DNA from: Candidatus Bathyarchaeota archaeon
Lineage (GTDB): Archaea; Thermoproteota; Bathyarchaeia; Bathyarchaeales; SOJC01
Direction of reading: 5' to 3'
DNA length: 43,265 bases
Assembly (NCBI GenBank): GCA_020352645.1
Contig: CP070683.1
Coordinates: 1,029,417 to 1,072,681, forward strand
In this document: positions 1-43,265 of the stretch, piece after piece
Layout of the letters: every line of letters begins with the position of its first letter
Position numbering within the stretch: position 1 is the first letter of the stretch
Notes under the pieces: generated by a model
Seen by the model: only the letters and a program-made list of their open reading frames with translations
Told to the model about the DNA's origin: nothing
The model's database searches: none
Made by a program: the position numbers and the translations under genes

Positions 1-235
1 GGCGCTTATTTGCCCTTTCACCTTGCAGGACAGCCGTTTCACCGTTTCCATCCAGCATCCTCAACAACTTAGCATGTATCATAGTCACATCGCTGGATGG
101 ACGTTTCGTTTCTGCTCTGTTGCCAAGGCTCTCGCCCTGCACCTTTTCAGGTGCTGCAACTCTGCACGGTGGGCGGAGTTTCCTCAAGCTTTCACAAGCT
201 CGGAGCCATCCGCCAGCTCACCAGCCCACAAAACT
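1..235 (-). ncRNA. rnpB: RNase P RNA (5' part, 3' end outside the window)
   Basis: This is the catalytic RNA of RNase P, which matures tRNA 5' ends. On the minus strand it shows the conserved CR-I block GAGGAAACTCC (+ coordinates 175-185). A P3-like stem with a GTGA tetraloop lies at 185-202. A CAACAGAGCAGAAACG-type internal block follows. A perfect 10-bp P12-type stem pairs 47-56 with 92-101. The GGTGAAACGGC block (33-43) is followed by a GCAAG...CAAATA block, typical of archaeal type A RNase P RNA. The 3' strands of P4 and P1 would lie before base 1, so the RNA is cut by the window edge and the 5' end (about 225-240) is approximate. Short ORFs over this region are not genes. Confidence 0.9.
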
Positions 236-265
236 TAGGGTAGACGCTTCACTTAAGTTTTCAAT

Positions 266-1540
266 TCAGCTCGGCTTTTTCCTTCTTATCCTGAATCCTC
301 TGAACTTGAGTCTAGCTGTGAGGATTTTCTCTGTGGCAAACAGTCTTGCAGCTATATAGAGAAGGGCAACTGTGAAAGCCGAGACATAGATGACTCCGAA
401 GGCTGCAGTTATGTAGTCTCCTGTGAAGGCAGCTCGTGCTGCTAGCATTGGATGAGTGTATGGAACAGCGAACAAAACTGCTTTCGCTGCAAATGGTAGA
501 GAGTTGAAATCTGCAAACATTATGATGAACATGGGCAGCATGATGAGCACGTAGAGATAGCCTACAATTGATTGTGCGCCTCTGACGTCTTCTGAAAATG
601 CTGAGATTATTATAGCTAGAGCAAGGGCTGAAAGCAATGAAACAAAGACTGAAGCGCCTAAAACCGCGTATCCCACAAGACCTGGCGCTAAACCTATGGC
701 CTCAAGATCTACCGGGACGCCGACTCCGCCTATGAGCATGAAAGATCCCATGTAATAGTTGAATCCCAAGATGATGGCTATAGCTCCAACTGCAGCCACG
801 ATGATTGATCCTGCGAGTTTGCCAGCTAGAATGGTGAAGCGACTTATGGGCAGGCTCAACAGAGTCTCAAGAGTTTTCTCCTCTTTTTCCGAGGCCACGG
901 AAGTTGCGGCTATTTGCATAGAGAAAACCAACAAGACACTTATGGTGACTGGCAACGCGAAAACCTGCGAGTATAATATGCTGAAAAGAACGTCAGGCGA
1001 TACGGGGGCAGGTTCACCTTTGATGATGGATTTAGAGACTGTCTTAAAAGGGTCAGGTTCCAAGACTCTTTTGAAGGATTCTAAGAAGCTAACGACAACC
1101 GATGAGCTTGCAGATTCAGCGATTCCTCCAGTTCCAGTGAAAACGCTGTACACTTCAATAACAGCTGGCTTTCCTTGTGTGACATTTTCAGTCACTCCAA
1201 GCGGGATTACAATTAGATCTGTCGCATTTGTCTCTGTTTGCAGTATTTCCACAGCATTTTCCACACTGGAAGTATCTATCACGACAAGCGTGACCTTCAA
1301 GACGTCTTTGAGGAACTTCGTCAAGTTTTCGCCGATTTCAGCCCTGTCGAAATCTGCAACGCCTACTTCTAGAGTTTGAAGACGTTCCTGAGTCGATTCC
1401 ATAGAACCTCTGATGACAAAGCCTAGAATTGGAAACATTACGAGGGGAACAACGATGATTCCGATGAGTATCTTAGGATCACGAAGTAGTTCTTTCAGCT
1501 CCTTTACAACAACATTTCGAAAGCCTTTAAGCAAGTCCAA
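266..1540 (-). CDS. ABC-2 type transporter permease (NatB-like)
   Basis: Membrane subunit of an ABC exporter, 424 aa. One transmembrane helix lies near residues 20-45. It is followed by a long extracytoplasmic domain (about 46-210) and then five to six hydrophobic helices to about residue 400, with a basic C-terminus. This is the ABC2_membrane_3/NatB layout. The start is TTG at 1540, which overlaps the end of the ATPase gene by 14 nt, so the two are translationally coupled and surely form one transporter. The signature loop SSEKEEKTLETLLSLPISR in front of the second helix is typical of this family, where it contacts the ATPase. The substrate cannot be read from sequence; Na+ export, lipid export or antibiotic export are all possible. 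Confidence 0.88.
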   Translation of the reverse strand: MDLLKGFRNVVVKELKELLRDPKILIGIIVVPLVMFPILGFVIRGSMESTQERLQTLEVGVADFDRAEIGENLTKFLKDVLKVTLVVIDTSSVENAVEILQTETNATDLIVIPLGVTENVTQGKPAVIEVYSVFTGTGGIAESASSSVVVSFLESFKRVLEPDPFKTVSKSIIKGEPAPVSPDVLFSILYSQVFALPVTISVLLVFSMQIAATSVASEKEEKTLETLLSLPISRFTILAGKLAGSIIVAAVGAIAIILGFNYYMGSFMLIGGVGVPVDLEAIGLAPGLVGYAVLGASVFVSLLSALALAIIISAFSEDVRGAQSIVGYLYVLIMLPMFIIMFADFNSLPFAAKAVLFAVPYTHPMLAARAAFTGDYITAAFGVIYVSAFTVALLYIAARLFATEKILTARLKFRGFRIRRKKPS

Positions 1541-2264
1541 CCACCTTTGCGAAAGCTTCTTCTAAGTTTTCCACGTTACTCTCAGACTTCAATTCTTCAG
1601 GAGTGCCTTCTGCAACTATTCTTCCATGATCAATCAAGGCAACCCTCTCGCACAAATATTCTACTTCCAACATGTTGTGACTGGAAAGCAAAACAGTGAC
1701 GCCGTGCTCTGCGACGTAACGCTTTATTATCTTCCGAACATGAACCGAGTGAAGAACATCTAAACCACTGGTTGGTTCATCTAGCACCGCCAGCTTCGGC
1801 TTGGTCATGAGAGCTCTAGCAACTAGAAGCCGCCTTTTCATGCCCTTGCTGTAAGTTTTCACCTTATCACGCAAACGCTCGTCGAGCCCCGAAATCTCTG
1901 CAGCGTTTCTAACCGTTTTATCCAAGGCCTCCTGATCTTCTGAATTGAACTTAGCCATGAAACGCAGGTACTCATCTCCAGAGAGATTCTTGTAAGCTCC
2001 CGCCTCTTCAGGAAGATAAGCGATCAACTTGCGTATCTCTGAAGCCTTATTCACAACATCATGATCAAAAATTCTAGCGGATCCAGAAGACGGTAAAATC
2101 AGAGTGGACACAATTCTGAGCGCGGTCGTCTTTCCCGCTCCATTGGGCCCAATCAGCCCGTAAATCTCACCAGGCTTGATGCTGAAACTTAGGCCATCTA
2201 GAGCTCTAATGGCGCCGAAAACTTTTACAAGATCCTGAACTTCTACAGCAAAGCTCAAGTTCAC
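1527..2264 (-). CDS. ABC transporter ATP-binding protein
   Basis: Cytoplasmic ATPase partner of the permease encoded just downstream. It has Walker A GLIGPNGAGKTT, signature YSKGMKRR, Walker B LAVLDEPTSGLD and an H-loop (SSHNMLEV), all intact and in the normal order. I place the start at GTG 2264 (VNLSFAVEV...), with an AGGGGA ribosome-binding site at 2277-2282. An in-frame GTG at 2297 would add 11 residues. However, a TATA-like ATTTTTAA lies just upstream of 2297, so transcription probably starts after it. The family (CcmA/NatA-like, COG1131) drives ABC-2 exporters. Confidence 0.9.
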   Translation of the reverse strand: MNLSFAVEVQDLVKVFGAIRALDGLSFSIKPGEIYGLIGPNGAGKTTALRIVSTLILPSSGSARIFDHDVVNKASEIRKLIAYLPEEAGAYKNLSGDEYLRFMAKFNSEDQEALDKTVRNAAEISGLDERLRDKVKTYSKGMKRRLLVARALMTKPKLAVLDEPTSGLDVLHSVHVRKIIKRYVAEHGVTVLLSSHNMLEVEYLCERVALIDHGRIVAEGTPEELKSESNVENLEEAFAKVVGLA

Positions 2265-2383
2265 ACATCCAACAGTTCCCCTAGATTCAAGCCACACTTA
2301 AAAATCTAGTCTTCAGGAGCCAGCATCTTTCGGAAGGCTTTTAAGAAATATCGGCAAGCTCTATCTGGGTTAGAGGAGGTTGA

Positions 2384-2767
2384 GTGATTTTGAGTGAAGG
2401 CTATTCACTGACCAGGCTTAACAAGCCGAAAGACTGGAACAACTTGGCTGGAATGGACAAGAAGCATGTGCCCATCATAGAGGCCCCAACAAAGGCGAAA
2501 TCGGGAGAACCATTTGAGGTCAAACTCAAGGTTGGAGGAATAGATGGAGTTGAGCATCCTAACATGCTCTCTCACTACATAACTTGGGTCGAGCTCTATG
2601 CAGGTGAACGTCACACTGCAAGAATCGAGTTCGCTCCGGCAATAAGTGATGGCTACAAGATTAAACTCGCGATCACACTGGAAAAATCAGCAAAACTGTG
2701 CGCAAGAGCATTCTGCAACCTTCACGGTTTATGGGAAGGACAAGCGAAGCAAATCACTATAGAGTGA
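2384..2767 (+). CDS. sor: Superoxide reductase (neelaredoxin type, 1Fe-SOR)
   Basis: Reduces superoxide to peroxide at a mononuclear Fe(His)4(Cys) centre in the cytoplasm of anaerobes. The 127-aa protein has the ligands of the family: H28 in KKHVPIIE, H58 and H64 in EHPNMLSHYI, then C111 and H114 in FCNLHGLW. There is no N-terminal desulforedoxin domain, so it is a one-iron enzyme. The glutamate that normally sits two residues before the first histidine (E-K-H in Pyrococcus) is lysine here (K26-K27-H28), with Asp25 one residue earlier; the lysine next to the histidine is kept. The GTG at 2384 follows GAGGAGGT (2373-2380) very closely. TTG 2390 has better spacing and is a possible alternative start. 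The gene is monocistronic. Confidence 0.9.
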   Translation: MILSEGYSLTRLNKPKDWNNLAGMDKKHVPIIEAPTKAKSGEPFEVKLKVGGIDGVEHPNMLSHYITWVELYAGERHTARIEFAPAISDGYKIKLAITLEKSAKLCARAFCNLHGLWEGQAKQITIE

Positions 2768-2773
2768 TCCACA

Positions 2774-2784
2774 CTCTCTTTTTT
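2774..2784 (+). terminator. T-rich terminator after superoxide reductase gene
   Basis: A pyrimidine run ending in seven T lies 7-17 nt after the stop codon, as in intrinsic archaeal termination. No stable stem is needed or seen immediately before it. Confidence 0.5.
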
Positions 2785-2912
2785 TGAGCCAATGCATGCA
2801 GTAGCAACTATTAAGGGCCCATCTTGTGATTGCTGGCTCAAACCCCCTCAGGACTGTATGTGCGAATTAGATGTACCATAGGCTAGCATCGTTTTGTCTA
2901 CATATAGATAAG

Positions 2913-2920
2913 CTTAAAAT
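2913..2920 (+). promoter_or_regulatory. TATA box of glutamine synthetase gene
   Basis: CTTAAAAT is preceded by purine-rich sequence. It predicts transcription starting near 2943, only about 13 nt before ATG 2956 or about 37 nt before ATG 2980. Confidence 0.5.
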
Positions 2921-2955
2921 CTGAAGCAACAAAACCCATGCGTAACTGAAGTCTG

Positions 2956-4299
2956 ATGCGGGAGAAGGGCTGCTATTTCATGGAAAAAAAGGAAGTATTA
3001 GAGCGTGTAGAACGCGACAAGATTGATTTCATAGATTTGATGTTCTGTGACCTTTATGGAAACTTGAAGAGTGTCACTATTTCGCCCAGAGAATTGGAAG
3101 AGTGCCTTGATGATGGGAAGTGGTTCGATGGCTCTTCCATTCAAGGATTCACCAGAATCCATGAAAGCGACATGCTGCTGATTCCAGATGCATCTACCTA
3201 TCTTCCTCTTCCATGGCCTCGAGATGAGAAGAACGTGGCGAGAATTATATGCGATGTTCACGAACCGAGCAAAACCTGCTTTGCTGGTGATCCTCGCTTC
3301 ATCTTGAAGAGAATTCTTGAGAAAGCTGGAAGCGCAGGATACACCTACCTCGTGGGTCCAGAGATCGAGTTCTTCCTATTTAGATCAAAGGAAAACAAAA
3401 CCTACCATGATACAGCGGGATACTTCGACTTCTCTCCCCAAGACTATGCTACCGACATTCGAGCAATCATGGTCTCAACACTTGAGAAGCTTGGCATAAG
3501 AGTTGAAATGACTCACCATGAATGTGCCCCCAGCCAACACGAGATCGATATTCAATACCTTCAAGCCTTGAAGACTGCAGACAACATAATGATGCTCAAA
3601 CAAGCGATCAAGACAGTTGCCAGCGACAAAGGGTTACATGCAACTTTCATGCCAAAACCAATGCATGGGGTCAACGGAAGCGGCATGCACACTCATCAAT
3701 CAATGTTCAGCAAGAATGGTAGAAATCTCTTCTTCCAGGAAGACGACAAATACAATTTGTCACCGCTCGCATACCACTTTCTTGGAGGCCAACTCACGCT
3801 TATCCGAGAGATCGCAGCCGTATTGTGTCCGACTGTGAACAGCTACAAACGTCTCGTCCGTGGATATGAAGCACCAGTATATGTTTGCTGGGGACAGAGG
3901 AACCGATCAGCTCTCATAAGAGTTCCAAAACATAGTAAGGGCAGAGAAAAGTCAACACGACTTGAACTACGATGCCCTGACCCAAGCTGCAACCCCTACA
4001 TTGCATTTGCACTCATGCTAGCCGCGGGCCTCAGTGGGATTGAGGAAAAGACTGAACCTCCACCAGCCGTTGAAGAAGACGTGTATGGATTCAATGATCA
4101 AGAACTCGCAAAATTCTATATTAAGACCCTGCCATCTGACTTGGGAGAAGCGATTGAAGAGTTCAAGAAAAGCGAATTCGCCAGAGAGACTCTAGGCGAT
4201 CACGCTTTCGAAAAATATATCGAAGTCAAAACAGCTGAGTGGAGTGAATTCCAGAGAAACGTTACTGATTGGGAACACAAGAGATACAGCAACTTGTAA
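2956..4299 (+). CDS. glnA: Glutamine synthetase, type I
   Basis: Condenses glutamate and ammonia with ATP to form glutamine, the main ammonia-assimilation step. The 447-aa protein has a beta-grasp N-terminus (WFDGSSIQGFTRIHESDM) and the metal-binding GPEIEFFLF strand. It also has NGSGMHTHQS, the ATP-binding KPMHGVNGSG region, the RLVRGYEAPV and NRSALIRVP segments, and the RLELRCPDPSCNPY arginine loop. It lacks the roughly 25-residue insertion and the adenylylation tyrosine of the beta subtype, so it is probably regulated by feedback or PII-like proteins rather than by AMP transfer. ATG 2956 is close to the predicted transcript start. ATG 2980 (MEKKEVLERVERDKI) gives the usual family N-terminus and may be the true start. 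The gene stands alone. Confidence 0.95.
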   Translation: MREKGCYFMEKKEVLERVERDKIDFIDLMFCDLYGNLKSVTISPRELEECLDDGKWFDGSSIQGFTRIHESDMLLIPDASTYLPLPWPRDEKNVARIICDVHEPSKTCFAGDPRFILKRILEKAGSAGYTYLVGPEIEFFLFRSKENKTYHDTAGYFDFSPQDYATDIRAIMVSTLEKLGIRVEMTHHECAPSQHEIDIQYLQALKTADNIMMLKQAIKTVASDKGLHATFMPKPMHGVNGSGMHTHQSMFSKNGRNLFFQEDDKYNLSPLAYHFLGGQLTLIREIAAVLCPTVNSYKRLVRGYEAPVYVCWGQRNRSALIRVPKHSKGREKSTRLELRCPDPSCNPYIAFALMLAAGLSGIEEKTEPPPAVEEDVYGFNDQELAKFYIKTLPSDLGEAIEEFKKSEFARETLGDHAFEKYIEVKTAEWSEFQRNVTDWEHKRYSNL

Positions 4300-4405
4300 G
4301 CCAACATCCAAGAGTCGGTAACTGGCAATGCCAATTGCCCAAGCTTTGCAGTCTAGCCGCCTTTGCTTGAGGTCTATCAGTCGGCAGTTCCGCGTGTACG
4401 TGTTA

Positions 4406-4606
4406 TCATTCTTCAACAAGCTTGAAGACAAAGAAAATTCCTACGAGGAAAATCACGAGGCCAAGAGTCATTCCATATATCTGCGGCATGACCCTGCTAG
4501 CCGCGGCGACGAAATATGTAGGTCCTACAAAGCATAGTAATGCAGCGATGATTGCGTACAAGATCTGCCTCGTTCCTTTTCCCATTGATCTGCCTTTGGA
4601 TTTCAT
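4406..4606 (-). CDS. Small two-helix membrane protein, unknown function
   Basis: A 66-aa protein with a basic N-terminus (MKSKGRSMGKGTRQ) followed by two hydrophobic helices, about residues 15-36 and 44-63. I do not recognise the family. It is likely a real gene: ATG 4606 has GGAGAAG five nt upstream and a TTTAAA box at 4648-4653, about 45 nt upstream. It lies between the convergent glnA and the PAC2 gene and is probably transcribed alone. The first helix contains a Gly-Pro, and the two helices are joined by a short loop containing Arg, so both ends would face the cytoplasm. Confidence 0.6.
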   Translation of the reverse strand: MKSKGRSMGKGTRQILYAIIAALLCFVGPTYFVAAASRVMPQIYGMTLGLVIFLVGIFFVFKLVEE

Positions 4607-4668
4607 CTGTTCTTCTCCATCAAACTGACATACTTCAGAAATTACACTTTAAATCTTTTCCCTATACG

Positions 4669-5316
4669 TTACATTCCGAGCTTTGATTGGCTGCCGAATA
4701 ATCTCAGTATGAGCTGGAACACCGCAGACCCTGCACTCTTATCAGGCTGGATTCCACTCGTTGCTCCAAGAAGGCAGATTCCATCAAGTCCACGTTGCTT
4801 GGCCATTCCCAAAAGCAGCCCTGTGGCTCCCATGATTCGCCCCTTTCCATAGATTATGGCTCCTTTCTCCATCACACCTGCCGCTAGCTTACCGGACGTT
4901 GCGGCCACATAGACATCTTTTTTTTCAGTTGACACAGGCACGCCTCCAACCGTTACCAAGAATCTGCAGCCAAGCTTTTCTGCAAACTCCAAAACCTCTT
5001 CACAGATTTCGTAATGAGCCACAATGTTTTCAGGTGAAGGCTGTGAATGCCCCGTCAGAATAATTAAATTCAGTTTTTCCCCCGAGGGCGGGGCATAAAA
5101 CCTGTAGCGGGGAGGACTGCAAACACCATCCTTGTTAACACTAACGTAATCAGGGAACAGCGGGGAGTAATATTCCGCAAAGAGCTTTGCTTCAGTATAC
5201 TTGATAATTTGTGTAGCTGCAAGTCTTCCGACATTACCGAATCCAGGAAGTCCTTCCATCAAGATTGGGTTTTCAAGTTTCGGTGTAAACAGTTGGTTGA
5301 TGATGGACTCTTTCAA
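4669..5316 (-). CDS. PAC2 family protein (proteasome assembly chaperone-like)
   Basis: A 215-aa archaeal PAC2 domain protein (COG2047). The glycine-rich opening ILMEGLPGFGNVGRLAA and the central TVGGVPVSTEKKDVYVA and GATGLLLGMAKQRGL segments are characteristic. Eukaryotic relatives help assemble the 20S proteasome. The archaeal role is not established, and no proteasome gene lies nearby. The start is probably TTG 5316. No clear ribosome-binding site is visible, so a slightly different start is possible. A tRNA gene lies divergently upstream. Confidence 0.8.
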   Translation of the reverse strand: MKESIINQLFTPKLENPILMEGLPGFGNVGRLAATQIIKYTEAKLFAEYYSPLFPDYVSVNKDGVCSPPRYRFYAPPSGEKLNLIILTGHSQPSPENIVAHYEICEEVLEFAEKLGCRFLVTVGGVPVSTEKKDVYVAATSGKLAAGVMEKGAIIYGKGRIMGATGLLLGMAKQRGLDGICLLGATSGIQPDKSAGSAVFQLILRLFGSQSKLGM

Positions 5317-5386
5317 GGGCTGTCACAGCTAACAAGAGAATGTCAGGTACTATAATCCTTTTCGTACTGAGAGCTGCCTCAAAACA

Positions 5387-5392
5387 TTTAAA
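5387..5392 (+). promoter_or_regulatory. TATA box of initiator tRNA gene
   Basis: TTTAAA in the context CATTTAAAGC lies about 33 nt before the first tRNA base, consistent with a short 5' leader removed by RNase P. Confidence 0.55.
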
Positions 5393-5422
5393 GCAATCCA
5401 CATTAACAGATTCCAAGATGGA

Positions 5423-5519
5423 AGCGGGGTGGGGTAGCCAGGTTTAACCCGCTGGGCTCATATGAGCTAGGCTCTGAGAGACCCAGAGATCGGTAGTTCA
5501 AATCTACTCCCCGCTACCA
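5423..5519 (+). tRNA. Initiator tRNA-Met (CAT) with 18-nt intron, CCA encoded
   Basis: The acceptor AGCGGGG (5423-5429) pairs with CCCCGCT (5509-5515), followed by discriminator A and encoded CCA (5517-5519). The D-arm stem is GGGT/ACCC. The anticodon stem CTGGG/CCCAG carries anticodon CAT (5459-5461). The T-arm is GGTAG-TTCAAAT-CTACT. The A1-U72 pair and the three G-C pairs at the base of the anticodon stem mark it as the initiator, not the elongator. The intron is 5463-5480, between positions 37 and 38. The splice site forms a full bulge-helix-bulge: CTCA (5457-5460) pairs with TGAG (5475-5478). It is flanked by the 3-nt bulges TAT and AGA and an inner GAGC/GCTC helix with a 3-nt loop. Confidence 0.95.
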
Positions 5520-5614
5520 ACAGCTTCAAGTTACTATCCTGGAAAGTATGGCGTGCAAAGATTAATACCCGGATTGGGTAATGCATTGTTGATTTAGCTG
5601 GGTGGTTTACCGTT

Positions 5615-6229
5615 TTGTTTGAGTTTGGGAGAATCCGCTTCAGACCGGTTGAGAGAGAGGATTTGAAGATTCTGCACTCTTGGGAGAACGACTTCGAACT
5701 CATTATGTATTCAAGAAGCAAACCCATGAACTTCGTGAACATGGCTCAACTGGAAAAGCAGTATGAGGAATGGATCAAGGATGAGAGAGAACTACGCTTC
5801 ATAGTAGAACTAGCGGATTCAAAAGAACCTATTGGAATCGCACGGCTGAGACGCGGGGAATGGGCAAATGTGAAAACAGCTGAAGTCGGTACTTACATCG
5901 GCAAGAAAGAACTATGGGGGAAAGGCCTAGGCAAACAAATCACAGTGGCCTTGTTGGAAATGGCATTCAACCAGCTGAACATGGATAGATGTGAAGCCTG
6001 GAGCGTAGAATACAACCAACGCGCTCACAAATCCTTAGAGACTTGTGGCTTCAAAAGAGGTGGAATAATGCGCGATGCAGCTTTTATTAATGGGAGGAAA
6101 TGGGGCGCGTACCACTTTGACATTCTTAGGGATGAATATCTATCTCTCAGAGATGATCTGCTGAAGCAAGCTCTGGGAGACAAACTAGATGAATATTTGA
6201 AGAAGCACTGCACAATTGAAGGATACTGA
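5615..6229 (+). CDS. GNAT family N-acetyltransferase (RimJ/RimL-like)
   Basis: A 204-aa acetyl-CoA-dependent acetyltransferase of the RimJ/SpeG type (Acetyltransf_3). It begins with IRFRPVEREDLKILHSWEND, typical of the family. The pyrophosphate-binding loop appears as IGKKELWGKGLGKQ (around residues 98-111), and the closing element is VEYNQRAHKSLETCGFKRGG. The substrate could be a protein N-terminus or a small amine; nothing in the context decides this. The start is TTG 5615, the only good start before the conserved N-terminus. The preceding gene is the initiator tRNA, and pgk converges from the other side. Confidence 0.85.
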   Translation: MFEFGRIRFRPVEREDLKILHSWENDFELIMYSRSKPMNFVNMAQLEKQYEEWIKDERELRFIVELADSKEPIGIARLRRGEWANVKTAEVGTYIGKKELWGKGLGKQITVALLEMAFNQLNMDRCEAWSVEYNQRAHKSLETCGFKRGGIMRDAAFINGRKWGAYHFDILRDEYLSLRDDLLKQALGDKLDEYLKKHCTIEGY

Positions 6230-6271
6230 TCCCAATCTTACACAGGTCTGCGTTTGATCTCCGTAGCCACG

Positions 6272-7498
6272 TTATTTGTGTGCTTCAGATGCAGATTCTA
6301 AGGCGGCGACTCCTGGCAGTTTCTCGCCCATAAGAAATTCTATTAATGCTCCGCCAGCCGTACTAATGTAACCCATCTGCTTCTGAAGTCCGAATTGCTT
6401 AACAGCTGCAACAGTGTGGCCGCCTCCAACGAGAGAGAAAGCTTCCGATTCAGCTACTGCGCTTAGGACTAGTCTAGTACCATTCATGAACTCTTGGCTT
6501 TCGTATATTCCCATCGGTCCACTGACAACTATTGATTTGGAATCGCGTATTATGTCCCGGTAATGCTTGATTGTTTCTGCTCCTATGTCGCATACAGCAT
6601 AGTCGGTTGGCAGTTGCCCGACTTTAATTTCTCCACGTTTTCCGTTCACGTCTAAAGCCAAATCGGACGGTGTTTCAACACTACTTGGATGTTGCTGAAT
6701 CAACTCCTTTATGCCTGAGATGAAGGGCGTCAGCTCCTTCTTCTCTAAAAGTTGCGTGTTTAGCTTTCCAAGCTCAAAACCTTTGGCTGCCAGAAAGAGC
6801 TGAGCTGCTATTCCACCTGTAAGTATCTTGTCTGCTATGTTGTTGTCCAACACGTATCTCGAGATCCTGAGGGCATCATCTGCCTTCGCTCCTCCAAGGA
6901 TGTACGTGCAGGGTTTTTCCGGTGACTCCAAGGCTTTGCCTAATGCATTCAGTTCTCTCTCCATAATGCGGCCGGCTACACTTGGCAGTCCAACTGTGAA
7001 TCCGACAATAGACGCATGGGCTCGATGCGCGGAGGCGAATGCATCATTGACGAAGAAGTCAGCGGTGGCAGCGAGAGATCTTATGAAGTCTGTCTGTGCG
7101 TGTTCATCTGCAGTTCTTTTTTTCTGTTCATCAGCGTACGTTCTAACGTTCTTTAATACCAGGACTTCGCCTCCTCTCAGGGCTTTGATTGCTTTGACCG
7201 CCTTTTCTCCGTAAAGATCATCTACGTACTTTGCCAGTTTGCCAAGTATTTTGCTCAGTATCTGAGCGTGCTGATCAAGTGGGATGAAGTCTGGCTCTCC
7301 AGGTCTACCTTGATGCGCAAGCACTACAACTTTCGCACCTTTCGAGAGAAGATCTTTGATTGTTGTTTCTCCGTGAGCCCTAATCCTGGTGTCTTCCAGT
7401 ATCTTCTTTGATTGAGGGTCCACTGGCGAGTTGAAGTCTACTCTTACTAGGACTGTTTTGTCTCGGAAGTTGAAGTCTTCAATTGTTTTGATCTTCAC
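6272..7498 (-). CDS. pgk: Phosphoglycerate kinase, archaeal type
   Basis: Interconverts 1,3-bisphosphoglycerate + ADP and 3-phosphoglycerate + ATP. The 408-aa protein has the substrate-binding VLVRVDFNSPVD N-terminal motif and LAHQGRPG. It also has the hinge and nucleotide-binding GGAKADDALRI, the VVSGPMGIYE loop and SLVGGGHTVAAV near the end. Motif details (FNSPVD, HQGRPG) are those of archaeal Pgk. GTG 7498 has GGTGAG upstream. It lies 67 nt downstream of gap on the same strand, so the two consecutive steps of lower glycolysis/gluconeogenesis are probably co-transcribed. Confidence 0.95.
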   Translation of the reverse strand: MKIKTIEDFNFRDKTVLVRVDFNSPVDPQSKKILEDTRIRAHGETTIKDLLSKGAKVVVLAHQGRPGEPDFIPLDQHAQILSKILGKLAKYVDDLYGEKAVKAIKALRGGEVLVLKNVRTYADEQKKRTADEHAQTDFIRSLAATADFFVNDAFASAHRAHASIVGFTVGLPSVAGRIMERELNALGKALESPEKPCTYILGGAKADDALRISRYVLDNNIADKILTGGIAAQLFLAAKGFELGKLNTQLLEKKELTPFISGIKELIQQHPSSVETPSDLALDVNGKRGEIKVGQLPTDYAVCDIGAETIKHYRDIIRDSKSIVVSGPMGIYESQEFMNGTRLVLSAVAESEAFSLVGGGHTVAAVKQFGLQKQMGYISTAGGALIEFLMGEKLPGVAALESASEAHK

Positions 7499-7565
7499 TT
7501 TCTCACCAACGAAAAAGGAGGGTGGAATGCCGCGTAGGGCATGTTTGGAATGTGTGCTTTCGCTC

Positions 7566-8579
7566 TTAGAGTCCTGCCTTCTTTCCTATGATTTCTATAA
7601 GTTCAACCATTCGGCAGGAGAAGCCCCATTCGTTGTCGTACCAGGCAAGTATCTTTGCAAGGTCACCGTCAATTGCCATTGTTGACAATCCGTCGACAGT
7701 TGCGGAATGCGGGTTATGATTGAAGTCTACTGAGACTAGCGCCTCTTCAGTGTAATCTAGGATTCCTTTCAGCGGTCCTTTTGCAGCGGCTTTGTATGCA
7801 GCGTTTATGTCATCTCCAGATGTTCTCTTTTCCAGTAATGCGGTGAGATCAACTATTGAGACGTTGGGAACTGGAACTCTCAAGGCGAGTCCATTCATTT
7901 TTCCTGAAAGCTCGGGAAGAACTAAGCCCGCTGCGACTGCGGCTCCTGTTGTAGTGGGTATGATTGAGACTGCTCCAGCTCTTCCTCTGCGTAGGTCTTT
8001 ATGCACCAAGTCTTGTATCCGTTGATCGTTTGTATATGAATGGGCAGTTGTCATGAGGGCTTTCTTTAGTCCAAAATTTTCGCTCAGGACTTTTGCTACT
8101 GGGGCAACGCAGTTGGTTGTGCATGATGCATTTGAAAGTATGTTGTGTTTGGCGTGGTCATATTTCTCGTGGTTCACTCCAAGGACTATAGTGATATCCG
8201 GGTTTTTTGCAGGCGCTGATATTAGGACTTTCTTAGCTCCAGCTTGCAGATGCTGTGCGGCTTTTTCTCTTTCTCTGAACAGTCCTGTTGATTCTACAGC
8301 TAAGTAGACTCCCAGGTTTTGCCAGGGCAGTTTGCTTGGATCTCTTTCTGAGAGCACCTTTATTGGTTTGCCGTCTACAATCATCGTGTCTCCTTCAACT
8401 CTTACATCAAAAGGCGGGGCTCCGTGGACTGAGTCGTGTTTGAGCAGGTGTGCCAGAGTTTTTGTCGGCGCCAAGTCGTTGACTGCAACGAAGTCAATGT
8501 TGGCCTTTCTTTCAGTTGCTGCTCTGAAGAGTAATCGTCCGATTCTGCCAAAACCATTTATAGCTGCTTTTATTGCCAT
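7566..8579 (-). CDS. gap: Glyceraldehyde-3-phosphate dehydrogenase, bacterial (class I) type
   Basis: Phosphorylating GAPDH, 337 aa. It has the Rossmann start [14 protein letters not shown]. The catalytic Cys153 lies in SNASCTTNC and His180 in [10 protein letters not shown]. The anion-site segments are [10 protein letters not shown] and [12 protein letters not shown], and the end is [12 protein letters not shown]. These are hallmarks of the bacterial/eukaryotic class, not of archaeal GAPDH, which has a different active-site sequence. Asp35 in VAVNDLAPT suggests NAD+ preference over NADP+. The neighbouring pgk is archaeal in type, so gap was probably acquired from bacteria. ATG 8579 has GGTGAT upstream and an AT-rich TTAATATTAA box at 8623-8632. 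Confidence 0.95.
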
Positions 8580-8782
8580 TCCAAATCACCATTTCAGGAT
8601 TTGCATTAGGTTAACAGCATTCTTAATATTAACTTTCCTGCTACATGTTACAGCTGCAATGTGATTGAACTAGGCTGGATGGAGTAATTCTCCAGTCGGT
8701 GCGCACCGTTAGGCGGTGATTCTTCTATTAGAAGCTTTACGCAGCAAGTTTGGGCAATTGTGCGCTGCTGTGTATGAGTAAT

Positions 8783-8794
8783 AAATACTTAAAT
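8783..8794 (+). promoter_or_regulatory. TATA box of hdrCB
   Basis: AAATACTTAAAT predicts transcription from about 8815-8820, giving a leader of roughly 70-75 nt before the hdrC start. A second AT-rich box (CTTATATTG) lies around 8808-8816. Confidence 0.5.
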
Positions 8795-8842
8795 CGAGTT
8801 ACGTGGTCTTATATTGTCCCTATGCATGCCTGACTCGAGACA

Positions 8843-8881
8843 CATATTCAGATGCAAGGGCTTGCTACAAGATTGAATATG
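8843..8881 (+). promoter_or_regulatory. Leader hairpin abutting hdrC ribosome-binding site
   Basis: CATATTCA (8843-8850) pairs perfectly with TGAATATG (8874-8881). Inside the loop GCAA/TTGC (8854-8857 with 8862-8865) can form a second stem. The last G of the outer stem is the first base of the GGAGA ribosome-binding site, 11 nt before ATG 8892. The hairpin could therefore control access to it. This is inferred from sequence only. Confidence 0.4.
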
Positions 8882-8891
8882 GAGAATCTGT

Positions 8892-9392
8892 ATGGTGGCC
8901 ACCAAACTCGATCCTAAGTTCAAAGACGAAGTTTCGAAAACTCGGGGAGGACAGAACATAAAGAGGTGCTACCAATGCGGGACATGCAACGTTGGGTGCC
9001 CGGTTAGAGAGATAGAGGAGAAGTATAATCCTAGAAAGATCATACGGATGACTATACTTGGTATGAGGGAAAGGGTTCTTTCAAGCGAATTCATATGGCT
9101 GTGTTCTGCCTGTTATACCTGTAGTGAACGTTGCCCGCAAGACGTAAGAATAGCTGATGTGATGAATGCTCTCAAAAATCTGGCAGTCAAAGAAGGCCAT
9201 GTTCACAGCTCCTTTGCAAAGAGACTAGAAGTCATTGAGGCTAATGGCAGGCTCTTTCCAGTAAGTCAGTTTGATAACGCTAAACGTAAGGAGCTTGGGC
9301 TGCCGCAAATCCCACCTAAGAACGAAGAGGTTCAAGAACTCTGTAAACTAGTAGGCTCAAGCAAACCATCAAACGTAGGGGGAGGAGGATGA
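8892..9392 (+). CDS. hdrC: Heterodisulfide reductase subunit C
   Basis: Iron-sulfur electron conduit from HdrA to HdrB, 166 aa. Two [4Fe-4S] sites are seen: C26-C29-C32-C36 (CYQCGTCNVGCP) and C71-C74-C77-C81 (CSACYTCSERCP). A helical tail after the second site (DVRIADVMNALKNLAV) is typical of HdrC. It has no membrane helices, so it is the soluble cytoplasmic HdrABC type rather than HdrDE. The start is ATG 8892 after GGAGA; GTG 8895 is an alternative. It ends one base before hdrB, so the two are co-translated. The terminal GGGGAGGAGG doubles as the hdrB ribosome-binding site. Confidence 0.93.
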   Translation: MVATKLDPKFKDEVSKTRGGQNIKRCYQCGTCNVGCPVREIEEKYNPRKIIRMTILGMRERVLSSEFIWLCSACYTCSERCPQDVRIADVMNALKNLAVKEGHVHSSFAKRLEVIEANGRLFPVSQFDNAKRKELGLPQIPPKNEEVQELCKLVGSSKPSNVGGGG

Positions 9393-9393
9393 A

Positions 9394-10269
9394 GTGAAAT
9401 ACGCTCTTTTTGTAGGATGTCTTGCGCCTGTGATGGGAAGACAGTTCGAGCTTTCAGCAAGGAAAGTTGCGGAGAAACTTGGACTGGAACTTATAGACAT
9501 AGAGGACTTCGCCTGTTGCGGTTTCCCGCTAAGATCTGTGGATGAGGAGACAGCCTTGCTTCTGGCGACAAGAGATTTGTGCGTTGCTGAGGGAAAAAAC
9601 TTGGACATATGCACTATCTGCACAGGTTGCGCCTCCACGCTGGCAGAAGCTGGCAAAGAATTGAGTCATGACGTTGGGTTAAGGGAAAAAGTCAATGAGA
9701 AACTGCAGAAAATAGGCCGCGCCTACAAAGGAGAGGTCAAAGTCAAGCATTTTGTGCGAGTCTTATATGAGGATATTGGTCTCAAAAAAATCAAAGATCA
9801 GGTCAAAAACTCCCTTGAGGGCCTCAAGCTGGCTTCACACTATGGATGTCATTATCTTAAGCCATCAGATGTGTTCAATGAATTTGAGGACCCTGAGGTT
9901 CCAAAGACTCTTGATCAACTGATTTCTGTGCTAGGCGCGGAGACTGTAGAATACGAGGAAAAGATTCAGTGCTGCGGCGGAGTGATTCTGGATATTGACG
10001 ATAACATTGCGTTGGCGATGGCTCAGAGGAAACTTGAACATGTCAACGCTATGGGTGCTGATGCAATGGTTCTGATGTGCCCTTTATGCGGTTCTATGTA
10101 TGACAGAAATCAGAGGGTGATAGAGAGAAGATTTAATGCTTCTTATGGCCTGCCAGTCCTATTCTATACGCAGATCCTTGGACTTGCTCTTGGAATTGAT
10201 CCAAGGGAATTAGGGCTGGACATGAACCGTGTGAAAACATCTGATCTTCTGAGCAAGCTTGGCTTCTAA
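9394..10269 (+). CDS. hdrB: Heterodisulfide reductase subunit B
   Basis: Catalytic subunit that splits a disulfide such as CoM-S-S-CoB at two non-cubane [4Fe-4S] clusters, 291 aa. Two CCG domains are present. The first has C9, then C41-C42-G and a CxxC in CTICTGC. The second has C in HYGCHYLKPSD, then IQCCGGVILD and CPLCGSMYD. All cluster cysteines of the family pattern appear present. The start is GTG 9394. No mcr gene is in the window, so the natural disulfide is unknown; it could be CoM/CoB or another dithiol. The gene converges with the lipoyl-protein gene 13 nt downstream. Confidence 0.93.
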   Translation: MKYALFVGCLAPVMGRQFELSARKVAEKLGLELIDIEDFACCGFPLRSVDEETALLLATRDLCVAEGKNLDICTICTGCASTLAEAGKELSHDVGLREKVNEKLQKIGRAYKGEVKVKHFVRVLYEDIGLKKIKDQVKNSLEGLKLASHYGCHYLKPSDVFNEFEDPEVPKTLDQLISVLGAETVEYEEKIQCCGGVILDIDDNIALAMAQRKLEHVNAMGADAMVLMCPLCGSMYDRNQRVIERRFNASYGLPVLFYTQILGLALGIDPRELGLDMNRVKTSDLLSKLGF

Positions 10270-10282
10270 GTCAGAATCTTGT

Positions 10283-10753
10283 TTACTCAGTCGCTTCTTT
10301 CTCTGTTCCCTTTCTCCATCGATGAATCAACAAGGTCTCATCGGTTTTTGCAAGTTTGCTAATGTGCTTCGCATAAAGTTCTGGCGTTAGTAATCCCTTT
10401 TGTTCCTTCTCAAGGTTCGAGGGGCGGATGATGACTATCCAACCTTTACCATACGGGTCACTATTTATGATCTCAGGAGTGTCAAACAATCCATTGTTGA
10501 ATCTAAGAACCATGCCTGAAAGAGGACTCAATATCTCAGAGACACATTTTTGCGACTCTATTTTGCAGATTGTCTCCATGCGCTTGACTTCACTGCCCCG
10601 TTTTCCCGGGTAGAAGTATGTTATTTCCCTCAGTGCTTTCTGAGCGTAGTCCGTGATACCTATTTTCCAGTTGTCACCGTTTTCCTTCTTGGCCCACTCA
10701 TGTTCCTTAATATAGTGGTAATCTTCAGGAACTGCATACTTACCAACTTTCAT
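10283..10753 (-). CDS. gcvH: GcvH-like lipoyl carrier protein (copy 1)
   Basis: Lipoyl-domain protein of the glycine cleavage H family, 157 aa from ATG 10753. It has YHYIKEHEW, KIGITDYAQKALREITYFYPG and the lipoylation site IESQKCVSEILSPLSG, with Lys69 as the predicted lipoyl lysine. It ends GKGWIVIIRPSN plus an extended tail of about 35 residues. The usual hairpin is ESVKAVS; here Gln and Cys flank the lysine, so it is a divergent carrier. No gcvT or gcvP gene is in the window. It follows a disulfide oxidoreductase gene on the same strand and sits between hdrCB and the large Hdr operon. I infer a redox-carrier role; ordinary glycine cleavage remains possible. The frame is open to 10807, but those residues come from a tandem repeat. 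Confidence 0.88.
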   Translation of the reverse strand: MKVGKYAVPEDYHYIKEHEWAKKENGDNWKIGITDYAQKALREITYFYPGKRGSEVKRMETICKIESQKCVSEILSPLSGMVLRFNNGLFDTPEIINSDPYGKGWIVIIRPSNLEKEQKGLLTPELYAKHISKLAKTDETLLIHRWRKGTEKEATE

Positions 10754-10777
10754 CCATTCACTTTCCACGTGCGGTGA

Positions 10778-10829
10778 CCAAGTCTTTCGTTCAGCACCTA
10801 ACGCCAAGTCTTTCGTTCAGCACCTAACG
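10778..10829. repeat. Perfect tandem duplication, 2 x 26 bp
   Basis: Bases 10778-10803 are repeated exactly at 10804-10829 (each unit begins CCAAGTCTTTCG and ends CACCTAACG). It lies between the oxidoreductase stop and the lipoyl-protein start, in the leader of copy 1 gcvH. Confidence 0.95.
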
Positions 10830-10836
10830 AAAGTCG

Positions 10837-12174
10837 CTATCTACGCCGTCGTATTTTCTTTGCGACGATCTCCGCGGCTGTTGCTATGGGCTCCACAGTC
10901 TCAGCGACTGGGGGAGCGTAGCTCGTGTCTGCTGCCGAAAGCTCCAACGCAGTCATTTCTTTTTGTATCGCCACTGACAGCATGTTAATTCTTTGCGCTA
11001 CATCTTCTCCACCGATTATCTGGGCCCCCATAATTCTTCCTAAAACGGGTTCAGCGATTACTTTTACTCTAACCTCTTTTCCTCCAGGGAAATAGTGTGC
11101 TCGGGTTCTTCCCGTAATGCTTGCACTAACCGTCTGGAATCCTACCTTCGCAGCTTGGTATTCGGAGAGACCAACTGCCCCAAGTTGGAAATCGAAGATT
11201 TTTGAGACTGCGCTGCAAATGACGCGTGGATTGGCGGCATATCCTCCTGCAGCATTTACTCCTGCAGTTGTTCCCTGTCTAACTGCGTTGGTTCCTAATT
11301 GGTAAAGGCATGGTAGCCCTGTAATCGAGCTTTGGGATTCAACGCAGTCTCCAGCTGCAAATATATCAGAAACACTGGTCTCCATTCTTGGGTTTACTCT
11401 AATTGCTCTGGTTACGCCAAGCTCTACTCCCAGCCCCCTTATCAAGTCTGTTTTAGGCCTTATACCTGCTGCCATGACAACAACATCTGCTTTCACTTCT
11501 TCACCACCAATGCTTACACTTTCAACATGGTCTTTCCCGAGGATCGCGTCCACTCGCTTGCCTACCATTACGTTAACACCACTTTCTTCTATCTTCTTCT
11601 GTGTATAGTCAGCCATATCTTCATCGAATAATGCAGGTAGAATGTAGGGCACTACTTCAACAATTGTGGTTTCGATTTTGTTCGCCGCAAAAGCGTGTGC
11701 TGTTTCCAAGCCAATGAATCCAGCTCCGATGACAATTGCGCTTTTTGCGGTCTTCATCTTCTCCTGCATTACCTTTGCGTCGGCCACCGTTCTCATTGAA
11801 AAAACGCCTGGTAGATCATGGCCCTTTATTGGAATGACAAATGGATCCGCACCAGTGGCGAGTATTAGAGAATCGTAAGTTAGCCCTTCAATCTTTTTTT
11901 CCTTATCTTCAAGCAGGATAATCTTGTCTTTTGGATCGATAGATCTGACGATAGTCTCAAGCCGTAGATTGAGCTTCATCATTCTATAGTGCCTTGGAGG
12001 AAAGGCTGTAAGATCTTCAAAACTAGGTATCTCACCAGCTAGCACGTACGGTATGCCACAACGGGAATAGGCGGAATATGATTCCTTGTCTACTAAGGTT
12101 ATTTCAGCTTTAGGATCGGTTTTGCGGGCCGCGTTTGCGGCATGGACACCAGCAGCGTTAGCACCAATGATCAC
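10837..12174 (-). CDS. FAD-dependent pyridine nucleotide-disulfide oxidoreductase (CoA-disulfide reductase/NADH oxidase family)
   Basis: A 445-aa flavoprotein of the NOX/CoADR class. It has an FAD-binding GANAAGVHAA start, a single redox-active Cys in YSRCGIPYVL, an NAD(P)-binding VIGAGFIGLETAHAF, and a second FAD motif VSDIFAAGDCVE. The C-terminal dimerisation domain starts near residue 320. It could reduce CoA disulfide, polysulfide or another disulfide, or use O2. The annotated start is GTG 12174, but that lacks the first beta strand. The in-frame upstream codons read PRRIV directly before it. The best candidate is CTG 12189, with GAGGGA six nt upstream; the in-frame stop is at about 12238-12240. 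It is followed by gcvH copy 1 on the same strand. Confidence 0.85.
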   Translation of the reverse strand: MIIGANAAGVHAANAARKTDPKAEITLVDKESYSAYSRCGIPYVLAGEIPSFEDLTAFPPRHYRMMKLNLRLETIVRSIDPKDKIILLEDKEKKIEGLTYDSLILATGADPFVIPIKGHDLPGVFSMRTVADAKVMQEKMKTAKSAIVIGAGFIGLETAHAFAANKIETTIVEVVPYILPALFDEDMADYTQKKIEESGVNVMVGKRVDAILGKDHVESVSIGGEEVKADVVVMAAGIRPKTDLIRGLGVELGVTRAIRVNPRMETSVSDIFAAGDCVESQSSITGLPCLYQLGTNAVRQGTTAGVNAAGGYAANPRVICSAVSKIFDFQLGAVGLSEYQAAKVGFQTVSASITGRTRAHYFPGGKEVRVKVIAEPVLGRIMGAQIIGGEDVAQRINMLSVAIQKEMTALELSAADTSYAPPVAETVEPIATAAEIVAKKIRRRR

Positions 12175-12319
12175 TATTCTTCTGGGCAGATTGAATCCCT
12201 CTGACCTTGTGAGAACGTATACTTCTGCTCCGATGCTTTATATCTATTGTTCTTTGATCTCCTAAGAAATTCCTAAATAATCGTACGAAATTATACTAGC
12301 ATTCCAAGGCTGGGTTTTG

Positions 12320-13462
12320 ATGGAAGAGGTCAAGTCATTCAAAGATCTAAGCTTAGAAGTTGTTGAAGCGGGAATATGTGGTAAATGTGGTGGCTGCGTC
12401 TCTTTTTGCTCAGCTGGAGAACTCAACGCCCTAAGGATGGGGAAAAATGAGTTGCCGCAATACATCAGCGAGGAGAATTGCCTGAAATGTGGGATATGCT
12501 ATCTCATATGTCCCCAAACACACACGCTAGATGGCGAGCTCCAAGAAAAATTCAGCTGGAAGCTCCCTGTAGGAAGCTATCAGAAGGTAATCTCCGCTCA
12601 GACAACAAACGAGAAGATAAGAAAAATCTGCACAGACGGAGGAGTAGTAACCTCCCTACTCATGTACTTATTAGAGCGTAATCTGATTAATGGCGCAATT
12701 GTCTCAAAAAAGATTGGCCCCTTCGCTAGAAAGGCGACAATTGCGAAGACACATGAGGAGCTTCTAGAAGCAGCTGGTTCTGCATTCTCAGGATCTCTCC
12801 ACCTAGAGGAACTTGGGGGAAAATACACCACTTACACCCCGATACTATCCACAGTGAAGAGCCTAGAAGGAAAATATTTGCAGGATATCGCCGTCGTTGG
12901 AACTCCCTGCCAGATTAACGCGATCCGAAAGATGCAGTGCATGGGGATCATACCAGCTCACCTAGTAAAATACACAATCGGACTATTCTGCACGGAAAAC
13001 TTCTCCTTCGATGATGTAGCAAGAGAAAGATTGGAGAAAAAACTTGACATCAATCTGTCGGATATTGTCAAACTAAATATCAAGGACGATTTCATGATAA
13101 CTCTCACCAAAGATGTGACAATTCATATCCCCTTGGCAGAGATAGACGAGGTTGCTCGCCCAGCATGTTCTGCATGCCAAGACTTCAGTAATGAGTATGC
13201 AGACATATCTGTCGGGGGGCTTGGTTCGCCTGATGGATATACTACAACTCTCATAAGAACAGAATCAGGCTCATCAATCTTCGATGGAGCTCTTCGCAAA
13301 GGCTACATCCGAGAGAGAACCTTCGAAAGTGCCGAGGTGAGCAAATTGGAGAAGACGAAGATGATGGCAAAGATCGTCTCGCACTCTAGGAGAAAGAAGA
13401 TGAGAGCCAAGAAGAGGCTCTCGAAATTGACACGAGGAGGGGCTCTTAGTGGAAAAACCTAA
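12320..13462 (+). CDS. FrhB/FdhB-family iron-sulfur flavoprotein
   Basis: Coenzyme F420 hydrogenase/dehydrogenase beta-type subunit, 380 aa. It starts with two [4Fe-4S] sites (CGKCGGCVSFC and CLKCGICYLIC). FrhB landmarks follow: KICTDGGVVTSLL, VVGTPCQINAI, LFCTENF and ACSACQDFSNEYADISVGG with a GSPDGYTT loop. In the family this subunit binds FAD and exchanges electrons with F420 or, in some members, ferredoxin. The N-terminal clusters would pass them to HdrA. The tail is strongly basic. ATG 12320 is preferred over TTG 12317. It is the first gene of a nine-gene operon and overlaps the next gene by 14 nt. Confidence 0.88.
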   Translation: MEEVKSFKDLSLEVVEAGICGKCGGCVSFCSAGELNALRMGKNELPQYISEENCLKCGICYLICPQTHTLDGELQEKFSWKLPVGSYQKVISAQTTNEKIRKICTDGGVVTSLLMYLLERNLINGAIVSKKIGPFARKATIAKTHEELLEAAGSAFSGSLHLEELGGKYTTYTPILSTVKSLEGKYLQDIAVVGTPCQINAIRKMQCMGIIPAHLVKYTIGLFCTENFSFDDVARERLEKKLDINLSDIVKLNIKDDFMITLTKDVTIHIPLAEIDEVARPACSACQDFSNEYADISVGGLGSPDGYTTTLIRTESGSSIFDGALRKGYIRERTFESAEVSKLEKTKMMAKIVSHSRRKKMRAKKRLSKLTRGGALSGKT

Positions 13463-14738
13463 AGCAGTCTTGATTGTTGGAGGCGGAATTGCGGGTATTC
13501 AAGCCGCGCTCGACCTCGGAGATATGGGAATTAAGGTGCACTTGGTTGAGAAGAACCCGAGCATAGGAGGAAGGATGGCGCAACTCGACAAGACTTTTCC
13601 GACAAATGACTGTTCGATATGCATACTATCACCTAAACTAGCAGACTGCTTCAGACATCAAAACATAACCCTCCACACTCTATCAGAGGTCAAAGAGGTA
13701 AAAGGCCAGATGCGAGACTTTTCAATAAAGCTGCGTAAGTATGCCAGATTTGTAGATGAAGAGAAATGTGTTAACTGTGGGGATTGCTCCGCAAAATGCC
13801 CCGTGAAAGTGCCTGACGAGTTTGATATGAAACTAAGAAAGAGAGAAGCCATATACCCATACTACCTGCAAGGTGTTCCCGCGGTCATGACCATTGATAG
13901 GGAAAAATGCCTTTACTTAACAAGAGAAGTTTGCAAAATCTGCGAGAAATTCTGTGCGCGAGAGGCTATAGACTTTGAGCAGAAGGATACAGATGTGACG
14001 TTGCGCGTCGGTGCCATCATCGTCGCAACAGGCTTTGACCCCTATGATCCATCAGGAATATCCCAGTATGGCTATGAAAGGTATAGAAACGTGATCCAAT
14101 CCTTGGAGTACGAGAGATTAATATGTGCTTCAGGACCCACAGGTGGCCATCTCCTAAGACTCTCAGATAATAAACCAGCAGATAGAATAGCCTTCATTCA
14201 GTGTGTAGGGTCCAGGGACTTCAGAAATAACCGTTACTGCTCATCCGTATGCTGCATGCACGCGACAAAAGAGGCCATGCTTGCTTATGAACATGATCCA
14301 AAAGTGAAGTCTCACATATTCTATATGGATCTTAGAGCCGGCGGCAAAGGCTTTCAGGAGTATGTGTCAAGGGGAGAACAGGAATACAACATATCGTACA
14401 TCAGAGGAAGAGTAGCCAAGATCACCGAGGATCATGACGAGAATCCCATAATCTGGTACGAAGAAACCCAGACCTCCGAGACAAAGAAAATGACGGTGGA
14501 CTTGGCGGTCTTAGCGACAAGCTTTGTGCCACGGAAAAATGTGGAGGAATTAGCAGGAACCTTAGGCGTTGAGCTCGACGAACATGGTTTTTTCAAGACA
14601 GACCCTCTTAGCCCCCTGGATACAACAAGACTTGGAATATTCACCTGCGGCTGCTGTCGAGAGCCAACGGACATACCGGAGTCAGTAGCTCAAGCGAGTG
14701 GAGCAGCTGGGCGAGCTGCAGAAGCGGTAATGGGGTGA
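13449..14738 (+). CDS. hdrA: HdrA-like flavoprotein, short type with inserted ferredoxin (split module, part 1)
   Basis: A 429-aa relative of HdrA/QmoA. It has the FAD Rossmann motif VGGGIAGIQAALDLG and the HdrA-specific TFPTNDCSICILSPKL. An inserted ferredoxin has C107-C110-C113-C117 and a second unusual set C154-x7-C162-x2-C165-x3-C169. Then come FIQCVGSRD and a terminal GIFTCGCCREPTDIPESV. It lacks both the N-terminal iron-sulfur domain and the C-terminal ferredoxin of full HdrA; these occur in the next gene. Start is GTG 13449 after GAGGAGGGG. It matches the first half of the fused HdrA at 17227-20268. It is probably a cytoplasmic subunit of an electron-bifurcating complex. Confidence 0.9.
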   Translation: MEKPKAVLIVGGGIAGIQAALDLGDMGIKVHLVEKNPSIGGRMAQLDKTFPTNDCSICILSPKLADCFRHQNITLHTLSEVKEVKGQMRDFSIKLRKYARFVDEEKCVNCGDCSAKCPVKVPDEFDMKLRKREAIYPYYLQGVPAVMTIDREKCLYLTREVCKICEKFCAREAIDFEQKDTDVTLRVGAIIVATGFDPYDPSGISQYGYERYRNVIQSLEYERLICASGPTGGHLLRLSDNKPADRIAFIQCVGSRDFRNNRYCSSVCCMHATKEAMLAYEHDPKVKSHIFYMDLRAGGKGFQEYVSRGEQEYNISYIRGRVAKITEDHDENPIIWYEETQTSETKKMTVDLAVLATSFVPRKNVEELAGTLGVELDEHGFFKTDPLSPLDTTRLGIFTCGCCREPTDIPESVAQASGAAGRAAEAVMG

Positions 14739-14745
14739 CTGAAGC

Positions 14746-16419
14746 TTGGATGACGTGAGAGTCGGTGTTTTCATATGCCATTGTGGCACCAACATAGGAG
14801 GCTTTTTGGATGTTCTACGACTTGTTGATTACACCCAAAGCCTACCAAACGTTGCTTGTGCTAAGGACAACAAGTACACGTGCTCCGACGCAGGATTGAC
14901 AGAAATAAAAAACGCCATAGCTGAAAAGAAACTTGATCGTGTGGTCGTAGCCTCTTGTACGCCTAGAACCCATGAACCCCTTTTTAGATCAACCTGCAAA
15001 GAAGCAGGGCTGAACCCATACCTTTTCCAGTTTGTCAACATAAGGGATCAATGCTCTTGGGTTCACATGCAAGAAAGAGAGAAGGCGACCGAAAAGGCAA
15101 AAGCTCTCATAAAGATGGGAGTCGCAAGAGCAGCGTTGTTGGAACCTCTGGAAGAGACCGAAGTTGAGGTCACCCCGTGCGCCATGGTGATTGGCGGAGG
15201 AATAACGGGAATGACCTGCGCTCTCAGCCTAGCAAAACGAGACTTCGAAGTGAAACTAGTAGAGAAGGAAGAACGACTAGGTGGAACCCTAAACAGTCTC
15301 TACAGACTGTACCCAACACAAGACGAAGCTTCAAAGCTGATACAGGCGAAAGCTGAGGATCTCCAGAAGAACCCCAAGGTAGAAGTCTTAACATCTTCTG
15401 AGGTTAAAGAAGTCAAGGGTTTCGTAGGCAACTACGATGTCACAGTGAAGCACGGAGAGAACGACAGGTTACTCAAGGCTGGAGTAATAATAGTTGCAAC
15501 GGGCGCTGAAGCACTCAAGCCCACGAGTATGTACAGCTACAACGGAGAGAACATCATCTCCCAGATGGAACTGGAACAAAGGCTTGAAAAAGGAAAACTC
15601 AACGCCAACAAGGTTGTGATGATTCAATGCGTAGGGTCAAGAAACGAAGAAAGAGCTTACTGCTCCAAGGTTTGCTGTCTAACCGCCCTCAAGAACGCTA
15701 TGCTGATCAAAGAAGCTGACTCAAACGCCCAGGTTTTCGTGCTATATAGGGATATAGTTGCTCAAGGAACCCAATACGAGGACTACTACGGAAAAGCCAG
15801 GGAAACTGGTATAACCTTCATAAAATACTCGCCGGAAAGAAAGCCAGTCGTCGAGAAGGGATCGGTGAGAGTTTACGATGAGCTCTTGAACGAAGAACTC
15901 ACTATCCCCTACGATCTAGTCGTGTTGTCAACCCCCATGATTTCCCACCATGATTCCGCAATCCTCGCACAGAAATTGAAAGTGCCAGTGGACAAAAACG
16001 GTTTCTTCCTAGAAGCCCACGTGAAACTTCGACCAGTTGACTTCGCTACTGATGGAATTTATGTATGTGGCTGCGCCCATTGGCCAGCTGATATCAGCGA
16101 GAGCATTTCCCAAGCATATGCTGCCGCGTCTCGAGCATCCATACCCCTGTCAGTTGGACATGTGAAAACTGAACCTCTAACCCCAGTGGTTAATGAAGAT
16201 GAATGCACAGGTTGTAGCCTATGTGAGCTGACATGCTCCTTCCAAGCGATACGGGTAGAAGAGACCGAGAAAGGGAGGAAAGCCAAGGTGATAGCTGCCT
16301 CCTGCAAGGGTTGTGGGGCTTGCGGAGCCGGATGTCCTCATAAGGCAATTACCATGCAGCACTTCACAGATGAACAACTCCTAGCACAGATAATTTCCCT
16401 AGGTGAGGTGAAACCTTGA
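14746..16419 (+). CDS. hdrA: HdrA-like flavoprotein with N-terminal and C-terminal Fe-S domains (split module, part 2)
   Basis: 557 aa. An N-terminal HdrA domain (VGVFICHCGTNIGG, C11/C13) comes first, with TCSDAG and VVASCTPRTHEPLF. A FAD domain follows from about residue 144 (MVIGGGITGMTCALSLA), with MIQCVGSRN and YCSKVCC. Two C-terminal [4Fe-4S] sites follow, C487-C490-C493-C497 and C520-C523-C526-C530. It has no ferredoxin inserted in the FAD domain and lacks the NDCSxC motif. It is thus the complement of the preceding gene and corresponds to the second half of the fused HdrA. It starts 7 nt after the previous stop and overlaps mvhD by 4 nt. The C-terminal ferredoxin would contact MvhD. 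Confidence 0.92.
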   Translation: MDDVRVGVFICHCGTNIGGFLDVLRLVDYTQSLPNVACAKDNKYTCSDAGLTEIKNAIAEKKLDRVVVASCTPRTHEPLFRSTCKEAGLNPYLFQFVNIRDQCSWVHMQEREKATEKAKALIKMGVARAALLEPLEETEVEVTPCAMVIGGGITGMTCALSLAKRDFEVKLVEKEERLGGTLNSLYRLYPTQDEASKLIQAKAEDLQKNPKVEVLTSSEVKEVKGFVGNYDVTVKHGENDRLLKAGVIIVATGAEALKPTSMYSYNGENIISQMELEQRLEKGKLNANKVVMIQCVGSRNEERAYCSKVCCLTALKNAMLIKEADSNAQVFVLYRDIVAQGTQYEDYYGKARETGITFIKYSPERKPVVEKGSVRVYDELLNEELTIPYDLVVLSTPMISHHDSAILAQKLKVPVDKNGFFLEAHVKLRPVDFATDGIYVCGCAHWPADISESISQAYAAASRASIPLSVGHVKTEPLTPVVNEDECTGCSLCELTCSFQAIRVEETEKGRKAKVIAASCKGCGACGAGCPHKAITMQHFTDEQLLAQIISLGEVKP

Positions 16420-17198
16420 CTCCTCAAGAGGGTTTTTCACCAGACATCATTGGATTCCTCTGCAACTGGTGTTCTTACGCGGGCGCAGACCTAGCTGGAG
16501 TCAGCCGTTTTCAATATCCGCCAAATGTCAGAATTATCAGGGTCATGTGCTCAGCAAGAGTGGATCCAGCCATCGTTCTTGAAGCCTTTGTGAGAGGGTT
16601 GGACGGGATCATGGTCTTAGGCTGCCACCTCGGCGACTGTCACTACTTGACGGGGAACTACTACACCGAGAAACGCGTGAAAACCGTTAAAAGTGTCTTA
16701 GAGAGCGTGGGGTTATCCCCTGAGCGACTGCTGATCGATTGGGTGTCCGCATCTGAGGGTGAACGCTTTGCAGCCTTGGTAAAGGAGTTCACAGAAACAA
16801 TAAGGGAACTAGGTGCACTTGGCAAAGAAGCAAACTGTGACATACAACAGTTGAAGACCCGCTTGGCTGCGGCTAAAGAAACTCTTACCCGAGATAGAAT
16901 CAGATGGCTTGTGGGCAGAGAAAGAGAATTGACAGAGGATAAAAATGTCTTCGGTGAGAGAGTGACCCAAGAAGAATTCGATCAGCTAATGTTTCAAACT
17001 ATCGAAAAGGAGTTTGAGAAAAGGAAGATTCTCATCTCCATTGGAGATGACGCTCTCTCTATCAAGGAGATAGCTCGAAAAATGGAAGCATCTCCAGGAA
17101 AAGTGCTGAGAAACATAGTTTCTCTTGAGCATGACGGGTTGGTTTCGGTTGTGGGAATCGAAGGAAATAGCCCCAAGTATAGGAGAGTTAGAGGGTGA
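16416..17198 (+). CDS. mvhD: MvhD/FlpD-type iron-sulfur protein with C-terminal winged-helix extension
   Basis: 260 aa. The first ~140 residues are MvhD, which carries one [2Fe-2S] cluster and bridges HdrA to an electron-input module. Ligand candidates are C16 and C19 (LCNWCSYAGADLAG), C45 (VMCSARVD), and C70 and C75 (GCHLGDCHY). Residues about 140-200 form charged helices. Residues about 205-258 look like a winged helix-turn-helix (LSIKEIARKMEASPGKVLRN, then LEHDGLVSVVG). That addition is absent from the second mvhD in this operon. TTG 16416 overlaps the hdrA stop as TTGA, with GGTGAGGTG upstream. The extension might bind DNA or simply mediate protein contacts. Confidence 0.88.
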   Translation: MTPQEGFSPDIIGFLCNWCSYAGADLAGVSRFQYPPNVRIIRVMCSARVDPAIVLEAFVRGLDGIMVLGCHLGDCHYLTGNYYTEKRVKTVKSVLESVGLSPERLLIDWVSASEGERFAALVKEFTETIRELGALGKEANCDIQQLKTRLAAAKETLTRDRIRWLVGRERELTEDKNVFGERVTQEEFDQLMFQTIEKEFEKRKILISIGDDALSIKEIARKMEASPGKVLRNIVSLEHDGLVSVVGIEGNSPKYRRVRG

Positions 17199-17226
17199 AA
17201 ACCATGTTGGCGGTGGAAGACTCCGA

Positions 17227-20200
17227 ATGGTAAGCTTGCAGAATCCGGTTTCTGAAGTAAACAAAGTAGGTTCAGTGTTAGTTATAGGTGGGGGCATAGG
17301 AGGGATACAATCTGCGCTTGACCTAGCCGAGTCAGGCTTCAAAGTTTACTTAGTGGACAAATCCTCAACAATCGGCGGAGTCATGGCGCAACTGGACAAG
17401 ACCTTTCCAACTAACGACTGCTCCATGTGCATCTTGTCCCCAAAGCTCGTGGAGTGCGGAAGGCACTTGAACGTCGAAGTTTTGACATGTTCCGAAGTCA
17501 CAGGGATTTCTGGAGAGGTAGGCAACTTCAGTGTCTCAGTAAGACGACGACCAAGATATGTTGACATCGAGAAGTGCACAGGATGTGGACTGTGCGCCAA
17601 ATTCTGCCCAGTCGAGGCTATTGACACCTTCAACAAAGGGCTATGTGATAGAACAGCGATTCACATCAACTACCCGCAAGCCGTTCCTCTGGTGTACATG
17701 ATCGACAAGGAAAAGTGTATAGGCTGCGGACTATGCAGAAGCGTTTGTCTGGCGGACGCCATAACATACTCAGATAAAGAGAAAGTCACCACTCTGAATG
17801 TTGGTGCTGTCATTCTAGCCCCTGGTGCTGAGGAGTTCAACGCCAAGCTGAAGAGCGAGTACGGCTACGGGAGATATCCAAATGTGGTCACGAGCATTGA
17901 ATTTGAGCGTATTCTGAGCGCTTCCGGACCTTTCTCGGGACGGGTGCAGAGGCCCTCAGACGGGGATATCCCCAAGAAGATTGCATTCCTACAATGCGTT
18001 GGTTCAAGGGATGTCACATGTGGAAATAGCTACTGCTCCTCAGTTTGCTGCATGTACTCCACAAAAGAGGCAGTCATAGCTAAGGAGCACATGAATCAGA
18101 TTGAGCCAACCATCTTTTACATAGACATGCGGTCTTACGGCAAGGATTTTGACAAGTACATTAATCGCGCCAAGGAAGAATATGGAGTCAGGTTTGTAAG
18201 ATGCCGAATATCCAAAGTAAAGGAAGTACCTAACACTCAGAACTTGAGGGTGAAATACGAGACTGAAGATGGAAGACTCAGTGAGGAAGAGTTTGATCTA
18301 GTTGTCTTATCAATCGGCTTCACACCTTCCGAGAACATCAAGCAGCTGGCCAAAAACCTCGGTGTTGAGCTGAATGAGTATGGCTTCTCCAAAATCCAAC
18401 CTTTCTATCCCTTAGAAACATCCAAGCCAGGAATTTTCGTCTGCGGCATGTTCTCCTCGCCTAAAGACATCCCTGAAACCGTTACCCAAGCCAGCGCTGC
18501 CGCTGCCAAAGCTGGTGAACTGCTGTCTTCTGTTCGGGGAACTTTGGTGAAGAAGAAGGAGTACCCGGATGAAATGGATGTTAGGGGTCAGCCTCCGAGA
18601 ATAGGCGTATTCGTATGTCATTGCGGCATCAATATCGGCGGAGTTGTTGGCGTTCCAAGCGTTGTGGATTATGCTCGAACTCTCCCAAACGTCATCCATG
18701 CCTGTGACAACCTCTATACATGCTCTTCAGACACCCAGGAGATAATCAAGAACAACATCAAAGAATATGGACTGAACAGGGTTATAGTAGCATCATGCTC
18801 TCCACGAACTCACGAACCGCTCTTCCAAGAAACAATAAAGGAAGCTGGCTTAAACAGGTACCTTTTCGAAATGACGAATATTCGTGACCAGTGTTCTTGG
18901 GTACATTTACACGATCCTGAAGCTGCCACGGAGAAAGCAAAGGATTTGGTGAGAATGGCCGTGGCAAAGGCTAGAATGATAGAGCCCTTGGAAAGACTTT
19001 CCTTGGGCGTCACTCACCGAGGCCTTGTCATCGGAGGGGGATTGGCAGGAATGACCGCAGCTCTAACCTTAGCCAAGCAAGGCTTTGAAGTCGACGTAGT
19101 AGAGAAGAACCAAGAGCTTGGAGGCTTCCTCCGCAAGATACATCACACGCTAGAGCATGAAAACACCCAAGAGAACCTAAGAAACCTGGTTGAAAACATA
19201 AGTGCAAACAAACTGATCCAGATATTCCTCAATGCAAAGATCGAGGATGTCTCTGGCTACGTAGGAAACTTCAAAACAACAATAACTCAAGGCTCAGAGA
19301 AGATAGAGCGGGATCATGGAATTGTGATCGTAGCGACTGGAGGCGAAGAATACTCTCCAAACGAGTACCAATACGGAGAAGACCCTCGCATAATGACGCA
19401 GCTGGAACTAGAGAACAGAATCGCAACCCCTGACCTCGAAAAGCTTGGAAATGTGGTGATGATCCAGTGCGTAGGGTCAAGAAATGACGAACACCCATAC
19501 TGCAGCAGAATGTGCTGCGGAGAGTCAGTCAAAAACGCCTTGAAACTTAAAGGGAAAGCCCCAGACACTAACGTGTACATCCTTTACCGAGACATTAGAA
19601 CCTATGGTCTAATAGAAGAACACTACAGAAAGGCTCGCGAAGCCGGAGTGATCTTCATACGCTACAAGGAGGAAAGCAAACCAACAGTTACAAAGGCTTT
19701 GTCCGAAGGAAAGGAGGTTTTACATGTGTCAGTTTTTGACCCAACCATCCAAGAAGACATACTCATAGACGCAGACCTACTCGTTTTGAGCACAGCAGTG
19801 GTTCCACCCAAAGAAAACAGCATTCTGGCCAAGATGCTAAAGGTTCCTATAAATGAAGATGGTTTCTTCTTAGAGGCTCACGCTAAACTTCGACCAGTTG
19901 ACTTTGCTACGGAAGGCATCTTTGTATGCGGGATGGCCCACTCGCCAAAATCCATAGATGAAAGCATAGCCCAAGCAAAAGCAGCAGTCTCTCGAGCATG
20001 CAGCCTGTTGACGAAGGACGTCATAGAAGCTGAGGGAGTAATAGCTACCGTCAACCCAAATAGATGCACATCGTGTGAGCTCTGCATGCAGGTTTGTGCA
20101 TACAATGCCATAGAAATCGAAGAAACCAAGAGGGGAAAAACGGCGAAAGTTAACAGCGCTCTTTGTAAGGGATGCGGAGCTTGCGCTGCTACATGCAGGT

Positions 20201-20268
20201 GCTCAGCAATAGACATCAAGGGCTTCACGGACATGCAGCTAAGCTCGATCATAACCGCGATGAGGTGA
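17227..20268 (+). CDS. hdrA: Fused double HdrA (HdrA-like part 1 + part 2 in one chain)
   Basis: A protein of about 1013 aa. Residues 1-445 repeat the short HdrA layout: VIGGGIGGIQSALDLA, TFPTNDCSMCILSPKL, then two ordinary inserted [4Fe-4S] sites near residues 116 (CTGCGLCAKFCP) and 164 (CIGCGLCRSVC). Residues about 455-1013 repeat the long layout. They have RIGVFVCHCGINIGG, VIGGGLAGMTAALTLA, MIQCVGSRN, and C-terminal ferredoxin sites near 946 (CTSCELCMQVC) and 980 (CKGCGACAATC). It carries two FAD domains. One bifurcates in canonical HdrA. ATG 17227 is preferred, since it precedes the conserved fold and lies after the mvhD stop. The frame is open further upstream inside mvhD. Confidence 0.92.
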   Translation: MVSLQNPVSEVNKVGSVLVIGGGIGGIQSALDLAESGFKVYLVDKSSTIGGVMAQLDKTFPTNDCSMCILSPKLVECGRHLNVEVLTCSEVTGISGEVGNFSVSVRRRPRYVDIEKCTGCGLCAKFCPVEAIDTFNKGLCDRTAIHINYPQAVPLVYMIDKEKCIGCGLCRSVCLADAITYSDKEKVTTLNVGAVILAPGAEEFNAKLKSEYGYGRYPNVVTSIEFERILSASGPFSGRVQRPSDGDIPKKIAFLQCVGSRDVTCGNSYCSSVCCMYSTKEAVIAKEHMNQIEPTIFYIDMRSYGKDFDKYINRAKEEYGVRFVRCRISKVKEVPNTQNLRVKYETEDGRLSEEEFDLVVLSIGFTPSENIKQLAKNLGVELNEYGFSKIQPFYPLETSKPGIFVCGMFSSPKDIPETVTQASAAAAKAGELLSSVRGTLVKKKEYPDEMDVRGQPPRIGVFVCHCGINIGGVVGVPSVVDYARTLPNVIHACDNLYTCSSDTQEIIKNNIKEYGLNRVIVASCSPRTHEPLFQETIKEAGLNRYLFEMTNIRDQCSWVHLHDPEAATEKAKDLVRMAVAKARMIEPLERLSLGVTHRGLVIGGGLAGMTAALTLAKQGFEVDVVEKNQELGGFLRKIHHTLEHENTQENLRNLVENISANKLIQIFLNAKIEDVSGYVGNFKTTITQGSEKIERDHGIVIVATGGEEYSPNEYQYGEDPRIMTQLELENRIATPDLEKLGNVVMIQCVGSRNDEHPYCSRMCCGESVKNALKLKGKAPDTNVYILYRDIRTYGLIEEHYRKAREAGVIFIRYKEESKPTVTKALSEGKEVLHVSVFDPTIQEDILIDADLLVLSTAVVPPKENSILAKMLKVPINEDGFFLEAHAKLRPVDFATEGIFVCGMAHSPKSIDESIAQAKAAVSRACSLLTKDVIEAEGVIATVNPNRCTSCELCMQVCAYNAIEIEETKRGKTAKVNSALCKGCGACAATCRCSAIDIKGFTDMQLSSIITAMR

Positions 20269-20275
20269 ATCAGAA

Positions 20276-20704
20276 GTGGAATCTGCCGGTGAAGGATGGA
20301 CTCCGAAAATACTAGCCTTTCTATGCAACTGGTGTAGCTATGCTGGAGCAGATCTTGCCGGAATAAGCAGGATGCAGTATCCCCCTAACATCAGAGTCGT
20401 CCGTGTCCCCTGCTCAGGAAGAGTCAACCCATACTTTGTGATAAAAGCCCTTCAGCACGGTTGGGATGGGGTCTTAGTTTCGGGGTGCCACCCAGGTGAC
20501 TGCCACTACATCAGCGGGAACCTTGTTGCCCGAAGAAGATTCGCTGTTCTGAAAGATCTACTGGAATACTTCGGAATTGAACCTGGCAGACTCAACTTCT
20601 CATGGGTCTCCGCAGCCGAAGGCGAAAAATTCGCTATTGTCGTAAAAGATGTGGTGGAGAAGGTGAAATCCTTGGGGCCTGCTGAAAGATTGGTGAAGAG
20701 GTGA
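20276..20704 (+). CDS. mvhD: MvhD/FlpD/FlxD-type iron-sulfur protein
   Basis: A standard-length MvhD, 142 aa, with C17 and C20 (LCNWCSYAGADLAG), C46 (VPCSGRVN), and C71 and C76 (GCHPGDCHY). It transfers electrons between HdrA and an input module through one [2Fe-2S] cluster. It sits 7 nt after the fused hdrA and 7 nt before the FlxC-like gene, so it is the likely adaptor between the fused HdrA and the FlxABC-like NAD(P)H module (a FlxD role). The start is GTG 20276, with GAGGTGA in the end of the upstream gene. It lacks the winged-helix tail of the first copy. Confidence 0.92.
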   Translation: MESAGEGWTPKILAFLCNWCSYAGADLAGISRMQYPPNIRVVRVPCSGRVNPYFVIKALQHGWDGVLVSGCHPGDCHYISGNLVARRRFAVLKDLLEYFGIEPGRLNFSWVSAAEGEKFAIVVKDVVEKVKSLGPAERLVKR

Positions 20705-20711
20705 ATGCTAC

Positions 20712-21659
20712 ATGCATAATGCTGAAGAATCAATAAGAGAAGCTGCCAAGAAACTTCTCAGCGAGAAGAAAGTAGATCTGATAGTTGGACACGAGCAAGG
20801 CACTCTACCACTTCGCACGACTCCTTGCTTCATTGACAAAGTGGAAGATGTCCCAAAGCTTGTTTGGAACGAGAATTGTGACGCCAATCTTTCCAAGTAC
20901 TTGATAGGCAGAAAGGAAAGAATGGGCGTAGTAGCGAAAGGTTGTGATGCACGCTCAATAGCAGTCTGCACCTTTGAAAAGCAAATCGTAAGGGATAATG
21001 TAGTAATCATAGGCGCCCCGTGCTCGGGACTCATTGACAAGAAAAAAGTAAGGACAAAACTCGAAGGGAAAGAACTCCTGGAAGCAACCATTGAGGATGA
21101 ACAGATACAGCTCAAAGGGGAAGGTTTTGAGCTTGTCTTACCGAAGAAAGATTTCGTTTGCAGCTCATGTCTCACTTGCAGACACAAAACTCCTCCTATT
21201 TACGATGTATTTGCGGGAACAAAAGTGCCTGAAGTGGAGGCCGACGAGTTCAGTGATGTGGCAGATCTTGAAGCGAAATCCAGCAAGGAAAGGTGGACGC
21301 ACTTTAAGGAAGCACTAGACAAGTGCATCAGATGCTATGCTTGCAGAGACGTTTGTCCCCTCTGCTACTGCAAGACATGCTTCGTTGACCAGACAATGCC
21401 CATCTGGTTCGGCAAAACGACCGACCTCTCAGACACAATGATATACCACCTAGTCCGGGCATTCCATGTAGCCGGGAGATGCGTTGACTGTGGAGCCTGC
21501 AGCAGAGCCTGTCCAATGAATATAAACCTGAGGGAACTCATGAAGAAAACCGAGAAGATCATGAAAGAGAGATACAACTACACCGCAGGACTAAGCCTTG
21601 AAAAGGTTCCCCCACTAGGAGAGTTCAAAATGGATGACTCTCAGGAGTTCATCAAATAA
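20712..21659 (+). CDS. FlxC-like protein: FrhB-like domain fused to HdrC-like ferredoxin
   Basis: 315 aa. Residues about 1-165 resemble an FrhB/FdhB core (VDLIVGHEQGTLPLR, VAKGCDARSIAV, VIIGAPCSG). A cysteine cluster CSSCLTC follows near 160. The C-terminal third has several cysteine sites: CIRCYACRDVCPLCYC and CVDCGACSRACPMNINLREL, the latter as in HdrC. In the Flx/Flox-Hdr systems of anaerobic bacteria an iron-sulfur protein of this kind links NADH-oxidising FlxAB to Hdr. Its place in an order D-C-B-A supports that assignment. ATG 20712 has GAGGTGA eight nt upstream. Exact cluster number and flavin content cannot be read with certainty. Confidence 0.82.
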   Translation: MHNAEESIREAAKKLLSEKKVDLIVGHEQGTLPLRTTPCFIDKVEDVPKLVWNENCDANLSKYLIGRKERMGVVAKGCDARSIAVCTFEKQIVRDNVVIIGAPCSGLIDKKKVRTKLEGKELLEATIEDEQIQLKGEGFELVLPKKDFVCSSCLTCRHKTPPIYDVFAGTKVPEVEADEFSDVADLEAKSSKERWTHFKEALDKCIRCYACRDVCPLCYCKTCFVDQTMPIWFGKTTDLSDTMIYHLVRAFHVAGRCVDCGACSRACPMNINLRELMKKTEKIMKERYNYTAGLSLEKVPPLGEFKMDDSQEFIK

Positions 21660-21664
21660 ACGGT

Positions 21665-22714
21665 GTGTCTCAGATAATGTGGAAAGTCATGGAAAAGAAG
21701 AGAATCCCCAAACTCATTAAAGAATTGACCAAAGAGCACGAAGTTTTCGCGCCAGTCAAGAAGGAAAGCCTCGTCTTCTTCGAGAAAGTCTCACCTGGAA
21801 GTGAGATTTCCCTAGACTTCCAGAACACAACCAAGTCTCCTAAAGAGGTTCTTTTCCCCCAAACTGAAATTCTATTCACTTATGACATAAAAAAGAACGG
21901 TGTAGAGATAGAGAAAGCTCCAGAGTTGAGGAAGAAGATTGCGTTGCTGGGCATTCGTCCTTGCGATGCCAAAGCCCTTTCTTTGCTTGACAAGTTCTTC
22001 TCGTCCGGGGATCACAAAGACTTCTACTTTTCGGAGAAGAGAAGGAACACGACCACAATTGGCTTGGCATGTAATCGTCCGATCAGCACATGCTTCTGTA
22101 CCTCCATGGGAGGAGCCCCTTTCGGAAAAGAAGGCATGGACTTGCTTCTTCAAGATATAAACGACAAGTATCTGATCGAGACTGTAACTGAAAAAGGTGA
22201 CAAGCTTGTCGAGAAACTCCCATGGTTGGAGGATGCAGAAAAGGCTGATATAGAAAAGGCGAGGGATTTAGCCAGAGATGCCGAGAGAGCCGTTACATCT
22301 GAGATATCCGGTATGAGCGTGACCAAGAAACTGGATGGAATGTTTGATAACCCGCTGTGGGATCAGATATATAAGAAGTGCCTTGGCTGCGGAGTCTGCA
22401 CATACCTTTGTCCAACCTGCTGCTGCTTTGACGTCTTAGATGAAGCCACGACAAAATGGAAAAGAATTAGAATCTGGGATTCGTGCCAGTTCTCATGCTT
22501 CACACTGCAAGGTTCAGGGTATAATCCTCGTCCTTCGGGAAAGGAGAGGATGAGGCAAAGGATAATGCACAAGTTCAACTACTTCCCAAAAAACCATGGC
22601 GAAAACTTCTGTGTGGGCTGTGGAAGATGCGTTCAAGAATGTCCGGTGAACTTTGATATTAGAGAAGTGGTTGAAGGAATTTCGACTGACATATGGAGAA
22701 AAAAGAATGGATAA
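21665..22714 (+). CDS. FlxB-like iron-sulfur protein (AsrA/hydrogenase-beta family)
   Basis: 349 aa with two [4Fe-4S] ferredoxin sites, CLGCGVCTYLCP (about residues 239-250) and CVGCGRCVQECP (about 318-329). It also has a unique LGIRPCDAKAL motif near residue 100 and a CCCFDVLDEA stretch. This is the 4Fe-4S dicluster family shared by anaerobic sulfite reductase subunit A, sulfhydrogenase beta and FlxB. It accepts electrons from the FAD/NAD(P) subunit encoded next. GTG 21665 has no strong ribosome-binding site; ATG 21677 is possible. It overlaps the next gene by 8 nt. Confidence 0.87.
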   Translation: MSQIMWKVMEKKRIPKLIKELTKEHEVFAPVKKESLVFFEKVSPGSEISLDFQNTTKSPKEVLFPQTEILFTYDIKKNGVEIEKAPELRKKIALLGIRPCDAKALSLLDKFFSSGDHKDFYFSEKRRNTTTIGLACNRPISTCFCTSMGGAPFGKEGMDLLLQDINDKYLIETVTEKGDKLVEKLPWLEDAEKADIEKARDLARDAERAVTSEISGMSVTKKLDGMFDNPLWDQIYKKCLGCGVCTYLCPTCCCFDVLDEATTKWKRIRIWDSCQFSCFTLQGSGYNPRPSGKERMRQRIMHKFNYFPKNHGENFCVGCGRCVQECPVNFDIREVVEGISTDIWRKKNG

Positions 22715-23546
22715 TCCATATATTCCAAGTCCTGCAGCCATCAGAAAGATTACAGTAGAAAACGAAGAAAAGGACATAAAAACTTTTGAGCTTGTGTTCA
22801 ACGACCCAGAAGATCTGAAGGACTTCAGGTATAAATGCGGCCAATTCGCAGAAATCTCTGCGTTTGGCGCTGGAGAGTGCCCCATCGGCATAGCCTCGTC
22901 TCCTACTGACGAAGGTTACATTCAATTCACTGTGAAAAAGGTGGGGGTCGTGACAACGGCCCTACATAACAGTGAAGAGGGGACGGTCATAGGAGTTAGA
23001 GGACCATTTGGCAACGGATTCCCACTGAAGGCAATGGAGGGACGAAACGTGGTTATCATCGGCGGGGGATTCGCCTTCACAACGTTGAGATCCCTAACCA
23101 ACTTCATCCTTCATAAGACCAACAGAGATAGATTCAGAGAGTTAACAGTCATCTACGGAGCTCGCAACCCAGGCGAGCTCCTGTACAAATACGATCTCCA
23201 GACTTGGAAACAGAGAGACGACATTAGCCTTAACGTGACTATAGATCAAGCTGTTCCTAACTGGACCGGCTTGGTCGGTTTTGTCCCTGCGGTCCTCAAG
23301 GAACTTGCCCCAAGCTCTGATAACGCAATCGCTATTATCTGCGGCCCCCCTATAATGATAAGGTTTATAATGCCAGTCATTAGCGAGCTTGGCTTTTCCC
23401 CTGAGGATACCTTCCTGTCCCTCGAGATGAGGATGAAGTGCGGCATTGGAAAATGCGGAAGGTGTAATATAGGAAACAAGTTCGTGTGTAAGGATGGGCC
23501 AGTCTTCACTTACAAGGAACTTCAGATGATGCCAAAAGAACACTGA
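22707..23546 (+). CDS. FlxA-like FAD/NAD(P)H oxidoreductase (AsrB/PyrK/hydrogenase-gamma family)
   Basis: 279 aa from ATG 22707. The FAD-binding beta barrel occupies about residues 5-100 and ends with GVRGPFGNGFPL. The NAD(P)-binding domain starts VVIIGGGFAFTTLRSL. The C-terminal [2Fe-2S] site CGIGKCGRCNIGNKFVCKDG (C-x4-C-x2-C-x7-C) is as in PyrK and AsrB. It is the likely NAD(P)H entry or exit of the operon. Together with the FlxB-, FlxC- and MvhD-like genes it gives a FlxDCBA set, the reverse of the floxABCD order described in sulfate reducers. It is the last gene of the operon. The longer frame starting at 22653 lies inside the previous gene. Confidence 0.9.
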   Translation: MDNPYIPSPAAIRKITVENEEKDIKTFELVFNDPEDLKDFRYKCGQFAEISAFGAGECPIGIASSPTDEGYIQFTVKKVGVVTTALHNSEEGTVIGVRGPFGNGFPLKAMEGRNVVIIGGGFAFTTLRSLTNFILHKTNRDRFRELTVIYGARNPGELLYKYDLQTWKQRDDISLNVTIDQAVPNWTGLVGFVPAVLKELAPSSDNAIAIICGPPIMIRFIMPVISELGFSPEDTFLSLEMRMKCGIGKCGRCNIGNKFVCKDGPVFTYKELQMMPKEH

Positions 23547-23584
23547 GAATTAAACGCCCTCACTTTCGAACTTCACAATAAGCG

Positions 23585-23611
23585 CACACAAGTGTGTGAT
23601 ATGCATGCATA
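23585..23611. repeat. Two adjacent palindromes between convergent genes
   Basis: CACAC-AA-GTGTG (23585-23596) is followed by the perfect 12-bp palindrome TATGCATGCATA (23600-23611). They sit downstream of both the FlxA-like gene and gcvH copy 2. This could be a terminator or protein-binding site; no T-run follows. Confidence 0.5.
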
Positions 23612-23684
23612 CCCATAGCTAGTGCTTTGACACACCATACTAGCATGCGCAGTGTGAGCCAATTGGGGCTTTCTGTAGCATTGA

Positions 23685-24095
23685 TTAATCTTTTGAGAGG
23701 CTCTTATGCCACTCTACTGCTTTCTGGTGATCCATTATATTTTTTCGCTCGTCCATATTGCTGGGTGAAATCACGAGGAGCCAGCCTTTATTGTATGGGT
23801 CTTCGTTCAAGAGCTCGGGCTTGTTTTGCACTTCGGTGTTCACTTGTGAGATTGTGCCGCTTAGCGGCGCTACAAGATCAGACACAGCTTTTACGGACTC
23901 TACTGTGCCATAGGGTTCGTTTTGTGTTATTTTGTCCCCTTCTGCAGGGAGCTCTGCGTAGACTATCTCACGAAGCTGCTTCTGAGCATAGTCTGTTATC
24001 CCAATTCGGACTTCGGCACCCTCGGTTTTTACCCATTCAAAGTCTTTTGAATATAGCAATCCTTCCGGGACTTCAACGTCGTTTACCTTTACCAT
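23685..24095 (-). CDS. gcvH: GcvH-like lipoyl carrier protein (copy 2)
   Basis: 136 aa, canonical H-protein fold: LLYSKDFEWVKTEG, VRIGITDYAQKQLREIVYAELP and GTVESVKAVSDLVAPLSG, with Lys69 as lipoyl lysine. It ends with GWLLVISPSN. The lipoylation loop is standard, unlike copy 1. No T, P or L protein genes are near. ATG 24095 has GAGGTA eight nt upstream, and ACTTAAAACC at 24135-24145 gives its own promoter. It converges with the end of the Flx/Hdr operon. It could serve glycine cleavage or C1 metabolism elsewhere in the genome, or the Hdr locus beside it. Confidence 0.92.
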   Translation of the reverse strand: MVKVNDVEVPEGLLYSKDFEWVKTEGAEVRIGITDYAQKQLREIVYAELPAEGDKITQNEPYGTVESVKAVSDLVAPLSGTISQVNTEVQNKPELLNEDPYNKGWLLVISPSNMDERKNIMDHQKAVEWHKSLSKD

Positions 24096-24134
24096 GTCGT
24101 TTTACCTCTGTGTTGTACGTACTTCCACGAATTA

Positions 24135-24144
24135 GGTTTTAAGT
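24135..24144 (-). promoter_or_regulatory. TATA box of gcvH copy 2
   Basis: The minus strand reads ACTTAAAACC, centred about 45 nt before ATG 24095, giving a leader of about 15-20 nt that contains the GAGGTA ribosome-binding site. Confidence 0.5.
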
Positions 24145-24240
24145 ATTGTCTTTGTTTCGCTTTAAGCTGCAGGGCCATCGCCGAATAACCGAGGCAGATA
24201 CAAGAAGTGTTTCTCGATGAAAAGATATGCAGTTTACAGT

Positions 24241-24531
24241 TTACAGTATTCCGAGTTTTATGGCAACATCAACCGCTTTATAGTCTGGATGTAGTTTGAC
24301 AAAAGCTTTTTTTTCTCCCCGCGGTGTGATGACAACATTGACTTTGTCAACCCCAACTTCATATAGCTCTTCAACTGCCTTTCTAACGTCAGCTTTTGTC
24401 GCTTTCAAACTCACCATTAGAACCAACTTGTTCTCTGTTTCAAGCATGCGGCTAGCGACTTCCGTCATTAGAGGATACAAGACGACATCGTATGGATCCA
24501 AAGGATCAGTCGCCTCCGCTGAATCGCTCAT
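24241..24531 (-). CDS. rpl23: Large ribosomal subunit protein uL23
   Basis: 96 aa, binds 23S rRNA near the exit tunnel. It has the typical DVVLYPLMTEVASRMLETEN start, LKATKADVRKAVEELYEVGVDKVN, and a VDVAIKLGIL end. The start overlaps the end of L4 by 26 nt in the annotated frame (MSDSAEATDPLDPYD...); a downstream start is possible but no internal Met is available. It is the last ribosomal gene here; L2 does not follow, unlike the usual archaeal S10 cluster. Confidence 0.95.
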   Translation of the reverse strand: MSDSAEATDPLDPYDVVLYPLMTEVASRMLETENKLVLMVSLKATKADVRKAVEELYEVGVDKVNVVITPRGEKKAFVKLHPDYKAVDVAIKLGIL

Positions 24532-25294
24532 TCAGCCTTTCTATTGCAGAGTTGCTCCACACCGTGAGTCTGCCCACATGCGTCCCGGGCGCCAACAGCT
24601 CAATGTTCAGCTTATCCACTAGTTCAACTTGAACTCCTGGCAGGTTCCTTCCAGCTTCAATTATGCCTCCATTCTCTGCAACCACAATCAAAGGACCTAC
24701 AGCCTGTTTGTACCTTCTCCCACGTCCCTTTCCTTTGCCAGCCCGGACCTTTCGACTCTCCCGCACTCGAAAAACGTCACCCCAAACTCCAAGGCTCAAA
24801 AGGACCTCACGTACATCCTTGGTTTGCTTTAGATTCTCGAAGTCGTCAACTACTACGAGCGGAAAATCTGGGATGTCTTCAACGTGATGACCGCGTTTAG
24901 CCACTGTTTCCTTGACACCTGTTGCAGCTACAGCTGAGCTAATTGCTAGGCGCATTTCTTTTTTCGGAATCTTCTTCACAATTTTCTTCTTCGAACGTGG
25001 TGGATGGGCGAGATGACCTCCAACAATTCCTACACCGAAGGCAGCACGATTTCTCTCTTTCATTCTAGGGACTCTTGCGATCCCTAATCCCACTCCTCGA
25101 GACTCTGCGGTAGTTCGCTTTCCTGCCATCGGATCTCTGCCTTGTCGTTGGAAATGACGGGATTGCATAGCTACAACTGCCCTCTTGACCACGTGAGGGC
25201 GTAGTGGGGTCTTGAATACTAAGGGCAACTTCACTTTGCCGACTGGCTTGCCTCTGAGGTCAAAAATCTTCGAAGATACCTTGCCCATGATCAT
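24506..25294 (-). CDS. rpl4: Large ribosomal subunit protein uL4
   Basis: 262 aa, archaeal/eukaryotic L4. It has KIFDLRGKPVGKVKLPLVFKT-type opening motifs and the long internal loop around the RGVGLGIARVPRMKE and GGHLAHPPRSKK segments that reaches the exit tunnel. It also has GKGKGRGRRYKQAVGPLIVV and ends LNERFSGGD. It starts 5 nt after L3 and overlaps L23, so it is co-transcribed with both. Confidence 0.96.
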   Translation of the reverse strand: MIMGKVSSKIFDLRGKPVGKVKLPLVFKTPLRPHVVKRAVVAMQSRHFQRQGRDPMAGKRTTAESRGVGLGIARVPRMKERNRAAFGVGIVGGHLAHPPRSKKKIVKKIPKKEMRLAISSAVAATGVKETVAKRGHHVEDIPDFPLVVVDDFENLKQTKDVREVLLSLGVWGDVFRVRESRKVRAGKGKGRGRRYKQAVGPLIVVAENGGIIEAGRNLPGVQVELVDKLNIELLAPGTHVGRLTVWSNSAIERLNERFSGGD

Positions 25295-25299
25295 AACAC

Positions 25300-26307
25300 C
25301 TAGCCTTGCTGTGAAGCCAAAGAAACAGTAGTAAGTTTTGGAGCTTCAGCCGGGACCGTCTTGGGGGGGCGGGCCGGAACCCGAAGCCTAATCAATCGTT
25401 TGCGTGGACCTGGTACACTTCCCTTCAACAAAACATAGGGTGCATTCACAACTCCATATCTGATGAAGCCGCCCTCAGGAGTAATCTCCTTCCCATCGAC
25501 TCCGATTTTCAATATTCTCTTATTATACTCTGTTCTGTGATGATAGCCCATTTGTCCTGCACGAGGAACTGTATATAAGACACGTGGAGGCTTCCATGGA
25601 CCAATACATGCAACACCTCGTTTCGTCTTTCTTGATTTATGATGTAGAATTCTTACGCCCCATCGCTTCACTGGACCTTGAAAACCTTTACCCTTAGAAA
25701 CTGCAACCGTGTCCACAAACTGTCCTTCTTTGAAAACCTCGCTCAAACCAACAGTCTTACCCAGTAAACCTTTCGCGAACTCAAGTGACTCCTTTGTTGG
25801 TGCTCCATCAACCTTGATCTCTACTAACTCAGGTTTCTTCTTAGGGATCGCTGCCAGCTTTGGCTGAGTAACAGTCAACAGACGAACTTCAGCAACCTTC
25901 TCAAGTTTTTCCTCTATTTTCTTCAAAGCTGTATCAGGATCAAAATTCTCTGGTAACGTGAAAAGCCGAGCCAAATCCTTCGGGGGATCTTTCATCCATG
26001 CTTCCGACAACGCCTTCAGTCCATAATCTGTGATGATGTAAACACGGATTCCACACACCAGAATCGGTGGAGCTTCAATAACTGTGACAGCTTGGCACAC
26101 CTCTTTCCCAAAATTCGGGGAACGTGGATGATCTTCCACATAGAAAAGATGAGTCATTCCTGCTTTATAACCTGCAAATCCTAGCAGCGCAGGTCCTTCA
26201 GACACAGTGGGCCAATGACGTATTCTGCCTGTCTCTCGAGCAGCCCGTCCTCTAGGTAAATAAGCTAGAGAACCACGTTTTGGAGCACTCTTCTTTCTAT
26301 GCCCCAT
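25300..26307 (-). CDS. rpl3: Large ribosomal subunit protein uL3
   Basis: 335 aa, archaeal/eukaryotic L3. It begins MGHRKKSAPKRGSLAYLPRG and contains FAGYKAGMTH. The VSKGKGFQGPVKRWGV loop near the peptidyl-transferase centre is followed by GPWKPPRVLYTVPRAGQMGY, and PGPRKRLIRLR comes at the end. It is the first gene of the L3-L4-L23 group. A CCTTTATAAC box (26346-26355) about 40 nt upstream suggests its own promoter within the region downstream of the presenilin-like gene. Confidence 0.97.
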   Translation of the reverse strand: MGHRKKSAPKRGSLAYLPRGRAARETGRIRHWPTVSEGPALLGFAGYKAGMTHLFYVEDHPRSPNFGKEVCQAVTVIEAPPILVCGIRVYIITDYGLKALSEAWMKDPPKDLARLFTLPENFDPDTALKKIEEKLEKVAEVRLLTVTQPKLAAIPKKKPELVEIKVDGAPTKESLEFAKGLLGKTVGLSEVFKEGQFVDTVAVSKGKGFQGPVKRWGVRILHHKSRKTKRGVACIGPWKPPRVLYTVPRAGQMGYHHRTEYNKRILKIGVDGKEITPEGGFIRYGVVNAPYVLLKGSVPGPRKRLIRLRVPARPPKTVPAEAPKLTTVSLASQQG

Positions 26308-26345
26308 GCCCGTTTCACTCGTCTCAGTGTGAATGCAAGCATGAA

Positions 26346-26355
26346 GTTATAAAGG
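26346..26355 (-). promoter_or_regulatory. TATA box of the L3-L4-L23 group
   Basis: The minus strand reads CCTTTATAAC, predicting transcription from about 26320-26325, just before the L3 ATG at 26307. Confidence 0.5.
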
Positions 26356-26358
26356 TTA

Positions 26359-27171
26359 CTAAGTGCCTCTCTGCCTAAGCAGATGAATTAATCCTAAGCC
26401 AAGAAGCCATCCACACACTACCACAATAGTTGCAGGAAAATAGTCATAGTAGCCTATATTCACGACAATGATCTCGAATATGAAGAAAGCAAAGGCTATC
26501 GAAAATGCGGATATGACTCCTGATTCCTTCAAATCTTTGAATTTTTCAGCAGTTTGAATTGCCAGTAATCCGGACAAGAAAAGATCCCCTAGTCCCAAAC
26601 GAATTGAGGTTTCCCACCAATTAAGTGGAAAGGTGGGAACTTCAATCAAAATTGGTAGATTCAATTCCACCAGTCTATCAGCAGACTGGCCCATGAACCC
26701 AGTTGCAAAGACTTGAATCACGTCCATGATGGTGAGCAACGCGGTGAAAGCTAGAACCGTTTTCCAGGAAAAGAGCCCTCCCAAATAGACAGAGATAAGC
26801 ACGACAAAGATTATTGCAAAGATGTTTATGAGAAGAGTGTTCCAAAGCGGGGATATGTATAAGACCGTAAATACTATGGATGGAAGAATGGCGAAATACC
26901 ATTTTTCCAATGCAATATAAGTAAAAAGAAAAAGAACGAAGCAGTACGCCGCTAGGAACAGGATTTGAACAGTTTGGAAAATCTGCTGTGGAATGCTGAC
27001 GATAATTGTAACCATGACTCCCATAGCAATGACAAGAAACACCGCTTCTCGAATCCGAAACTCTCTTTCTTCAAAAAGCGACTTAATTCTGGATTGAGAT
27101 TTTGGAAAAAGCCAGACAGTCGCGACTGTCACAGCGCATATAACGATTGGCAGCATGATGTCGAACTGCAT
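26359..27171 (-). CDS. Presenilin-type intramembrane aspartyl protease (PSH family)
   Basis: A 270-aa protein with about nine hydrophobic helices. The catalytic pair is visible: Asp150 in the helix ending LLTIMD, and the GxGD motif LGLGD (Asp196). The C-terminal PAL-like motif reads FPAT (Pro246) instead of PAL. The length and order fit archaeal presenilin/signal-peptide-peptidase homologues (COG3389), which cut within transmembrane segments. The start is ATG 27171, 26 nt after the SPOUT-protein stop, so the two share a transcript that may continue into L3. Substrates are unknown. The PAT variant and the Met in place of Tyr before Asp150 are departures from the consensus. Confidence 0.83.
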   Translation of the reverse strand: MQFDIMLPIVICAVTVATVWLFPKSQSRIKSLFEEREFRIREAVFLVIAMGVMVTIIVSIPQQIFQTVQILFLAAYCFVLFLFTYIALEKWYFAILPSIVFTVLYISPLWNTLLINIFAIIFVVLISVYLGGLFSWKTVLAFTALLTIMDVIQVFATGFMGQSADRLVELNLPILIEVPTFPLNWWETSIRLGLGDLFLSGLLAIQTAEKFKDLKESGVISAFSIAFAFFIFEIIVVNIGYYDYFPATIVVVCGWLLGLGLIHLLRQRGT

Positions 27172-27197
27172 AGCCAGTATATTAAGTGACCCGAATT

Positions 27198-28058
27198 TTA
27201 ACCTTTAGCAAATGTCGAGTTGAGGATTCCTAGAGTGATCAACACTGCCTCCTCAGTTCGAACGGTGTGAGCTTTCTGCCCCGGCACTGTGTTCACTATG
27301 AAATCAGCAACATTCTCAAGATTCAGATCTTCCTGGTTGACGATTTCATGTAGACCTTTAGCGGGAGCACCGAAGGCAACCAGAACATTCTTCGCTGTCC
27401 CAAAGCGCCTTTCCATCTCCTCTGACATAGCCAAAAAGGCCTTTCCATATTTTGAAGTTGCCACGACAAGATCAAATCTGCGTTTTTTCAGAAACTGTCC
27501 AAAAGATAGTTTCGGAGAAGACACTTTGTATCCCCAGTATTCACTTATCTCGTTGCGGTCAGCCACCGTCGCTTTCAATTTGTCGTCTGACTTCTTCACT
27601 TTGACTGTGATGCGCCTGTTAAATGGTAACCTCTTGTCCGTTATCAGGACCGGTCTTTCAATACCGATGTCTACGAGAGTTCCTTTTCGTGTGCTTCGAA
27701 GAGTCACACCCTCCCGATACTCTAGGTTCCTCAATTCCTTCGCTTGATTTGATAGTGGATGATGAGGAGTGCGGAGAGGCGGCAAAACGCCAACGTACTT
27801 GAGCTCAGGCATTATTCTGAATAACTGCTTGCGCAAGTACTGCGGAGTCTCCAAGTAAGAAAGAACACTCATAATCAGCTGAACTTCTACGTGTTGATCT
27901 AACTCAGGATTGTCTGCAAGAATGATCACTTCCTTTATGCCAAATATTGCTAAAGACCTGCCCACCATTCCAATTTTAGAGGTCTTCTCTCTCAAGTGAG
28001 GAACGTCAGAAACCAATGACGCTGGAATGGCAACTGACATATCAGGTATAAAAGCCAT
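27198..28058 (-). CDS. SPOUT-family RNA methyltransferase-like protein (DUF171/COG2106)
   Basis: About 286 aa, an alpha/beta-knot fold protein with an OB-like insertion. It has DVPHLREKTSKIGMVGRSLAIFGIKEVIIL at the start, and a middle TPHHPLSN ... REGVTLRSTRKGTLVDIG beta-rich insert. It ends with the knot VLVAFGAPAKGLHEIV ... FIVNTVPGQKAHTVRTEEAV. Family members are predicted S-adenosylmethionine-dependent rRNA methylases and are often encoded next to archaeal rpl3, as here. I choose ATG 28058 (GTGGAGAA just upstream; TATA-like AAAAATATA near 28114-28123). TTG 28082 would add 8 residues. Confidence 0.87.
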   Translation of the reverse strand: MAFIPDMSVAIPASLVSDVPHLREKTSKIGMVGRSLAIFGIKEVIILADNPELDQHVEVQLIMSVLSYLETPQYLRKQLFRIMPELKYVGVLPPLRTPHHPLSNQAKELRNLEYREGVTLRSTRKGTLVDIGIERPVLITDKRLPFNRRITVKVKKSDDKLKATVADRNEISEYWGYKVSSPKLSFGQFLKKRRFDLVVATSKYGKAFLAMSEEMERRFGTAKNVLVAFGAPAKGLHEIVNQEDLNLENVADFIVNTVPGQKAHTVRTEEAVLITLGILNSTFAKG

Positions 28059-28209
28059 TTCTCCACTACCCAAATCTAACAAAATACCAACAATGTCTAC
28101 GCTTAAAACTATCTATATTTTTAGGTGAGCAGAAAGGTCTACTTCGAACCAACCCCCCACAATATGCGAGCTTATATTACTACCAGCAGAATATCACTGA
28201 TGATGGAAA

Positions 28210-29319
28210 ATGCCTGAGCTCACACTTCTGGATCAACCGGAGAAAATCGAAGCAATCGATAAGGGTGGCATACTAAAAATGTGCGAGAGAATGCCCCATT
28301 TCGGAAGAGAAGCATTTGAACAAGCTAAGAGAATGGCAATTTCACTTGAAAAGCCCCATAACATCATCATCGCTGGAATGGGAGGCTCAGCCATCGGCGG
28401 CGAACTACTCAGGAGCTGGCTGCGTGACACGTCGAAGACTTCAATCTCGGTATCTAGGAGTTATACGCTGCCAGCATATGCTGATGATCGCAGCCTAGTC
28501 GTGGCCATAAGCTACTCCGGGGAGACTGAAGAAACTCTTAACTCTTTCCTTGAGGCAGTTGAACGTCGCTGCATGGTGGTTACGATAACCTCCGGGGGTC
28601 ACCTGAAGAAATTCTCAGAATCTCTAGGTGTTCCCTGTGTGACGGTACCTGAGGGACTGGTTCCCAGGGCCGCAATAGCTCACATGTTCTTTCCACTTGT
28701 TTTCCTGATGGACAGGGCAGGTGTAGTGAAGGAAACTGAGGAGGAAGTTGAGGAGTCACTAAGGGTTTTAAGGAAGGTCAGCGACGAAAATTCACCCAAG
28801 ACGCCGTTGAAGAACAACAAGGCGAAGAAACTGGCTTTGGCTTTGGAAGGAAAAATCCCAATCATATATGGTTTTGGCCAATACCGGGCTGTCGCTCAAC
28901 GGCTCAAATGCCAGTTCAATGAAAACAGCAAGATTCCAAGTTATTTCGAAGCCTTTCCGGAGCTTGACCATAACGAAATCGTTGGGTGGGAAGCCGCCAA
29001 GGACATCACAAAGCACTTCTCATTGCTTATCCTGCGAGATCCAAAAGAACCTACAGAGATCAAGCATCGAATCGAAATAACGAAGGAAATTGCATCCGCG
29101 AAAGTAGCAAGGATATTAGAAATCAGAGCACAGGGCCACAGGAAGCTGGCAAGGCTGCTTTCCACCATGCACTTAGGTGACTTTGCAAGCGTCTATCTAG
29201 CATTGCTGAGAGGAGTTGATCCTTCACAAACTATTTCAATAGACAATCTGAAACGGGAGATGAAAAAGAGGCTAAATATGCTCGCAATTCTTAGGAAAAA
29301 AGCTGAGACAATGCGATGA
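28210..29319 (+). CDS. Bifunctional phosphoglucose/phosphomannose isomerase
   Basis: 369 aa, archaeal PGI/PMI with two SIS domains. It interconverts glucose-6-P or mannose-6-P with fructose-6-P. The first SIS domain has IAGMGGSAIGGELL (about 54-67) and AISYSGETEETL (99-110). The second has IPIIYGFGQY. The family signature FPELDHNEIVGWE comes with the probable catalytic Glu, and a C-terminal ARLLSTMHLGDFASVYLALLRGVDP. This links to the pgk/gap genes as part of central sugar-phosphate metabolism. The ATG at 28210 lacks a strong ribosome-binding site; the leader is short and AT-rich. Confidence 0.93.
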   Translation: MPELTLLDQPEKIEAIDKGGILKMCERMPHFGREAFEQAKRMAISLEKPHNIIIAGMGGSAIGGELLRSWLRDTSKTSISVSRSYTLPAYADDRSLVVAISYSGETEETLNSFLEAVERRCMVVTITSGGHLKKFSESLGVPCVTVPEGLVPRAAIAHMFFPLVFLMDRAGVVKETEEEVEESLRVLRKVSDENSPKTPLKNNKAKKLALALEGKIPIIYGFGQYRAVAQRLKCQFNENSKIPSYFEAFPELDHNEIVGWEAAKDITKHFSLLILRDPKEPTEIKHRIEITKEIASAKVARILEIRAQGHRKLARLLSTMHLGDFASVYLALLRGVDPSQTISIDNLKREMKKRLNMLAILRKKAETMR

Positions 29320-29386
29320 CTAAATTCCAATTCATTTGGCTTCGCAAGAAAACATGATAAGCTTATGCTGCTCTTGACGTACGGCC

Positions 29387-29394
29387 GTTTAAAG
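29387..29394 (+). promoter_or_regulatory. TATA box of glycyl-tRNA synthetase gene
   Basis: GTTTAAAG, with transcription predicted near 29418; AAGAGGAGA (29427-29435) is the ribosome-binding site for TTG 29446. Confidence 0.5.
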
Positions 29395-29445
29395 GAAACA
29401 CATTAAAGCAGTGTGCATTAAGGGCTAAGAGGAGATTGCTGAGGC

Positions 29446-31194
29446 TTGCCGAAGAAAGCGGACAAATATGAAGCCGTCAGTGAATTGGCTCGGCGTCGAG
29501 GTTTCTTTTGGCCTTCCTATGAAATATATGGTGGACTGAGTGGTTTCATATCATATGGTCACTTGGGAACTGTGTTGAAGCGAAAGGTTGAGGCGAAATT
29601 TAGAGACGTTTTCGTCACCCCACTCAACATTCAGGAAATCGAATCATCAATCGTTATGCCTGCAAAGGTTCTAGAAGCCTCTGGGCATGTCGAAGCGTTC
29701 AAAGAGCCCATGGTGAGCTGTCGCAATTGTGAGAGAAAATTCAGGGCTGATCATCTTCTTCAGGAAAAAGCTGGAATGACTGACACTGAAACTGAGAAAC
29801 TCAGTCTTGAAGAAATAGTAGAGAAAATCACAGAATACGAGATCACCTGCCCTGAATGCCAAGGCGAACTGGGCACACCGAAGTATTTCATGACAATGTT
29901 CTCCACAACCATTGGACCATACTCTGATGCTGTCGGCTATGGACGACCTGAAGCGGCTCAGAGCATTTTTGTGGACTTTAGACGAATCTATGAGACGGCT
30001 AGAGAAAGATTACCCTTAGGTGTAGTCCAGATAGGACATGCTCTGAGAAACGAAATATCTCCTAGGCAAGGGCCCGTGAGACTTAGGGAATTCACAATTG
30101 CTGACATCGAGTTCTTTTTCGACCCAAATGAACCCCAATGCCCTCAACTCAAGCAGTTTGAGAACGAGAAACTACATCTGATGCCCACAATATTGAAACA
30201 GAGAGACAGTGAGCGAACCTTAGAAATCACAGTGCGCGAAGCCCTGCAGAAAGGCTACATAAGAACAGAATGGCAAGCCTATTTCATGATCTTGGCAAAA
30301 CACTTCCTGGAGGCTCTTGGAGTTCCTGAAGACAAGCAACGATTCATTGAGAAGCTTGAGTGGGAAAGGGCTCATTACTCGGCTCAAGGTTATGATCAAG
30401 AGGTCTTTCTGGACAGATGGGGCTGGACTGAAGTTTCAGGTCACAACTATAGAACAGATTATGATCTGAAGCGTCATATGGAACACAGCGGAGTTGATAT
30501 GCAAGTATTCAGAGAATATGAAAAGCCAGTCAAAACAAAGAGGCTTGTTGTAGAACCGATACTTGCCAAAATCGGCCCTGTATTTAAGAAGAATGCATCA
30601 AAAGTGGCATCTCTGCTCTCTCAAGCCGACCCTAAACAGATTGAAGAGTCTATACTGAAAAACGGAGAGTACATTATTCAAGGAATGAAGATCTTGCCTG
30701 AATACGTCAAGATATCTCACAAAGACATTGACGAGACAGGAAGACGTTTCATTCCTCACGTCGTTGAGCCAAGCTTCGGCGTTGACAGACTCGTTTATGT
30801 GACCCTAGAATACTCCTACGAAAGACATGGAGATAGAACACTTCTAAAGCTTCCTAGAGAACTGGCTCCTATACAAATCAGCATCTTTCCTCTCGTCAGA
30901 AAAGATGGATTGGCGAAAAAAGCAAAACTGGTTTCGGAAATCCTTGCAAAAGAGGATTTTGCAGTAGAATATGATGAGGCTGGTTCGATTGGTAGACGTT
31001 ACGCCAGAGCTGATGAGGCTGGCACGCCTTTATGTATAACAGTTGACTATCAATCGCTGAAGGATGATTCCGTAACAATTCGAGATCGCGACTCATGGAA
31101 ACAATCACGTACAGGAATCAAGACCCTCGTCAAGAGCTTGCGCGACTATTATAAATTCAAGAAGGATCTCGAGGACATGGGAGAACTTCTTTAA
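29446..31194 (+). CDS. glyS: Glycyl-tRNA synthetase, archaeal/eukaryotic dimer type
   Basis: Charges tRNA-Gly; class II, 582 aa. It begins with RRGFFWPSYEIYGGLSGFISYGHLG, the usual N-terminus. A zinc-ribbon insertion has CRNC (near residue 87) and CPEC (near 140). Motif 2 lies around QIGHALRNEISPRQGPVRLREFT. Motif 3 is PHVVEPSFGVDRLVYVTLEYSYE. The C-terminal anticodon domain (from about 470) includes DEAGSIGRRYARADEAGTPLCITVD. It starts at TTG 29446 with a good ribosome-binding site. No in-frame interruption is seen. Confidence 0.97.
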   Translation: MPKKADKYEAVSELARRRGFFWPSYEIYGGLSGFISYGHLGTVLKRKVEAKFRDVFVTPLNIQEIESSIVMPAKVLEASGHVEAFKEPMVSCRNCERKFRADHLLQEKAGMTDTETEKLSLEEIVEKITEYEITCPECQGELGTPKYFMTMFSTTIGPYSDAVGYGRPEAAQSIFVDFRRIYETARERLPLGVVQIGHALRNEISPRQGPVRLREFTIADIEFFFDPNEPQCPQLKQFENEKLHLMPTILKQRDSERTLEITVREALQKGYIRTEWQAYFMILAKHFLEALGVPEDKQRFIEKLEWERAHYSAQGYDQEVFLDRWGWTEVSGHNYRTDYDLKRHMEHSGVDMQVFREYEKPVKTKRLVVEPILAKIGPVFKKNASKVASLLSQADPKQIEESILKNGEYIIQGMKILPEYVKISHKDIDETGRRFIPHVVEPSFGVDRLVYVTLEYSYERHGDRTLLKLPRELAPIQISIFPLVRKDGLAKKAKLVSEILAKEDFAVEYDEAGSIGRRYARADEAGTPLCITVDYQSLKDDSVTIRDRDSWKQSRTGIKTLVKSLRDYYKFKKDLEDMGELL

Positions 31195-31288
31195 AGGAAG
31201 CCGTTGAAAGCACTGGAGCGCGTTAGCTTTTTTAGTCAATCCGCATAATCTAGTGTAGTGCCTCAAAGGCATTTTCTGGGGCGAGAAA

Positions 31289-31948
31289 TTGGTTCTCCCA
31301 GTAGAAACAGAGGAACGTGTAAAACGAAGAGCTCTCACAGTTTGCCAGGATCATCTACGGCAGGTGCTGGAGATCACGAGGAAGGTCCCTCAGATGGTCG
31401 ATAGCTTTGCTGCTGATGACACGGATAAAGCGAGACAGGTTTTTGCTGAGATAAAACAAGCTGAAGAACAAGTCGATAAAGCAAGACGGATGGTTTCCCA
31501 AGAACTCGCTCAGATAGGGGCCATATTGATAAATCGTGAGGACTTTCTGCGTTTCACTAATTTGGCTAGCGAAATCGCCGACTTCTGTGAAGGCATAGCA
31601 TTCTGGCTTTTATCTGTTATGGAACGAGGATGGGCGGTCTCTCCGGAAATCAAGGGAGACCTCGTAAGGCTCGCTGAAGCAACATTAGACACCGTGATAA
31701 GACTTCGAGAGACTGCAATAACACTTTCCTACGGCTCCTCTAAGACCTTGGAGAAAGCCAAAGAGGTTGAAACTGCTGAACGTGTGGTTGACGAGATTTA
31801 CAGAGATCTTGAAGTCAAGTTAATAAACAGTGACTTGAACATTGCAGCGATGCTGCTTCTGAGAGAGGTCACACAGCTTCTCGAGAACGCTGCGGATAAA
31901 GCGGAAGACGCTTCAGACGCAGCTCGAATCCTATCTTTTGCAATGTAG
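31289..31948 (+). CDS. DUF47/PhoU-like helical protein
   Basis: 219 aa, almost all helical and charged. It matches the archaeal DUF47 (TIGR00153, PhoU-like) pattern: ARQVFAEIKQAEEQVDKARR, a DFCEGIAFWLL core, AERVVDEIYRDLEVKL, and LLREVTQLLENAADKAEDAS. Family members often act with Pit phosphate transporters and bind metals through conserved E/DxxxD pairs. No Pit gene is next to it here. The start is TTG 31289, with only a weak purine stretch upstream. The EndA gene follows on the same strand. Confidence 0.85.
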   Translation: MVLPVETEERVKRRALTVCQDHLRQVLEITRKVPQMVDSFAADDTDKARQVFAEIKQAEEQVDKARRMVSQELAQIGAILINREDFLRFTNLASEIADFCEGIAFWLLSVMERGWAVSPEIKGDLVRLAEATLDTVIRLRETAITLSYGSSKTLEKAKEVETAERVVDEIYRDLEVKLINSDLNIAAMLLLREVTQLLENAADKAEDASDAARILSFAM

Positions 31949-31964
31949 AAAAGCTTGGTCCAAT

Positions 31965-32519
31965 ATGAGCAAACCCATCAAGGTGGAGTTCATCGAAGAT
32001 TTTCTAGTGGTTTGGAACACCTCGCAGAGTTCCAAGCTCTACAAGATGGGCTATTATGGCAAACCACTGGGCATACCGAAGCCGAAAATTCCTGAGTTTA
32101 ACGTCCCGCTAATCCTGGATCTTATGGAAGGTCTATATCTGGCGGAAAAAGGAATTATCGAGGTGCAGGAAGGCTCCAAGAAGAAGGTTAAGCTTGAACA
32201 GCTCAGACAGCGAGCCCAGAAATTGTATGACGAGTTTGATCTCAGGTATGAGGTCTATCGTGATCTGAGAGACAACGAACTAATCGTTACCCCAGGCGTG
32301 AAATACGGGTGTGATTTTGCTGTCTACAAGCAAGGACCTGGCCTTGAACATGCTCCATACATGGTTTCAGTAAGAAAAGGCGACGAAGACTTGACTGCGG
32401 CTGAGATCGTGAAGGCTGGCAGGCTAGCAACAACAGTGCGCAAAAGATTCATAATCGCAATACCTGATCATAAAACTGGGCATATTGAATATCTCATATT
32501 CAAATGGTTCAAAGCCTAG
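31965..32519 (+). CDS. endA: tRNA-splicing endonuclease
   Basis: 184 aa from ATG 31965 (MSKPIKVEFIED). It cuts pre-tRNAs and pre-rRNAs at bulge-helix-bulge sites. The catalytic triad is Tyr121 (DFAVYKQGP), His129 (EHAPY) and Lys160 (VRKRFII). The His-Lys spacing of 31 is that of the known archaeal enzymes. The single-unit length fits a homotetramer (alpha-4), or the catalytic subunit of an alpha2beta2 enzyme if a partner lies elsewhere. The frame is open to 31938, but that part overlaps the DUF47 end. The window holds a natural substrate, the initiator tRNA at 5423-5519. Confidence 0.94.
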   Translation: MSKPIKVEFIEDFLVVWNTSQSSKLYKMGYYGKPLGIPKPKIPEFNVPLILDLMEGLYLAEKGIIEVQEGSKKKVKLEQLRQRAQKLYDEFDLRYEVYRDLRDNELIVTPGVKYGCDFAVYKQGPGLEHAPYMVSVRKGDEDLTAAEIVKAGRLATTVRKRFIIAIPDHKTGHIEYLIFKWFKA

Positions 32520-32536
32520 GTCAAAGGTGGCTCAGT

Positions 32537-33370
32537 ATGGCCAGAGTGGCTTTGATCAAAGGGCCAAGAAAGCTGGAAACAGTCTACCAAGCTGTTGAAC
32601 TTGCAGGCGGATTTAAACAAATATCGAAGCATCACTTGAGAGCATTAATAAAGGTAAATTTCATTTCAACAAAGACCTATGAAACAGGTGTCACAACTGA
32701 TCCCCTAGTAGTCGAAGGCTTGATCCGAAGCGCTCAGAAGGTTTTTGACCAGGTTCTTGTTGTAGAATCAGACGCCAGCATGACAGACGCTGATAAACCA
32801 TGCGAAATCACTGGTATAAAAGATATTTGTCACGAGACTAATACACGCTTCCTAAATCTGCGAAGGGAAAAAGATCGGCTGAAACTACGGATTCCAGACG
32901 GTGAAACTCTCACTCAAATCAAAGTTCCACGAATCGTGGTCGAGTCAGCTATCATCAATGCTGCGAAGTTGAAGACACATAGATCAACCGGCGTATCTCT
33001 TGGGCTAAAGAACATGTTCGGCTTGCTGCCGGATAAGATGAAGTTCAAATTTCATTTCAGAAACATAAGCAAAGTGATTGTGGACGTAAACACAGTTCTT
33101 TCACCAGATTTCACAATTGTTGATGGTTTCTATGCTCTTGAAGGGCCAGGTCCAACGTCTGGCACTCCAGTCAAAATGAATGTGCTGATAGCAGGTAGAG
33201 ACGTAGTAGCAGTTGATGCAACAGCATGTCGACTCATGGGTGTAGATCCGGAAGAAATATACCACATTAAGCGGGCCTATGAGAAAGGATTCGGCGAAAT
33301 TAGCGAAGAAAGAATTGATTTGATTGGCTCAAGCATAAATGAGATAAAGAGACACTTCAAGAGAAGCTAG
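32537..33370 (+). CDS. DUF362 family protein
   Basis: 277 aa from ATG 32537, with AAGGTGG upstream. It has the DUF362 layout: ALIKVNFISTKTYETGVTTD at the start, VLVVESDASMTDADKP, a middle ESAIINAAKLKTHRSTGVSLGLKNMFGLLP, then IVDGFYALEGPGPTSGTPVKMNVLIAGRDVVAVDATACRLMG. No CxxCxxC ferredoxin motif is present, though some relatives have one. The family function is not established. It follows endA by 17 nt and may be in the same transcript. Confidence 0.85.
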   Translation: MARVALIKGPRKLETVYQAVELAGGFKQISKHHLRALIKVNFISTKTYETGVTTDPLVVEGLIRSAQKVFDQVLVVESDASMTDADKPCEITGIKDICHETNTRFLNLRREKDRLKLRIPDGETLTQIKVPRIVVESAIINAAKLKTHRSTGVSLGLKNMFGLLPDKMKFKFHFRNISKVIVDVNTVLSPDFTIVDGFYALEGPGPTSGTPVKMNVLIAGRDVVAVDATACRLMGVDPEEIYHIKRAYEKGFGEISEERIDLIGSSINEIKRHFKRS

Positions 33371-33375
33371 AAACC

Positions 33376-33383
33376 CTTAAAAG
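33376..33383 (+). promoter_or_regulatory. TATA box of S30e gene
   Basis: CTTAAAAG just after the DUF362 stop; transcription is predicted near 33408, in front of AGGAGAG. Confidence 0.45.
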
Positions 33384-33429
33384 AACCCGAAAGGCATTTT
33401 CAAGCATACGTAGGAGAGAATGAAAGGAA

Positions 33430-33591
33430 TTGCCAACTCACGGATCACTTTCAAAAGCTGGGAAGGTACGCGGTCAGACTCCAAAGGCAACAGCAACCCG
33501 TAAGAAGAACTCTATTCCCAGGATAAGAGCTAGACGAAACTTCGAAAAGCGCATAGTTCTCCAACGCAAGCCTGGCCAAAACTGGGCCTGA
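33430..33591 (+). CDS. rps30e: Small ribosomal subunit protein eS30
   Basis: A 53-aa basic protein starting at TTG 33430 (PTHGSLSKAGKVRGQTPKA...), ending KRIVLQRKPGQNWA. The opening HGSLSKAGKVRGQTPK and the RIRARRNFEKRI segment are diagnostic of archaeal/eukaryotic S30e. It is a small-subunit protein without a bacterial counterpart. It has its own TATA box and AGGAGAG upstream. It is too short for many ORF cut-offs and uses a TTG start, so it is easily missed. Confidence 0.93.
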   Translation: MPTHGSLSKAGKVRGQTPKATATRKKNSIPRIRARRNFEKRIVLQRKPGQNWA

Positions 33592-33636
33592 TAAACGCAC
33601 AACAAGAAATGATTACTGCACATATCTTGCTAAACC

Positions 33637-33645
33637 TTTTAAAAA
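33637..33645 (+). promoter_or_regulatory. Strong TATA box of amidohydrolase gene, probably leaderless
   Basis: TTTTAAAAA is centred about 26 nt before ATG 33667, so transcription would begin at or next to the start codon. No ribosome-binding site is seen. Confidence 0.6.
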
Positions 33646-33666
33646 CGAATTCCCCCTAGGGTTCCT

Positions 33667-35238
33667 ATGGGTCACGCTGATTACGTTCTTCTAAACGGCA
33701 GAATCTTCACGATGAACCCCGTGCAACACCAAGCTGAGGCTGTTGCAATCAGAGACGGGAGATTTGTGGCCGTAGGATCCGACAAGGAGATTCTTTCATA
33801 TGTAGATCAAGACACTGAAGTGCTAGATCTAGACAATAGGGCCGTGGTTCCAGGGTTCATTGATTCTCATGTTCATGGTACCTCGTTAGGGCGAAGCACG
33901 TCTCAGATTAATCTACGCGTTGTGAAGTCAATTATAGAGATACGAAAAAGGATCATGCAGCGTGTGAGGCTTGTTCCCAAAGGTGATTGGATAATTGGCC
34001 GGGGCTGGGATCAGGACAAACTCATCGAGTGCCGTTATCCATCAAGGGATGATCTAGACACAGCAGCTCCGGAAAATCCTGTTCTGTTATTGCGTGTCTG
34101 TGGTCACTTGGCAGTGGTCAACTCAGCTGCGCTCAAGCTTGCAGGCATCACTAAGAATACAGATGAGCCCCAAGGCGGATATATCGAGAAAGATCCAAGA
34201 ACAGGCGAACCAAACGGTGTGCTGAGAGAAAACTCGCTTCGATTAGTTTTCGACGTTCTGCCGGAATCAACAGAAAAGTCACTTGAAAACACCTGCCTCT
34301 TGGCTTGCAGGAAAATGGTGGAACAGGGAATAACAACAGCCCATTGGGTAGTCAACTCCGCGCGTGAAATACGCTTGCTCCAAGCACTGCATGCACGCGG
34401 ACTACTTCCACTAAGAATATACCTCTTGATTCCAACTGAATGCATGAAAGCCCTCATTGACACTGGTCTAACTACGGGGTTCGGCGATGATAGGTTAAAG
34501 ATTGGCGCTATCAAGATAATGATGGATGGGTCTCTGGGAGCGAGAACAGCAGCCCTGAGACAGCCCTACAATGATGATCCTGAAACTCATGGAATGCTAC
34601 TTCACTCCAAGCTGAAGCTGAAGAGATTTGTGGAAGAAGCTCATAAAGCAGGTCTACAATTGGCGATACATACTATAGGTGATCGAACCGTCCAGCTTAC
34701 ACTAGACGTTCTGGAAGAAGTGTTGTCGAAATATCCACGTAGAGATCATCGTCACCGCCTAGAACATGCATCGGTTCTTGATGCTGAGCTTATACGTGAG
34801 ATGAAAGAGGTCGGAGTAATAGCCTCAGTACAGCCCCATTTCATAGTCTCAGACGTGTGGATAAATCGTCGCTTGGGGGCAGAAAGGACTAGATGGACAT
34901 ACTCATTTCGAAGTCTTTTGAAGGCAGGAATTACAGCAATTGCAGGCTCTGATGCCCCTGTCGAACCTGCTAGCCCATTACTGGGTATCTATGCTGCAGT
35001 TACAAGAGAGACTGTTCCTCAAGAGAGACTCTCAATGGACGAGGCATTAAGTCTGTACACTGCTACTGGAGCACACGGCTCCTTTGAAGAAGATGTCAAA
35101 GGCACTATTGAAAAAGGAAAACTCGCTGATCTAGTTGTGCTCTCACGAGATCCCTACGAGGTCAGTCCTCAGCAAATCAAAGAGATTCAGGTCGAGTTAA
35201 CAATCGTCGGGGGCAGAGTTGTCTATGCCCGAAAGTGA
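33667..35238 (+). CDS. Metal-dependent amidohydrolase (YtcJ-like, amidohydrolase 3 family)
   Basis: 523 aa. Beta-sandwich segments at both ends flank the barrel. Metal-binding residues occur in VPGFIDSHVHGTSLG (HxH), the KIGAIKIMMDGSLGARTAAL segment, LQLAIHTIGDRTVQ (His), HRLEHASVLD (His) and AIAGSDAPVEPASPLLGIYAA (Asp). The end GTIEKGKLADLVVLSRDPYE is typical. The family includes N-substituted formamide deformylases and many enzymes of unknown substrate, so no precise reaction is assigned. It has no signal peptide. It is probably leaderless and monocistronic. Confidence 0.9.
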   Translation: MGHADYVLLNGRIFTMNPVQHQAEAVAIRDGRFVAVGSDKEILSYVDQDTEVLDLDNRAVVPGFIDSHVHGTSLGRSTSQINLRVVKSIIEIRKRIMQRVRLVPKGDWIIGRGWDQDKLIECRYPSRDDLDTAAPENPVLLLRVCGHLAVVNSAALKLAGITKNTDEPQGGYIEKDPRTGEPNGVLRENSLRLVFDVLPESTEKSLENTCLLACRKMVEQGITTAHWVVNSAREIRLLQALHARGLLPLRIYLLIPTECMKALIDTGLTTGFGDDRLKIGAIKIMMDGSLGARTAALRQPYNDDPETHGMLLHSKLKLKRFVEEAHKAGLQLAIHTIGDRTVQLTLDVLEEVLSKYPRRDHRHRLEHASVLDAELIREMKEVGVIASVQPHFIVSDVWINRRLGAERTRWTYSFRSLLKAGITAIAGSDAPVEPASPLLGIYAAVTRETVPQERLSMDEALSLYTATGAHGSFEEDVKGTIEKGKLADLVVLSRDPYEVSPQQIKEIQVELTIVGGRVVYARK

Positions 35239-35294
35239 CTGGGGCAGCTACACCTTTATTTTGGAGCACGAACGCATAGACAGATGGAATTGTG

Positions 35295-36896
35295 ATGGAA
35301 AAAGCCGCTTGCCGTGAAATCATCAACTCATTAATGGAGATTGATGAACCCACCAAGGCAGATGTCAATTTGGTCAAGATACGGGTTGCCGGCAAGAAAC
35401 GGTTGAACCGTGTAGTTCCCAACTCGGAGCTAATACGTTGCTTGACTCAAAAGGAGAAGCTGAAACTTCTACCTCTATTGAGAAGAAAGACAACGCGTAC
35501 GGTTTCAGGTGTCACCACAGTTGCAGTGATGACGAAACCTTGGCCATGTCCACACAACGGTCCATGCGCATATTGCCCAGGCGGTCCTCAACGAGGAGTT
35601 CCACAAAGCTACACAGGTCATGAACCGGCTGCAATGAGGGGAATTCAGAACCGATATGATCCTTTCATGCAGGTTGAGAGTCGGATGAAGCAGCTAGAGG
35701 CGATTGGACATACAGTTGACAAGGTAGAGCTAATAGTCATGGGAGGCACCTTCCCATCCACTCCAATCTCCTACCAGGAGAACTTCATCAAGAGAAGCTT
35801 AGATGCGATTTCAGGTTGCGAGACCCAAAGCTTGGAAGAAGCTAAGAGATTCGCTGAAGTCAGCGCTATCCGAAATGTCGGCATTACGGTAGAGACCAGA
35901 CCTGATTGGGCTAGGACAAATCATGTTGATCACATGCTTCACTTGGGCGTGACTCGGGTCGAACTAGGTGTTCAGAATGTCTATGATGACATATATGAGC
36001 ACGTTAATCGAGGGCACACAGTAGAAGATGTCATTGAAGCGACGCGTACACTGAAAGACTCTGGCTTGAAAGTCGCTTATCATCTGATGCCTGGTTTGCC
36101 GAAATCAAATTTTGATAGAGATCTGCAGGGCTTCAAAAAGGTCTTTGCGGATCAGAACTTCAAACCAGATATGATCAAAATCTACCCATGCCTCGTGCTG
36201 AAGGACACTACAGCATATGAATGGTTGAGAAGAGGCGAATATACACCATACTCCACGCAGGAAGCAGCTTGGCTGGTCGCTGAGATAAAGAAAATGGTTC
36301 CTCCATGGGTGCGCATAATGCGAGTTCAGCGGGACATTCCAGCCAATCTGGTAGAAGCGGGGGTCAAGAAGAGCAACCTGAGGCAGCTCGCCCTTAAAAA
36401 GCTAGAAGTCGATGGTGATAATTGCGGTTGCATCAGATGCCGCGAGGTTGGACATCGATGGCTTAGAGACAGAGTCGAGCCTGATGCTAAAAGCATAGCG
36501 GTGAAATCAACAGAAGAGCGGGCATCAAGAGGCCTGGATGTGTTTGTTTCTGTTGAAGATTTCAGCAACAACATTCTAATAGGCTACTTGAGACTGCGTA
36601 TCCCATCAGAAAAAGCTCACAGACCAGAAATATCATCAGAGAAGTCCTCTATAATTAGGGAGCTTCACGTTTGCGGCTCTCTGGTGCCTGTTGGCAAACA
36701 CCTCGCGAAAGCATGGCAACATAAAGGCTACGGCCGGATACTTCTGTCCGAAGCCGAAAGGATTTCGAAAGAAGAGTACGACAGAAGAAAAATCCTAATC
36801 ACAAGTGCTTTAGGGACAAAGAGATACTATATGCGGTTCGGCTACACACACGCTGGTCCCTACATGTCCAAAATACTGGAGGACAACAAGATTTGA
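35295..36896 (+). CDS. elp3: Elp3: tRNA U34 carboxymethyl synthase (radical SAM + GNAT)
   Basis: 533 aa from ATG 35295. It adds the carboxymethyl precursor to wobble uridine of tRNA using acetyl-CoA and SAM. The radical-SAM cluster cysteines are C85, C91 and C94 in CPHNGPCAYCPGG. Further Elp3 motifs are VMGGTFPSTP, VRNVGITVETRPDW-type text, TRVELGVQNVYDDIYEHVNRGH and YHLMPGLPKSN. A C-terminal acetyltransferase domain begins at about residue 410 and includes WQHKGYGRILLSEAERI and GTKRYYMRFGY. As is usual in archaea, Elp3 appears without other Elongator subunits. GTG 35292 directly before the ATG is an alternative. The stop overlaps the gatD start (TTGA). Confidence 0.95.
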   Translation: MEKAACREIINSLMEIDEPTKADVNLVKIRVAGKKRLNRVVPNSELIRCLTQKEKLKLLPLLRRKTTRTVSGVTTVAVMTKPWPCPHNGPCAYCPGGPQRGVPQSYTGHEPAAMRGIQNRYDPFMQVESRMKQLEAIGHTVDKVELIVMGGTFPSTPISYQENFIKRSLDAISGCETQSLEEAKRFAEVSAIRNVGITVETRPDWARTNHVDHMLHLGVTRVELGVQNVYDDIYEHVNRGHTVEDVIEATRTLKDSGLKVAYHLMPGLPKSNFDRDLQGFKKVFADQNFKPDMIKIYPCLVLKDTTAYEWLRRGEYTPYSTQEAAWLVAEIKKMVPPWVRIMRVQRDIPANLVEAGVKKSNLRQLALKKLEVDGDNCGCIRCREVGHRWLRDRVEPDAKSIAVKSTEERASRGLDVFVSVEDFSNNILIGYLRLRIPSEKAHRPEISSEKSSIIRELHVCGSLVPVGKHLAKAWQHKGYGRILLSEAERISKEEYDRRKILITSALGTKRYYMRFGYTHAGPYMSKILEDNKI

Positions 36897-38236
36897 GCGG
36901 CAAACACGGCTACAGAAAAAGGGCTAGAAATCTCCTAGACGAAGCTGAAGTGGAAATAGGAGACATAATTCGGATTTCTAAGGGCGAAGAGACATACGAA
37001 GGCGCGCTAATTCCGCGGGCGGAGCTTAGCGACGACGATCACTTGGTAGTCAAGCTCAAAGACGGATACAACATAGGAATACTAGTGACAGAGGAGTTAA
37101 CAATAAAGAAAACAGGAAAGGGGTCAAAACCCAAGTTTCTCTGCCCACCTCCACCCCCAAAGAAATCAAGCCTGCCAAAAGTTGTGATTCTCAGCACTGG
37201 AGGAACTATCGCTAGCCGAGTTGACTACAGAACGGGAGGCGTGAGACCCGCGCTGACCGCCAATGATCTATACAGCGTCGTCCCAGAGCTTTCAAACATA
37301 GCCATGATCAAAACAGAAATCCTCCTCAGCATTATGAGCGAGAACATCACTCCCAAGCATTGGGAGAAGATGGCGCAACAGATCTCAGCACACATCCATG
37401 AAGGAACTAATGGGATAGTTGTGGCACATGGAACCGATACGATAGGCTACACTGCAGCCGCTTTGAGCTTTGCGCTTCAGAATCTACCAGTGCCTGTTGT
37501 CTTGGTAGGCTCTCAGCGATCAGCAGATCGTCCGAGCTCGGATGCAGCAACGAATCTTGCGGGAGCAGTTAGGACTGCAGCAAATGGGCCTTTCGCTGAG
37601 GTGGTTGTTGCAATGCATGAGACAGTTTCTGACGGGTCAATCATATTTCACAGAGGCACCAAAGTTCGAAAATGTCACACAAGTCGTCGTGATGCATTTG
37701 AGTCTGTTAACGCCTTACCGTTAGCTAGGCTGAAAGATAACACTGTTACTATGTTGGCAGACGAATACCGCAAACGGGATGGTCAAAGAAGGCTGACATC
37801 AAAGCCCTTGTTTGATGAAAACGTCGCACTCATCAAATTTCACCCTAGTATGAATCCTCAGATCATAAAGTGGCACGTTGACAAAGGTATCAAAGGAATT
37901 GTTTTGGAGGGAACAGGACTCGGCCATGTTGGAAGCCAATGCTTCGCAGATGTGAAGAAGGCAATTGCTGACGATGTCATTGTAAGCATGGCTTCTCAAT
38001 GCATATGGGGGCGCATTAACATGAATGTATATGACACAGGGAGAGAACTGCTCAAGATTGGCGTCATTCCCCTCGCAGACATGCTTCCGGAGACAGCACT
38101 TGTGAAAATGATGTGGGCGCTGGGCAATACAGAAAACACTTTTGAAGCCAAGCAACTTCTAACTCGAAATATCACATATGAGTTTACACCACGTTCAGTT
38201 TTCTCTCAGGCTGGTGGGAGAAAAAATGAATCTTGA
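36893..38236 (+). CDS. gatD: Glu-tRNA(Gln) amidotransferase subunit D
   Basis: 447 aa. Asparaginase-like subunit that frees ammonia for converting Glu-tRNA(Gln) to Gln-tRNA(Gln). The N-terminal small beta domain (about 1-75) is followed by a proline-rich linker (CPPPPPKK). The amidase domain comes next: STGGTIASR (Thr102/Thr105), VVAHGTDTIGY (Thr181-Asp182), VGSQRSADRPSSD and a late SQCIWGRINMNVYDTGRELL. TTG 36893 overlaps the elp3 stop by 4 nt, and gatE overlaps its end, so the three form one translation-related operon. Confidence 0.96.
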   Translation: MSGKHGYRKRARNLLDEAEVEIGDIIRISKGEETYEGALIPRAELSDDDHLVVKLKDGYNIGILVTEELTIKKTGKGSKPKFLCPPPPPKKSSLPKVVILSTGGTIASRVDYRTGGVRPALTANDLYSVVPELSNIAMIKTEILLSIMSENITPKHWEKMAQQISAHIHEGTNGIVVAHGTDTIGYTAAALSFALQNLPVPVVLVGSQRSADRPSSDAATNLAGAVRTAANGPFAEVVVAMHETVSDGSIIFHRGTKVRKCHTSRRDAFESVNALPLARLKDNTVTMLADEYRKRDGQRRLTSKPLFDENVALIKFHPSMNPQIIKWHVDKGIKGIVLEGTGLGHVGSQCFADVKKAIADDVIVSMASQCIWGRINMNVYDTGRELLKIGVIPLADMLPETALVKMMWALGNTENTFEAKQLLTRNITYEFTPRSVFSQAGGRKNES

Positions 38237-40121
38237 CTATAAGCGCCTAGGGTTAAAGGTTGGCTTGGAAGTCCACCAGCAAATAGACTCTGATGAGAAG
38301 CTCTTTTGTGCTTGCAAGACTAAGCTCTTCACAGAAGAACCCCAGATAACTTTCCTTCGAGCGCTTCGTCCAACACAAAGCGAACTTGGACAAGTTGATG
38401 CTGCAGCATTCTTTGAGTTTCAAAAGGGTGTAAAAATTCTTTACGAAGCTAGCCACGACACTTCCTGTTTGGTTGAAATGGACGAGGAACCACCTCATGA
38501 GTTGAACCGCGAAGCGCTTGAAGCCGTGCTTGTTGTCTCACTTCTATTAAGGGCCAAGCCTGTTGATGAAATTCACATAATGCGTAAAATCGTGATTGAC
38601 GGGTCGAACACAACAGGTTTTCAACGTACGTGTGTAATCGCTCTAGGCGGCCTGATCAAACTAGGAGAGAAGCCTGTCCCAATTCAACATGTTGGTCTTG
38701 AAGAAGACGCGGCGCGAAAGATGGGGGGAAAAGGTAACCTCCGCATATATCGCGTGGACAGACTATGTATACCTTTGATTGAGGTGACAACAGCTCCGGT
38801 TCTATATACACCTGAGGAAGCCGAAGGAACTGCTCTGGCAATCGGGAAGATTCTCAGAGCGACAAACCGGGTTAAAAGAGGATTGGGAACTATTCGACAA
38901 GACCTAAACATTTCTATTCGCGACGGTGCTCTTGTGGAAATCAAAGGAGTTCAGGAGCTTGAGCTCATTTCTTCGGTTGTAAGGAATGAAGTGAGACGTC
39001 AGCTTAGTCTCCTAACCATAAGAGACGAGTTGGCGAAACGTGGTGTGAATCCAAATGGCGTTGAAGAGGAATTTCAAGATATCACTGCTGTTTTCAGAAA
39101 AACAAAGTGCAAAGTGATTCGGGAAGCCATAGACAATAACAAGCAAGTTCTCGCCGTCAACCTGCGGAATTTTCAAGGAATTCTCAAGACTGAACTGACA
39201 CCAAGCATCAGATTTGGCACCGAATTGGCCGACGTGGCAAGGTTCTGGGGTCGCGTAGGAGGGATCTTTCACACAGACGAGCTGCCCGCATACGGAATCA
39301 CTCAAGAAGAGGTTCATGCTTTGAAACGAGCAACGAACGCAGGGCAAGATGATGCAGTAGTTTTTGTCGCAGATATCTCGGAAAATGCTGTTGATGCTTT
39401 GAAAGCCGTTACGATGCGAGCAAAGGAAGCCATAAAGACGATCCCCCAGGAGACTCGCGTTGCAAAGCCAGATGGATCTACACGCTACATGCGCCCTAGG
39501 CCTGGTTCCGCAAGGATGTATCCAGAGACTGACATCCCGCCTATACAAATTTCACACGAATACCTTCAAAGACTGCATAAGGATTTGCCTGAGATGCCTG
39601 AGCATAGACTACAGCGTCTAATGCATGATCATGGACTGAATAGGAAATTAGCGAAGCAAGTCTCAAACTCTGAGTTCAGCAACTTATATGATACTGTGGT
39701 CAAGAACTCTGAGATTTCTCCCACACTAGTGGCTGTGGTGCTCACGGAAACTGTGAAAGCCCTGAAACGAGATGGCGTAGAAGTTGATCTGTCCGACGCC
39801 CAGTTTCTGGATCTATTTCGCCTTGTCGAACATGGAAAGATTGCAAAAGAGGCAATCTCCGACATAATCGCTTGGCTGTCAAAGCATCGTGGAGCGACAA
39901 TGGACGAAGCAATTAGCACGCTGGGCCTAGACACGCTTTCGCTAGATAAAATGGAGAATCTCATTGACACTCTGATCGAGAAAAACCGCCATCTTCTGGT
40001 TGAACGTGGAGAGAAAGCGTTTGGATTTCTTATGGGCCTGATAATGAAAAGAGTACGCGGTAAGGTTGACGCTGAAAAGGTCAGCAATATTGTGAAGAGA
40101 AAACTAGAAGATGTTTTGTAG
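38226..40121 (+). CDS. gatE: Glu-tRNA(Gln) amidotransferase subunit E
   Basis: 632 aa from ATG 38226. It binds Glu-tRNA(Gln) and activates the glutamyl group; this is the archaea-specific relative of GatB. The N-terminus LGLKVGLEVHQQIDSDEKLFC is diagnostic. There is an AspRS-like insertion around EELADVARFWGRVGGIFHTDELPAYGI-type text. The GatB-like YqeY C-terminal tail runs from about 470 (NSEFSNLYDTVV ... GFLMGLIMKRVRGKVDAEKV). GGTGGGAG (38213-38220) is its ribosome-binding site inside gatD. The frame is open to 38178, but the conserved start is at 38226. No glutaminyl-tRNA synthetase is in the window, as expected with GatDE. Confidence 0.96.
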   Translation: MNLDYKRLGLKVGLEVHQQIDSDEKLFCACKTKLFTEEPQITFLRALRPTQSELGQVDAAAFFEFQKGVKILYEASHDTSCLVEMDEEPPHELNREALEAVLVVSLLLRAKPVDEIHIMRKIVIDGSNTTGFQRTCVIALGGLIKLGEKPVPIQHVGLEEDAARKMGGKGNLRIYRVDRLCIPLIEVTTAPVLYTPEEAEGTALAIGKILRATNRVKRGLGTIRQDLNISIRDGALVEIKGVQELELISSVVRNEVRRQLSLLTIRDELAKRGVNPNGVEEEFQDITAVFRKTKCKVIREAIDNNKQVLAVNLRNFQGILKTELTPSIRFGTELADVARFWGRVGGIFHTDELPAYGITQEEVHALKRATNAGQDDAVVFVADISENAVDALKAVTMRAKEAIKTIPQETRVAKPDGSTRYMRPRPGSARMYPETDIPPIQISHEYLQRLHKDLPEMPEHRLQRLMHDHGLNRKLAKQVSNSEFSNLYDTVVKNSEISPTLVAVVLTETVKALKRDGVEVDLSDAQFLDLFRLVEHGKIAKEAISDIIAWLSKHRGATMDEAISTLGLDTLSLDKMENLIDTLIEKNRHLLVERGEKAFGFLMGLIMKRVRGKVDAEKVSNIVKRKLEDVL

Positions 40122-40151
40122 CTTTAGCTTAAGATTGGTCGATGCCTATCT

Positions 40152-41414
40152 CTAGATCTTAAACCTGAGATTAGCTGCAACTCCGCCGAATGCTTTTTGC
40201 AGCATCTCTCCTTCTTCGATCTCATTAGATATTATCTCCACGTCCGCATTTGCTTGTTCAGCAAGCTCAGCCAAATCCTCCACAATGTCTCTCGTGTCTT
40301 TCGTTGTGAGCGAGGGAGACTTGCATTTGGGACAAGGGTTACCTGCCAGACTTTGCTGAAAACTCTCCGTCTCTTGAGTTTTCATTGTCTCTGTCTTTTC
40401 GTAGCCACATGCTGTGCATTCCGTGGTCACTCTAGCTAGATCCAACGCGTCAGAAAGTAACAAGGTTTTGACAGCTCCCATATTCAGGGCATGCCTAACT
40501 TCAGCTTCGCCGTATGTAGCCAACCCTGTGTCATGTCCAATTTCATATAGAAAATCTTGCATTAGCTTCTTTTCCTCAACAAGACGAACTTGCCTCATAA
40601 TCCCTGGTGCTTTCTCCACAACCTCTTTTACTCCTTGTTCACCTGTGTAGGCTGTGTCAATTGTTGAAATGATCTTGGGTTTCAACTGGTAATGAAGATA
40701 ATCTCCCTTCTGAAAGTCATACTTTATAGGACCGGGACCTGCGATTATGATGCCCTTCAGATTCTCTACATCTAGGAAGATTTCAGTGGCGTACTCACCC
40801 ACGCGGTTGAAGAATTCAAGCAATTTAGCTTCTCTCTGTCGTTCAAAACGCCGTGCAGATTGTCCTCCTGCACGCATCTTTCCCGGAACACCGGACGTAA
40901 TCTCTCTAAGGATCTTCAAGCGTCTACCCTGTAAAGTCGCAAAAGTGGCCTCACTTGAGTCAGCTAGCAAGATTCCATAAGTATCTTTTTCCTTCAGCAT
41001 TTCCTGCAAGTATTCGGTGTGAAACCTTGAGTCGCAGCGATAGAGATTTATCGTAATTGCCTCGGGAGGGATGAGCACATAGGTTTCGTTTCTCTCGCTG
41101 CCAGGGCCGTTTTGGGGAATGGAACCACTGAATATAACAAGTCCTGTCTTCGGAACTTTCTTGAATAATTTCAGTCTTTGCTGAACCTTAGTAATGGCGT
41201 CCTGAACATTGCTTCTGGTTGCATCAGATTTTATGTTTGCAGCTGTGCCATGTTCTTGTCTTAGAGTGTTGAGAACCTCGCTGATTTGCTTTCCTGGTGG
41301 CACATATAGTGTGACGAGTTCAGTTCCACGGCCTTCCTTTCGAGCTAGCATGTCAAGTGTCTTTTTCAATCGGAATCTTTCGAGGGACGTTCTTCGCCTT
41401 TTAGCTTTGCTCAA
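40152..41414 (-). CDS. prf1: Peptide chain release factor aRF1
   Basis: 420 aa, archaeal eRF1. It recognises all three stop codons and triggers peptide release. The stop-codon NIKS motif is at residues 60-63 and the GGQ motif at 183-185 (GKMRAGGQSARR). A C-terminal minidomain has CTACGYEK and CPKCKS, a zinc-finger-like pair seen in many archaeal aRF1 proteins. TTG 41414 is the start; 231 nt upstream to the next gene carry no other ORF of note. It converges with gatE. Confidence 0.96.
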   Translation of the reverse strand: MSKAKRRRTSLERFRLKKTLDMLARKEGRGTELVTLYVPPGKQISEVLNTLRQEHGTAANIKSDATRSNVQDAITKVQQRLKLFKKVPKTGLVIFSGSIPQNGPGSERNETYVLIPPEAITINLYRCDSRFHTEYLQEMLKEKDTYGILLADSSEATFATLQGRRLKILREITSGVPGKMRAGGQSARRFERQREAKLLEFFNRVGEYATEIFLDVENLKGIIIAGPGPIKYDFQKGDYLHYQLKPKIISTIDTAYTGEQGVKEVVEKAPGIMRQVRLVEEKKLMQDFLYEIGHDTGLATYGEAEVRHALNMGAVKTLLLSDALDLARVTTECTACGYEKTETMKTQETESFQQSLAGNPCPKCKSPSLTTKDTRDIVEDLAELAEQANADVEIISNEIEEGEMLQKAFGGVAANLRFKI

Positions 41415-41645
41415 CCGTGGGTCACATGTGGTATGGCTACATGCTGCGTCTCACAGATAAGAGTTGTTATGTGTAAAGGCGTTCTGCGCCTTGATGCGCA
41501 TACACATTGACTTTGGCAGATCTAGGAGAGAAAGAGAGGGATTTGTGACCTAGATTCCTGGTTCAAACGCTACTGTTAATAGCGTGTAGCATCACTCTCT
41601 CACATCTGCATGATATGGTGAAGTCCAACGAATATTTACGAGATT

Positions 41646-42458
41646 GTGTTGCTTCCGATATTTAGCCTCCTAGTTGGAGTAGTTGCAGCAATGCTGGGTA
41701 TTGGCGGAGGGGTCTTTGTCGTGCCTGCTCTGCAATTGACTCCTTTGAGCTTGGAGTTTTCTCATCAAATGGCAGCTGGAACAAGCCTCGCAATGATTGT
41801 CTTCAAAGCGCTATCATCCACAAGCGGCTACGCAAGACAAAAACGAATAGACTATCGTATGGGCGTGCTTATAGCCACAATTACAGTGCCAGGTGCATTC
41901 CTCGGTGCATATTTGACAGAGATTATCGCAGAGGAATTCCTCAGATTGATCTTCGCCTTCTTCCTACTTTATGTTGCTTCACGAATGATCTCTAATGACG
42001 CCTTTAGCGGTCTCAAACTCTTCAGAAGGTCCAAAGATGGTTGGATCCGCAAACTTACCGATTCAGACGGTGAAGTCTTTGAATACATCTCAGATGTCAA
42101 GCTAGGCCTACCTTTGAGCTTCTTTGCCGGCGTCTCGTCAGGCTTGCTTGGAATCGGGGGAGGTGCTCTCATGGTACCGATACTCCATTTCACACTATCA
42201 TTTCCCATGCATCTCGCAGTCGCCACCTCAGTGTTCATCATGGTCTTTACCTCAATCGCTGGAGTGACCACGCATCTGTTTCTAGGAAATGTGCAGCTTG
42301 GCTATGCCCTAATTCTAGCCATTGGCGTCATGGTTGGAGCACAGATTGGAGCAAATCTCGCCAAACGCGCATCGAGCATCACTCTCCAAAGAATATTCGG
42401 CTTCGTCTTAGTGTTCGTCAGTGCACGGATGATTTTGAAGTTTCTAGGTTTTGCATAA
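41646..42458 (+). CDS. TSUP (TauE/SafE) family membrane transporter
   Basis: 270 aa with about eight transmembrane helices in two repeats. Each repeat carries the family motif, AAMLGIGGGVFVVPAL near residues 14-29 and SGLLGIGGGALMVPIL near 162-177. A cytoplasmic loop with many charged residues lies between (about 115-150). Members move sulfite, sulfonates, sulfoacetate or other small anions across the membrane. The ion here cannot be named. GTG 41646 is the first start in frame after a stop at 41619. No ribosome-binding site is obvious; TTG 41649 is equally possible. Confidence 0.85.
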   Translation: MLLPIFSLLVGVVAAMLGIGGGVFVVPALQLTPLSLEFSHQMAAGTSLAMIVFKALSSTSGYARQKRIDYRMGVLIATITVPGAFLGAYLTEIIAEEFLRLIFAFFLLYVASRMISNDAFSGLKLFRRSKDGWIRKLTDSDGEVFEYISDVKLGLPLSFFAGVSSGLLGIGGGALMVPILHFTLSFPMHLAVATSVFIMVFTSIAGVTTHLFLGNVQLGYALILAIGVMVGAQIGANLAKRASSITLQRIFGFVLVFVSARMILKFLGFA

Positions 42459-42485
42459 AGCACATTTTTATTATTCTAGCTCTAG

Positions 42486-42938
42486 TTGATTCTGAAGGTT
42501 ACCAAATTGCAGAAAGAATCGGGACCGCACTTGACAGTATACTCTGATGGAGCATCAAGAGGAAATCCAGGGCCCGCAGCCATCGCTGGAGAGATTTCGA
42601 GCGAGAATGGGGCTCTGCTTAAGGCCTTTTCACGGTTCTTGGGAAAGCGAACAAACAACGAGGCAGAGTATGAAGCATTAATCGCTGCCTTAGAGATAGC
42701 GAGGCATCTTACTGATGATCAAGTGGATTGCTTCTTGGATAGTGAGCTTGTTGTTAAGCAACTTAATGGAGAATATCGGGTTAGAAATCCTCGATTACGG
42801 AGGCTATGGGAAAAGACTTGCGAGCTTTGCAAGAGTTTTTCCAGCGTGAGTTTTAACCACGCTCTGAGAAGAAACGAGCACATCGATCGAGTGGATAGTC
42901 AAGCAAACAGTGTTCTGGACAAGGTGCTAGGACAATAG
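42486..42938 (+). CDS. rnhA: Ribonuclease HI
   Basis: 150 aa, cuts RNA in RNA-DNA hybrids. The catalytic acidic residues are Asp21 (VYSDGASRGNPGP), Glu59 (NNEAEYEAL), Asp85 (FLDSELVV) and Asp134 or Asp137 in NEHIDRVDSQAN. Its short, archaeal/Sulfolobus-type form lacks the basic handle of the E. coli enzyme. The start is probably TTG 42486. It follows the TSUP gene by 27 nt, with an intervening T-rich stretch TTTTTATTATT. Confidence 0.92.
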   Translation: MILKVTKLQKESGPHLTVYSDGASRGNPGPAAIAGEISSENGALLKAFSRFLGKRTNNEAEYEALIAALEIARHLTDDQVDCFLDSELVVKQLNGEYRVRNPRLRRLWEKTCELCKSFSSVSFNHALRRNEHIDRVDSQANSVLDKVLGQ

Positions 42939-42991
42939 TCTTGAGCAAAGCTAATGAAGCATACCTCGTAATTTACATCTAATGAATCAGA

Positions 42992-43265
42992 ATGACTAGT
43001 GACCTGTCCTCCCAGCTGCAGAGGTTTTTCTTCGCGATTGCTTTGGCGATAAGCGTGTTCATTATTTTCACATATCTGCTCTCTATGGCATTTGGAATAT
43101 TGGTATTCTTCTCAACGAGTGAGGGACTTGAATTTAGCAAAGCCTCCTCAGTATCCCTCATTTTGGATGTGAGCATCACGATAAACGGTGGATTGCTTTT
43201 TTTGCTGCTGTGGTGGGGCTTTGCAATGTGCTTAGCGGCAGCTTCCAAATACAGGCAAAGTGCTA
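42992..43265 (+). CDS. Membrane protein, N-terminal part (cut by window end)
   Basis: ATG 42992 opens a frame that stays open to the window edge (91 codons). The first helix is about residues 12-37 (FFFAIALAISVFIIFTYLL). A second hydrophobic segment is about 66-83 (GGLLFLLLWWGFAMCLAAA), followed by SKYRQSA. I do not recognise the family from this fragment. A TAATTTACA box around 42969-42977, about 20 nt before the ATG, fits a leaderless transcript. The longer open frame on the opposite strand at 42979-43248 looks like a shadow, because it lacks hydrophobic or domain order. Confidence 0.55.
   Translation, partial: MTSDLSSQLQRFFFAIALAISVFIIFTYLLSMAFGILVFFSTSEGLEFSKASSVSLILDVSITINGGLLFLLLWWGFAMCLAAASKYRQSA

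Follow-up and report, generated by a model that had tools for sequence, protein, structure and literature searches.

A predicted 18-nt EndA-type intron at position 37/38 of the initiator tRNA gene in a Bathyarchaeota archaeon, and its place among the interrupted initiator genes of related genomes

The 43,265 nucleotides analysed here, which we refer to as the window, correspond to G000:C1:1029417-1072681 in the genome of a Candidatus Bathyarchaeota archaeon, whose assembly is a single 1.68-Mb contig with a completeness of 91%. The window contains a gene for initiator tRNA-Met (5423-5519) that is interrupted at position 37/38 by an 18-nt intron (5463-5480). The elements of this gene, of the predicted bulge-helix-bulge (BHB) around its splice junctions and of the splicing endonuclease gene in the same window are listed below. 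A slash within a bulge marks the predicted cut.

5387..5392, + strand: TTTAAA, resembling a TATA box and located some 30 nt before the tRNA, read from the sequence as a putative promoter in view of archaeal TATA spacing
5423..5462, + strand: 5' exon of the initiator tRNA-Met, 40 nt, positions 1-37, identical to intronless relatives
5457..5460, + strand: central helix, exon strand CTCA, positions 32-35 including anticodon bases 34-35 (pair check)
5461..5463, + strand: 5' bulge TA/T, predicted cut after 5462 (pair check; cut rule from the accessible part of PMC4307357)
5463..5480, + strand: 18-nt intron, absent from the otherwise identical genes of G001, G008 and G010
5464..5474, + strand: inner helix GAGC (5464-5467) with GCTC (5471-5474), loop TAG (5468-5470) (pair check)
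5475..5478, + strand: central helix, intron strand TGAG (pair check)
5479..5481, + strand: 3' bulge AG/A, predicted cut after 5480 (pair check)
5481..5519, + strand: 3' exon, positions 38-76, with CCA encoded at 5517-5519 (sequence, pair check)
31965..32519, + strand: EndA, alpha-like (catalytic) subunit of the crenarchaeal type with the specificity-loop lysine (homology, alignment)

Elsewhere in the window, at 13449-20268, HdrA-like flavoproteins are encoded in a row (13449-14738 and 14746-16419), and a 1047-aa protein (17125-20268) has two flavin-binding regions and ferredoxin-type Fe-S motifs.

Upon removal of the intron, the window gene gives a complete cloverleaf: all 20 stem pairs tested are present, one of them a G-U, and the anticodon loop reads CUCAUAA. 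The marks of an archaeal initiator tRNA-Met are all present, namely A1-U72, three G-C pairs 29-31/39-41 at the foot of the anticodon stem, and the anticodon CAU. By default, i.e. without its intron mode, ARAGORN miscalls 5423-5519 as tRNA-SeC(tca), which would make the gene one for a selenocysteine tRNA with the anticodon TCA. This view is contradicted by the intron mode of the same program, which returns tRNA-Met(cat) with an 18-nt intron, and by the finding that the spliced 79-mer is identical at 79 of 79 positions to the intronless initiator genes of G001, G008 and G010, three genomes of the same family. The selenocysteine identity was therefore rejected, and we regard its probability as negligible. 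A sequence-only reading that preceded this analysis had identified the gene as an initiator with an encoded CCA and had recommended a comparison with related initiator genes. Both assignments are borne out, the identity by the pair check, the intron mode and the match to the intronless relatives, and the CCA at 5517-5519. Separately, it was observed that an Rfam gathering scan of the window omits 5423-5519, though RF00005 scores 50.7 bits there, and initiators of the window type may be misannotated in public genomes.

The junctions are embedded in a canonical BHB, consisting of a 4-bp central helix, two 3-nt bulges and flanking helices. Each element that the sequence-only reading had listed at 37/38, including the 4-bp inner helix closed by three bases, was recovered in the pair check. 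In the accessible part of PMC4307357, the BHB cut is placed between bulge bases two and three. The exon boundaries are fixed and cannot be slid by even one base, because the neighbouring bases differ. When the 18 nt were shuffled 2,000,000 times, the complete central helix arose in 2.1% of the shuffles, and in 0.05% it was joined by four or more inner pairs. As TGAGAGA contains GAG twice, the isolated anticodon arm, when folded freely, favours a register two bases away from that of the BHB (-16.1 versus -13.0 kcal/mol, a gap of 3.1). For the whole precursor, the advantage over shuffled sequences is only moderate (z -1.7), with 11 of 200 shuffles reaching an equally good or better fold. Since the intronless twins match at 79 of 79 positions and the genome yielded no other initiator gene, the 18-nt insert is very probably an archaeal intron spliced by EndA.

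A second gene was sought in the window's own genome. BLAST gave one initiator match, and a pattern search gave 1 exact match and 19 more places with one or two mismatches. A reversed-pattern control also hit 19 places, no fewer than the mismatched places of the real pattern, and no tRNA lies at the single place with one mismatch. The sequence-only reading had considered that another intact initiator gene might be the functional one; none was found by BLAST or by pattern in this 91% complete assembly with N stretches, whose small gap leaves a slight chance that a further copy went unseen. This incompleteness and the partial masking of the assembly are what would speak for the window gene having decayed into a pseudogene that received its 18 nt by chance, the work being done by another initiator gene. 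However, the exons are identical to the relatives' intronless genes, a canonical BHB sits exactly at the splice junction and neither search found another initiator, so that we rejected this possibility as highly improbable. Among the other tRNAs of this genome, L011 has a CAT anticodon and a 14-nt intron according to ARAGORN, and L020, with a CAT anticodon by manual reading versus Ile(aat) by ARAGORN, has an insert in the variable region; both are without the initiator's first stem. By eye, inserts resembling non-canonical introns are seen in L020, L024 and L019, located in the variable region of the CAT tRNA (L020) and, for the others, on the D side of a CAA tRNA and in an anticodon region.

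EndA of the window starts with ATG at 31965, as had been proposed from the sequence. Its best chain matches are 3p1z (E 5e-44), 3ajv (1e-42) and 2cv8 (3e-42), which we take to be enzymes of Aeropyrum pernix and Sulfolobus tokodaii, and its crenarchaeal-loop lysine aligns with chain position 44 of 3p1z. Outside the window, the genome has another gene of the EndA family (catalytic-domain match at C1:421064-421318 of the genome, in an ORF of L149), which is beta-like. Whereas the window EndA has the full Tyr/His/Lys catalytic triad, the second product keeps Tyr and Lys and is without the catalytic His. The accessible part of PMC6379350 names Tyr, His and Lys for EndA and describes K44 of the A. 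pernix enzyme as important for broad specificity. Because a second, different EndA-family gene lies elsewhere, the splicing enzyme is most likely of the (alpha-beta)2 type, in which the second gene, by its homology and its lost His, would provide the beta subunit; an alpha4 EndA was rejected. The RtcB ligase gene is also present in the genome, which thus encodes both endonuclease and ligase. The earlier idea that every protein start depends on the EndA of the window was incomplete, as splicing would also need the second EndA-family gene and RtcB. Among the 101 genomes of the order, EndA-family matches number two in 82, one in 18 and none in 1; one match was found in G028, a genome with a four-intron initiator gene. 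As to gene context, the window EndA lies near translation genes (class-II aminoacyl-tRNA synthetase, Elp3 and GatE; 29446-40121), and the second EndA-family gene adjoins an ORF that was taken, by reading alone, for a histidyl-tRNA synthetase.

We are nearly certain of the account as a whole, namely that the only initiator gene found in this genome carries an 18-nt EndA-type intron at 37/38 and would be processed by an (alpha-beta)2 EndA and RtcB. The anticodon loop of the precursor would fold into the BHB, with C32-A35 pairing with UGAG of the intron. Both bulges would then be cut by the (alpha-beta)2 enzyme, formed by the window subunit and the subunit encoded elsewhere, and RtcB would join the exons to give the loop CUCAUAA. 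Within the lineage, introns at 37/38 would have been gained and lost many times, or inherited patchily.

The occurrence of introns was assessed in the 101 genomes of the order, of which 92 gave a BLAST match to the initiator; all 92 genes were read, and only figures for these 92 genomes represent rates. At least one intron was present in 43 of the 92 genes and none in 49, one of which is truncated (the gene of G075, cut by a contig end, was counted as having none). The sequence-only reading had started from the premise that the initiator is the single most constrained tRNA, which evidently is no bar to introns. The sites used were 37/38 (36 genomes), 4/5 (14), 59/60 (8), 47/48 (3), the D-loop (2) and 22/23 (1), and one intron per gene was found in 27 genomes, two in 13, three in 1 and four in 2. 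In the window's own family, a 37/38 intron is present in 4 of 13 genomes and absent, as is any other, in 9. It should be noted that differing D-loop positions were lumped into one site and that site names were converted manually from template positions. Furthermore, G059 has a D-loop intron that is cut off by the start of a contig and was entered manually, and the 4/5 introns of G066, G069 and G081, which failed the strict script test, were accepted by hand with three of four central pairs. The counts do not include the second copies present in G038, G096 and G098, nor G122, whose stretch has no CTCATA motif, nor the motif-less pieces L210, L211, L257, L268 and L269. The second copy in G098 seems to carry a 59/60 intron.

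Nine of the 101 genomes (G014, G027, G045, G057, G062, G071, G085, G095 and G097) gave no BLAST match. Two patterns were run over these nine and over three genomes with known genes, and the places read in the nine were not initiator genes: they lay in open reading-frame-like contexts, with one tRNA-His and one place without a tRNA. Possibly, the initiator of these genomes is more heavily interrupted, split, or absent from an incomplete assembly; G062 is 99% complete. For genomes where BLAST matched one half of the gene, such as G013, G022, G069 and G081, a trans-split gene was considered and rejected, as reading revealed cis introns.

A wider set of 148 genomes, in which those from outside the order had been chosen for partial or long BLAST matches and which is therefore selected and gives no rates, contained 54 genes without introns, 62 with one, 23 with two, 5 with three and 4 with four. 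It contributes two further genes with four introns and the additional sites 15/16 and 29/30, and its totals include G385 from another class, whose unresolved 5' end was counted as 4/5. Outside the class, a 37/38 intron of 14-20 nt was present in 10 of 10 genes read of family f30 and in one of f54, all likewise picked from long BLAST matches. Lastly, a pattern of the window tRNA with a gap of 6-36 nt at 37/38 matched the genome collection at 57 stretches, of which two share a contig. The labels of 53 were Bathyarchaeota, Bathyarchaeia or Bathycorpusculum, and the remaining four belonged to Nitrososphaerota (two), an uncultured archaeon (one) and miscellaneous Crenarchaeota group-6 (one). As this pattern was built from the window gene, it shows presence in these stretches and not absence elsewhere.

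The sequences of 79 unique introns at 37/38, the window's own included, were gathered. They measure 12-92 nt, with 29 shorter than 18 nt (12-17 nt), 6 equal and 44 longer. The proposal that the window intron is among the smallest able to form the full motif was consequently rejected, as 29 of 79 introns at the same site and that of L011 (14 nt) are shorter and the range given for archaeal tRNA introns in the accessible part of the review PMC4090602 is 11-129 nt. Thus, while the basic observation of an intron-bearing initiator tRNA was confirmed by computation, its interpretation held for identity, site, BHB, CCA, EndA start and, as far as searched, single copy, failed for size, and was incomplete in assuming one EndA. 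Although they differ in sequence, the 37/38 introns keep the BHB. All four central pairs are formed in 57 of 79 (shuffled mean 0.9, maximum 5, in 500 shuffles), at least three in 78 (mean 9.5, maximum 18, likewise in 500 shuffles), and two or more inner pairs in 62 (mean 11.8, maximum 24); these comparisons have a small bias, since real introns were slid to the best register within identical flanks and shuffled ones were kept fixed. The inner pairs vary in a compensatory way, the first of them being GC in 42 of the 79, CG in 22, GT in 8, AT in 3 and TA in 2, with 2 unpaired.

An alternative is that the intron is kept for a function, and ideas of intron function include masking of the anticodon until maturation, guiding of modification and shielding against integrating elements. 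Such a role would fit the pairing of C34 and A35 inside the BHB and the recurrence of introns at 37/38 across many families. On the other hand, the same mature tRNA is encoded without an intron in three genomes of the window's family, 49 of the 92 order-level genes are intronless, and neither sequence nor length (12-92 nt) is conserved beyond the pairing. We therefore consider a retained function unlikely, and patchy gain and loss or inheritance of EndA-spliced introns remains the preferred reading.

The most heavily interrupted genes carry four introns. In G063, the introns lie at 4/5 (23 nt), 37/38 (15), 47/48 (25) and 59/60 (24), and every one of them has its four central pairs complete; this gene (L135 = L114) is identical over 190 nt to LIHK01000023.1 of Candidatus Bathyarchaeota archaeon isolate BA2. 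G112 (L258) has introns at 4/5, 22/23, 37/38 and 59/60, again with four of four central pairs each, and G193 (L251) at 29/30, 37/38, 47/48 and 59/60, with three of four at 37/38. G028 (L137) combines a D-loop intron with introns at 37/38, 47/48 and 59/60; of the four central pairs, only two form at 37/38 and three at 59/60. The boundaries of the G028 D-loop intron and the G112 59/60 intron were set by hand, as the script's choice gave a poorer BHB. In G063, G112, G193 and G028 (completeness 92, 95, 67 and 90%, respectively), no other intact initiator copy was found by BLAST. At the 4/5 introns, the outer helix of the BHB pairs three bases of the leader (ACC with GGT), and EndA would therefore have to precede RNase P on these precursors. 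In one family (L042, L045, L048, L050, L058, L135 and L140-L145), the 4/5 intron is preceded by a leader, GGTGGCGGGG..AAACCGTAGCG, which is largely conserved by eye and resembles the tRNA's own 5' end.

Taken together, it is probable that the initiator of Bathyarchaeia has been interrupted repeatedly at eight sites (4/5, 15/16, D-loop 18-20, 22/23, 29/30, 37/38, 47/48 and 59/60), that four genomes of four families have reached four introns in differing combinations, exceeding the three per archaeal tRNA gene stated in the accessible parts of three papers, and that the BHB at 4/5, through its leader bases, would impose the order of EndA before RNase P. The papers on Pyrobaculum and Thermofilum (PMC3218864, PMC4390854 and PMC8450103, in their accessible parts) describe tRNA genes with two or three introns, up to three per gene, and PMC11291895 describes multiple introns in tRNA genes of the Asgard lineages Atabeyarchaeia and Freyarchaeia, with no maximum given in the part available. 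Like the initiator genes of the window's relatives, these genes contain multiple BHB introns and use non-canonical sites; the relatives reach four as compared to three in the Pyrobaculum and Thermofilum papers, whereas the window gene has one. A literature search on archaeal tRNAs for four introns in one gene found none, and the accessible part of PMC12918454 has nothing on Bathyarchaeia tRNA introns. Nevertheless, four introns are not certain to be a record, because PMC11291895 reports multi-intron genes without giving the maximum in that part.

The window intron itself is of a kind already known. According to the accessible part of PMC4307357, all three predicted CAU tRNAs of S. tokodaii, and therefore its initiator, and two of three in A. 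pernix are interrupted, with spliced and unspliced Met(CAU) forms tabulated. Like the window gene, these have a BHB at the junction, but the two organisms belong to a different class, and the initiator intron sequence is not given in that part of the paper. PMC3218864, as far as accessible, describes a permuted initiator in Thermofilum pendens and a split one in Nanoarchaeum equitans. Both are processed at 37/38, as is predicted for the window gene, which is neither permuted nor split, and the T. pendens permutation junction, 59/60, is a site that also holds introns in the window's relatives. Compared with canonical archaeal 37/38 introns (PMC4090602, accessible part), the window intron is the same in position, BHB and size range, 18 nt lying within 11-129 nt, and nothing essential is different.

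For the organism of the window, these findings imply that tRNA splicing should be required for translation to start, and they show that a tRNA finder run with default settings can give the initiator a wrong name. Beyond these two points, the window gene alone is of little significance, and the lineage-wide intron pattern is more interesting. With introns present or absent at identical sites, identical tRNAs and a widely shared two-gene EndA, the lineage is a good natural system. It is suited to asking how archaeal tRNA introns spread, whether the choice of site follows from EndA specificity, and which of EndA and RNase P is first to process a given precursor.
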